From Ailanthus altissimus (taxonomy: Eukaryota > Streptophyta > Magnoliopsida > Sapindales > Simaroubaceae): a stretch of DNA of 64,000 nucleotides. Under the pieces are notes generated by a model, which saw nothing but the letters and a program-made list of their open reading frames with translations, did not search any database and was not told the origin of the DNA. The position numbers and the translations under genes are program-made. Numbering within the stretch: the stretch's first letter is position 1; each line of letters starts with the position of its first letter. The DNA lies in assembly GCA_946807835.1 (NCBI GenBank), contig OX327699.1, positions 3,775,001 to 3,839,000 of the forward strand. The letters run 5' to 3'. This document shows positions 1 through 64,000 of the stretch, piece after piece.

Positions 1-168
1 TGGAGAAAAAAGGTACTTCATGCGTGTTCAGTAAGCTAGGTCAAATAGTGAAGGATGGGTATGTTAATAAATGAATATTGATGCTTTTATATGTAAAATA
101 AGAGCTTTGTAATTTTGTGCTAGGTCAAGACTTCTTGTTTAACCTCTAATCCTATTAAAATATAGTTT
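1..168. repeat. Direct repeat unit, copy 1 (partner at 3797-3960)
   Basis: The first ~165 bases align with 3797-3960 in the same orientation, sharing for example the segments around 'tcaaga/tcaatact..ctt' and 'cctctaatcct/cacctaatcct'. At about 168 the sequence switches to the LTR family seen at 5709, 6540 and 15919, so this copy is cut by or joined to a truncated LTR. No coding capacity is visible. The identity of the repeat is unknown. Confidence 0.55.
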
Positions 169-1500
169 AGTCTTCTGAAGTTGAGTAGTATGTGTGACCC
201 TTTGACCTGAGCACCACGATGAGCTTATGAGTGATCTACCATGTTTTAATTCAATATATGTCAGAGACTTTTCATAATCTGATTTTTAGGTGTTGTTAGA
301 TATGGTCCGATGCTCATGAAATCTGATGTGCATAGATATAAAATTCGTCAACTTATATGAGTAGGTCATATATCCTAATACTCTAATATTGTATTTCAAA
401 AAGTCTTACAGCAATAATTATTAACCTTGGAAAAGATTTTCTGTAAGGTAAATTATTATTCTAAAGGATTTTACAAATACTGTTATCAAAATACAAATCT
501 TAGAGATAAGTTCATGGTCGATCAAATAGAGATTTAGCAATGAAGATATATGTCTCGGCTATTTTAGGATATAGGTGACGGAGAGAATATATGAATATAG
601 TTAACCTCGGCTTATAGTTCAACTTGTTTGTTGTATCCGTAACATGTGAGCGGGGCAGTGTTCACAGACTTATGAAAATGTTTCATAAAATAAACAGGTG
701 TAAACTTAGAGAGTCTTACAATATAAAGTGTACTAGTTGAGTACTAGGGTAGCGAATAGAGTCGAAGAGTTTAATTAAAAAAAAAATTGGATAAGCAGGA
801 TTTTATTTTAGTACCTTTAAAAAAGGACACGTGTCAAATTTTAATTGTTAGAATTTGACACATGTCATTAAGCCATAAAAATTAATGGCTATTTTGCATT
901 ATTTTATTAAGCTTTATATTTAAGCTTATCGTAATGTTTGACAAGTATGAGGCACTTGTCTTCAATACAAATCATGTAATGGACACTTATCATGAATATT
1001 GATTAAGTTTGCTTAAACCATTTACAAGTGTTGGTCATTTATCATGGTTTTGTTTAATTTATAGAAATTTATCCATTTCAAAGCAAAAATTCATGCATTT
1101 TTTGTTATAAAGTGGTTCGACAATTTTGTGCTTTAAAAAAGAGATGGTTTTTGCTTTGTAAATAAGATAAACCAAAAGAGTGAGTAAGAGAGCTTAAAGA
1201 GTTTAAGATAAGCCAAAATAAATCTAGCAAATCAAAAGCTACCATTCTAAATTCCCAAGCTCACCATAGTTAGGACCTAGAATTGTTCGTGGGAATACTT
1301 CAAGATAAGACTCTGTGTTCTAGTTGTCCAACTACATTGGTGATTCTTTAAAGGTATATTTTAAGTTACTGTAATAAAATTATCTTTAAAGAAATATGGT
1401 TTTGAAATGTATTTTATGTTTCTACTGCATGTTGTGTATGACATGCATTTACATTTCACTAACTACAGACACTCTCACACACCATAGCAGTAGCTTTCTT
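169..1500 (+). mobile_element. Truncated LTR of the same Copia LTR family as 5709-8670
   Basis: The sequence from 'gtcttctgaagttgagtag' onward aligns with 7131-8500 and 16451-17060. Shared blocks include 'cctttgacctgagc', the 'gtcagagacttttcat' segment, and the 'acaatataaagtgtactag' segment near 720. The 5' part of the LTR is missing. The downstream end is approximate. This is one of four partial copies of the LTR in the first 19 kb. Confidence 0.6.
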
Positions 1501-3110
1501 TCAAGAGAGTTAGAATGGAAACAATTATGATTGGTTTCCTCTTGATGTTTCTTTTGACATATCGGTGGTAAGTTGAAACCACTAGTCTGTGTGTATTTAA
1601 CCATAGCTTACCAAGTTATGCGTGGTATGCAACCTCAATGTTCATGACGTAGAATAAAGTAGGAGCTTGAATTGGTTTAGTACCCTTAGAATATTCTGCT
1701 ACTTTATCGAATTTAGATACCTAAATGTTTCTTCCTGTAGTATGACTTAAAGGGATCTCCACAACTTGCAATATAGCCACGAGAATGATGTTGATTAAAG
1801 CTTGATAAGTATAATATTGACATATATTTTGGCTCCGTTTTAACTTAGATTCTTGTCATTTTCAAGTAATTGCATGTTATTTATATACACATATGTTGAT
1901 TTTGTAGGTTAAATGATAAAATTGATGAATTAAAAGAAAGAACATCAAAAGTAGAGCCAAGATCTAATCAATTAGAGAAGGCTTAAAAAGAAATTGATGA
2001 TGGATGAACACCCCAGTGTTAACTTGCAAATTCCCCTGCATTTTTATGAAAGATGAATGTTGTGGCATGAAGATAAGAACAAGGTTACACAATTTTTAAA
2101 GCACATCTAAGGAAGCTAACACTCCCAAGCTCGATCAAGGGCATAATAGCGTTTTAACTCCCCAATGCTCGTATAATATATTTGGGAACGCTCTAGCATT
2201 CTAAGAGAAAATATCACGGTGTTGCCCTCACTATAAAAAGACACTCTTTTGGAATTTTGTGGGGACTGGACATTTCAACTTCGGTTCTTTACCAAAGTAG
2301 ACTCTTCTAAGTCAAAAATCCTTCATTTTTAGTGAAAACAAATAGCAATTAACACTTGGAACCACCTTGGGAGAATAAAAACACGAATAAGTGGTTGGAG
2401 AATTCACAAAAGAGCCATCCTAAGAGCTTAGACCTTGGAACACCATTAAGATTAAAGACTTCAAGAGTGTCTACAATAGGTTCTACTCTTCTCTTTGTCT
2501 CATTTACTTTTATTTGAAGTTTATATTTATAGTTATTGTTGTTTTAAACATGAATACTTATGTGAACCTTTGGATTTATATATTTGAGTATTTAACTATA
2601 GATAACTAAAATTTATGTTCTAAGGGCTTGATGCAACTCTACTAAGTACTATATTTCGATGTATGTAATTGATTGATGAATATATATTTCATTATTCATT
2701 TATGCTTTTCTGAATTTAATGCTTTTAATCTAATTAAAAAATTGATTAGATGATTTAGACTTGTGAGTTATGTGCTTGAAAAAGTTTAACTCATATGTTG
2801 GATTTAATTAGCATAGCCTTTGATTGTATTAAGTTAGGAGACTAATAGAGTAAAGGTAACCGATTAAGAGTAGTGTAATGCATATATAGATGACCAAGTT
2901 AGATAGAGATATCAATTTGATTGTGTATGCATAGAGTCTCACTTGATGCTCGGGAGAGGTATTGAGCATAATTCTAAACCCTTGGTTAATGAATTTCTAA
3001 AAGTAGTTGTTAATCATTATTACTAAAGAACTTAGAAAAGGTAGAGTGAATTCAAGACCCTAAGACTCGTTGTCATAATAATCTCCATTCACCTTGAATG
3101 TGTGTGACTT
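1501..3110 (+). mobile_element. LTR/leader-like DNA of a probable retrotransposon, no coding sequence
   Basis: This stretch has no usable reading frame. A TATA-like 'ctataaaaag' lies near 2231. The 2460-3060 segment has the low-complexity, leader-like look of Ty3/gypsy LTRs and resembles the architecture of 17240-18553. I see no primer-binding site, integrase or protease remnant, so the assignment to gypsy is inference from style only. Confidence 0.3.
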
Positions 3111-4440
3111 GTAGGAATAGTAGACATTCTTAGGGTCCTAAGGCCTCCCCCCCGCCTCGCCTCAAGTCACAAATTTTTTTGAAATTTTATAATTTTTACC
3201 TTCTAAAATATGTATTATTGTGATTTGGTCCCCTAAGATTTCAAGTCTTACACTAAGACCCTAATATAATTAAAGTCCAATTTAATATAATTTTTAACTT
3301 TAACATTTGGTCCCCGTCACCTTAAATTTGGGTTATGCCTTGGACTTAGGCCTAAATATTAGATCTCGACCTCTTCACCCCTATGAGTTACAAAAGTAAG
3401 TCCTACCAAGCCTCTAAAAAGATCTTGGAGTATAAGAGACTCAATGTTGTAAATTTGCCTTTGTGGTCTTAAGAGAAAGTAATTTTTCTAGATAAATCGA
3501 CTTTAACTTGTGAAAGATGTGGGAGTTGTGTTTACAGAGTAAATAATAGATAAAAACGTATCAATGAAGTGTGTTAAGGGCACTCTAAGATATGTGTTTT
3601 AGGTCATATTGGAGGTATTTTGCTTGTAGTATAAGTTTAGGGTTTCAAGTCATAAGAAACCCTAGCCTAGAGATTAGAGAGAACGCTCCTCTTGAATCTT
3701 GTCTAGGGCTTTAAACAATGTTTTATAAGTGCAATGAGTTGGGAGTAAACACAAAGTTACTAATTTATGATTTTGGATCAAAGAAAATATTGAAAGAATG
3801 GAGGAGAAAGGTAGTTCATGTGTATTTTGCAAGCTAAGGAGAATAATGAAGAATGAGTGAGTTATTGAGAGAAAATTGATACTTTTTATATGTGTTAGGT
3901 CAATACTCCTTATTTGACACCTAATCCTCCTAAAATTCAGTTTATTTAATGAGCTTTAACTTTATTGAAATAAAAAATGAATTTAATAAATAAAAGATTT
4001 AAGATACTAATTTTATTCTCAAATGTGGAGTATAATTTATAGAAGGAATGTGAATATAGGTTTTAGAAGAAATAATATATTTTTACTTGATATAGAGGGT
4101 TAGAAAATTAAAACAGAAGTGTAAGAGTAAAAGGATGTGAGTGGGTACTACAGGTGTATTTATGTGAGGAGAGTCGTTGAAATACATGTGTGGTATTAAA
4201 CTCTTGAAATTTGCAGGAGAGGAGTCGGAGTTAATGGTGGAGCGGCCACAATACCATAGTTAGAAAAACTAAAAATAGTTGCAGTCTATAAAAGGAAAAA
4301 TATTAAGATTGAAAACTTATAACGACTATGTATAAAAAAATACTAATTAAAGTATTTTTTTAAAAAAAAGACTAAAGTCTATAATTAAAACAGGATTAAA
4401 TTGTCATTTTTCTTTTTTGTTTTAAAAAGAAAAAAGAAGA
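3111..4440. repeat. Non-coding repeat-like sequence containing direct repeat copy 2 (3797-3960)
   Basis: A C-run with 'cctcgcctc' occurs near 3150, followed by LTR-like text. The block 3797-3960 matches window positions 1-165. Nothing else is recognisable. From 4260 to 4440 the sequence is simple AT-rich DNA. Confidence 0.4.
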
Positions 4441-5700
4441 ATATGTATTATCATTAAGTAAGGAAATCAATAAAAATACACTGACTCAGAAAACATGACA
4501 TGGAATGTATTAATACCATGTCAATATAATTACAGACACCTTCTTTGACCAAGTAATGAGCCACAATATTTTCACTATGTCTAATAAAAGAACATGATAC
4601 ATTTTTCGTACCATTTAGAAGGTGGAATACAAAAGCAAGAATGTCACTCTCAACTCTGAAGAAAAATTAGTTATTTAGAGCTTGAACAAAATTGAGACTG
4701 TCCAACTAAATAATATCCGCCGAGACACTATATAATAGAGCCAAGCATTCAGCAGTTAAGAGGGAGAGGGATCCAATTAGTGACTTTATAAAAGCAAAAC
4801 AATGTCCAAACTATTTCGGATAACCATACATAATCCTATCATCTGTTTGTCCACATCAATTGCTGCATCAAAATTCGCTTTGTAACAACCTTTTTTCGGA
4901 GCACACCACCTATGTAACCTCTCACATACAGCAAAGTCAGCAATCCTTCTTATATCTCCATAAGTAACAACCCGTGGTGTCGACTGAATCAGTCCAACTT
5001 CATCAGCCTAAAGATTCACCACCTCATCTTAAGCATTTTCCCCGATGAATTTGATTTGTTGGACTTCGAGTAAACTCACCTAAATGATGACCTCCTAGAA
5101 CCCACTCGTGACAACCAGTGCATCTATTAACAAAGACCCAGTGAGTATGGTTATTAAGACCACCTCAATGCCAATGTCATAAGCAGTGATGACACAATCT
5201 GCTTGTCCAGAACCTGGACGAACAGAAGCTGTTTGACCAGCATGTGAATCCCCACCACCATAATCTTTGATAACAACACCATGGGGGAGTATATGGCCTC
5301 CATCAAAGTTTGTTTTGGCTGCTTTAAATTCAAAAAGGATAAAGCTCGCCGAATCAAGAACCTGTCTCGGATCTTCCACCACATTCTGAAATTGCATCAA
5401 GTTTCGTGTCCTCTAACACCTTCATAACAGCATACAAGTGCATTCAACATCTTAAAGGGAAGCGTTAACAATGATATCAAGTAATAGCTTGATGAACTTG
5501 CCATCTCTAAGTAGTCACAACGTGCTTGCAAAAGCACTTAATTTCCATACTGCACTAGAAAAAGGCATGAGCAACTGATTCCTCACCATCCCTACATCGA
5601 CGACGACAGACTCTGGAAATGTCTATCCCATGAATTGCCAAATTTGAATTAGTAGGTAGTAGATTTAAACAAGCTCACTGCATAAAAATATTCATCTTTG
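4440..5700 (-). pseudogene. Decayed LINE (non-LTR retrotransposon) 3' end: zf-RVT plus two RNase H-like blocks
   Basis: Read on the minus strand and allowing frameshifts, 5700-5570 gives 'ACLNLLPTNSNLAIHG' followed by 'CRRCRDGEESVAHAFF', the reverse-transcriptase zinc-binding (zf-RVT) signature of plant L1-type LINEs. At 5345-5095 comes 'KTNFDGG...GVVIKDYGGG', an RNase H (RVT_3) core. At 4910-4470 there is a second RNase H-like block: 'CYKANFDAAIDVDKQMIGL', then 'CSFIRHSENIVAHYLVKEG'. Stops and frame changes are frequent, so this is a fossil. The reverse transcriptase itself is not seen; the upstream side is cut at 5709 by the LTR. Open reading frames inside it, such as the 101-residue one at 5095-5400, are remnants and not genes. 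Confidence 0.75.
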
Positions 5701-5708
5701 GTGGTATA

Positions 5709-8670
5709 TTTGTTATAATTGGTGCTTACGTGCTATTTAAATTATTATATGAATATTTATTTATTTAATATTTATACAATGAACATTTTAAATAAATCGT
5801 TAATAATTAATTATATGGCACTAAGTTTGTTACTTTAAGACATTATAGTTCTAAAAGAGTTTAGATCTGATCTAAAGAAATTTACATCAGTGCTAAGAAT
5901 TAGCATACTAAAGAGTTAGAATCTTGTCTAAAATATGGACAAAGACCTGAAAATATATTAATAATAAAATAGTTGTAACGAGTTGCAAATGGTGCTAAAA
6001 AATGTCATTATGTAGTATGTTTTCAAAAATATTGTTCTTGATCTATGGTTGCCAACACGGGTTGATTAGTATTTCTTTTGGATTTGTGTGTGTCTACGTT
6101 AAGATTGTCCAAACGATTAATCTTAGTAGACCATAGGTTTAGCAAAAGCTCGTATAGGCATGCAGATATTTAATGAGGACTGGGTACTGAATAGACTAAC
6201 GAGTACCTCCAATAAATATCTCATCGAGCTGTCAATAGAGGTCTTCTTGAGTTAAATAGTATTAATGGTCCTTTGACCTGAGTGCTAGATGGGCTTGTGA
6301 GTTATTCACTATGCTTTGATTCCACGCATGTCAAAGACTTTTATAGTCTGACCTATGAGTGTCATTGGGTATAGTACAATGCTCAAGAAGTTTGATGTAC
6401 ATAGATATGAGATCCTTTATCTCATATACGTGAGTTGTATATCCTAATGCTCTGAGATTATATTTTAATAAGTTTTATGACCATAAGTAAAAATCACGAA
6501 AAAAAAAGTTTTTTGTAGGGTTTTATTAAAAATGATGTTTACATGTCATTCTAATATTATATAAATAGTAATTATTTAATATGTATACAGGAACATTTCG
6601 AATAAAATCATTAATATTAAATAATATATGGTAAGATACTTATAACATTTTAAATATTATATGATCTAAAGAAGTTCAGATCTGGTCTAAAAGAGTTTAG
6701 ATTAGTGCTAAGAGTTAGCAACGCTGAGAATTGTAAATGCTAAGAATTAGCATTACTAAGAGTTAGTAGATTATAAGAGTCAGCGAAATCTAAAAACTTA
6801 GAGCTTTGTCTAAAATGGGACAATGACTTAAAAATATATACGCAATGACATAGTTATAAGGAGTTGCAGATAGTACTAGAAAATATCATTGTGCATGTAT
6901 GTTCTCAAACTTTATGTTCCTGATCTATCTTCACTAATGTGAGTCCGTTGGTGAAAATCTTATTATATATAGATCAATGTAAGTCTATATCTAGATAGTC
7001 GAAATGGTTAGTATTAACAAACCATGAGCTTAGTAGAAACTCATATAGGCATATGAGTATTCAGTGAGGATTGGTACTGAACAGACTCAATTAAGATCTC
7101 TGATAGGCATCCTATAAAGCTGTCAATAGAGAGTCTTCTCGAGTTAAGTAGTATTCGTGGTCCTTTGACCTGATCACTACGATGGACTTGTGAATGATCC
7201 ACCATACTTAGGTTCTACATATGTCAGAGACCTTTCATAGTTTGATCGCTGGGTGTCGCTAAGTATGGATCGATACTCATGGAGTCCAGTGTGTGTAGAT
7301 ATGAGATCTTTCAGTTCATTTGGGTGTGTTGTATATCCTGACGCTCTAATATTATATTTCAAGAAGTCTTATGGCCACAAGCATAAAACCCGGGAAAATG
7401 TTTCTCGTGGGATAAATAATATTCGCAAAAAAAAGTATTTGCGAATATTGTTTATGAAAATACGAATTTAAAGATAAGTTCAGAGTTGAACATATAGAGA
7501 CTTGATGATGATGATCTATGTTTACACTCTTCTAGGATATAAATAATAAAAGGCCTAAACGGATATAAATTAACCTCAACTTGTATGATTTTACATGTCA
7601 TTCTATAATTTTTGTAATGTATGTGTAAGACATTATTTATAGAATCACAAAAGAGTTATGTAAGACAAACAAGTATAAACTTAAAAAATTTTACAATATA
7701 AAGTGTACTCGTTGAACACTGAAATAACGCATCGAATCAAATAATTAAATTCAAAAAAAAATTAATAAATAAAAATTATTTTAAAATCTCTCTAAAAATG
7801 CATAATTTATTTTAAGTATTAAACTTAAAGCGTTAAACAAGTGCCACTTAATGATTGAGCTTGAATGACCATGATGATACTTAGCCCATTTAAATGTTTA
7901 AATGGGTTGTTCACTTGTCAGATGCAAAGATTAAAATAAAATTTATTTTTTGCATTTCAAAAGGCTTTTGTCAAAGTTATCTTTCGACAATTTAAAAACA
8001 TTTATAAAAGCAAAAGTGAACCGTGGCATTCAGCCATCGATGAAGATGCCACTCTTTTGTATGTTTAGGACACATGTCCTTGAATTAAATATATGTTAAA
8101 ATAGCAGAATGTTTTGCAATCTATATAAGTAGCCTTCGGCATTTGTAAAGTAGATATTCCATTTCTGTAAGAGAGTTACAAAAACCAAAAAAAAAAAAAA
8201 AGCGAGACTTATTTTCGGCCATTAAGAATCAAATTGTAAAAGTTACAATTTGTCAAATGACGAAGTCTAAGTGTTAGACATAAAAAAAAAAAAAGGACAG
8301 AAAGAAAAAGTGTTTTTCTCTGTTTATCCTTTAATTAGCTGAGAGACTACAAAGAAGAAAGTGTTAGTTCAACAAAAATTCTATCTAAATTAAATGCTAT
8401 CATTTTAGTTTTACAATTTTATTAGATGTTATAAATTAAAATTACTCACAAAATTATTTAAAGGTAAATTTTATTAACAAAATATCTTAAATTATCTTTA
8501 AAAGTATTTTTTAATCTCATTAGTGTAATGAAACTTAAATTCAATATGTGTATATTACAATAGAAAATTAGATTTTTTTTCTGTTACATTAAATTATATG
8601 TGAGACATAAAATTATTAAATTAAAAAAATGTAATATACACACTTACACCCTATGCATAACATAATTACA
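5709..8670 (+). mobile_element. 5' LTR of an old Copia element, with an internal partial duplication
   Basis: It starts TGTTA at about 5709, matching the start of the copy at 15919. It ends '..ataattaca' at 8670, directly before a tRNA-Met-like primer site. The first ~830 bp (5709-6540) is repeated by 6541-7390: both halves carry the 'cctttgacctg' block, the 'gtcaaagactttt/gtcagagaccttt' block and the 'tatatcct.a.gctct' block. A hairpin lies at about 7418-7454, with AATATTCGC and GCGAATATT arms around an A-rich loop. A TATA-like 'tctatataag' at about 8122 fits a U3/R promoter. The full length of ~2.96 kb is long for Copia and reflects the duplication. Confidence 0.6.
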
Positions 8671-8673
8671 AAA

Positions 8674-8685
8674 TTGTATCAGAGC
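8674..8685 (+). promoter_or_regulatory. Retrotransposon primer-binding site (tRNA-Met type)
   Basis: TTGTATCAGAGC differs by one base from the common plant LTR-retroelement site TGGTATCAGAGC, which is complementary to the 3' end of initiator tRNA-Met. It lies three bases after the CA that ends the LTR. It defines the internal boundary of the Copia element and its plus orientation. Confidence 0.7.
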
Positions 8686-8689
8686 ACAT

Positions 8690-10139
8690 GTTTGTGAGAT
8701 GTATAGGTTAATTGGAGTAATTTTGGTGTCATTGGAATAGTTTCGAAGCTGTCAATGATGCATTTTAATTACAAAAATTTGATGATAGCATGCTGGATGC
8801 CACAATGCTACGAGGTCAGCGCCGCAACGCTGGAGTTAGGCTTTCAATACCGTAGCATTGGGAGCCTAACGCCACGGTTCCACTTATACTATTCACTCTA
8901 ATATTTTTTAAATTATTTAAAAATGCATGTGATATTTATTTATGTAATTATAAATGTTATTAAATTGTAATATAAACTGTAAAATATTTGTTTTGTGCTA
9001 ATAATCACAATGAGAGTCTTACTAGTGGGGGTTAGCTATACTTGCATAAAATAAATGTGTGATTGAGAATCACATCCTTATGATATAGGGACATTACAAA
9101 AATCTCTCTTAATCAAGTTAAAGTCTGTTTCATTATGAGATAATGTTACACATTGGTTCGTCTTGTCAATATGGTATTAGATAGGTCACTTTAGTCTTTT
9201 TCTATATTGCTAAAGTATAAGGGATTGATCAGTGTGATTTAGATTATGCCGGTTAAATATGAGATGAGAAAAATATATGTGAAAGTATTGCCCTATACCA
9301 CTAAAGTGTACGGGCAATATCGGTAACATATATTTGACAATTGATAAGTTAATCTTGAATGCACTTATCCTAGATCGCTAAAGTGTGCGGATAAGATGTA
9401 TTTAGGATCAGTGGTAAGAGTTGCATAAGATACAATTGACAAGAGTTGTATACCTTTTGGGTTTACAAAGGCCAAGATCGCTAAAGTGTGTGGCTCAAGT
9501 AAAATGCTAATAGGGTCCACTTCCTGCTATACAGTTTAAAGAGTTTAAACTATTATTTTCCAGTTTGAGAGATTTATGGGACTATGTAAGACAGTGGAAG
9601 GGAGTTATTAGATTTACAAATGTATAAAAATTATACACATGATCTAAAGCGTTGTTAATTAACGATTAGAAATGTTTTGTCATACATCTCCTGAGTATCT
9701 TATAGAGATAAGATGACTACGAGCAATCCGTTAGTATACGTGATTTAGGCACAACAATTATAGGATACTGAAAAATATTTTAACTTATCAATGAATCTAA
9801 AAATAGTCCTTGATTTAGAGAAACTTGGATATATAATTGATCAAAAGATGATTAGAGGTGTTTTTGATAATATCTCTTCGAACGAGATGAAAATTTATCA
9901 AAAATAGATTAAGGATTATTTGAGAGTTAAATTATATATCCTTACCTCGATGTCTAATGATCTTCAATAGAAACATGTGCACATGAGATGTGTAAGTAGT
10001 ATTATACTCCGTCTAAAATTTGTTTGATATATCCAAACCACACATAGAGAATAGTCACAATGAAAATATTTTCATTGTGGTAAGGTTTGAATTAGTAAGT
10101 GTTACTGATTAAGGCACCTTATCTTAGAAAAGATAGATC
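8690..10139 (+). mobile_element. Copia internal region, gag/protease part, too decayed to read
   Basis: This lies between the primer site and the first recognisable integrase residues. Short blocks recur, for example 'gatcgctaaagtgtg' near 9370 and 9478 and 'actaaagtgtacgg' near 9300. A GC-rich patch at 8790-8880 carries iterated 'cgcaacgc/cgccacgg' motifs. Gag is expected here from the order of a Copia element, but I could not align a convincing gag domain. Confidence 0.4.
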
Positions 10140-11235
10140 CCTTAATTTAAGAAAAGATGACCAAATTCTTATGTAGGTGTCAGACATTGGGCCACTGATT
10201 TACTAGAACTGGTACATAATGATGTATGTTGTCCAATGAATCATATTGTGATTTGTTGGATTTCGATACTCCATTATCTTTATCGTGATTTGTCACGATA
10301 CAGATATGTGTTTCTAAGAAAAATGGGTCAAAAACTTTTAAAGTGTTCAAAGAGTTTTGACTAAAAGTAGAGAAACAAATTCTTATATATATTCAATACC
10401 TTGATTAGCTCAAGGCGGTTTATACATAAGCAGTAAATTCATAGATTATTTAAATGAGAATATAATTTTCACTCAATATAGTCCTCCAGGTTCTCCTCAA
10501 TATAAAGGTGTTTTACAAAGGAAAAATCAAACTTTATTAGATATGGTTCAATTGATGTTGAACTTCATCAATTTTCTAAAATATCTATAGAGTTATGCTT
10601 TAGAAGCTGATGTTCACTTATTAAATAGAGTTCTATCGCAAGCTGTTCCTTCTATTCTGTATGAGATATGGACTGAAAGAAAATCGAGTCTTAAATATAT
10701 TAAGATTTTGGTTGTTCTGCTTGCATAAGAGTTATACAATAAAATACACTTGCACTCAATGGTACAAGTATTGGTATATTGGATATCCTATGTATTCTAT
10801 GGGATATCAATTCAATGATCTAGAGGAACGAAATACATTTGTTACTCGTAAAGCCACATTTTAGAGAAAGAGTTTCTCATAGATCGTGAAGATTGTAAAA
10901 AGATTGAATTTGATAAAGTCAATCAAAATGTATATGAACCGACGAGGGATCCTAAAGGTCAATTGAGTGAAATACTTTTAACACAACTTTTTTCGTAGAT
11001 CGGAAAAGATATTGAGAGTCACCTATTAGGTATACTTAATACCTAAAGGTGCCTTTAGTGTTTTCTTAGTTGAAGAAAAAAAATCTTTTAATTTATAGAG
11101 AAACAATGTTGGACATTGATTCGAAAAAATTGACAAGGTACTATAAAATTTGAAAATTGATACTATGCATGACAATCAAGTCTAAGACTTGGTTGAGCTT
11201 CCTGTAGGAATTGTTCTTATTTATTGTAAATGAAT
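10140..11235 (+). pseudogene. Decayed Copia pol: integrase core to start of reverse transcriptase
   Basis: Conceptual translation in several frames gives the usual Copia order. First comes 'LLELVHNDVCCPM' (integrase N-terminal side, ~10200). Then 'PPGSPQYKGVLQRKNQTLL' (integrase catalytic-domain end, 10480-10545), corresponding to the conserved GTPQQNG..RRNRTLL segment. Next is 'YIGYPMYSMGYQFNDLEER' (~10780), matching the family's VGYP..KGYYFY..E segment, then 'FVTRKATF'. The start of reverse transcriptase, 'DSKKLTRYY...CMTIKSK', is at 11110-11190. Stops and frameshifts are dense. The sequence stops at ~11235, where an AT-rich minisatellite begins, so most of RT and RNase H are missing. Confidence 0.75.
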
Positions 11236-12009
11236 TACAGTAAATAAATAATTCAATTTTAATTTTAATTACGTTAAATATTATAATTCTAATTTTAATT
11301 TCAAATTCAATTTGAATTACAGTAAATGTTATAATTCTAATTCCAATTTCAATTATATTGAAATGTTATAATTTCATTTTCAAATTTAATTTCAATTATG
11401 TAAAATGTTATAATTTCAATTTCAATTTTAATTATGTTATATATGACAATTTTAAATCCAATTTCAATTTCAATTACGTTAAGTGTTATTATTCCAATTA
11501 CAATCTCAATTTATATGACGTTAAATGTTATAATTTTAATTGTAATTTTAATTTTAATTACGTTAAACGTTATAATTTTAATTTTAATTTTGATTTTAAT
11601 TATGCTAAATGCTATAATTGTAATTTCAATTTTATTTATATTAAATGTTATAATTTCAAATCTAATTTCAATTTCAATTACGTTAAAGTTACAATTCCAA
11701 TTTCAATTGTGTTAAATGTTATAATTCTAATTCTAAATTCAATTTCAATTAAATATTAAATGTTATAATTCTAATTTCAATTATAATTCTAATTCTAATT
11801 TTAGTTACATATAATATTATAATTCTAATTTCAATTCTATTTCTAATTTTAATTACATAAAATATTATAATTTCAATTTCAATTACGTTAAATGTTATAA
11901 TTCAAATTCTAAATTCAATTTCAATTTACATTATAGTTATAATTCCAATTCTAATTTCTATTATGTTATCTATTATAATTTCAATTCCAATTAAATGTGA
12001 AATGTTATA
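11236..12009. repeat. AT-rich minisatellite, left part
   Basis: This is an irregular tandem array of a core like 'acgttaaatgttataattc' followed by variable numbers of 'taatttcaat' hexamers. The unit length varies from about 30 to 60 bp. Open frames across it encode only repeated Asn/Phe/Tyr or Ile/Leu/Val strings, so they are repeat translations and not genes. The array continues at 13237-13662 after an inserted element. Confidence 0.85.
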
Positions 12010-13236
12010 AGGGATAAGGTTAATTTTACCCTAATAATTTGAACTAATTGACAACTTTGTCCTAGTTAGAGATAAAATAACTAATTTTAACCTAATCCGT
12101 TAATCTTTATTGTCAATTTGGATGAACATATTAGTTTTAATAGACAATTACTAGTTTACCCTCATTATTTGTCATTTAACTTAGGACACACAGCATAATC
12201 TAACTCGTTCATTGTCATTAAAAACGTGGTATAATCCCATTTGTTCATTTAATTTAACATAATTTTTAAAAAAATTAATAAATATATATTTCTTAATAAA
12301 TATTTTTTAATAAAATGATAGTGTCAAACATTGATTAGTTATAAATTACACGTGTCACCCTATAATTGGACTCCATTTAAGAATATAATTATTAATTAAA
12401 TAAACCTGCCACTGGCGGCTATTTTTCAGCGACGTTTCAACCACAAAAATGACCAAATTTTACATTATTGGACTCTACGTTTCTTAATTTACATAATACA
12501 TGAGTCATTTTTGCAAAAAAAAAAAACCAAATAGGGTGGTGAAGGGCGGCGACCATCGCCATCCACTGTCAAATAGAGGGGCAGTGACTTGCATCGTCCC
12601 TACCTATGGATAGATCGGCAACCGATCTATCCATAGGTGGGGATTGTACAAGTCGCCGCCCCTTTATTTGACGGGGGGCAGCAGTGGCTGCCGTCCCTTA
12701 CCACTAATTTTGACCATCTTCTGATCTTTTTTAGTAAAATAATGACTTCACCGTTGTGTAAATAAAAGAAAATAAAGTCCAATGATGCAAAATATGATTA
12801 TTTATATTGTCAAAAAGTCACCAAAAAATGACCGTCGGTCGCCAACTGTTTTTCTGCGATGGTGGCAGATTATTTTTTAATTATTAATTTTTATTTTATT
12901 TTAAAAATATAAACCAATGATATGTTGATACGTGTCCAAAGTAACTAATCACATTGTGAAAAAAGTGTCATTTTATTAAAATTTATTTTTAAAAATTATA
13001 TTAATTTAAATTAGTATATGAGATTGCATCATGTGTTCAAAAAGATAATAAATTAATAAAATTGAGTCACATGTCCAAAGTGTAAATTATTTATATGATT
13101 ATATTAATTTTTAACCCTTCTACCATTAAAACAAACTACGAAAGTTAACAAACTAAGGTAAAATTGGATATTTTTAATCTACCTAGAGTAAAGTTGTCAA
13201 TTAACCCAAAATATTATGGTAAAATTGTTCTTAATT
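12010..13236. mobile_element. Non-autonomous full-length-palindromic DNA transposon (MULE/foldback type)
   Basis: The two ends are inverted copies: the left has 'ttttaccctaataattt' then 'aattgacaactttgtcctag', and the right end reverse-complemented has 'ttttaccataatatttt' then 'aattgacaactttactctag'. The inverted repeat runs almost to the middle, where CCTATGGATAGATCGG and CCGATCTATCCATAGG face each other across three bases near 12620. Flanks are AATGTTATA (12001-12009) and AATGTTAGA (13237-13245), an 8/9 match that fits a 9-bp Mutator-type target duplication. The host repeat itself contains 'aatgttata', so coincidence cannot be excluded. No transposase is encoded. Confidence 0.75.
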
Positions 13237-13662
13237 AATGTTAGAATTCTAATTTCAATTCTAATTTTAATTACATAAAATAAAATAATTTTAATTTTAG
13301 TTTCAAATACGTTAAATGTTATAATTTCAATTTCAATTTCAATTTTAATTTCAATTATGTTAAACGTTATAATTCTAATTTTAATTTTTAGTTCAATTAC
13401 ATTAAACGTTATAATTCTAATTCTAATTTTTAGTTCAATTACGTTAAACGTTATAATTCTAATTCCAATTTCAATTTCAACTTCAATTACGTTAAATTTT
13501 ATAATTTCATTTCCAATTTCAATTTTAATTTCAATTATATTTAATGTTATAATTCCAATTCTAATTTTATTTTTAATTACATTAAATGTTATAATTTCAA
13601 TTCTAAATTTAAGTTTAATTTTAAAAATGTTAAATGTTATAATTTAAATTTAATTTCAATTT
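13237..13662. repeat. AT-rich minisatellite, right part
   Basis: The same array as 11236-12009 resumes, with 'acgttaaacgttataattc' cores and 'aattccaatttcaat' spacers. It is split from the left part by the 1.2-kb palindromic element. The 96-residue open frame here is a repeat artefact. Confidence 0.85.
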
Positions 13663-14090
13663 CAACAAATCCAAAATTGGATGTTAGAAATATATTTTGG
13701 ACCTGTTATGTATTTTTGCAACAAATCCGTAAATGGAAATTAGAAATATATTTTGAAAATTAGAAATTTGTATGTAAATTATTTATTTTGAAAATTAAAA
13801 TTTTAGATTTGTTATATTTTGAAAATTAAAATTTTGAATGTTAAGATAGTTCAATAAACACCTTGAAAATTAACAAATATTTAAAATATAAAAACACTCC
13901 AAAAAACGTAAAGGTCAAAAGTTAAACCTAACCAAAAACTTTAATTTAGTGCCATTCAAATATTTTGTTATATATTTTTAAATTTAACGTAATTTAAAAT
14001 TTATTTATAATGTTAATAAAACTGTAATATTAATTATTCATGCCATGTGGCGTCCTATGATGGCACTACGTAGTGGACATTATATTAACT
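13663..14090. other. AT-rich spacer, nothing recognised
   Basis: Short internal repeats such as 'gaaatatattttg' and 'gaaaattaaaatttt' occur, but no gene, terminal repeat or domain is visible. Confidence 0.5.
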
Positions 14091-15918
14091 ATGGTTATTT
14101 AATAGAGACTTCCACACATGTTTGTGGGTGAAAAGTGTAAAAAGTGATACGTTAAGTGTGATACAACATACAATAAGTTATGGATGTTTTTTTTTAATTT
14201 AAGTACTTTATATTAACCAAGGTTATTTAAAGTAACCATAAAATATCATCCTTATAATATGTTACATTTCAGTGCAGCTAAATGCAAACTTGTAATTTAA
14301 GTATAAGTGGGGGACATTCTCTTATATTTGTGGGTGAGAGGTGCCAAAAGTGGGAACACATACTACGTTAAGTAGATACAACATACAATAGGTTGTTGAT
14401 GCATTGTTTTTTAATTTAGGTACTTTTATATTAAACATGATTATTTAAGACCTATAAAATATCATCCCATTGTATAATGTTATTAATTGTTTTTGCAGAT
14501 AAATGCAAATTCGTAATTTATAAAAAAAAATGGGAACATGTTACATGACATAAAAGAATGCTATTTTATGGGTATTCTAAATAAGTATATTTTTTATATA
14601 TTTTATAAAAAATAAAATAATTATAAACAACATCATATGTGTTCCTATTTAACATACTACATGTTCTCACTATTTATTATTTTTACTAAGAAAAGTGCCT
14701 ATATTCCTACTTCTATATTTTTAGCGTGTTGTTAGTTATCATTAAAAACTTGTTACATAATATAAGGAGATGCTATTTTATAGGTGTCCTAAACAAATAT
14801 GATTTTTATATATTTTACAAATATAAAAAATAATATAATTACAAATAATATCATGTATGTTCCCACTTAACATACTACATATTCCCATTATTTATTGTTT
14901 TCACCAAGAAAAGTGTCTATATCCCCTATTTTTACATACTTAACACGTTGTTGGTTATCATTTAAAAAATGTTACATAATAAAATGGATGTTATTTTATG
15001 GATATCCTTAATAAGTATTGTTTTTATATAGTTTCTAAAAAATGAAAAATAAAATAATTACAAATAACATCATGTATATTCTCACTTAACATGCTAAATG
15101 TTCTCATTATTTGTTGTTTTCACCAAGAAAAGTGCATATATCCACGCTTTTACATTCTTAGCGCGTTGTTAGTTACTATTAAAAATATGTTACATAATAT
15201 AATAAAATGCTACTTTATGAGTGTCCTAAACAAGTATGGCTTTTTTTTATATATTTCACAAACTATAAAAAATAAAATAATTACAAACAACATCATATAT
15301 ATTCTAACTTAACATACTACATATTTTCACTATTTGTTATTTTCACCAAGAAAAATGCTTATATCTCCACTTCTACATTCTTAGCGCTTTGTCGGTTACC
15401 ATTAAAAATATAGTACATAATAACACCCTTTCATATTTGTGGGTGAGATGTGTAAAAAGTGAGAACACGCCCTAGGTTAGTAGGCTTCAACATACATAAA
15501 CTTTGTGGATGTATTTTTTTATTTATTTTTAATTTTAGGTACTTTTATATTAACCATAGTTATTTAAAACCCTCATAAAATATCATCCCTTTTATTATGT
15601 TACATTTTTGTGTATAGAAAATGTAACTCATAAATTATGATAAAGTAGGAATACTCTCTTATATTTGTGGGTGACAGGTGCAAAAAGTGGAAACACGTCA
15701 TATATTAAGTGAGATACAACATAAAAAAAGTTGTGAATGTAATTTTTTTATTTAGGTACTTTGTACTAACCGTGGTTATTTACGACATCCATAAAATATC
15801 ATCTCTTCTAATATGCTACATTTCTGGTGCAACTAAATGCAAAATCAAAATTTTTGAAAAAGTGATAACACCCTCTTATATTGTGGGTGAAATGTACAAA
15901 AAGTGGAAACACATTCTT
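14091..15918. repeat. ~220-bp repeat array with both orientations (2-3 forward, 4 inverted, 2-3 forward)
   Basis: Forward units are marked by 'tttgtgggtga' at ~14121, ~14328, ~15437, ~15663 and ~15881. Inverted units carry the complementary-side marker 'ttttcaccaagaaaa' at ~14684, ~14904, ~15121 and ~15343. Spacing is 207-226 bp. The inverted class aligns with the reverse complement of the forward class across most of the unit: 'atattataaggatgatatttta' types against 'ataataaaatggatgttatttta' types. No product is encoded. It ends where the LTR copy at 15919 begins. Confidence 0.7.
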
Positions 15919-17060
15919 GTTAGGAATAATGCTTATGTGTTATTCAAATTGTTGTATGAATGTTTATTTATATAATATTTATACAATAACCATTTTTTTA
16001 TTCGTCAATTATTATTATTTATATGGTAAGAAGTTTGTAACTTTTTAGACATAATAGATCCAAAAGAATTTATATTTAATCTAAAAAAGTCTAGGTCAGT
16101 GCTAAAAGTTAGCACTTCTAAAATGTTAGAACCTTATATGAAACAAAGACAAAGACCGAGAATATTATAGTAATAACATAGTTATAAAGGAGTTATAAAT
16201 GATGCTAAGAAATGTTATTGCGCAATATGCTATCTAAAATATCATTCCTGATCCATGGTTATTGACATGGGTCGATCGGTATTCCTTGCAGATCAGTATA
16301 TGTCCATATCTGAACTATTCAGATGGTTAGTCTTAGCAGACCATGGGCTTAGTGGAAGTCCGTATAGGCACACAGGTATTCAGTAAGGACTGGGTACTGA
16401 ATAGACCCAATAGGACCTCTAATAGACATCCCATGAAGCCACTAATAGAGAGTCTTTTTGAGTTGAGTAGTATTCTTGATCCTTTAACATGAGCGCCGCA
16501 ATGGGCTTGTGAGTGATCCATTATACTTTAGTTCCACTTATGTCAGAGACCTTTCATGGTCTGATCGCTGGGTATGATGCGATGCTCATAGAGTCTGGTG
16601 TGCGTAGATATGGGATCCGTCAGCTCATATAGGTTAGTTGTATATCTTGATACTCCAAGATAGTATTTTAGGAAGTCTTATGGCTATAAGAAAAAACTCC
16701 AAAAAATATTTTTTTCGTAATGTTAAAAAATATCACAAATGAATTTATGGATATTATTTATGAAAAGATTTGACAGTCATAATCAATATCTTTACTCTTG
16801 CAGGATATAGATGACAGAGGGATTATACGGATATGGTTAACCTCAACTTGTATGGTTTAATGCTTCGTTTTGTAATATTCGTAACATATATGTGGAACAT
16901 TATTCATGGACTTGAAAAAATGTTCCATAAGACAATTAGAGGTGAATTTAGAGAGTCTCACAATATAAAGTATACTTATTGAGCACAAAGGTAACGGGAC
17001 AGATTGTACGGATCGATTTGGGAAGGTTTCAAAAAGTATGATACATTTTAAGACCAATCT
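15919..17060 (+). mobile_element. 5' portion of another LTR of the 5709 family
   Basis: It begins TGTTAGGAATAATGCTTATG, matching the start of the 5709 LTR (TGTTATAATTGGTGCTTACG). The match continues through the 'tcagtgctaaaagttagca' block, the 'ctttcatggtctgatcgctg' block and the 'acaatataaagtatact' block near 16960. After about 17010 the similarity fades. No polypurine tract lies directly before it, so I cannot say that it is the 3' LTR of the element starting at 5709. Confidence 0.6.
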
Positions 17061-17239
17061 AGAAAGTGGTAAACATAATTTGCAAATATTATAAACAGGT
17101 TCCTATTACATGGAAAAGTGTAAATGCACACATAACATCTATGCATAGCCATTTGTGTGACAAAATGGCAGCATGTTGATAAACGTAAATTATATCTATT
17201 ATTTTCATTCTCTTAACTTAATTAATTGCTCATTTTAAT

Positions 17240-18553
17240 AAAAATATGAGGTTTTTTATATGTTTAATTATTATTTTATAGGTTTGGAGTCAATGGAGTA
17301 ATAAGGGATAAAAATCTAAGAAAAATAAGGCAAAACATCAAATTGCTACAATACATGCTACAGTGATTCGCTACAGTATTCTATAAACAGTGATTTACTA
17401 TAGTTCCTGCTGAAGCGGTGAACAAGTATATCGCCCCAATGAAGTTCCAGAGCCTTAGACCCCAAAGCTTTTCGCTCCAACAGTGAGCAGTCACGCGTAT
17501 ACAGTAACGTGTGAATAGTATACAGAATAGTACCCATAACAGTTCTGGTGAACAGTAGTCGCACTACAGTAAAAAAAGAAGTACAACTCAAATACTCTAA
17601 TTAATCCCTATATAAAGGCTTCTTATTTCATAACTTAGAAGACATAACTTAGGGTTCTTAATGCCACAACACATTGAAGAAGAGCAATTTTTAGAGAGAG
17701 AAACAAGAAAAATTCAAGGAAGTAAAAGATTATTGACAAATCTTTGGCTTATCAACCAACTGCGAATTGACATCTATATTGGTTTGCTTTTGGTTGTATC
17801 ATATTTATTTTATTTTTTAACCCTAAATTTTTTGTTATCATGAGCTAAATTTATTTTTTAGGGTTATTACTTAAACTCAATATGAGAGCTTAAGTTTTTG
17901 ATATTTTTAATATTTATTTGAACTCAATTCTTCATTATTCAAATTATTTGTTCTTAATACTTCATTATATCTGATCAATATTGTGATTGATTTAGTAATA
18001 CTTTGATAAACTCGAAAGAGGCATAATTGTATTTAGACCTAGATAGTTTGATGCATGATTGTAGAGTAACATTCAATATTACATATGCAAGTTTCGAATT
18101 AGGATAGGAATAAACCTAATTGACATGTATGGTCAATAAGACTTGTTCTTAATGAATCTTAATTTATTACTAGTACCATAGGAATATAGGTATTTGATAA
18201 ATTATGATATACTTGCATGATCTTGGGAGAGGCTTATGAATATATTAGTGTCTTGACCAATAATAAGAATTGAGGGATATAAATATTAAAAGGATTAATC
18301 TTTAAAAAATATATTGAATGATAGTAATTAACGTTAGGCTTTTTCTATATTACTATCTTCTTATTTTATTTGAATTGTGTTATTTATTTTCTGCACTTTT
18401 ATTTTACTTAAAGTTATTGCAAAATTAAGATTTTATTTTTCTGAATAATTATAAGAAAGATATGATTTTAGTATTTGGTAAAAAAATAAAAATTATCCTT
18501 GTGGATTCAATATCCGACTTCATAAGTCCCTTTATTAATAGTGTATACTTACA
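17240..18553 (+). mobile_element. Possible Ty3/gypsy solo LTR
   Basis: It contains clustered 'ctacagt' motifs near 17358-17400, a TATA-like 'ctatataaaggc' at 17608, an AT-rich R/U5-like tail, and a terminal 'tgtggattcaatatccgac' then 'cttaca' near 18553. The tail resembles the LTR ends of Athila/Tat-type elements, which are normally followed by an Asp-tRNA primer site. None is present here. Boundaries and class are uncertain. A 60-residue frame at 17661-17843 inside it has no recognisable domain. Confidence 0.35.
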
Positions 18554-18555
18554 CT

Positions 18556-19212
18556 TAATTTTAAGATATAAAAAAATCGCATCACATGAATGGATATGCA
18601 TGTGACAAATGTCAACCATGCAAAATGTTTATATCGACGAGTGACATTTGTCACTCATGCATAGTATTACATGGCAACACATACCTTAATAATAGACATG
18701 TGGCCACTTAAGAAGTTTAGACTTCTTATAACAAATTAAATGAGTTTCATTTGTAAAGAGAGTGAATTAAGAATTTAAAAATTCATGCAAAACGAAAGAG
18801 AGAAAATGCAATTTTCAAAATGTTACATTTAGGTTCCCAAAACACATTTTATGAACTTTGTGCTTAAACCAATTCAAGAGTTGAGTTAATTGTTGATTAC
18901 TGTACGAAATTAAGATCAAAAGCTACTATTTTAGCTGCTCCAATCCTATTAGCTATCGAAGTCTATAATTGTTTAAGGGTGGATTTCATTATGAGCTCAA
19001 CAAGTTTCAAAAATCAACAATCTTCTCTAAATCGTCTACAAAGTTATGTGTTTGATTCTTTTATTGTTACAGTTCACTACTGGTGTGTATATATTGCAAA
19101 TTGTATGTAAATCTTATGCGTAATGTATGATTGTCATGTATTTGAGAAATTTTTTAACATGTACACAATCACATGCATGCATCATAAAATATGTTAACAG
19201 TCCTACCATTTT
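18556..19212 (+). mobile_element. LTR-like fragment, probably the 3' part of the 15919 copy
   Basis: The segment with 'gacaaatgtc'/'gacatttgtc' inverted motifs, the 'atcaaaagctacta' block near 18916 and the '..catgta..catgcat' end resembles 820-1470. That corresponds to the downstream half of the Copia LTR family. If so, 17060-18555 was inserted into the LTR. The similarity is patchy. Confidence 0.35.
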
Positions 19213-21589
19213 GACCTCATCAATTCAAATTAAAATGTGCTTTACAATACTAACTACTATACTTTTATTTTCATTTCTATTTTTCTATTGACATTAGTCT
19301 ATTGAATTTGGGCCATTTGGAGAATCAAGAAAATGCCAGAAGGATTATATATATATATATATTTTGATTTACATGAGTTGTATGTCTTTTATATGCTTCT
19401 CTCTCAATTTATACTGCAAATGTCTATGCTTTCAAGAGAGGATACGATTGAACATTGATTTTGTAATTACTTTCGTATACAAGCAGTGTAACTCTGCTAG
19501 AACACAATCAAAAATTGGTATTCTTGATTTGCGCATTTCAAACAAGTAAGGTTCTTTTCTCTAGACTACAAAATTTTTGTAAGATAGAATTCTTAGATAC
19601 ACAATTAGAAGAAGGGTTTCTATAAGTTGCAAGATAATACATCTTCATTAGAAGCAAAATCGTGTCTTATAGTATGGAAACTATATTGGCCCATTTTAAT
19701 TTAGCTAATTAAATTGCAGCAATTGTGCTTTAGTGAACTTGCAAAATAATTGCAATAATACATTATGCATCACTGTTATGATACTTGAAAACTCCAAGAA
19801 ATCTTAGATAATTGCAGACAATTCAAAAATTCGTGATACCTTTCCTTTGGAGAATAGTTGTCAAAGCTTGAATTTCTCTTTTTTTTACCTCATCAATTCA
19901 AATTAAGATGTGGTTTACAATCCTAACTACTATATTTTTATTTTTATCTCTATTTTTCTATTGACATTAGTCTACTGAATTTGGGCCATTTGGAGAATCG
20001 AGAAAATGCCAGAGGGCTTTTATATATATCTCAATTTACTTGAATTGTATGTATTTTATATACTTCTCTCGATTTATACTGCCATTTTCTATGCTTTTAG
20101 GAGAAGATAAGATTGAACATTAATTTTGTAATTACTTTCGTATACAAGCAGTGTAACTCTGCTAGAATACAATAAAAAATCAGTATTCTTGATTTGCACA
20201 TTTCAAACAAGTAAGGTTCTTTTCTCTAAACTACGAAGTTTTTGTAAGATAGAATTCTTAGATACACAATTAGAAGAAGGGTTTCTATAAGTTGCAAGAT
20301 AGTACATCTTTGTTAGAAGCAAAATCGTGTCTTATAGTATGGAAACTATATTGGCCCATTTTAATTTAGCTAATTAAATTGCAGTGATTGTGCTTTAGTT
20401 AACTTGCAAAACAATTGCAATGATACATTATGCATCACTGTTATGATACTTGAAAACTCTAAGAAATCTTTCAGACAATTGCAGACAATTCAAAAATTGG
20501 TGATACATTTTCTTTTAAGAACAGTTGTCAAAGATTAGCAGTGATAATCTTTAGTTAATAAAGCTTGAATTTCTCTCTTTTTGACCTCATCAATTCAAAT
20601 CAAGATGAGTTTTACTATAATAACTATGTTTCATTTATTTTAATTCCCTTTTTCTTGTTGACTTTAGTTTATTGAATTTGGCCCATTTGGAGAGCGAAGA
20701 AATTGCAATAGGACATTCATATATTTCTTAATTTATATGAATTGCATGTCTTTTATATGGTTCTCTCGATTTATGCTACAAATTTCTATGCTTTCAAGAG
20801 AGGACAAGATTAAGTATTGATTCTATAATTACTTCCGTATACAACCATTGTAACTCTCTTAGAACAAGATCAAGTATAAGCATATTTAATTTTCACATGT
20901 CAAAGAAGTAAGGTTTTTTACTCTAGACTCGTAATATTTGTAAGTTAGAAGCCTTAGATACACAATTAGAAGAAGGTTTTCTATAAGTTGCTAAATATTA
21001 CATCTTGCATTAGAAGAAAAATCTTGTCTTATTGGTACGGTAGCTTTATTTGCCAATTTTAATTTAGCTAATTAAATTGCACCGACTATGCTTCAGTTAA
21101 CATGCAAAACAATTACAATGATACATTATGCATCACTGTTATGATACTTGAAAACTCCAAGAAATCTTTCATACAATTAGAGACAATTCAACAATTAGTG
21201 ATACTTATCTTTTTTTTAAATAGTTGTCAAAAATTGGTAGTGATAATCTTTAGTCGATGAATCTTCAATTTCTGTCTTTTTGACCTCATCAATTCAAAAT
21301 AAGATGAGTTTTTCAATCATAACTACTTTATTTTTTTATTTTAATTCCTTTTTTTCTTTTAACATTAGTCTACTAAATTTGGCCTATTTGGAGAACAAAC
21401 AAATGCTAGAGGACTTTTATATATTTCTTGATTTATATGAATTGCATATCCTTTATATGCTTCTCTCTCGATATATGCTACAAAATTTCTACACTTTCAG
21501 GATAGGACAAGATTGAGCATTGATTTTGTAATTACTTTTGAATACAAGCAGTGTAACTCTGCTAGAATTCTTGGATCTACAATTAGAAG

Positions 21590-22873
21590 TATGATGAGCA
21601 CAATAAAATGCATATTTATTAAGAGATTCAGTCATTATTTAATGTCACTAATTTTAGCATTTTTTTATTTTGTAACTTGAAATAAAGTGTTGTCCTTAAA
21701 TTGTGATTAATGAATGTTATTTGCATAGATTTAGTAAAATAAACGTAACTCTCAATGTAAAAATTAAAATAAAGGAATTCTGGAACCTGGAGTAACATGA
21801 CTCAATCTTACACAAACTTAAAGAACAATTGAAAAGTTGAATCCAATATTTTATAGGCCAAATTGCGATACAACATAACTAGATTATAACTTTCGCTCAG
21901 CTTGACCCACCTCACGTATTTGGACTGTATTTCACAAAATACGTACCCAATCACTATGATTCTTGAAGCTAGAAAATTATTAAAGATTGAAGTCACACTA
22001 AACATGTTCCATTCATTGTCTATATAAGGACACCCTTAGGAGGCTAATGGATGTTTTTTCAACGCTTTATAATTCTCTCATATAATTCTATTTATCATGC
22101 ATTGTAAGCTAGGCCAGAGTTTCTAGTAAGGCTAAAGATGAACTTTTATATGTAATAAATTTACTTTTAGACATTGATTCTTTGTCAAGAGCTACAAATG
22201 TTTGTAAGTTTGCTTATGTCTAAACTCTTATCTATTATTTTTATATAATCTAGAGCTTATAGTTCTCATTTTTCACATATTTTCAGCCATGCTTTCTTAT
22301 GTGATTCTTGTTGAATTATAATTATTATTGGTTACATTATTTTACAAGTTAATATTTTACTGTAATATTGTCAATCGATATATTGTTGATCTTAGATAAT
22401 ATGTAAAGACAATAATTGTTTGATATTCAAGTTAATTTTTTACTGTAAAATTGTCAAAATGATATATTATCGATCTTAGATAACTTGTATAAATGAACAT
22501 GGTTTGTGATAAAGTGCAAAGAGTTTAGTCATATCAAATACACATATTATCAAATATGCCATATTTTATATATCTTCCGATTAATTGTTTGGGATGTGAA
22601 ACTTTCAATTGAGATATAAACATTGAATCAAAGTATATAATATATTTACTAAGCATAATTATAATTCTCAAAGCCTTGCTTACATCATCATAAGACTTCT
22701 CCCTAGATACATACACAATTCTATCTCAACTACATAAACTAATTAGTTAATTTTTTCCTTTGTTGCTGTTTTAATATTTTTATTTCGCTAACCTATTTTA
22801 CCAAAAGTTTTCTCATAGGATTGACACATCAATCTACACTGCAATAGTCGCATTATATTTTGAGTGTAAACAA
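21590..22873 (+). mobile_element. Solo LTR inserted in the fourth array unit
   Basis: It interrupts the repeat unit between 'caattagaag' and 'agaaggtttt'. The pentamer AGAAG is present on both sides (21585-21589 and 22874-22878), as expected for a 5-bp LTR-element target duplication. The insert begins near TGATGAGCAC and ends near GTAAACA. A TATA-like 'ctatataaggacac' lies at ~22020. No gag-pol is present, so it is a solo LTR of about 1.28 kb, probably Ty3/gypsy. It is younger than the array. Confidence 0.65.
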
Positions 22874-23404
22874 AGAAGGTTTTATGTAAGTTGCTAGATA
22901 ATATATCTTGCATTAAAAGCAAAATCTTGTCATATAGGTATGACAGCTTTATTTGCCCATTTTAATTTAGCTAATTAAATTGCAGCAACTATGCTTCAGT
23001 TAACTTGCCAAATAATTGCAATGATACATTATGCATCACTATTATGATACTTGAAACTCCAAGAAATCTTTTATACAATTACAGACAATTCAAAAGTTGG
23101 TGATACCTTTCCTTTTCAGAACAGTTGTCAAAGGTTGGTAGTGATAATATTTAGTCAATGAAGCTTCAATTTCTCTTTTTTTGACCTCATCAATTCAAAT
23201 TAAGGCGAGTTTTACTATCATAACTATAGTATTTTTATTTTTATTCTTGTTTTTCTATTGACATTAGTCTGTTGAATTTGGCCCATTTGGAGAACCAAGA
23301 AAATGCCATAGGAGTTTTATATATTTCTCAATTTACATGAATTTCATATCTTTTATATGCTTCTCTCTCTATTTATGCTGCAAATTTCTATGCTTTCAGG
23401 AGAG

Positions 23405-23697
23405 TACATGATAGGGGCGTAAAAGCACTAGTATAATTTGTACTCAACGTTAGTATTTTCCTCCAAATCATGAATTTTTTACTGCTTAACTGTGTTTTTT
23501 TTATTATAAATAGGTGCATGATGAAAACTTTAATATATAGAAATAAACAGGAGGTGAATCGGATGTAAAATAAAGAAATTGCGCTCAAAATATGAGAGCG
23601 CCTTATCAGGCCTGAACCGTGGCGCCCACAACCCAGCACCGCCGCGCCCAGTGATGCTTTTTAAAGTTGTGTTTCCAGGTCTTGGCACCGTGAATCT
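23405..23697. mobile_element. Insertion/replacement inside the fifth array unit, with GC-rich LTR-like motif
   Basis: Within the unit starting at 23183, segment A stops after 'ttcaggagag'. The unit resumes inside segment B at 'tatgcatcactatt' (~23703). The intervening ~290 bp carry 'gagcgcc', 'ggcgccc' and 'gccgcgccc' motifs like those in the Copia LTRs at 30510 and 62690. It is therefore probably an LTR fragment. Part of the unit was deleted. Confidence 0.5.
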
Positions 23698-26600
23698 ATT
23701 TATAATTATGCATCACTATTATGATGGTTGAAAACTCCAAGAAATCTTTCATACAATTGGAGACAATTCAAAAATTGGTGAACTTTTCCTTTTAAGAACA
23801 GTTGTCAAAAAGTTGTTACTAATAATGTTTAGTCGATGAAGCTTCAATTTCTCTCTTTTTGACCTCATCAATTTCAAATTAAGATGACTTGTACTATCAT
23901 AACTACTTTATATTTAATTTAATTGCCATTTTTCCATTGACATTAGTCTATTGAATTTGCCCATTTTGAGAATCAAGAAATCGCAAGAGGACATTTATAT
24001 ATTTCTCGAATTATATGAATTGCATATCTTTTATATGTTTCTCTCTCGATTTATGCTAGAAATGTCTATGCTTTCAGGAGAGGAAAAGATTGAACATTGA
24101 TTCTATAATTACTTCCGTATACAACCATTGTAACTCTATTATAGCACAATCAAGAATCAGCATTTTTAATTTGCACATTTCAAACAAGGTTGTTTACTTT
24201 AGACTACGGATTTTTTTGTAAGTTAGATGCCTTGGATACACACTTAGAAGAAAGTTTTCTGTAAGTTGCTAGATAATACATCTTGCATTAGAAATAAATT
24301 CTTGTCTTACAGGCATGGCAGCTTTATTTGCCCATTTTAATTTACCTAATTAAATTGCAAGGATTATGCTTCCGTTAACTTGCAAAACAATTGCAATGAT
24401 ACATTATGCATAACTGTTATGAAACTTGAAAACTCCAAGAAATATTTCATACAATTGGAGACAATTCAAAAATTGGTGATACTTTTCCTTTTGAGAACAT
24501 TTACAATGGTTGGTTTAATCAATGAAACTTGAATTTCTCCTTTTTTGACCTCATCAATCCAAATTAAGACGAGTTTTACTATCATAACTACTTTATACTT
24601 ATTTTAATTTCCTTTTTTTTTAACATTAGTCTATTGAATTTTGCCCATTTGGAGAACCAAGAAATCGCAAGAGGATATTTATATATTTCTCGATTTACCT
24701 AAATTGCATATCTTTTATATGCTTCTCTCTCAATTTATGCTGCAAATTTCTATACAATCATTGTAACTCTCTTAGAATAAGATCAAGAATCAGTATTTTT
24801 AATTTGCACATTTCAAAGAAGTAACATTGTTTACTCTATACTACGGAGTTTTTGTAACTTAGAAGCCTTAGATATACCATTAGAATAAGGTTTTCAATAA
24901 GTTGCTAGATAATACATCTTGCATTAGTAGCAAAACCTTTTCTAATAGGTATGGCATCTTTATTTTATCATTTTAATTTAGCTAATTAAATTATAAGGAC
25001 TGTGCTTCAGTTAACTTGCAAAACAATTGCAATGATACATTATGCATAACTGTTATGATACTTGAAAACTCCAAGAAATCTTAAAAACAATTGTTGACAA
25101 TTCAAAAATTAGTTATACCTTTCCTTTTGAAAACAATTGTCAAAAGTTGGTAGTGATAATCATTAGTTGATGAAGTTTCAATTTCTCTCTTTTTGACCTC
25201 ATCAAGTCAAATTAAGATGAGTTCTACCATCATAGCTACTTTATATTTATTTTAATTCCCCTTTTTCTATTGACATTAATCTATTGAATTTGGCTCATTT
25301 AGAGAACCAAGAAACTGCAAAAGAACTTTTATATATTTCTCTATTTACATGAATTGTATATCTTTATATTCTTTTCTCTCAATTTATGCTGCAAATTTCT
25401 ATGCTTTCTCTTAGAACGGATTTAAGAATCAGCATATTTTATTTGCACATTTGAAACAAGTGAGGTTCTTTGCTCCAGACTACAAAATTTTTATAAGTTA
25501 CAAGCATTGGATACACAATTGGAAAAAGGTTTTCTGTAAGTTGCTAGATAATACATCTTGCATTAGAAGCAAAAGCTTGTCTTATAGGTATGGAAGCTTT
25601 ATTTGCCCATTTTTATTCAGCTAATTAAATTGCAGCAACTGTGCTTCTGTTAACTTGAAAAATAATTGCAATGATACATTATGCATAATTGTTATGATAC
25701 TTGAAATCTCCAAAAATTCTTTCACACAATTATAGAGAATGCAAAAATTAGTTCCGTCTTTCTTTTTTATTACAATTGTAAAAAATGGTAATGATAATCT
25801 TTAGTCGATGAAGCTTTAATTTCTCTTTTTGACCACATCAATTCAAATTAAGATGAGTTTTACTATCAAAACTACTTTATATTCCATTTTTTTCTTAGCA
25901 TTCCTCTATTGAATTAGGATTATTTGGAGAACCAAAAAACCGCAAGAAGACTTTTATATATTTCTATATTTACATGAATTGCATATGTTTTATATTCTTC
26001 TCTCTCGATTTATGCTGCAAATTTCTATGCTTTGAGGTGAGGACAAGATTGAGTATTGATTCTGTAATTACTTCCGTCTACAACCATTGTAACTCTCTTA
26101 GAAAAGAATCAAGAATAAGCATATTTAATTTTCACATGTCAAAGAAGTAAGGTTCTTTACTCTAGACTCAGAAATTTTGTAAGTTAGAAGCCTTGAATAC
26201 ATAATTAGAACAAGGATTTCTATAAGTTGCAAGATAATACATCTTGCATTAGAAGCAAAATCTTGTCTTAAGGTATGACAACTTTATTTCTTCATTTTAA
26301 TTTAGCTAATTAAATTGTAGGGTCTGTTCTTTAGTTAATTTACAAAACAATTGCAATGATATAGTATGCATCACTATTATGATACTTGAAAACACCAAGA
26401 AATCTTTCACAAAATTGCAAACAATTCAAAAATTAGTGATACCTTTTCTTTTGAGGACAATTGTCAAAGGTTGGTAGTGATGATTTTTAGTCAATGAAGC
26501 TTACATTTCTCTCTTTTTGACCTCATCAATTCAAATTATGATGAGTTTTACTATCATAACTACTTTGTATTTATTTTAATTCCTATTTTTATGGTCACAT

Positions 26601-28470
26601 TGGTCTATTGAATTTGGCACATTTGGAGAACCAAGAAACCGCAAGAGGACTTTTATATATTTCTCTATTTACATGAATTGCATATCTTTTATACTTTTCT
26701 CTCTCAATTTATGCTGTAAATTTCTATTCTTTGAGGAGAGGACAAGATTGAGCATTAATACTGTAATTACTTCGGTTTATAACCATTGTAACTCTCTTAG
26801 CATAAAATCAAGAATAAGCATATTTAAATTTCACATGTCAAAAAAGTAAGGTTCTTTGCTATAGACTCAAAAGTTTTGTAAGTTAAAAGCCTTGGATACA
26901 CAATTAGAACAAGGTCTTCTATAAGTTGCTTGATTATACATCTTGCGTTAAAAGCAAAATCTTGTCTTATAAGTATGATAACTTTATTTCCCTATGTTAT
27001 TTTAGATAATTAAATTGTAAGGTCTATGCTTCAATTAACTTGTAAAATAATTGCAATGATACAGTATACATCACTGTTATGATACTTGAAAACTCCAAGA
27101 AATCTTTCACACAATTGCTGACAATTAAAAACTTGGTGATACCTTTCCTTTTTAGGACAGTTGGCAAAGGTTGGTAGCGATAATTTCTAGTTAATGAAGC
27201 TTTAATTTCTCTCTTTTTGACCTCATCAATTCAAATTAAGATGAGTTTTACATTCATAACTACTTTATATTTATTTTAATTCCCTACATTCTGTTCACAT
27301 TGGTCTATTGAATTTGGCCCGTTAGGAGAACTAAGAAACTACAAGAGGACGTTTATATATTTCTCGATTTACATCAATTGCATATCTTTTATATGCTTCT
27401 CTATCGGTTTATGCTATAAATTTCTTTACTTTTAGGAGATGACAAGATTGACCATTGATTCTGTAATTTATTCCATATACAACCATTGTAACTCTCATAA
27501 AACAGAATCAAGAATCAGCATTTTTAATTTGCACATGTCAAACATGAAAGGTTCTTTGCTCTAGACTACGAAATTTTGTAAGTTAGAAGCATCGGATACA
27601 TAATTAGAAGAAGTTTTTCTATAAGTTGCTAGATAATACATTTTGCATTAGAAGCAAAATCTTGTCTTATAAGTATAGCAGCTTTATTTGCCCATTTTAA
27701 TTTAGCTAATTAAATTGTAGGGACTGTGCTTCAATTAACTTGTAAAATGACTTTTATATATTTTTCGATTTAAGTGAATTGTGTACCTTTTATATGCTTC
27801 TCCCTTTATTTATGTTGCAAATTTCTATGTTTGCAGACGAGGACAAGATTGAGCATTGATTCTGTAAATACATTCGTATACAACCATTATAACACTCTTA
27901 GAATAGAATCAAGAATCAATATTTTAATTTGCACATTTAAAATGGGTAAGGTGGTTTACTCTAGACTATAAAACTTTTGTAAGTTAGAAGCCTTGGATAC
28001 ATAATTAAAAGAAGGTTTTCTATAAATTGCTAGATACTACATTTTGCGTTAGAAGCAAAATAATTTCTTATAGATATAGCAGCTTTATTTACCCATTTTA
28101 ATTTAGCTAATTAAATTGTAGGGATTGTGCTTCAATTAACTTATAAAATGACTTTTATATATTTTTCGATTTAAGTGAATTGTGTACCTTTTATATGCTT
28201 CTCCCTTTATTTATACTACAAATTTCTATGTTTGCAGACGAGGACAAAATTGAGCATTGATTCTGTAAATACATTCATATACAACCATTATAACACTCTT
28301 AAAACAAAATCAAGAATCAATATTTTAATTTACACATTTAAAATGGGTAAGGTGATTTACTCTAGACTATAAAACTTTTGTAAGTTAGAAGCCTTGCACT
28401 GTGATTCTTTTTTTTTCTTGACCATCTCTAATAACTCATAGCAGATCTTTATATGCAATTGTAATTGCAG

Positions 28471-28620
28471 AATTTGAAGTCAGCAATATCTGACACTGGC
28501 GACACCATGCTTCCTGAACACTTGCTTCTTGTTGCAAACACTCTGTCAGCTACAGAAGAGTTTGTCGGTTTAAATGCAGAAGGCATAGCACAACAAAGGG
28601 AACATGCATCTGTTAGTTCC
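28471..28620 (+). pseudogene. Exon fragment of RNA polymerase IV largest subunit (NRPD1-like)
   Basis: After a good acceptor ('gtaattgcag', 28461-28470) an open segment of 50 codons reads 'LPEHLLLVANTLSATEEFVG' then 'LNAEGIAQQREHASVSS'. This matches the conserved C-terminal region of plant NRPD1 (Pol IV largest subunit), where the family normally continues SSPF..ACFSNPG. Here the match stops at 'agttcc' and runs into 'tgtgcccctttattttttt', so the exon is cut short. Fragments 'NPGA' and 'DVLAWE' near 28732-28775 may be a broken continuation. It sits directly after the array at 19213-28390, whose exon segments belong upstream in the same gene family. It is a pseudogene fragment; I see no promoter, start or domain needed for catalysis. 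Confidence 0.7.
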
Positions 28621-28679
28621 TGTGCCCCTTTATTTTTTTTTTTTTTGGATACCTTGATTATCATATTAAATAAGGTTTA

Positions 28680-30349
28680 ATTGATGTTTTAGTTTCCGAC
28701 GATGCATCAAGTTTCCGACGATGTTACAGAATCCTGGCGCTAGCTCAAGAGGATTATAGATGTTTTAGCATGGGAAAGGTTGATGGAAAGTTATCGTTAT
28801 AATATTTGAAGTGAAATAAAAAAAAAAAAAAAATTTAATTTTTATTTTTATTAGATAAAAATATTTTTTATTTAAGTATCTTATAAATATATAAATTTGA
28901 TATTAAAAAAAATAAAATTAATAAGAATATACTTTGAATTTACGTCGAATTTTTTTTTATCAAAAGATTTTAAATCAAACCTCTTATTCTACAGTAATAA
29001 GAAGAGTGAGTTTCGAATTTTTTCTTATCTAAAGAAGAATACATATCCTACGTTTTTATCACGTATATCTTTTGTATTTTTATTTAAACTAACCTTCTTA
29101 TTTTAAAATATTAATTTAATTAATAATATTTACTAATTAAATTATTATCTCATAAAAAGAGATTTAATTCATGTAAACCACATAAAGTCCCACTCTTTGT
29201 GGTTAACATATAATACATAACACTTGAGCATTATTAGCCTTTTAATAAAAAAAATTAAAATTAAAATTAAAATCTTTTTAATAATTTCAAAAATTATCTT
29301 TAAGATTTTATTTATTTAATTTTTTAAATTAAATATTTAATTATATTTAGATAAGATCTTATCTATATTAATTCATTCTTAATTAATTAATTTTATCCAA
29401 ATTTAAAATATACGTATTTAAAAACGATTTTCTGGACACAAACAATTTGTGTAATAATACAATCCTTTTTAATTGTTTACTGTAATAATAAAAAAGATGG
29501 TATTGGAGACCTATAGACCTACAATTTCAAGCTCTAATAAATAAGGTTTAATTAATTAATTCAATTTATTAATTTCAGTGTTATTCTACTAAAAATCTGG
29601 AATTGCACTCTTGAAATTATAGATATAATTTACTCAGAAAACTTAGAGCAGTCTATTGATTTAATCACTACATGCAATTTAACCCTCCATAGATGGTTCA
29701 TAATTAGAGCTAGATCAATTACCGTTTTACCTCTTTAATTATTTATTTATCCTTAAGTACCATTAATTCACCAGTGAATAATTAATTTGTAATATTATTA
29801 CAAATTGAGCGCTCTAACCGCTCAGTTCTAGAACTAACCCTTAAGAGAACCTTCTTTCTAACTTCTATTAGGAATAAATGAATTCTATATCTATAAATTA
29901 TATTCTCAACCGTTTATCTCACTATACCACTAAAATACAAGTTTCTAGTATGTTCTTTACACAAACTGTAACGAGTATTTCAAATGACATAATGACACAA
30001 ACATGAGTTTATGATCACTTAGGATTAAAGTTAATTTGCATATGATCATTGGTTGATGTTATTTGAATTCTTAATTAACAACTGTATTTTACATAAGAAT
30101 TCAAACTACATCTAGTCAGTCCTATATAATCATATTATATATAGTATCTCCACCATAATGTCACTACATTAGTGATTTGGATAAGATCACTATATTTTAA
30201 ATGTCTGTGGACCGCACTACTAATATTTACTTAAAGATCCCAAACTTTAATTAATTTATTATAGACTTTTCTGTTTATTATCTATAACTTTAATCCTCTT
30301 GTATATAACAATTATATACTAAAGTGTTAAAAAAATTGGGATTCAACAA
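28680..30349 (-). mobile_element. LTR-retrotransposon LTR sequence on the minus strand
   Basis: Read on the minus strand the segment starts TGTTGAATCCCAATTTT at about 30347, a typical LTR start. It continues through AT-rich U3-like DNA with 'tggtggagatactatata' and 'gagataaacggttgag' blocks to about 28800. No gag-pol is seen. A T-tract and an A-tract lie at 28625 and 28818. The far end is not defined. Confidence 0.4.
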
Positions 30350-31213
30350 TCTTGGTTGGATAAGAATTAAGATGAATACTAAAGTGGAGAGTCACAAGAA
30401 GTCTAGAACGTGTGGGACACGTATGGAGAAGTCTAGGATAAGTGGGACACGAATGGGGAAGTGAAACGGGACTCAAAGACGCAAAGGAAGCGAAAAAAAT
30501 GCAAGTTGAGCCACTAGGACTGAGCGCCTCGGCGCCCATGGCTGAGCGCTGCAGCGCCCAGGACAGCAACCCAGCGCCGCAGCGTTAGGTCCTCAGCGCT
30601 GTGGCGATGGGCGCGATAATGCCCAGCTCTGCGACACTCAGAGACGAGCGTCGCGGTGACAAACGCACCAAAAGTTTATTTTCCATCCGAATTTTGAGTT
30701 TTGAGAAGTTTTAGACTTCCAAAACAAGTAGACTCTTACTCTAATAAAGAATAGAGTTAGTAGGCACGAAATACACTCTATATAAACACTTGTAAACCCT
30801 TTAGTTGAGATTAACTATTAAGAGAGACTCCAAGAGAGGGAAAGAACTGGGTAGACACTAAGTGCTTGTGTGCGCTAGAGTGGAACCGTCGTTTGGGTGA
30901 TCATTGTTCATGGTAGAGTAAGGGTTTACTAAACGTTAATTTCTTTTGAGAGTTCTTTATTGGATTTTCTTTGTAAAATCTCTAAGGAGTTAATAAAAGA
31001 GGTTAGGATCCTTGTATCAATCGTAGACGTAGGCAAATGGCCGAACTATATACGATTGTGTTGTACTCTTTTATATTCTACTTTGGATTCTTGTTATTTT
31101 TGCTTGATTAACAGGTTATCCGCTGCGCAAAGAGGTTAGGGTTCTAGGTTGAACTTGAAGTTCTTCGCTTCAACATAACCTCAAGATATAGAAGAGTGTT
31201 TCCTCCCTCAACA
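30350..31213 (+). mobile_element. Copia LTR
   Basis: It ends 'cctccctcaaca' at 31213, directly before a primer site. A TATA box 'ctctatataaac' is at 30777. The U3 region at 30510-30660 holds repeated 'agcgcctcggcgccc'-like GC motifs. The 5' boundary is uncertain by some tens of bases because it abuts the minus-strand LTR. Confidence 0.6.
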
Positions 31214-31216
31214 AAC

Positions 31217-31228
31217 TGGTATCAAAGC
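31217..31228 (+). promoter_or_regulatory. Copia primer-binding site
   Basis: TGGTATCAAAGC lies a few bases after the LTR end. It is a one-base variant of the common tRNA-Met primer site of plant Copia elements, and it fixes the plus orientation of this element. Confidence 0.75.
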
Positions 31229-31269
31229 TAAAGGTTTGATAACACACACTTGGGGTATTTAAACCGTGG

Positions 31270-31690
31270 CTGCAATCAAGTAAGAATTAGAGAAGTTCAA
31301 TGGGATGAATGACTTCAATCTTTGGAGAAAGAAGGTTAGAATTCTACTAGTGAAGGAAGGGCTAGACTCAGCTTTAGAGGAAGCTAGCTCCTCAACTAGC
31401 CCTCAACTAGCGATGAGACGACAACCTCAAAGTCTGGGCAGAAAGATTAGGACACAATTCAGAAAAAGACTCACAACACTTTATTCTTGGCGTTGAGCGA
31501 CAAAGTATTAAGGGAAGTTGGTAATGAAGAAATCGTTTTTGGGCTATAGAAGAGACTCGAGGCATTGTACATGAAGAAGTCTCTTGCAAATAGATTTTTT
31601 GTGAAAAATAAACTATATCAGCTAACAATGCACGAGGAAACTTTATTGAGAACCCATATTGATGAGTTTAACAAAATCATCATAATAAAT
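31270..31690 (+). pseudogene. Truncated Copia gag
   Basis: The translated frames give 'KFNGMNDFNLWRKKVRILLV' then 'KEGLDSALEEAS', the N-terminal gag signature of Copia elements (F.G.N..LW...M..LL...L..AL). After a frame change comes 'LSLSDKVLREVGNEEIVFG', then 'LYMKKSLANRFFVKNKL' and 'THIDEFNKI'. These are all in the normal gag order and cover roughly the first 130 residues. A stop precedes the start, and frameshifts occur near 31480-31560. The similarity ends at ~31690 in AT-rich DNA. Zinc knuckle, protease, integrase and RT are missing, so the element is a 5' fragment. Confidence 0.8.
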
Positions 31691-32640
31691 AAATTCAAAT
31701 AATTATTAAAATCTAAAAATAACAAAATATGAAATAAAATAAAATTTAATATATAAAATTAAAACTAATAAAATAATAAATATTAATGACAGAAAAATTA
31801 AAATATTGACTAAATTAAACAATTTAAGCACATTTTTTATATTTACAATTAAATAAAAATTAAATAAACTAACTAAATAAATTTTTTAAATTTTTTTAAA
31901 AAAAGCCAAGTGGCACCATGCGTGTGTATGTTGCGTCACCAAAGCGCGTGCGACGCGTGGTTTCATGAGTCACGTACGTGAACAAAACATCATAAATTTA
32001 AACATTTCAATAACTATAATACAAAAAGAACACAAAAGCACAACAAAATTAAATTTATAATAAAAATTTACTAATTTTTTTTTATATAATTTTATAATAG
32101 GTTGATTTACTTCAATTCTTTAAAATATTATGACTTTAAAGTTGATTTACAAATTTTTAAATAAAATATTATAATGACAGAGAAAATGAGAGAATTTTAG
32201 AGAGTTTGAGTTTTGAACAAAATTTTAAAAAGGGGTAAATGGGCATATTTTTTGTTCTTTAGTTAATATATTTTAATAATTATGACTGAGGTCAAAATTT
32301 ACTTAGCATCCTTTTGGGGGGGGGGGGGGTGGGGGGGGGGTTCAAAAAGGCAAATTTTCCGGTAACCTTTTTTTTCTAAGTGAAAACGTGGTTTTTTATT
32401 ATTAAAAGTGTAGTGAAATGATCACAGTCCCTGTAACACACAAACGTGTCTATAAAAAGAGAACAGTAAGTGTAAAGCCAAAAGTTAATCCTAATGCACT
32501 TAATGTTCTCATCTCATTTTGTAATATAAAAATATTAATATGATGATTTGATATAAAGATCTGGAATGACGTAGACAACTTTTATTTTGTATTTTTTTTT
32601 TTATCTTCTTGATTCTATGAATTCTTTTTATAAATTAGAA
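31691..32640. other. AT-rich intergenic DNA with a GC patch and a G-run
   Basis: Mostly A/T simple sequence. A GC-rich patch at 31905-31980 ('gcgcgtgcgacgcgtgg') resembles the centre of the foldback at 32894 and may be another MITE core. A G14-T-G10 run lies at 32316-32340. No gene is seen. Confidence 0.5.
32316..32340 (+). repeat. G14-T-G10 homopolymer tract
   Basis: Fourteen G, one T and ten G in a row. The tract can form a G-quadruplex on the plus strand. Exact length may be unreliable because sequencing through such runs is error-prone. Confidence 0.85.
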
Positions 32641-33154
32641 AATTTTAATAAGTGACCAAAATTTTAAATATAAAATTTTGTTTGACTACATCAAATTTTT
32701 TATATTTTAATGATTAAATATATATAATTTTTTTTGCTTTTGCTCTTATTTATGTAATTTACATATAAAATATTTTAATTTTTAATTTTTAATTTTTAAA
32801 ATTTTTTATTTTAAATTAAAATTTTTGAATTAATCAAATAATTTTTATTTTATTTTATATTTTTTTTATAAATTAAATAAAATATTAAAAAAAGTGCACT
32901 GTAGCACACTGCGCGTGCAGTGTACTGTGCACATAAAATAAAAATGATTTGATTAATTAAAAAACTTAAATTTAGAAAATTAAAAATTAAAAATTTAAAG
33001 ATAAAATATTTTATATGTAAATTACACAAATAAAGGTAAAAGTGGAAAAAAAATACACGTGTTTGATTATTAAAATATAAAAAATTTGACTATGGTAAAA
33101 AAAAAAAATTATATTTAAATTTTTGATCAATTGAGAAATTTCCCTATTAAAATT
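32641..33154. mobile_element. Foldback MITE
   Basis: Left arm features 'tttgactacatcaaatttt' and 'tgtaatttacatataaaata' recur as reverse complements in the right arm ('aaaatttgactatgg', 'tattttatatgtaaattaca'). The arms of ~230 bp meet at a GC-rich near-palindrome at 32894-32932 (GTGCACTGTAGCACAC / GTGCAGTGTACTGTGCAC). No coding capacity. The ends are approximate, and no clear target duplication was identified. Confidence 0.7.
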
Positions 33155-33437
33155 TATGTGGCAAAAACTTAAAGGCCAATGCATACTTTGTATTTTGTTT
33201 CAAGAAATGAATAATGAAACATAAGCCTCTTGTTATTAATTCGGGTGATTTTAGTTTACATAAAAATTTGTTAGCAAAAATTTATAATATATATTTACTT
33301 AATGGTTACAATTAAGTAAATTATAAATATATATAAAACAAAATTTTAACTATTTATTTTTGAGATGTTAAGATAATAAAATAGCAATTGATGATTTATT
33401 AAAAAAAAGTAAGTTTATATAATAAGGTTATAATAGG

Positions 33438-35509
33438 TGTTGACTCCAAAATTTAGTAACCTGAGAGTCAACAAATTAAATTTATTTCTCTAAAGAAATT
33501 TAACTTAGACGACAAGGATGTGATCGGAAAACTGGATCAATGAGAATGCTTCTTCTCTTACAAATAGGGCCTCTGACGAGGATTTTACAATTAAAGAAGA
33601 TGTGATGCCCAATTGGAGGTTTTTTTCAGTGTTGGCACTCTGATGATTAAGTTAGCAAAGGCCCAAAAAGAAGAGGAGAAGCGCTCTATATGACAATCTT
33701 GTAGATACAGTGTGATCTTAAGCAATCTCTCTAGGATTATAATCTATATAATCCCCCTAGTGCTATGTTCCTTCCATATTTAAAGGTGAGGGTGTACTCA
33801 TATCTCTCTAAGTCTTTTTAATGTGGATGTCTTTGTGGACGTTTTCTTCTTAGATTATGCTGTTAAAGTTTTTTTGAAATTGTACTCGATCTTATTTGCT
33901 GCTAGTAGGATTTACTTTTTGTTTTTAAGATTATTCACTTATTTCAGAGATTTTTTCTTGATAAGCATTGCTTTTATCACAGCTCTATACATCTCTTATA
34001 AGTTAAGTCATTTTTAAGAATTTATATTGATTGTTTGAAGCAGTTTTTTTTTTATCTTCTCGTACTTGATATGAGCAGAGGTTATCTCTTTACATTTAGG
34101 GCTTGGTTAAACAGGATAGTCAATGTTCAACTTGTTGTTTTGTTAGACCTTATGAGTGGTGAATTTGACCAAGTAGGGTAGTCAGGCTTTGACCATTGCT
34201 CTAACTAGTTCAAAGAAATAGTAGTTATCCTTTAGAAGATTGACAGAACATAGTAGCTAGATTTTGATCATTAGTTTGACCAGTTTGAAGGGTGTGGATT
34301 TAGTCTTTTCTCCTATAGGAGTCTAACTGAATAGGATAGTTGGGCTACTTCAACTATTATTCTGACTAGCTCAGAAAAGGTACCACGGTTTGAAGATGTT
34401 TATAGGTCGACACTTTTTTTTTTGGGTCTTATGTGTTTGAGGTCCTCTTTAGACTCTTTTGGTTTAAGATTATTAGTCCTTATAGGCCAAAGATATGGAT
34501 GGCAAAAAAGCCTAAATCCGAATTCGAATAAGGAAAAACCAGGAGCCCGCCCTGGCTCGAAAAAATTCAGATATTTTTTTAGATTTGAATTTTTTGAGAA
34601 ATACATATCCGAGCCAAATCCCCTTTTTTATTTTAAAAAATCCTAAATTAATTCCTAGTCTTTAATATATATATATATATATTTATATATAAATCTAACA
34701 ATTGCTTTTACAAAATAAATGCCCCAAAAGTTTAAATTTAACCTATTAAAAAAAAGTTGTAACAATGATAAAAAAAAATACATATTAAACTATAAATATA
34801 AATTATACGTGTCACTTATACAAATTTTACATATTAAACTTTAAGTACAAATTATACAATACAAACTATAAATACAAATCTAACAATTGTTTTATAAAAT
34901 AAATATCACAAAAGTTTAAATTTTACTAAAATAATAAAAACAATTGGAAAAAAAAATTCGGGGCTTAACCCGGATCTGGCTCGGCCTGAAAAAAATTTGG
35001 GCTAAACCCAAATTTTAAATACATAAAAAAATTCAAATCCGAATTCGAGTTGAGCAAAGCCTAAATTCGGATCCAAAGTTTGTCAACCCTACCTAAAAGA
35101 CCTTGAGCCTTGTTTGTCGAAATCTATGGGAGAACAATGGTCCCTTAGTTTTTAGTGTTAATTTGTTTAACACTAGAAATTCTATAAATAGTATTTCTAG
35201 ATTGAGTGTTTTGTATTCAACTAACGTTCTCAATTCTTTGGTTTTGTTGTCATTACTTTCTCTTGATTTATTCTTTTTTTTTGAGTTTTTATTAATTTAA
35301 TTATCAAAGTGTCTGTACCAAAAAAATCTCTAATGCGGCTTTGTATCTCCTTTTGTTGCAGAATCGTCATCAAACACCTTATTTATAAGAGAAGAAGTGT
35401 TCTCATTGGTCTAGTTTTTCGATCGTATACTTGTCATCCAAAGTCAAGCTTCTCTAAAGAAACAAATCCAATTTATTGATTCTTGGATTATCAAATCTTG
35501 AGATCAATA
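33438..35509. mobile_element. ~2.07-kb terminal-inverted-repeat DNA transposon, non-autonomous
   Basis: The left end begins 'tgttgactccaaaatttag'. The right end reverse-complemented begins 'tattgatctcaagatttg'. Similarity between ends extends ~130-150 bp, including 'gatcggaaaactgg' / 'gatcgaaaaactag' and 'cttcttctcttacaaata' / 'cttcttctcttataaata'. Each terminus also contains its own small hairpin (TGTTGACTC..GAGTCAACA on the left; TATTGAT..ATCAATA on the right). No transposase is recognisable. The superfamily is not identified: the ends do not show CACTA, and no clean target duplication is seen. Confidence 0.65.
34494..35091. mobile_element. hAT-like MITE nested in the 33438-35509 element
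   Basis: The left end is TATGGATGGCAAAAAAGCC. The right end reverse-complemented is TAGGGTTGACAAACTTTGG. Subterminal copies of 'ctaaatccgaattcga' occur in inverted order near both ends. The TAGGGNTGRCAAA type of end is known from plant hAT elements. Flanks GCCAAAGA and CCTAAAAG are only roughly alike. An AT microsatellite lies at 34663-34682. Confidence 0.55.
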
Positions 35510-36130
35510 ATAGAAATTTTGAAAGATTTATAAAGTAAAAGTTAAAATTTTAAATTTAGCAGTGAATTTATAAAATATTATTGTGATTTCAAATACCCCA
35601 CCTTAAGATAAAATGAGAGATGAGAGAGCCTCACTTTCAAACAACTATGAAAGAAAGTAATTAGGGGTAATCTTAGCATTCACTGTGGTTTATTTAAAAA
35701 GTAACATAATTTTTTAAAAAAAACTTTATAGAGTAAATATAACAGTTTCATTTAAAAATATAAGAGCAAAAATTTTATTTGTTTAAGTATTTTACAAGTG
35801 AACCAATTGCTTTGATTTTTAAATTAAATCAAACACGAATTTATTTAAGAGATGGGTGTTTGATTGAAGTGGTAGAGAAGGGAATAAAAAAGAATCCTAG
35901 TTTTTTGAGAAATTCTTTTATTTATTTATTTGAGTAGTCCAAATCGAAGAAGCTTTTTTCCTATAGGACTCATAATTCTCTTCCTGATTAATTGTAAACA
36001 CAATTCCTCCCCTTTTGAAAGATCAAATTTCAATCTTTATTAATTATCTTTCACTAAGAGAATGGTTCAATGAAATGCATTGTTCTTTTAGAAAAATAGA
36101 TGTATATAATGAAGAATCAAGAGCCCTCAC
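35510..36130. other. Intergenic, nothing recognised
   Basis: AT-rich unique-looking sequence between two mobile elements. It ends in CTCAC, the left target duplication of the solo LTR. Confidence 0.5.
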
Positions 36131-38911
36131 TGTAATATTCAATCTCTATTAGTCATATTGGCGCCTAAATTTCGGTATAGAGTAATAAAGACACTATAGG
36201 GTTATCCGATTTTAACCCTGTTAGAAATATTTTCTTTATGGTGCGCGTGAGAGATATTAGACCTAATTTGATAATTTCACACTTGATCGAAGCGTCGAAC
36301 GACCCTAGAATATTTTTGAAAATTTTCTCTATTGACTTGGAAAAGGAAATTCTAATTTACTATATGAATTTTCATTTAAGGGTTATGTATGGAACAAGCT
36401 TTTGTTGAGAAATACAATCAATATATTAAAGAATGGATCAATTAGAAGCAATCTCATGGATTGCCAAGTTGAGAATTCTAGTTAGTTCATTTGACTATTT
36501 TAACTAGATAGTTACAAATGAACCAATTAAATCTTTCCATTTGAACTAATGGCAAATTAGGAATTTTGAGTAAGTTGAAGGGCAAAACGGTCAATTGAGG
36601 GAGCACTATATATATGTTGGAAGTGTGTAGAATTTTCAAGAGATCAAAAGCAAACATTTAGAGCAAAAGAGAGCAAAATTCGTGTAAGTGTTAAAGGTGC
36701 TGCTATAGTGAAATTTCAGTTTCTTTTTCATGATTTTTCATGCTTAATCAAGCTAAAATAAGGTTACATACCAATCCCTAAACTCAATTGAAGCCTCCAT
36801 TAGTGAAAATTCAAGAAAAAGAGGTAAGAAAAGCATTGTTTGTGAAATTTATAAGCGAGCTTTTAAGATTACTTTAATTGATGTTCTTGTGTGTATTCTT
36901 GGTTTAGATTGAGTTGAATTCTAGTGTGGAGCTTGAAGGAGTCATTAATTTGAAGAAATTGGCAAGTTAAGAATTAGAGTTTTGGGTGATTTGAATGTAG
37001 AGACTTTTAATTGGTTGTATTTAGGGCATTAGAATGAAATTGGCTTGATTTTGATGTAATTGGAACAAGAAATGGAGAAAAGAAATGTGTTGGAACATAG
37101 GGTAAAATTCTGCCACTTTAGGAAAGTTAGGGATTGAGTAGTGTTTTGATTGAGTTGTTGTGTGTAAATGGTGCATATTGTAAATTGAATATATATGATT
37201 GATGAAAAAATCAAAAATGAAGAAAATGAGACATAATTGTCCATTTTAGAAAGGTGAAGGGCAATTATGTCCAATCAAGTTATAAGGTGTTTAATAATTT
37301 TCAAGGCGCTAGGTAGTGAGTTAGATTAAATTAAATGACTCCGTAAATAAAAATCAGAAAGTAGTATGCATCCAGGCTTTGAATGCCGATTAGGGCGTTT
37401 AGTAGTTAAATAAGATTCTAGTATTCGATTTGGTTCTAATGTCATTTATGGCGCGTAAGTGAAGAAAATCGAGAGCGGTAACGGGAGCTAAAATCTGGAA
37501 CGAAATTGAGTGCGGAGCGGTTGTGAGTGAAAATTTGTTTTTCTGTTATCTTTCGTTTATTATGTTTTCGCATAATGAAAATGTATGTTTTATGAGCTTT
37601 CAATGCATAAATATGATTTATGATCTTGATATGTATCCATAGATATGCATTTACATGTTCGGTTTAAGAAACAGTTTTAAAATTTCTGCATTTATTTTAA
37701 AGGCCATTGGTACCCTCAGATTATAGTGGTGGTGATTGTATTAGACCCGGCCGGTATATCCTGTGCACATGGACAGGTCTTGGGGTGTGTCACTAACTCC
37801 GAAAAGTCAGGATGACGAGTCATGTGAGTCGCTCTATTTGTACGGGGTATTGTCTCGCTATATGTATGTGATGTAGGATTCCTCTGCATAGCCAGTGAGA
37901 TGTCTTGAGATGTCATTGTGGGTGTCGCTAGTTGAGGTGCCCCGTGACCTACTCACATGTGCGGTGCTAGTTGAGTCGCTACGTGAGTATAGAGCTTTAG
38001 GATTACCATTGGTACAGTTTAGAAAGACAATGGCCGAGCGAGGACTTTACTATTTTTCGATTTATCGATAGCATTTATGCGTTTATATGCACACGACAGT
38101 TATTATGTTATACAGATTTTGGATATTGCTTTCCAAAGATGTAGATAAAATTTGTTTGGCGAGATTTTATCGGCATATGATATTAGAAACCGTTTTACAA
38201 CTTTACATCAGTTTTAGAAGTATGATTTATGCATGTACTTTAGAATTTGCTATCTATGCATAATGTTATTTTATTTGAAATCTTAATTGCACTCACTGAG
38301 CTCCTTTAGCTCACTCGTTTTGTGTTTTATATTTTCTAAACCCTTCCCGAGTGCAGGTCTCGGTACACAAGCTACTGATTCTCCTATTGCCGAGTAGTGG
38401 GCCAAATCTGAAGATCATTTTTGTATATGTAAATGTGCTAAATAGCACCCTTTACTTTATGCATAGTAGTTGTAGGCATGTATATTTGTATATATGTTTT
38501 GAACCAACAAGAAGAGATTTCGATATTATGATGATCGTTTTTGCTTTTTATGAGTATACTTATTTTGTGATTCAAATAAAACTATTGAGTTGTGTTGGAT
38601 TTGATTTGGAAAGGATCGGAGGTCCGAATTGGTAGTATTGAGAAGTGTTTGAAATAGAAGTGAAATTTCTTTGCAGGTTTTATATGAATTTTTTGAAAAA
38701 TAGAGGAAACTCTGCTCGTTTTTTTTAAAAAAAATTAAGATGTCATTTTTATGTATATTACAAGATTTTCTCAATAATAGCAAGAACTAAAAAGGGGTTC
38801 GCCTCGCAAAAATTTCTCAACTTACCTAATTATATTATGAGGAACTTCTATCGAGGTGTTCAGTAGGATTGCTGGGACTTACAATAGAGGATCTCAGAAC
38901 AGGTCTTGTCA
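36131..38911 (+). mobile_element. ~2.78-kb solo LTR (probable Ty3/gypsy), copy 1, forward
   Basis: It starts TGTAATATTCAATC and ends GGTCTTGTCA. It is flanked by CTCAC (36126-36130) and CTCAT (38912-38916), a 4/5 target duplication. The whole element aligns in reverse complement with 52683-55438, and the shared central block includes 'gacccggccggtatatcc' near 37745. A TATA-like 'actatatatatg' is at 36607. No primer site or gag-pol is present at either end, so it is a solo LTR. Many differences from copy 2 are C-to-T or G-to-A. Small open frames inside (for example near 38351) are unremarkable. Confidence 0.8.
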
Positions 38912-39071
38912 CTCATCCTTTTACACAATTAAATTAGTCCATTTTTAATGATCCCCATCACACCTTATATATGTATTATTTTGCATATTTTATCTCAATC
39001 ATTAGAGTGGATTAATCGACATTCATAAAAAGAAATTTTTTTTTTTATACATGTGCTAATAATTAAATAGT

Positions 39072-39265
39072 AAATGTTTAACAATAGAATAATATTATAT
39101 ATTTTAAATTGTATCTTAAATGTTATTTAAAAAATGATGTGTTAAATAATTATTAGGTGATAAAATAACATAATAGTAATTTTAAAATTTACATTATTTT
39201 ATTATTTACTAATTACTTGACATATTATTTTTAAATATAATTTGAGATGTGTAATATTATGCTTA
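39072..39265. mobile_element. Short palindromic MITE, copy 1
   Basis: The termini are inverted ('aatattatatattttaaattg' type against 'atttgagatgtgtaatatt'). The internal part has 'gtgttaaataattattagg' and 'ctaattacttgaca', the hallmark pair of this family. Related copies lie at 39425, 55438 and 55622. Confidence 0.55.
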
Positions 39266-39424
39266 AAAATATATTTATTTTGACTTTAATAAAGGTCTAA
39301 GTTTAAATCTTTCTTTTAGTATGTAAAAAAAAAAGAGAAAATATATTTATTCAATGATTAAAAAGTTGTTTAAAGTTAGACTACTGATTTTTTGGTGCAC
39401 AAATTTTTTTTTTTTATGAAAACA

Positions 39425-39615
39425 AGTAGTGTTATATTTTTAAGTAGTATCATAAATTTTTTATTTTAAATTTATATGATTAAATAATTATAAATAGTGA
39501 AATGATATAATTTTTAAAATTATTATTATATTATTTCGTCATTTAATAATTACTTGACATATATTTAAAATAAAAAAATTTAAATTCCTATTTAAAAAGT
39601 ATAGTATTATTTAAT
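39425..39615. mobile_element. Short palindromic MITE, copy 2
   Basis: Same internal pair: 'attaaataattataaatagt' and 'taataattacttgacatat'. It has inverted 'gtgttatatttttaagtag' / 'tttaaaaagtatagtatta' ends. It has no coding capacity. Confidence 0.55.
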
Positions 39616-39880
39616 AATCATTAATGAAATTACAGTTCTCTCCAAATATGAAAATTATTATTATTGAATAAAAATAATATCAAAATATTTTCAACTTCCT
39701 CCTCGTTGCTTGTGACTGTATAACATGATACACGCCACCGTGTTGGCATACAGCTATAACTTTTTCACAGGTTTATCAATTTACCAAAACAGGTATCAAA
39801 TCTAACAACGCCCCGACAAATTTTTAATCTAAAAGAGGGAAAGAATTTAAAAAAATAAAATAAAATAATAGTCAGATCGA

Positions 39881-40162
39881 ATGGTAATCTCGTCAATTCA
39901 CTCGTCAACTTATAAATCCAAATCCAAATCCAAATCCAAATCCAATAACGTTGCTCTCTGCCGGCCTTTCATCGCCGCTCACCAAAATTCAATTTTATTT
40001 TTATTTTTATTTTTGTTTTTATTTTTCTCCGCTCATCAGTCTTCGCTTCTTTTACACACTTACCAGAAATAAGAAATTAAATAAATTAGAAGAAAAATAT
40101 ACATGAATTAAACATAAATAAATAAATAAATTGATTTTTAATTGAATTTTTACAATGCGACA
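39881..40162 (+). promoter_or_regulatory. Core promoter and 5' leader of the DUF616 gene
   Basis: A TATAAAT box is at 39911-39917, followed by five-fold 'caaatc' repeats (39918-39946). The leader then has a T-rich (TTTTTA) stretch at 39991-40028 and an (AAAT) stretch at 40110-40131. Two upstream ATGs precede the main start: ATG-AAT-TAA at 40103-40111, and ATG at 40155, eight bases upstream and out of frame, opening 65 codons that overlap exon 1. The transcription start is inferred, not seen. Confidence 0.55.
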
Positions 40163-43100
40163 ATGGCTCAGTACAGGCAATCGGGGACGGAGAGATACGG
40201 CGCTCACCACCACCACCACTACCAAAATTCAAACGGCACGTCGTCGAACGACTACGTGTCACTGGGGATTCGCGCGACACCGTACAGCAACAAACAGGTT
40301 CTTCGGGCTCGGCGATCGGCTCGCTCCGACAAGGCTAGCCGGCGCCTGTTGATAGGCACGGTCATTTTCGTCCTCGCTTTCGCGCTCTTCGTCACTTTCT
40401 TAGTGTATTTTTACATCTCCGGATATAATAATCACAATGGCGATCGTAATACAGGTCAGTTCTTTTTCAATGTGGAGAAGAAAAATCGTTAATTTCAAAT
40501 GATGTCAGTTATTATTATTATTATTATTTTAGGATTTAATTAATTTCATTTAAATAGAAGCAGAGTTCACATTCAGCAAAGCCTAAGTATTTGTTCAGAG
40601 CCAGTTTAAAGCTTTATAGATTTTTAAGTATTATTTTAACGCCAAGACGCGTTACATTGTTTGCAACTTAGAAAATTCAGTCAACTTGATTATGAGGTGG
40701 GGGTTTCAATTCAATGCTTGTGCTTCTTGTACCTCAAAAGCTTGTTTTGGAGTGACCGATTTAGACATTGACTTACCAAGATGAGACTTGTTTGGTTCAT
40801 TCACATTGAAAGCTACAAACCATTTCTGGTGCAGAATTTGTTAGTCATGGAGCCGTGGATGATGCATTGAGGAATGACCTTGATTTTCTTACAAATGTGA
40901 CACGGACAGAAACGTATAAAGTGCTTGGTTTTGGCAAGGGATCGATAGCAAATGGACGGGATTCTAGATATTGGGACAAGGATGATAGAAGAAGGGACGA
41001 TGATTACAATGAGGATGTCGTCGAGCATGCTAGGGATGAATCTACTAGTATGGGCAATGATTCTGTGAAAACAGACAATGGCAACAAGAAACTCTCCCTC
41101 GATGATCCTCATAAGGATTTGGAACGGAAAGGAGTTGGGTTGTACAATGAAGCAGGTCGTAATGAATTGAAAATGTATGAAGCAGAGTATGAGGCATCCC
41201 TGAAGAGTGCAGGCCAATTGGGAAACGACAATGGAAACAAGAAACAACAATCTGATGATGAGGAATCTGGAGTGCACCGTGAATCTATTGATGTGGATGA
41301 TGTGTATGATGATAGTGTTGATTCTGGGCATGACAAATGGGACCCCTCTGATTTAGCAAAAAAGCAGAATCAATATCATAGAGAGTCCTCTGATTTTCAT
41401 GGTACTGGAAAGAAAGATCAGAATATTGCAAAGGGGATCGAGAAAGCCTCCAGCAATTCATTTGGGGACTCTTTTCTGAAATCTCAAACTGTAGGTAGTT
41501 TGGGTGGTCAATCTACTAGAAGTTCACGATCACAGTCAAAAAAGAAAGCAAAACGCCGTAAGTTTTCTGGAAAAATTTCTGTTACTGTTACATACATGTT
41601 TAAATGTTGACATATTATTATTTGATTCCTTTTCTTTTAAATCATATCCTCTATTATTGAAGACATTGCACGGCAGTCTTTTTTTTGGCTTTGTTCTCTA
41701 CACTTAGAGATGGAACTATGAAAATTCATCTTGAATTGCGTGTGAACATTGAGTTCCTTGACATAACTGAAATCACCTTACAAACTTTGAAAACTGCTAT
41801 TAGATAAAGGCCTGCCTTAGGCTTATTTAGCTATTAGTGTTCTTTCTCCTTTTGAGCATTTTCTTGCAAATAACATCCTGCATGATGGAACGCCTATGAG
41901 TTATCTCAAACTTATGCCATTAAGAGAACCATTAATGAAGCGGAAATGATAAGTTTTAAGATGCCACAGCTTAGAATGGGAACTGATTTCAGGAATTTTT
42001 TGTTCAAGATAGGTGGACTATAAAAGAGACTTTGAATTTAAATACCAGCTTCATGATGGAGATTTTAACTGGGTTGCTTGGGTCTGATTGAGCTGTGTGA
42101 TTTGTTTCTTACATTTTATTGAAGAGTTAATGCATAATCCATTGTTTTTGCAGTTACATCCAAGAAATTTTTACTCAAAACAAAATGACTTCAAGTCTTT
42201 GAGTAACCTTCCTGTCCTTGATTCTCTCTCTTGCCATTGTCACTCTCTGTTTTTTTCACTCGAGTACCGTATTGCCAGTGCACAGATCAAAGGTTGATGG
42301 GAAAATTTCTAGGACTTCTGTTAATAGTGTAATTCTGACGAGCTTTGCCTGAATATTGGTTGACAGTTTCCCAAATACGTTGCTGATGTCATGATACAAT
42401 TTGGTTTTACCTATTTTAGCTTAGTGCTAGATTCAGTCAAATAAGTCAACCTCACTCTTCTTCTTTCTCTTAATAGGATCCTTTAATCTCCATAGCGAAT
42501 CACTAGAATTGTTATTGTGCTATTTTTTCCTGAACTCTTCTTCTCTGCTACATTGAGTAACTCTCTAGATCCAGGTTAGAAATGGAGTGTAAGCCTAATG
42601 TTGAAGATGTTCCATCATAAGCAGAATCCAGTGGAGATGCCCCTGAACCATTTTGAAACTTATGGTTTATTCTTAATGGATTTAGGTCAATTATTTCATT
42701 GGAACTTGCACATATGAATATATCCCTTCAAAATTTCTGCTTTGTATTTATGATCTGATGAACTTATATTGAATCACTGTGGACTCTCATTCTGCCTAAT
42801 CTAGAATGTTATATTTTAGAAATGGTTCATCTGTTTGAGGTATGTGGAATTTGTGCTTTTGGTACATCAAGTTTGATTTGTATTGGTTGTAATATTACTG
42901 ATGGTTAGAAGATAAGTGAGCCATAGATTGCTTGAATTTATTGTAAATTTATAACCATAAATTAACTTGATTAATGGGCATTTGATTGATGTGATTCCAT
43001 GGGTTTCAGTGATAGTTTTCGTCCTCGGTTTTATTTGATGACTTGATTTGTTAACTGTATTGTGCTCATTTCCCTAGTTGGTTGCCAGAATGGATCTCGC

Positions 43101-46100
43101 TGGTAGTAGTAGTGTGGTGGTGGAAGCAAAGGATTTGATTGAAATTTTTGTGTGATGTCTAGCATTTCGTTTATACTTTTGCTGGAGATAGAAAAAGGTT
43201 AATAACTGAGAGGAGATGTTTAGTGTCTGGAGAATGTTGCTGTGGGTGACTGATGGCAAGTGTGTGTATGTAGTACCTAAAACTAACTAGAAAAGTAACT
43301 GTTTTTTGTTTAGGGTGTGAGAATTTGATATAAATAATTTCTAATTAAGGCCTCTAATTTAATTACTTTGTTTAAGTGTGCAAAGTTGTGGGATCTATTT
43401 CTATTAATCAATAAGGGCCTAAGCTTAGAAAATAAACTTTGTTTATTTAAGAAATAAAGCAATAATTTGATATGTGCCTGTTTATAATTTCTTTGAATTT
43501 TCTTAGATGTTTCTCCGTCAACTGTCTATTTTTGGTTTTATCCCTTGTTTGAGCTCTAATCTTTCTTAACTCTACAAATATATGGTCGTATAAACAGTGT
43601 TATGCATGTGTTTGCTGCTTTTGTTCACTTGCATCCTCCCGTTTTTATTTTTTTTGGGTTTGGGCTGGGAGGTCAGAAAGGGAGAGGGGGAAGAGAAGGT
43701 GGGGTGGTATTCAGGATATATTGCTTTGTTCATACGCCATCAATGTCACAAGCTTGAGCTAGAACAAAAAGATTCAACAATAGTTTTAGATTCTAAGATG
43801 CCCCTTCTTGTGCAGGGTCAGATTTTAATTTAGTGATCTTGGCACATGAATCCAGACACGCATGATCATGCACATTGTGGATCCAACAGTTGAATTAATT
43901 GAATAGTAGAATTGAACACAAGTCTTGTTGGTTAACGCTGCATGGATACCATGTTGAAGCACCATTTATCCAATCAGTTACACAAAAAGGGCTTGGCAAT
44001 AGTACTTGAACTCTAGCAGCTTTTGTTTGTTTTGAGTGGCCTACTCATGTTCTTGAATTGGTAATGCTTGCATAAATTTCTTAATGTAGTTGTGATTAAA
44101 GAGTTTAGTATGGTGAATTTTCTACAATGTGGTCTGCAATTTTTCAAACAAAATGCTTTTGAATGCTTTAGATCCTGCTTAGGCATTAGCATGTAAAAGA
44201 AATTTTTTTCTTTTTTGTGATCAGGATAGAGAAAAGGATTTCCTGAATTCTTAAAACCTGAAAACAATGGGTGTCTGGTTGAAGGGAAAAGCAAGTGAAT
44301 TATGTAATATTACAGGTTACTGTGCGTGTGAATACTTGAACATGCAACTAGTTAAACATCTTGGCCGGACAACTTAATTTGCTTTCAATTGTTTACAATC
44401 AAACCGTGATGAGTCTGGGATATCAAAGACCGCCTGAGTCCACGTGTTTTGGTTCAGTCTGTTGTTTGTGTTTGAGACATTGTATATACAACCCATTGTT
44501 AGTAATGTTACATGTTGTCTACATAGTAGTCAGATGTAGGCATTTTTTTTAATTTTTGTGTTAATTAATTGTTTGATGTTGTCGCATTAAAAGTCAATTT
44601 GTTAACCTTGCCTTACATGTCATATTTAAATTTTCTAGGGTCTTGTGAGATGAAGATCTTAAATTCCACTACACAGCTGGTGGAGCCTTTAGAAACTCGA
44701 AAATTTGCCAGATTTGCTTTGCAGTATACAGAAGTGGAGGAGAAGCTTGATGGAGAAGCAGACTGGGAGCCTAGATTTGCTGGGCATCAGAGTTTACAAG
44801 AGCGGGAAGAATCTTTTATAGCTAATGACCACAAAATAAACTGTGGCTTTGTTAAAGCTCCTCAAGGATATCCAAGTACTGGATTTGACTTGGCAGAAGA
44901 TGATGCAAATTATATTAGTAGATGCCACATTGCTGTCATCTCTTGCATTTTTGGAAATTCAGATCACTTGAGGACACCAACTGGTAAAACGGTAAGAACA
45001 TAAATATTATGTGTATTCTATTTGCAGTGATTTCAGAAGATATAGATGTTTGTGATAGAAGTAAAAAATTTGTTGACAATATCAAGTATGGCATGAATAT
45101 AACTTTAGCTTGAATAGGTTACAAAAATAAGTTGGTGCACCTTCTATTCTTCTTAAATAAAATTTTTTTTCTTATGATTTTTTCTAATTACTTCTCTATT
45201 CAGAAAAGATTGATTTCATTTACCTAACTTTTTGATAATTTATGAGCTTGAATCATTAATAAGGCACTGTTATATCAAACTCTTGAGCAAGCTTCTTAAT
45301 GTGCTTCTTTACATATTGGATGTATACGGCGGCATGCATGCTAGAATGAGTATTGGCTGATTATTATGATCCTATTTTAAAAGTACTTGAAGGCTTAGGA
45401 TTGAAGTTTGATTTGCTTCTCTCAATATCTCTGCTTTAAATAGTATTTCACATATATATTCTTGTTATTTTTCTAGCATTTCCTTATTGTCATTTTCTAT
45501 TTAATTTTACAAACATGGAAAATTGTTGCCCTATTCTGAAGATAAATCACCTTTCCAATCATTACTAAATTTCCATGATTGACACCAAGACATTTAGTTG
45601 CCTGGTTTTAACACTGGATATATCTTACATGTTTGTTACACTCTAGGCTAAACTTTGATCATTATGATGATAAACTTTAGTTGCAATAGTGGGATTCCAA
45701 GCCCACTGAATGCTTACAAAACACTGATAACAGTCTATCACAAAATTGTAAAGGCACAAGGTAGAATATTTTGTGGAGAGAAGTATTTTTGTCAATGGCA
45801 ATAGAAACAATAGAAAGTTCCTCTGTTTTCTTTTGAACTTCTGGATAGAAGAATTTGTAGAAAACTTTGTATTCAACTTGCAAAGTGATGAATGCAAAGG
45901 AATATTGTGTTTGCATGGGAATAGAATTTCAGATGTTTGTGATCTGTAGTCAACTCCAGAATTCCTTTTACTCCCGTCATTAAACACCTTTTTGTACTTC
46001 AAATTATTATGCAAGAGATTCTCTTTTTATGAATACAGATTATGTTGTTAGCAATGTGATGTTCAGAATATATTTCTTCCTTAAGCAAGGTGTAATGTTA

Positions 46101-48737
46101 AGAAGTTTAAGTATTGAAGGAGATTTTTAATAAATTTATGTTTTGTGAGATTGGATTATTGGGTGCAATTTTTTTAGAAGCCCAGTGCACGTATCTCATG
46201 TTTGTTAATTATTATGAGAGAATTTGTCTAGATTATGAATTAGGAAATCTATTGGTAGTATTTCTAACTTGATTTACCACGGTTGTTTGGTTTTCCAGTG
46301 AATATCGTATGTGCTAACATGGATTCATTTTCTTTTTTTTTTCTGTGGATTAACTATAGTTAGGTCAGGAGACAAATTTTCTTTTCTTCCTCTGAATTTA
46401 TTTTACTTTTCATTTATCAGGGATAAAGCTTAATTTTATTACTTCACCAACTAATTCATTTACTGAAAGACTAATCACTGTTTCTTAGGTATTGGCATCC
46501 ATATTGTTGGTTGGCATTCGCTCATCGCCCATTTATGTTCTGGATTAGTGAACCTTGATGTGATTGAGTGGTGGTTGATCTAGCATATAAAATAGGCTGC
46601 TTTTGGATTCCTATACCCAAAGCATTTGTTTAAGTTGTCACACTGCTTGTGCTTGTTGAACTTCAATAGTCTCAAAGTTACTGAGCCACTGTTTTGGATT
46701 GCAACTTTAATTTGTAATAAGCATGTCCTAGTAACTTCTGAAACTGATGTGATTTAAAACTGTGAATGGGGTCTAAATGACTTTTTCTTTCTTCAGGTCA
46801 CGCGTTTATCAAGGAAAAATGTCTGCTTTGTTATGTTCATGGATGAACTCACTATGCAAACACTTTCTTCAGAAGGTCATATACCAGATAGGACAGGTTT
46901 TATCGGTTTGTGGAAGATAGTCGTGGTGGAGAATCTTCCTTATGCTGATATGCGTAGAGTGGGTAAAATTCCAAAATTGTTGCCACATCGACTATTTCCT
47001 TCTGCAAGGTGAGAATCGGACTAAATAGGATATAGCTTTTTTCGTATTACACTGCTATATAGGCCTGTCATTAATTATCCTGTTATTTTAGTGTTTGTCT
47101 CTCTGTAAAATATTATAATGTATTTTGTGATGTCTCTATACATAACTTGACATGAAATTGAGGTTGATAAGAAAGTCATGTCGATGAGCCATGAGACACG
47201 ATGCTTTCACTTGTATACACATTCTTTTTCTGACCTGTGTAAGAAATTTTTTTTCCCTTTTGCAGTTTATGAACTACATCAAACACAAAAGTTCCTCTAT
47301 ACCCACAAAAGTTTATGAGCTTTATCAATCACATACATTCCTAATAACTTGATATGCGAGGGACTGTTGCAAAAAATTATTTGTTGGACTGGACTAATCA
47401 CGTTCCCTAGTTGGTTTTGATGTAAATTAACTGAAAATTGGTTCAATCAAGAATTATTTATGCCAAATATTTGATGTCTTAGAGCCATAAGCTGCACTAG
47501 TTGTTTTCTACCAAATATTAAACTCTTAAAGCAGTCGGATGGTCAGGTATCCAAGATAGATCATTGTCTAAAGAATGAGAATGTTGAATGAAGAAGCCTT
47601 TGATTAATGGGTTATTTTTATAGTGGTTTTGGTGCAGTCCCTGTCAGCAGGAAGGACAGAAGAATTGAATGAAAGAACTCTGTTATACTCATATTTCATG
47701 ATTGCAATTGTCATTTTTTGTTTAAATTGTTGTAACTAAAATCTTTGGACATTTTCATTTTCAGGGTTGTGGTACATAATGGAAAATTTTCTTAATATAT
47801 GAAGAATGTGAAAGCGGTCTTTTATGTAACTTGTTCATGGGAGCTGTTATATTTGTGTCATATAGGAGAGTATTTCAATTCATGGCTGTTTATTTTCTTG
47901 TCTAACTGTTTGTGTTTTATATTTTCTCAGGTACTCAATATGGTTGGATAGCAAATTACGTCTCCAACTTGACCCTTTACTCATCTTGGAATATTTCTTG
48001 TGGCGTAAAGGTCATGAGTATGCCATTTCTAATCACTATGACCGACATTGTGTATGGGAAGAAGTTGCGCAAAATAAGAAGCTGAACAAGTATAATCATA
48101 CAGTTATCGACCAGCAATTTGCATTTTATCAAGCTGATGGGTTAAAAAGATTCGATCCCTCAGATCCTGACAAGCTTCTTCCTAGCAGTATGTCTTCCTT
48201 CAACCATATGCTTGTGCAGATACATCATAAATTTACTTGTCTTCACCCATGCAGTCTTCCCTACAACCTTTAAAAAAAAAAGAATTTAAATGTGAGATTT
48301 TTCTTTTTCTGTTTGCAGATGTTCCCGAGGGGTCTTTTATTGTAAGAGCACACACACCAATGTCAAATTTATTCTCTTGTCTTTGGTTCAATGAGGTTGA
48401 TCGGTTTACTTCTCGTGATCAGCTAAGTTTTGCTTATACATACCAGAAATTGAGAAGGATGAATCCTGGGAAAATGTTTTATCTTAATATGTTCAAGGTA
48501 TGGCATACAATTTAATTTTCACCTCACCAAAATTGAATGGAGTTCATATTGGCAACAAACTTGTGTAGTCAGACCAGCTTTTAAATGTTTCTTTTGACAA
48601 AAGGTAAATGAAATTTCTTATATACAGTTTTTATTTGCTTCTATGCATCACAGGACTGTGAGAGGAGAACCGTAACTAAGCTATATCATCACCGGTCAGA
48701 GGAGAAGCGGGATGTTCGTCAACAAGCAGCGATGTGA
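40163..48737 (+). CDS. DUF616 / MUCI70-like putative glycosyltransferase, type II membrane protein (7 exons, 699 aa)
   Basis: Exons are 40163-40454, 40835-41557, 44639-44991, 46797-47008, 47931-48187, 48319-48497 and 48654-48737. All introns are GT-AG, and the joined frame is open for 699 codons. The start ATG has A at -3 and G at +4. Residues 1-61 are polar with a His run (15-19) and a basic patch (48-61). Residues 62-84 are one membrane helix. Residues 98-338 are a charged, disordered linker. Residues ~340-690 are the DUF616 domain, with 'CEMKILNST', 'AGHQSLQERE', 'CGFVKAPQGYPSTGFDL', 'YSIWLDSKLRLQLDPLL', 'NHYDRHCVWEEVAQNKKLNK', 'VPEGSFIVRAHTP' and 'FKDCERR'. Relatives in Arabidopsis include EMB2756 and MUCI70 (pectic mucilage). 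A Golgi type II glycosyltransferase role in cell-wall polysaccharide synthesis is likely but inferred. The long linker fits the EMB2756-type subgroup. Mobile elements lie on both sides, but the exons are intact. Confidence 0.9.
41558..44638 (+). other. Intron 2 of the DUF616 gene (3.1 kb)
   Basis: A long phase-1 intron between the disordered-linker exon and the first DUF616-domain exon. It starts GTAAGT and ends TTTTCTAG. I see no domain, terminal repeats or RNA gene in it. Small open frames (e.g. 43597-43833) look like chance. Confidence 0.8.
44992..46796 (+). other. Intron 3 of the DUF616 gene (1.8 kb)
   Basis: A phase-0 intron, GTAAGA to TTCTTCAG. A 123-codon minus-strand frame at 45643-46014 has no recognisable motif and is probably chance. 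Confidence 0.8.
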
Positions 48738-49388
48738 ACTCTTACTGTATTCTTGATGCTGCTTTCTTGTATAACACTATGCTTTTGCTGCACTTTGGAA
48801 GTTATGTTCTGTTACCTCAAACATGTTGTAAAAGTGGTGGTTGCTGCACCGTACTTTATGTTCTGCAAGTTGTGGGTTTGGAGAAAGTCCAGTGCTGCAT
48901 ATCATTTTTGATAGTGATTCGTCGAGGTGAGGTCAGCATGTCTACACCCTTTGATCTCAAATGCAAAAGGAAATTCATATATCCATTATTCAATTCATTT
49001 TTACATTCGTTACTTCCTTTAGTGACAGGCAAAGCGCATAATCCTTTGTACTACATCCTCTACAAGTGTATTCTTTCATTTTACTTCATTGGTTTGTGAT
49101 CAAGTTTGTTGTTGTCTGTAAAAATTTTTGATGATTCATTCCGGCCTATATGATATTTGGGAAATTTGATTAGCAATGCCAAGCTTACATGTTTTGAAAC
49201 TCCATTTTGCATTGCCCTGGTTGAACTTTGAAATATGCGTTGACAAGTCATTTTCTTTCTGGAGTTACAATTAATTGGCGGTCCTTTCAAGTTTCAAGAA
49301 CTGAATTTTCTATTGTTGCTGAGCCAATTTTTGACACCAAGATTCTACTGGGTTCTATTTGGAATTTTTGTGCTTCTGAACTTTTTAG
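48738..49388 (+). other. 3' flank of the DUF616 gene, probable 3' UTR and spacer
   Basis: Mixed-composition sequence following the stop, ending in CTTTTTAG, the left target duplication of the hAT element. A 121-codon frame at 48734-49099 overlaps the stop region and shows no domain. No definite poly(A) site was chosen. Confidence 0.5.
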
Positions 49389-49924
49389 TAGATATGGCAA
49401 ATGGGTTGCGCTGCCCAGCACGGCACAGGTGGTCACGTGTTAGCACGAATCTTTGATGGGCTTATCTTTTTTTAAAATTTTTTTTAAAGTTTTTTATTTT
49501 GTTATATTTTAAAATAATTTTCTTAATAATTTATAATTATATTATTTTTCAAAATATTTTAGATTTTTTAATTGTAATTATTTAAATTGTAATAACAGTC
49601 AAAATTAATAATTGTAATAACAATTAATATTATAATTTAAATTAAATTAAAAATAGATTGTATTATAATCATAATTCATAAAATTATAATTGAAAAATTA
49701 AATTGTAATTTTATTGAACATAAAAATTTATTAATATTTTTTAAATTTAAAATTATTAGATATAAATATAAAAATAAAGGGTTAAATTTACATCATTATT
49801 ATAATACATTCCAATTAGATGGGTATTTATTGAATTATTTATTGTTTGCAAATTTAATTCTTATTATATCATTATAATTATAATATGAATTTTTATTTCT
49901 AAATTTTAATGATTAAATCTTAAA

Positions 49925-52080
49925 GTTGAAAATTCTAAAATTTTTTGATCATCTTTTTTTATTAATTTTGTTTTCAATCCTTTGTATATTTTCAACTTTA
50001 CGCACATTAAAGCCTCTAAAGATTCTAATATCAATCTTGATCACTTTTTATCCAATATCTTGTCATATGTACTAAAAGTAGATTTTGAAACTACAATGAA
50101 TACTAGAGGTGTTAGTAGATCTCGAGCCATGATGGATAGTATAAGTTAAGGTTTTATTTGATTTTCATTATGATAAAATATCAATTTATCTTTGTTGTTG
50201 TGTACTCAATATAGAAGAGTAGTCAATATCAATATTTTTTTTTCAAGTTATAAGAAACATAAATATCGAAACTAGAATTTACCTTTTTTTTACCTTTTAA
50301 CAAAATAATTTAAGCACCCTAATCATAAATAAGTTGTCTATGTGTTTCTTTTATAGTTACAGTTGATCTAAATTTATTTTCACAAAAAATAAATAATTGT
50401 GTGATGAAATTATAAATTTCGTCGAAATGATAACAAAGTTAAGAGTTTAAATTTTTTGAGATACTAAAAATTAAAATTTTTACACTATACCAATTGATTC
50501 TGGGATTTATTATGGTTGCACATATAAATAATATTGAAATTTCTTTCTAACATTTAGAATTTAATCTCCATAATAGTGCAAATATCAGAAAATATAAGAT
50601 TATCTCTATATTTAATAAAATCACACTAATATTATATATATGAGTCAAAGCAATAGAATATGAAAACTGATAAATACATGAACATGCTCATGTGGAATTA
50701 TTAAATACTTTCAAAAATGCGTATAGTAAAATTCAAAATTTCAATTATCATTACTTAATATAATGTCTTTTATTATATCATTATAATAATATGTAATATT
50801 ATCATTAAAACCTATACAAGATTTCACCATCAAATATGTGGCATTCCAATGAGTTTTCATGTCAAGTTTAAAATTTTTATTATCTAATCCAAAATTACTT
50901 AATACAGTTCTAAATTCTTGTCGTCTAGCAGATGATGAAACAAATAAATTTTTTGCTTCTCTAATTTTTTAAATTTGAGAATTAATTATATAAAAATCAT
51001 ATTGAATAATTAAGTTAAGAATATGACAAAAACACCTCAAATGAAAAAAATTTAAACTATATATTAGTGTTAATTGAATTGAAAATAAACATACAACAAT
51101 AGTATTTGTACTTGCATCAAAAGTAATACTAATAAATTTGTCAATAATATGAAATTCCTTAAAAATATTCATTAAAAAATTAAAAATAATATTAGCTATG
51201 TGTGGATGCTCTAATTCATGAAAAATAATAAATTTTTTTATAAAAACCATGCATTATCAATATAATACAGTGTAACAAAAATTTACCTCAAATCATTAGT
51301 ATCTATCCAATAATTAGAAGTAATATCAAACACTTTTTGAAATTGTGAGATTTCATATATTAGTTTTTGTTTAATATCTACAAATACAGTGAACGTATCA
51401 TTTTTAATAGTATTTTTACAAACATGAGATAAGTTAGGTTGAATGTACTTTTTCATAAATTTCTCATATCTTACGTTTTTGGCGAATGAGAGAGATTGTT
51501 CACCTACTGTAACATATCTAGCCAATTTAGTACGTATGCGCTGCTAATTATATTGAAATTCAAAAATACTTTCTCCAAGGGCACTTTGAGCAAGTTGAGT
51601 TTGAGTTGACTCATTTGGACCATGTTTTTGAAAACATGCCTTAGCATGTTGATTCAAATGCCTAATGCCATGAGCCGTTTTGATATTTAAAACTTTACTA
51701 CAAAACTTATAAATAGCCTTTTTTTCAATTCTTCTATAAGTTGGATTTGTATAATTCTCTAATGTGAAAAAATTTCAAACATTTAATGTTCGTCCTCTTT
51801 TTAATGTTTGCCTTTTTTTTTTTTATATTTTCTAATACTTCCTTTAGGAGCACTTTAGGCAAGTTAAATTTGAATTGACTCATTTGGACCATGTTCCTAA
51901 AAACATTCATTGGCATGTTGATTCAAATGCCTAGTGCCGTGAGCTACTTTGGCATTTAAAACTTTACTACAAAACTTACAGATAATTTTTTCTTTAATTC
52001 TTCCAGAAGGTAGATCTATACAATTTTCAAATGTGAAAAAAATTTCAAACATCTGCTATTTGTCCTCTTTTTAATTTTCA
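49925..52080 (-). pseudogene. hAT transposase pseudogene (BED-hAT, RICESLEEPER-like)
   Basis: In order along the minus strand: two BED zinc-finger copies (51985-51850 and 51725-51615) sharing 'AHGIRHLNQHA'-type sequence. Then 'LARYVTVGEQSLSFAKNVRY' with 'NTIKNDTFTVF' (51525-51283), the start of the catalytic core. Then 'FHIIDKFISITFDASTNT' (51250-50969), the region containing the FD.AS.N motif of Ac-like transposases, with 'RCFCHILNLI'. Finally 'IMARDLLTPLV...SKSTFST' with 'LESLEALMCVK' (50150-49950), the C-terminal dimerisation domain. Frames are broken by stops between the blocks, so no active enzyme is encoded. The finger nearer the core has Tyr where the first zinc Cys is expected ('IYKFCSK'); the outer copy keeps 'ICKFCSK'. 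Confidence 0.85.
51557..52080 (-). repeat. Tandem duplication of the BED-finger segment within the hAT element
   Basis: 51557-51800 and 51835-52080 are direct copies of a ~245-bp segment. Both contain 'ttgactcatttggaccatgtt', 'catgttgattcaaatgcc' and 'aactttactacaaaactta'. The duplication doubles the zinc-finger coding region. Confidence 0.8.
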
Positions 52081-52682
52081 AATACTTCTAACATTTTTAA
52101 TTGTGTAAGTAGTTTAACTATTAGAAATTTGTGATGATGAGATTGTGATATTTTCATTGATTGAAACTTGTCATTGTATGGATAATAAAAATATAATTGG
52201 ATAAATAAAAATTAAAAAATAAATAAATAAATAATTTGAGAGAATATAATTTTTTAAAGAGAGTTGAAATAATTTAAGAGAGAATTATGAGAGATTTGAG
52301 TTGAATTGAGAGAAGATTGAGAGAGAAAAGAGTATAGATAAGAGAGAATGAGTTAAGTAGTGTAAGAGGAAAGAGTAAGAATATTAAAAGGCACCCATGC
52401 TCCCCTCCCTCTTTAAAGTAAGCAATTTTTTTTTTAAAAGCTGTTGTGCCTACAACTTAGGCCCCATGGGCCAACCGTGCTAGTATGGTTTCGTGTTGTG
52501 CCAATGTTCCGTGTCATTCTGCGGCTCAGGCTCAAAAGTCCATATGGAGCCATTTTTGTGGGCCGTGCCAACCCAATATGGCCTATTTGCCACATTTACT
52601 TTTAGGCAAAGTAGCTAAAGCCTTTTTTTTTAAAGAAAAAAAATGTATTATATGTAATATAAATTAAAAATAATATTACAAT

Positions 52683-55438
52683 TGAGAAGACCCGACCCGA
52701 GACCCTCTACTATAGATTCCAGCGGCCCTGTCGGGCACCCCGACGGAAGTTCCTCCGAATCTAACTGGGTAAGTTAAGGAATTCCGCGAGGCGAACCCCT
52801 TTTTAATTCTTGTTACTACTAAGAAGATCTAGTAATATACATGAAAACAAACGGACAGAGTTTCCCCTGTTTTTCGGAAAATCCATATAAACCTGCAAAG
52901 AAATTTCACTTCTAATTCCAACCCATCTCAATTATACCAATTCGGACCTCCGGTCCTTTTCAAATCAAATCTAACACAACTCAATTATTTCGTGTAAATC
53001 ACAAAATAAGCATAATCATAAAAAGTAAAAACGATCATCATAAACTGAAAATCTCTTCTTCTTGATTCAACACATACTTACAAATATACATGCCTACAAC
53101 TATTATGCATAAAGTAAAGAGTGCTATTAGCACATTTACATGTACAAAAATTATCTTTGGATTCGGTCCACTACTCGGCGATAGGAGAATCAGCAGCTTG
53201 CGTTCCGAGACCTGCACCTGGGAAAGGGGTTTAAAACATAAAACATAAAACGAGTGAGCTAAAGGAGCTCAGTGAGTGTAAATGAGAATTCAATTATAAG
53301 AATATTATACAAAGATAGCAATTTCTAAAGTACATGTAGAAATTATGCTTCTAAAACAGATGTAAAATTGTAAAACGGTTTCTAATATCATATACTAATG
53401 AAATCTTGCCGAGCGGGTTTTATCTACATCTTTGGAAAACTATATTCAGAATCTGTATAACATAATAACTGCTGTGTGCATATAATTGCATAAATGCTAT
53501 CGGTAAATCGAAAACTAGTAAAATCCTCGCTCGGCCATTTTCTTTCTAAACTGTACCAATGGTAACCCTAAAGCTCTATACCCACGCAGCGACTCAACTA
53601 GCACCGCATACGTGAGTAGGTCACGGGGCACCTCAACTAGCAGCACCTACAGTGACATCTCAAGACATCTCACTGGCTACGCAGCGGAATCCTACATCGC
53701 ATGCATATAGCGAGACAATATCCCGTACACATAGAGCGACTCATATGACTCGACATCCCAACTTTCCGGAGTTAGTGACACACCCCCAAGACCTGGCCAT
53801 GTGCACGGGATATACCGGCCGGGTCTAATACAATCATCACCACTATAATCTGAGGGTACCAATGGCCTTAAAACAAATGCAGAAATTTTAAAACTGTTTC
53901 ACAAATCGATCATGTAAAAGCATGTCTATGAATATATCAAGATCATAAATCATGTTTATGCATCGAAAGCTCATAAAACATACATAGTCATTGTGCGAAA
54001 ACATAATAACCGAAAAGTAAAAGAAATGGCAGATTTCCACTCACAACCGCTCCGCGCTCAATTTCGCTCCCGATTCCTGCTCCCGTTAACGCTCTCGGTT
54101 ATCCTCACCTACGCGCCATAAATGACATTTAGAACCAAATCGAACACTAGAATCTCATTTAACTACAAATGCCCTAATCGGCATACAAAGCCCGGATGTA
54201 AACTACTTCTCGATTTTAGTTACGGAGCCATAATCGAAACTAACTCACCATCCGGCGCCCTGAAAATTATTGAACACCTTATAATTTGATTGGACATACT
54301 TGCCCTTCACCTTTCCACATTGGACAATTATGTCCCATTTTCTTCATTTTTGGGTTTTTTTCATCAACCATATACATTCAATTCACAATATGCATTATTT
54401 ACACACAACAATTCAATCAAAACACCACTCAATTCCTAACTTCCCTAAAGTGGCAGAATTTCACCATAGGTTCCAACACATTCCTTTTCTCAATTTCTTG
54501 TTCCAATTACAACAAAATCATGCCAATTTTATTCTAAAGCCCTACTAATTACAATCAATTGAAATCTCTACAACAAAATCACCAAAAACCCTAATTCTCA
54601 CCTTGCCAATTTCTTCAAATTGATGACTCCTTCAAGCTCCAAACTAGAATTCAACTCAATCTAAACCAAGAATACACATAAGAACATCAATTAACACATT
54701 CTTGAATTCTCACTTATCAAACTCATAAAAGATGCTTTTCCTTACCTCTTTTTCTTGAATTTCCTCTAATAGAGACTTCAATTGAGCTTAGGGATTGGTT
54801 TGTAACCTTAATTTGGCTTGATTACACATGAAAAATCATGAAAAAAACACTTGAATGGTCACTGTAGCAGCCCTCCTTTCCAAGCTTGAATTTTCTCTCT
54901 TTTGTTCTAAGTGTTTCCTTTTGATCATCTTCAAAATTCTACACACTTCCAACCTATTTATAGTCCTCCATCTATTTACCATTTTGCCCTTCAACTTTCT
55001 CAAAATTACTAATTTGCCATTAGTTGAAAACTAATTATGTAATTAGTTCATTTGTAACTATCTAGTTGGAATAGTCCAAAGAACTAACTAGAACTTCCAA
55101 CTTAACAATCCATGAGATTTCTTCTAATTGGTCCATTATCTAATATATGGATTATGTTTCTCAACAAAGGCTTGTTCCATTTATAACCCTTAAATGAAAA
55201 TTCATGTAGTAAATTAGAATTTTCTTTTCCAAGCCAATAGAGAAAAATTCTAAAAATATTCTAGGGTCGTCCGGCGCACCGATCAAATGTGAAATTATCA
55301 AATTAGGTCTGATATCTCTCACGTGCACTATAAAGAAAATATTTTTAATAGGGTTAAAATCGAGTAACCCTACGGTGTCTTATTTGTTCTATACCGAAAT
55401 CTAGGTGCCAATACTACTAATAGAGATTGGATATTACA
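52683..55438 (-). mobile_element. ~2.76-kb solo LTR (probable Ty3/gypsy), copy 2, reverse
   Basis: On the plus strand it begins 'tgagaagacccgaccc' and ends 'gattggatattaca'. A perfect 5-bp duplication ACAAT flanks it (52678-52682 and 55439-55443). It is the reverse complement of the family at 36131-38911. CpG-rich blocks that are decayed in copy 1 are retained here, for example 'cccgacggaagttcc' near 52740. No internal retroelement sequence accompanies it. Open frames inside (54286-54548) are not genes. Confidence 0.85.
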
Positions 55439-55615
55439 ACAATTCTTAAATGATATTTTAAATTTTTTCAAGCAACAACTAGACGGTGAAATAGTGTAAT
55501 GAGTGATTTTAGAATTTGTATTATTTTATTATCTAATAATTGCTTGACACATTAATATAAAAAAGAAAATTTGATATATTATTTGAGAAGTGTAGTAGTA
55601 CTCATAAATTAAACC
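55438..55615. mobile_element. Short palindromic MITE, copy 3
   Basis: Ends of the family ('ttcttaaatgatattttaaa' and 'gatatattatttgagaagtg') enclose the 'ctaataattgcttgacac' core. It directly abuts the solo LTR's right target duplication, so the LTR probably inserted at or into this MITE. Confidence 0.55.
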
Positions 55616-55621
55616 TTGAAT

Positions 55622-55816
55622 AATGCTATACTTCTCAAATGGTATTTTAAATTTTTCTATCTTAAATAATGTGTCAAATAATTATTGAATAGTGAAATGA
55701 TATAATAGGTAATTTTGAAATTTATACAATTTTACTACCCAATGATTACTTGACACCTTAATTTGGAATATAAAATTTGAGATATCATTTAAGAAGTATA
55801 ACATTACTCATAAAAC
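55622..55816. mobile_element. Short palindromic MITE, copy 4
   Basis: The clearest copy: TATACTTCTCAAATGG on the left and, reverse-complemented from the right, TATACTTCTTAAATGATATC. The internal 'gtgtcaaataattattgaat' and 'caatgattacttgacac' are inverted. About 190 bp, non-coding. Confidence 0.65.
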
Positions 55817-56219
55817 CCTCCTTTATTTTAGTGTAAGTGGTTTGCACCCTTATACCATTATACGAAATTTTGTCAATTAAACTAAAAACATACTTCGATT
55901 TATATTAACACACTCACAAGTTAAGTTGATTTTATTTTACATTGATAAAAAAAAATATTTATATAAAAAAATTCAAAATTATGTGCTTCGAATTAATGCT
56001 TCCATTGCGAAGTAATTAAGGTTTTAAAGCTAAAATACCACACTTTAAACTGAACCTATGAACTACTTTCACTGATAAAATATGAAAATTAGGTCTGTGA
56101 TAAACGTCTTCATGATCGACGTGAATATAAACGTGTTGATTGATCTAATTACTACATAATTTGGATAGGTTTAGTTTGTAATTATGTTTTGAAATGAAAA
56201 TGAAATTGTTAAAAGTTAG
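55817..56219. other. AT-rich spacer, nothing recognised
   Basis: No gene or repeat was identified between the MITEs and the TRIM element. Confidence 0.5.
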
Positions 56220-57115
56220 TGTTAAAGATATAAAGAAATCATGACAATTAATTCTTACTATATATATTTTATAATTAAATTATATTTAGTTTCTTTATAT
56301 GTATTTATGTTAACCTAAAGTTTATATAAAGGCCATCTATATAGCATTTGTAATATACAGAATTATAGTAACAATGTAATCCTTAAAGTTTTTCAATTTT
56401 TCTTAAATATTTTTGCTGTCTTTTTATTTTATTTTTATTTTTTCTCATATGGTATCAAAGCTATGTTACGATCATTCTCAAAATCTTTTGATCATTTTTA
56501 AGAGTTAGTTTTCGTTGCTTTTTTTTTTTTATCTTTTCCAATATAGAATTTCTTAACGCACTTGCACTCGCAACGGTTGATTTTGTCTTCCTATCAACGC
56601 GTTTGCAATCGCAGTGGTTGATCTTCGCATTTGCACTCGCAATAGTTGATTTCTTGTTTTCTCTATCAACGCGTTTGCAATCGCAATGGTTGATCTTTTC
56701 GACGTGCTTGTCACTCCGACAACATTGCCACTCTACGACAATATTGTCTCTCTTCCATAAGAGTTATCTCTCTCCAATAAGGGTTATCATTCGCCGACAA
56801 CGGTTATATCTGAACGTGCACCATTACAATCAAGAATGTTCATTTTCAAATTCAAGCTTCTACCATCTTGAGTTTGAGGGGAGATTTAAAGATATAAAGA
56901 AATCATGATAATTGATTCTTACCATATATATTTTATAATTAATAAGTTATATTTAGTTTCTTTTTATATATTTATGTTAACCTAAAACTTATATAAAGAT
57001 TATCTATATAGTATTTGTAATATACATAATTATAATAATAATGTAGTTCTTAAAATTTTTCAATTTTTCTTAAATATTTTATTGTGTTTTTATTTTATTT
57101 TTATCTTTTCTTACA
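56220..57115 (+). mobile_element. TRIM (terminal-repeat retrotransposon in miniature)
   Basis: Two ~230-bp LTRs, 56220-56447 and 56884-57115, share 'agatataaagaaatcatg', 'ttatgttaacctaaa' and 'caatttttcttaaatattt'. A primer site TGGTATCAAAGC (56450-56461) follows the first LTR. A purine run 'tttgaggggaga' precedes the second. The flanks are GTTAG and GTTAA (4/5 duplication). The ~435-bp interior encodes no retroviral protein. It has degenerate repeats of 'gcacttgcactcgcaa' / 'gcgtttgcaatcgca' followed by 'ggttgat'. The 101-codon frame at 56603-56908 comes from these repeats. Confidence 0.85.
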
Positions 57116-58451
57116 GTTAAAAATACAAATATAATCGCTGACAAAAAAAAAAGAGTTTTTATTAGGCATAATACCATCATTTTGAGGTAGCGTTAAGTTT
57201 AAATTGATACAAACTCTGACTAAATTTAATAAATTTGAATATTAATAATATTATACTTATATAATTAAAATAAAATCTTTTTATTTTAACTGATATAATA
57301 ATGTGATGAATTTACTATTGATTAATATTGTATAATTAAACTTGTCGATATAGACAAATATAAAAAACATATTACTTACGAGAAATTAGCACATTAAATT
57401 AATTTAGAAGTATGAGTATTCTCTCTTTTTTTAGAACGCTGATTTATTTAGAAATTCAACCCCTTGTATAATTGAAACGGAAATGTACAACAAATCTTTT
57501 TATCTTGAGCCGTAAAATGCACTATAAATTTTTGATGATAACTCTTAAAAACATGAGTTTTGATGAATAAAAATATTTGAATAATTTTTTCAAAATCAAT
57601 ATATTTGAATAATATTCGACAGTTAACAAAAGAGATTTTAGAATGTTAATTTTTTTTAAAAAATAACAAGATAATTTTGTACAAAATGTGACGACCTACC
57701 AAATAGATAATTCCAAAACATCTTTATTCTAGAACATATTTCCACATGCTTTCTACCATTCATGAGAGCTCAACACCAAACCAAAGAAATTGTCTCTTTT
57801 TCCTCGTTGTTTCTGATTTTTCAGAAAAGCTTCTAATTTTAAGTTATTGTTTTTAAACCACAATTGTAATTTAAGAACATAATTATTTAATTATTTAATT
57901 TTAAATTAATAAAGATTAATTAATTTATTTATGATTAAAAAACCCTTAAAAATAGAGTCTATTTCTAAAATATTCTCTTTTTTTTTCTCTCTCTCTCAGT
58001 CGATACAGACATAGGCAAAAGCCAAAACATGTTAAGTCTTTTATTTATTCTCTTCTTAACTTTTCCAATCAATATACGTGTAAAAGATATTGAGATAAAA
58101 TCAAGTTTTTCTTAAAAAAAAAACAAATCGAGTTAAGATGGCAGAGAAAATTAAAAGGAGTTAAGTTGAAATTACTTTAAACAAAAAAAACATTTTGTTA
58201 AAACTTTTCAAATAAATTTTAATATCACAAATACCCACCAATTTAAGAAAAAAATAACAATATTTAAACGTTAAGAAATCTTTTATGAAAGATAACAGAG
58301 AAATAATAATTATGTCTTTTTCAAATATGTGCCTAACTTCTATTAGTTTTTATTGCACACGTGACACTACAGTTGACTAAACCTACTTATCTCAATTGGA
58401 GCTATGTTGAAACTCATGTCCAAACACCTCTTTATGCCACCTACCCCACAT
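57116..58451. other. AT-rich intergenic DNA, nothing recognised
   Basis: A/T-rich with poly(A)/(T) tracts. No domain, terminal repeat or RNA gene was found. Confidence 0.5.
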
Positions 58452-58881
58452 TGTATTGAAATTTAAGAATGTATTTTAAATAAATAAATGTGAAAATAAG
58501 TGTTAGATTAGAGAAGAATAGTCAAGAAGAGAAAGAGAAACAAAGGGGAAATGCCTAAGTCGTAGGAGACTTAGGTGCTGCGGCATTGGGATTGGCACAG
58601 CAGCGCTCCAACTACAGGGTTAGGGGTCGTGGCGTTCTAGTCATTGGAATGGAGGGCCGCGACGCTAGCTCCTGGGCATGCAATTGGGCAAGCACCCAAT
58701 AATACTTTTGGATAAGTCATTAAATCTGGAACTATTCTACCAACAAACCCTTTTGCATATTTGATTATAATTAAAGTGGGAGTAGAAATAGTTTAAGGAT
58801 AGCGTATTGCACGCATTGATTTCAAACTTTGTTTACTTGTATCCTTGTGTATTTTACATATACAAAACTATTTGTTCAACA
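58452..58881 (+). mobile_element. 5' LTR of Copia element, with a ~260-bp internal deletion
   Basis: It starts TGTATTGAAATTTAAG and ends 'tttgttcaaca'. It aligns with the 3' LTR at 62563-63254 but lacks the segment corresponding to about 62840-63100, which contains the TATA box. GC motifs 'gctgcggcattggg' and 'ggcacagcagcgctcc' lie at 58575-58690. Confidence 0.8.
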
Positions 58882-58910
58882 ATCTTAAACTAATTATATC
58901 ATATATACAT

Positions 58911-59790
58911 GGATACTACAAGCGATCCTTCTCTAATGACTGTAGCAAAGTCTCTCTTAGAGGCTACGAAGATTTAACCGCTTGATGGGAAACATTTCAA
59001 GAGATGGTAAGATCGGGTGTATGATACTCTTGATGTAATAGGTCTAGCTGAATCTCTCACTATTCCTTCTTTTGATGCTACTACTTCAAATTATAAGAGG
59101 AGTTCCTTAAATGAAGTATGGCAAACAAGGTATGCCGTAACAAAATTCTTCACACATTATCAAATCAATTGTATGAAGTTTACTTCATATATAAGAATGC
59201 ACACGAGTTGTGGGCACAAGTTAAGAAGAAGTATGTTACAGAAGATGCTAGTGTCCAAAAGTATGTTGTAACAAGTTTTCTAGACTTTAAAATGTTTGAG
59301 GAAAAAGAGGTCACTATACAAATACATGACTTTCATCTTTTACTAAGTGATCTAAAAAAATGAAAACCTTGTTCTCCTTGAACCTTTATTGTTAGTTGCC
59401 TAATAGAAAAGTTGCTTGAATCCTAGAAGAATTATAAGAAAAGCAACAAACATAAAAGAAAAAAATAATTAACTTTGGTAGATTAAATTGTGCACATTAT
59501 AATTAAAGAAAAAAATTGCCAAAGGGAGAACATAAAGAATGTCAAAAAATTAGTTTCTAAGGCTAATTTATTAGAAGGTGATAGTCATGATAAGAAACAT
59601 CAAGATTTCACAAGCAACACTTACTTTAAGAAGAATAAAGCCTCATTCAAGAAAAATAGTAAGTGTTATGCTTGTGAAAAATGTGGTCATTTTACTTATC
59701 AATATAAACATAGGAACAATAAAGGAAACAACAAAACTCCCAAGGCTAATTTGATTGAAGAAGAAGATGTTATTACTGTAGTTGTTATTT
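58911..59790 (+). pseudogene. Copia gag (decayed)
   Basis: It begins 'MDTTSDPSLMTVAKSLLEAT' at 58911, then 'PLDGKHFKRW' with stops. Next is 'EVWQTRYAVTKFFTHY', frameshift, 'ELWAQVKKKYVTEDASVQKY' and 'FLDFKMFEEKEVTIQIHDF' (59205-59340), the UBN2-type Copia gag core. The zinc knuckle near 59660 reads 'CYACEKCGHFTYQY', with Tyr in place of the last Cys of C-x2-C-x4-H-x4-C. Several stops and frameshifts show it is not functional. Confidence 0.85.
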
Positions 59791-59799
59791 TATAAGTAA

Positions 59800-62510
59800 A
59801 CATAGTGGCAAGTGGCAATAAAGAATGGGTGATTGACTTTGGAGCCACTAGACACATATGTGTAGATGAGTTTTTTTTTTTCCAGGAGTATGTTTCTATT
59901 AGAGAAGGATATGAACAAATGTATCTTGGTGATTCCCATTCTGCACCGATAATGGAAAAATAGAAAGTTCTCCTTAAACTTATTTCTAAGAAGTCTCTAG
60001 TATTAAACAATGTACTTTATATTTCTAATATTAGATATAATATTGTTTCTATGTTCATATTGGGAAGGGCTAATGTAAAGGTTTCCTTTGAAGAGGATAA
60101 AGTACTTGATGTTTTAATGAATAAAGATATTTCTTCTGCTATCTTATTGAGTCTTTCAATTTATGGTATAATAAACTAGGTCAGTTGAATTATCTTTATT
60201 TAAGAAAGATGAAAAGAGTTGGTTTACTATTTAATATGAGTTTAGATGAAACACATAAATGTGATGTATGTGTAGAAGGAAAGTTTACAAAGAAAAATTA
60301 TAAACTTATAACTCTTAGGGAAACCGAATTAGTTGATTTGATTCATAGTGACTTAGGTAATCTTAAAAATATCATGATTAGAGGGAAATTTTTTTTACAT
60401 AACCTTTATTGATGATTTCACAAAATATACTAAGGTGTATTTATTAAAAACTAAAGACGAGTTATAAGATAAGTTCTTAATCTATAAACAAGAAGTTAAA
60501 AATCAACTTGGTAGGAAAATTAAGAGATTAATAACTGATAGAGGGGGGGAATATGTGTCTAACTTGTTTAGTTCCTATTGTGAGGACAATGAAATTATAC
60601 ATGAAGTTACATCATCATACTCACATGAATCTAATGGAATGGTTGAAAGAAAAAATAGAACTTTAAAGGAAATGATGAAATGTTTATTGATTAATTTTAA
60701 GGCACTTATGAATTTGTGGAGAAAGCAATATTGACTGTTTGCCATAAACAAAATAGAATTTTCTACAAGAAAACGGGAATTACTCTTTATAAGCTATGGA
60801 AGGGTTATACTCCTAACCTATCATACCTTAAAATGTGGGGGCGTCTTATAAAGGTTCTTATTCCAGATCCTAAGAGGAAAAAGATGAGACCTAAGACAAT
60901 TGATTGTATGTTAATAGGTTATGCCTAGAATAGTGCTACATATAAATTCTTGGTATTAGATAATACCATAGGATAGTTTGATGCAAAAATATAATAGAAT
61001 CTAAAAATACAAAATTCTTTGAGTCTATCTTTTCTTAGGAAACCAGCATAGATAAAACTATGACTCATGTAAAGGTTAATATAGATCTTTCTGAAAGCTC
61101 TAACAATGAACTAAGGAGAAGTAAAAGAATGAGAAATGCTACTAATTTTGGTAATAATTTATGTCTTTCTTATGGAAAAAGACCTTAAGACTCATAATGA
61201 GGCTATGACTTCTCATGATACTCATTTATAGAGGGAGGCAATAAATGATAAAATAAACTTTATCATGAGTAATCGTGTATGGGAACTAGTTGATTTATCT
61301 TTAGGTTCCAAGCCTATTAGTTGTAAATGGATTTTCAAAAAGAAGATAAAAGCTAATGGGACTATTGAGATGTATAAGACAAGATTGGTTGCCAAAAAGT
61401 TCACTTAAAGAAAGACTTAGATTATTTTGATATTTATGCTTTTGTTACTAGAATGACATATATTAGAATTTTAATTGCATTGTTTGCAATATATGATTTA
61501 TTCATACATCAAATAGATGTAAATACCTCATTTCTAAATGGTAATTTAGAAGAGAAAATTTACATGGAATAATTGAAAGGTTGTACTGGCATTAGTATAA
61601 AGCATCAAGTATGTAAGTTAGTCAAGTCTTTGTATGGCTTGAAGCAAGCACCAAAACAGTGCCATAAAAAGTTTGATAATGCTCTTGTATCAAATGGTTT
61701 TATGATAAATGATTCCGATAAGTGTGTGTACTATAAAACCTTTGATACTAATAAATATGTGATTAAATGTCTATATGTGGATGATATGCTGATATTCAAT
61801 CATAGTGTGGAAGTGATAATTAAGACTAAAAGTTTTCTATCACAAGAGCAATATGTAGAGAAATTGCTTGAGAGATTTGGGTACACAACATGTAAACCAG
61901 TGGCAACACTTTATGATGCTAATGGTAAACTTCAAAATAATGTAGAACATAGAGATAATCAGAACCATTATGCTAAAATTATTTGTACTCTCATGTATTT
62001 GATGAATATTACTAGGTTTGATATAGCATATACTATAGGGAGATTGAGTAGGTATATTTAAAGTCTAAGAAAAAAATATTAGAGTGCCTTATATAGAGTT
62101 GCAAAATATTTGATATGCACTAAATCGTATGCACTTTTATACAGTAGATCCCAACTTGTGATTAAAGGTTATTGTGATGCTAATTGAATATTTGAATCTA
62201 ATGAGGTCAAGTCTACTAGTAGATATATCTTCACTCTGAGTAAAAGAGCCATATGTTGGACATCCATTAAATAGACTTGTATAGCATGATCTACAATAGA
62301 ATTAAAATTGATAGCCGTAGAAAACGCTTGTTCTGAGGTTGAGTGGCTAAGAATACTCATATGTGATCTTCCTATTGTACTCACCCTTTTATTATAATTT
62401 TTATAGATTGTGATTGTCTAGCAGATATTGTTAGAGCAGAGTAAAATGTATAATGAAAAAAGTAAACACATCCGTCTACGACATGGCATCATATAAGTTA
62501 AAGTCTATTT
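59800..62510 (+). pseudogene. Copia pol (protease, integrase, reverse transcriptase, RNase H; decayed)
   Basis: Order: protease 'EWVIDFGATRHIC' (59825-59862; the usual DTG active site is DFG). Then the GAG-pre-integrase zinc region 'HKCDVCVEGKFTKK' (60255). The integrase core follows with 'LIHSDLG', 'DRGGEYVSNLF' and 'SNGMVERKNRTLKEMM' (60340-60680). Then 'LWKGYTPNLSYLKMWGRL' and 'IDCMLIGYA'. Reverse transcriptase starts at 'WELVDLSLGSKPISCKWIF' (61278) and continues with 'KSLYGLKQAPKQ' and the catalytic 'YVDDMLIF' (61775). RNase H remnants follow (62155-62500). The segment between 'TKSFLS' and 'QEQYVEKLL' lacks about 30 residues normally present in the family. Stops and frameshifts recur, so the element is not autonomous. 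Confidence 0.9.
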
Positions 62511-62550
62511 AGATATATGGTTGATTTGATTCATATTTGTTCATTTAAAA

Positions 62551-62561
62551 TATATGGGGGA
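62551..62561 (+). promoter_or_regulatory. Polypurine tract of the Copia element
   Basis: 'tatatggggga' directly precedes the 3' LTR at 62563, the expected site of plus-strand priming. Confidence 0.7.
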
Positions 62562-62562
62562 T

Positions 62563-63254
62563 TGTTGAAATTTAAGAATGTATTTCAAATAATCAAATGT
62601 TAAAATAAGTGTTAGAGTAGAGAGAAATAATTGAGAAGAGAAAGAGGAACGAAGGGGAAGTGCCTAAGCTGTAAGAGGCTTGGGTGCTGCAGCGCTAGGA
62701 TTGGCACCATGGCACTCTAGCTACAGAGATGGGTGCCATAGTGCCAGACCAGGAGTGCTGTGGCACTCTAGTCACTAGAATGGAGCACCTCGGTGCTAGC
62801 TCCTGAGCGCCACAGTGCCCAGTCGGGCAAGCGCCTAATGTTACCATTGATCTTGGTGCCCAGAGTTGAGTTTGATGACTCTTCAAAGAGTCATCTACCC
62901 ATTCCATATGATGTGACCTTTCAAAGAAATGTGTTTCCCTAGAGAGACACATACGACTCTATAAATACTACATGTACATTTAAAATATTGGATGAACTTC
63001 TTTTTTCAATTTTTGATCAAAATTCTCTCTTAACAACCATTTCTAAGTTTAAACACTTATAGTCCAAGGAAAGAATTTTGGTAAACATTTAATACTTTCT
63101 CACAAATCATTGGATTCTAAAACTATTTTACCAACAAATTCATTTGTATATTTGGTAGAAATAATTTAAAAACAATGTATTACACGTCTTGACTTCAAAC
63201 TTTATTTACTTGTATCATTGTGTATTTTTTATATACAGAACTATTTGTTCAACA
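62563..63254 (+). mobile_element. 3' LTR of Copia element
   Basis: 692 bp from TGTTGAAATTTAAG to 'tttgttcaaca'. A TATA box 'ctctataaatac' is at ~62958. GC motifs ('gcaccatggcac', 'gtgctgtggcactc', 'gcgccacagtgccc') lie at 62695-62820. The base following (ttttg) does not repeat the five bases before the 5' LTR (cacat), so no target duplication is visible. The 85-codon minus-strand frame here is an LTR artefact. Confidence 0.85.
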
Positions 63255-64000
63255 TTTTGTAATTGTTTACTTACACATGAAGTTTACTCAAATCAAACGA
63301 TTCACTTACTTGAAACAAAACAACGATTGACATTTAGACTGTTACCATGAAAGAGACGTAAGAGGCGATTAAAGAGTCACCTGAAATCAATATCAAATGC
63401 CGCAAAAAAAAAAAAAACCTCAGGTGAGAATTTTTTGCACAAACTCAGGATTCCTTTTTTTTAAGGGGTTGGTTGATTTTCAATAGGGTTTGTAGTTGTT
63501 ATGTAGTTTTACAATTTTTGTCACTGAAAATTTAGGCATATTTCTTTCATCTTAGGGGATTGATTTGAGTGGCTGCATGCTAATACATTACTTGCATGAT
63601 TGAGAAAGAAAATAATATATATATATATATATTTATTTTTTCATATTATGCTATAACGGCTGTTATGTGCTTTATTGACCGAGAAAAAATATGATTTTTT
63701 TTTTGCATACTATACTAACTTTTAATAATGGACATGATATTTTGAATGTCCATTTTCCGTTATTCAATTTGTATGTGTATGTCGCGTATCTAAATGGTAA
63801 TCCATCATTGAGAAAAAAAGTTGATTTATACTCGATTTGCATGGCTGATGATTGATTAAATGATTGCTTGTAAATGAGTGAACTTTTATTAATCTTTAAC
63901 TTACGATATCAGTATTAAAAAACAAAAAAAGTTTACACGATATTGAAAGGTATTCTGATAATTGATTTGATGATTGTATGTGGTGATTCTTATTGTGATT
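63255..64000. other. AT-rich flank, nothing recognised
   Basis: It contains an A13 tract near 63405 and an (AT) microsatellite at 63615-63633. No gene or terminal repeat was found. Confidence 0.5.

Follow-up and report, generated by a model that had tools for sequence, protein, structure and literature searches.

NRPD1 is the largest subunit of RNA polymerase IV, which in plants initiates gene silencing by small RNAs. How did an internal fragment of its gene come to stand as a row of direct copies, and do these copies do anything for the plant? This question is raised by the window analysed here, a 64-kb stretch of Ailanthus altissimus DNA. We consider it very probable that an internal piece of NRPD1 was copied as DNA to another place, amplified in tandem and then decayed, and that it encodes no working protein.

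Layout of the array and identity of its exons

Using one unit (26510-27201) as blastn query against the window, we found an array of direct copies at 19209-28396, with about 13 copies of a block of ~690 bp, the last ones of ~400 bp, in which the unit consists of NRPD1 exon A, an intron, exon B and an intron. The array comprises 16 blastn pieces, 16/16 on the + strand, with identities of 77.7-88.3% (the self-match of the query apart), and E-values between array copies go down to 0.0, far past chance. This agrees with the first-pass annotation, which had proposed about 12-13 direct copies of a ~690-bp unit with two exon-like segments each. At E <= 1e-3 there are 15 pieces of exon A and 12 of exon B; when merged across insertions, the pieces resolve into ~10 units spaced at ~690 bp, two spaced at ~400 bp and incomplete units at either end. 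Successive exon B starts (n = 12, the one in the unit with filler being extrapolated) are 665, 696, 1903, 678, 697, 638, 637, 687, 700, 698 and 401 bp apart. The pitch of 1903 bp spans an LTR-like insert. The features of the locus are as follows:

19209-28396, + strand: the array as a whole, built of units with NRPD1 exons A and B, each followed by an intron (blastn)
19209-19340, + strand: 5' partial unit, intron 3' of exon B
19341-20008, + strand: unit u01, sister of u02
20009-20705, + strand: unit u02
20706-21403, + strand: unit u03
21404-23308, + strand: one unit (u04a and u05b), interrupted by the solo-LTR-like insert
21590-22873, - strand: solo-LTR-like insert
23309-23986, + strand: one unit (u06a and u07b), with filler DNA in place of its middle at 23413-23704
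23987-24669, + strand: unit u08
24670-25318, + strand: unit u09, exon A truncated
25319-25945, + strand: unit u10, exon A truncated
25946-26644, + strand: unit u11, the sole one in which all four splice dinucleotides are kept (AG/GT/AG/GT)
26645-27344, + strand: unit u12, sister of u11
27345-28396, + strand: units u13 and u14, spaced at ~400 bp and with exon B ending after 27 bp, and the partial unit u15
28471-28611, + strand: NRPD1 exon D piece
28691-28780, + strand: part of NRPD1 exon E, the one that follows D, shortened by an internal deletion (limits by eye)

The clearer NRPD1-like exon noticed earlier beside the array end is real: this exon D piece has a protein identity of 91% to the NRPD1 gene on C14 and 85% to that on C26, and lacks ~33 bp at its 3' end (by eye). 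The exon that lay between it and the array is lost, and NRPD1 similarity in the window stops at the exon E remnant; upstream of 19209 within the window, nothing NRPD1-like was found by tblastn or blastn. Scanned by itself against Pfam, the 28471 exon had no match at E <= 1, and Rfam over 17000-32000 gave nothing at gathering score.

The exons derive from NRPD1 specifically, a sharper result than the likeness of segment B to a Pol IV/V largest subunit that had been proposed. The stretch of the parent gene holding exons A, B, D and E scores 424 bits against Arabidopsis NRPD1 (residues 908-1268) and 114 against NRPE1, with no Pol II chain among its 5 protein matches, and the large exon of the parent gene scores 787 bits against NRPD1 and 206 against NRPE1. 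A tblastn search with a Xanthoceras relative hit each of the two exons, A and B, at 7 places of the array (E <= 0.01). When the unit was aligned to the intact NRPD1 genes, exons A and B matched both of them, and so did the introns between and flanking these exons. Since introns are kept, copying took place at the DNA level and not by retrotransposition, as first supposed. The splice-like borders and consistent phase also described there hold for the parent genes, but in the array a single unit retains all four splice dinucleotides.

Parent genes and shared history of the units

NRPD1 genes that look complete occur twice in the genome, on C14 and on C26. Their ordered exons cover residues 1-1446 and 1-1449, respectively, of a 1464-aa relative, and collinearity between the two regions extends over ~100 kb. 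The source of the array is one of these two genes or their ancestor. With the same relative as query, the genome-wide search (32 of 77 candidates scored) reported the 28471 exon alone on C17, where the window lies; as it also missed exons A and B of the array, the lack of further small, decayed exons among its C17 results carries little weight. In a genome-wide search that passes over very common words, the unit DNA had 22 matches, 16 of them on C17 and 3 in each NRPD1 gene, and a dispersed satellite family was discarded on this result. A functional NRPD1 paralogue at the window was likewise rejected, as the window has no more of the gene than exons A, B and D and a fragment of E, and lacks the full exon set with the catalytic part.

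The units seem to go back to one founder. Nine bp at the start of exon A are missing in 11/11 units spanning that site and present in C14 and C26, where the alignment to Arabidopsis is gapless; an intron difference of ~104 bp and another of 11 bp are also common to the units (11/11 each). The argument is drawn from these shared deletions because the unit tree, which is star-like with sister pairs u01/u02 and u11/u12, puts the two NRPD1 genes next to u01, u02 and u05b and not outside the units (support 87/97; no outgroup). The K2P distance between units is 0.13-0.25 (mean 0.186), and the age of the array can be given no more finely than old, because neither rate nor root is fixed; the tree has no outgroup.

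How the array may have arisen

In the history that we favour, a segment from inside an NRPD1 gene, starting in an intron and running through exon A, an intron, exon B and a further intron to exons D and E, was copied at the DNA level into another chromosome, at a site unrelated to its source. Within this segment, a ~690-bp block was duplicated head-to-tail, probably first via a short GAAT microhomology. The block would then have multiplied through unequal exchange, seemingly in one burst, before the array decayed as a pseudogene array, largely without selection. The origin, the exon content, the ectopic place and the decay are shown by the sequence, whereas the start by microhomology, the unequal exchange and the lack of function are our inference.

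Pack-MULEs and Helitrons capture gene fragments, and such an element could have carried the NRPD1 piece here. The fragment is indeed internal, intron-bearing and ectopic, without the neighbours of the parent genes, and other mobile-element pieces lie near the array. However, no vehicle of the move was found, no convincing terminal inverted repeats surround the array among the 25 longest of 132 inverted pairs at 15500-31000 (26-48 nt, 70-85% complementary, mostly A+T-rich), just one copy of the fragment was found outside the NRPD1 genes, and the copies are tandem at one place and not dispersed as captured fragments are, so that we regard this origin as unlikely. It is considerably less probable that the locus represents a third NRPD1 gene from a whole-genome duplication, mostly deleted since. 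The exons that are left (A, B, D, E in part) do keep their order, but collinearity with the window was seen neither in 140 kb around the C14 gene nor in 120 kb around the C26 gene, whose regions are mutually collinear, which disfavours such a relic; window matches to these regions outside the array look like dispersed repeats. In addition, the large NRPD1 exon, at NRPD1-level identity (79-80%), was reported on C14 and C26 only and not on C17, among 32 of 77 candidates scored. As tandem repeats are a classic trouble spot in assembly, the assembler could also have multiplied a single unit or a few. Copies made up in this way would hardly differ from each other, whereas these units are well diverged and have their own deletions, a solo-LTR-like insert and filler, and this possibility is therefore close to negligible.

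The DNA-level pseudogene origin that we favour has relatives among duplicated (non-processed) plant pseudogenes, which are also intron-bearing, partial and decayed copies of functional genes; the array differs in that an internal two-exon block was multiplied ~13-fold in tandem. In excerpts of a rice study, most pseudogenes are attributed to gene duplications, and some potentially yield antisense siRNAs (PMC2708354). Excerpts of a paper on Pol IV/V in olive describe pseudogenes for Pol II subunits and nothing like this array (PMC10815247). Our literature search covered titles and abstract starts and found no such NRPD1 array there, which is no proof of absence in print.

Decay of the copies and possible small RNAs

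The array is decayed and mostly neutral-looking. Retained introns, lost splice sites and frame, and dN/dS between units of 0.99 for exon A and 0.60 for exon B (no formal test) fit a non-processed duplicated pseudogene, and exon B has diverged between units (0.156) about as much as the introns (0.163). Exon B is stop-free in 4/9 full copies (0.35 each expected under neutral substitution), two of these four having length changes by reading of the alignment, and exon A in 8/9 (0.51 each expected). The dN/dS of exon B and the stop-free exon A copies may reflect weak constraint on the exons; the copies are not independent of each other. A protein-coding repeat was ruled out, with frames or splice sites mostly broken; because exon A (110 bp) and exon B (149 bp) add up to 259 bp, not a multiple of three, splicing across several units shifts the frame and no repeat protein is expected. 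The locus is an ectopic, DNA-level pseudogene fragment, tandemly amplified and then decayed, and for the plant it is most likely no more than an ordinary repeat, possibly a silenced one.

Small RNAs from the array could possibly act on NRPD1. In Arabidopsis thaliana, truncated FOLT2 copies silence FOLT1 via siRNAs and RNA-directed DNA methylation, according to excerpts of that report (PMC8042742). As there, truncated copies lie ectopically with the intact gene elsewhere; in contrast, siRNA output is documented for FOLT2 while this array is known from its sequence alone, the gene it comes from is that of the Pol IV subunit itself, and its copies are separated by K2P distances of 0.13-0.25. As a trans-acting small-RNA locus, the array would be transcribed into siRNAs matching NRPD1, the Pol IV gene would be lowered or methylated, and a feedback loop would result. 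Perfect 21-mers and 24-mers matching the intact genes are kept in exons B and D: for C14, 39/126 24-mers of exon B and 10/154 of exon D are perfect, for C26 3/126 and 12/154, and the rest of the window has none on the same strand. Exon A, however, shares no 21-mer with either gene (0/99 each), all copies are direct and therefore offer no built-in hairpin precursor, and the dN/dS data give no evident constraint that would preserve the match to NRPD1; such a role thus has a slim chance. Slightly slimmer still is that of a self-targeting silencer, in which Pol IV would transcribe the array and 24-nt siRNAs matching exons B and D of both genes would tune Pol IV dosage, two NRPD1 copies being kept. 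If small RNAs are made, the locus would provide a naturally occurring feedback on Pol IV; if it is inert, it is a clear case of an intragenic exon-intron block turned local tandem repeat and then decayed, with both parent genes available for comparison.

A methylation footprint, sought as an excess of C-to-T changes, seemed strong in the first counts. The polarised substitution count gave 0.45 for CG, 0.315 for CHG and 0.145 for CHH against 0.036 for A-to-G, and counting against the units' own majority gave ratios of 8.4, 9.7 and 4.2. CHG transitions were also more frequent between units (0.346) than between the introns of the two genes (0.18). When scaled by A/T transversions, units and genes' introns gave 5.2 vs 4.1 for CHG, 5.1 vs 7.8 for CG and 2.0 vs 2.4 for CHH, so that CG and CHH are not raised in the units. 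We do not claim a footprint, because this matched symmetric comparison did not clearly back it. The solo-LTR-like insert shares 81-83% identity, in reverse orientation, with an element lying ~25 kb from NRPD1 on C14 and has two relatives near the C26 gene; its 5-bp target-site duplication reads AGAAG exactly, or AAGTA/AAGAA if the ends are taken as TG..CA.

An NRPD1 fragment in tandem

Judged from its sequence, the locus is a fragment of NRPD1, the gene for the largest subunit of plant RNA polymerase IV, copied at the DNA level to an ectopic place, amplified in tandem and decayed; its content is unusual and its kind ordinary. Comparison of the window with itself and a search with one unit revealed the direct array. 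When its pieces were aligned with the corresponding part of two genes from this genome, a unit of about 690 bp emerged, which runs from the end of an intron through exon A, a short intron and exon B to about 200 bp of the following intron. This pitch is kept in about ten units, the last two full units measure about 400 bp as a result of exon B being cut after 27 bp, and both array ends are partial units. The exon pair amounts to 110 + 149 = 259 bp, so that spliced transcripts of several units would shift frame at each unit, and all four splice dinucleotides are kept only in the unit at 25946-26644.

Features of the array and its flank
19209-28396: direct tandem array of NRPD1 units
21590-22873: solo-LTR-like insert, 1,284 bp, splitting one unit, with a 5-bp duplication at its flanks
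Middle of another unit: replaced by a filler of 292 bp of unrelated sequence
28471-28611: exon D, an NRPD1 exon piece (47 aa)
28691-28780: exon E, remnant of the next exon, visible at the DNA level

The insert shows 81-83% identity, in reversed orientation, to a 1.56-kb element that lies some 25 kb away from the NRPD1 gene of contig C14; this element has TG..CA ends and its own 5-bp duplication (the latter read by eye). Because of its duplication and this relative, the insert is taken for a solo LTR.

Exon D has two further matches in the 939-Mb genome, on contigs C14 (91%) and C26 (85%), both within NRPD1 genes that are apparently full-length, in the sense of exons in order and mostly open. 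By tblastn, C14 accounted for residues 1-1446 of a Xanthoceras protein and C26 for residues 1-1449; the sole matches of this protein in the window were exons A, B and D. In the C14 gene, the large exon reached 787 bits with Arabidopsis NRPD1 and 206 with NRPE1. The first-pass annotation had sighted the array and named it NRPD1-like, and it was correct in both. A 359-aa stretch from the joined next exons, which takes in those corresponding to A, B and D, aligned to residues 908-1268 of NRPD1 with 424 bits, compared with 114 for NRPE1. Among the best 120 of 443 relatives, the top three (76-77%) are unnamed proteins of Xanthoceras, Acer and Pistacia, and the next, from Citrus and others, are annotated as DNA-directed RNA polymerase IV subunit 1; this places the plant probably in or close to the order Sapindales. 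The C26 gene lacks about 5 kb that separates two exon blocks of the C14 gene (about 22668372-22673467). RNA polymerase matches of equal score at C24:6363602-6363955 (a chromosome-sized contig) and C37:25019-25372 (a 135-kb contig) are perhaps, as a guess, plastid DNA in the nucleus.

Genomic setting

Unit DNA gave 16 matches on C17, the array's contig, all of them in this array, 3 in each of the two NRPD1 genes, and none elsewhere in a genome search that skips very common words. With the whole NRPD1 protein (32 of 77 candidates scored), exon D was the sole match on that contig; the array's own exons A and B went unreported, so this result counts against a large exon there and not against small decayed ones. 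The C14 (140 kb) and C26 (120 kb) regions have common collinear blocks over about 100 kb, and their NRPD1 genes look like homeologs. Outside the array, the stretches of the window matching these regions mostly strike several places and thus resemble dispersed repeats; the array is ectopic. It lies within a gene-bearing region, since TOD1/MUCI70 glycosyltransferase exons (Pfam PF04765, E 7e-27 and 2e-37) occur in a gene at 44569-48273, perhaps from 40142. An inverted pair of about 2.8 kb with 86% identity (36131-38911 and 52683-55438) brackets this gene. Ty1/copia-type fragments at 60468-62058 and 31550-31699 comprise reverse transcriptase pieces above the cut-off and weak integrase and gag pieces under it. 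A+T-rich, AATTTC-type short tandem repeats at 11252-12010 and 13237-13670 are also present near the C14 gene, and a 218-bp repeat stands in about four tandem copies at 14538-15423.

Growth and decay of the array

From the beginning of exon A, all 11 spanning units are missing 9 bp that are present in C14, C26 and Arabidopsis, and all 11 have in common intron differences of about 104 bp and 11 bp; growth from a single, already altered founder is therefore most likely. At the unit junction, ...TTTACTTGAAT is joined to GAATTGTATATC..., with GAAT common to both in the gene (by eye), and this short microhomology could have led to the first duplication. The unit tree, built from 14 rows without an outgroup, is star-like and has good support on 3 of its 11 inner branches; u01/u02 and u11/u12 are its two neighbour pairs of units. 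It places the genes beside u01, u02 and u05b, the 3' part of the split unit, with support 87/97; this agrees with rooting at the genes, but does not by itself establish the units as one clade. Mean K2P between units was 0.186 (0.128-0.251), higher than the 0.144 between C14 and C26 over the same stretch, which suggests an old array, unequal rates being possible.

On balance, decay that is neutral for the most part gives the best fit. Between units, dN/dS was 0.99 for exon A and 0.60 for exon B, against C14 it was 1.99 and 0.72, respectively, and between C14 and C26 0.49 for both exons combined; divergence between units was 0.163 for introns, against 0.192 for exon A and 0.156 for exon B. Contrary hints come from the exon B dN/dS and from the open frames of exon A, stop-free in 8 of 9 full copies where neutral substitution expects 0.51 each. 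Exon B is stop-free in 4 of 9, two with length changes (expectation 0.35). These counts are weak since the copies are related.

Small-RNA potential

The interest of the locus would depend on a putative small-RNA role, for which truncated FOLT2 copies (PMC8042742) and rice pseudogene siRNAs (PMC2708354) offer precedents. A search for a methylation-type footprint gave mixed signs: scaled by A/T transversions, CHG transitions were higher between units than between the introns of the two genes (5.2 against 4.1), and those in CG (5.1 against 7.8) and CHH contexts (2.0 against 2.4) were not. The array contains raw material for small RNAs matching NRPD1, and nothing beyond that. Exon A gave no perfect 24-mers in the array (0/96 for each gene), and the remaining window held no gene 24-mers on the same strand. 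For C14, 39 of 126 exon B and 10 of 154 exon D 24-mers occur perfectly in the array; for C26, 3 of 126 and 12 of 154.
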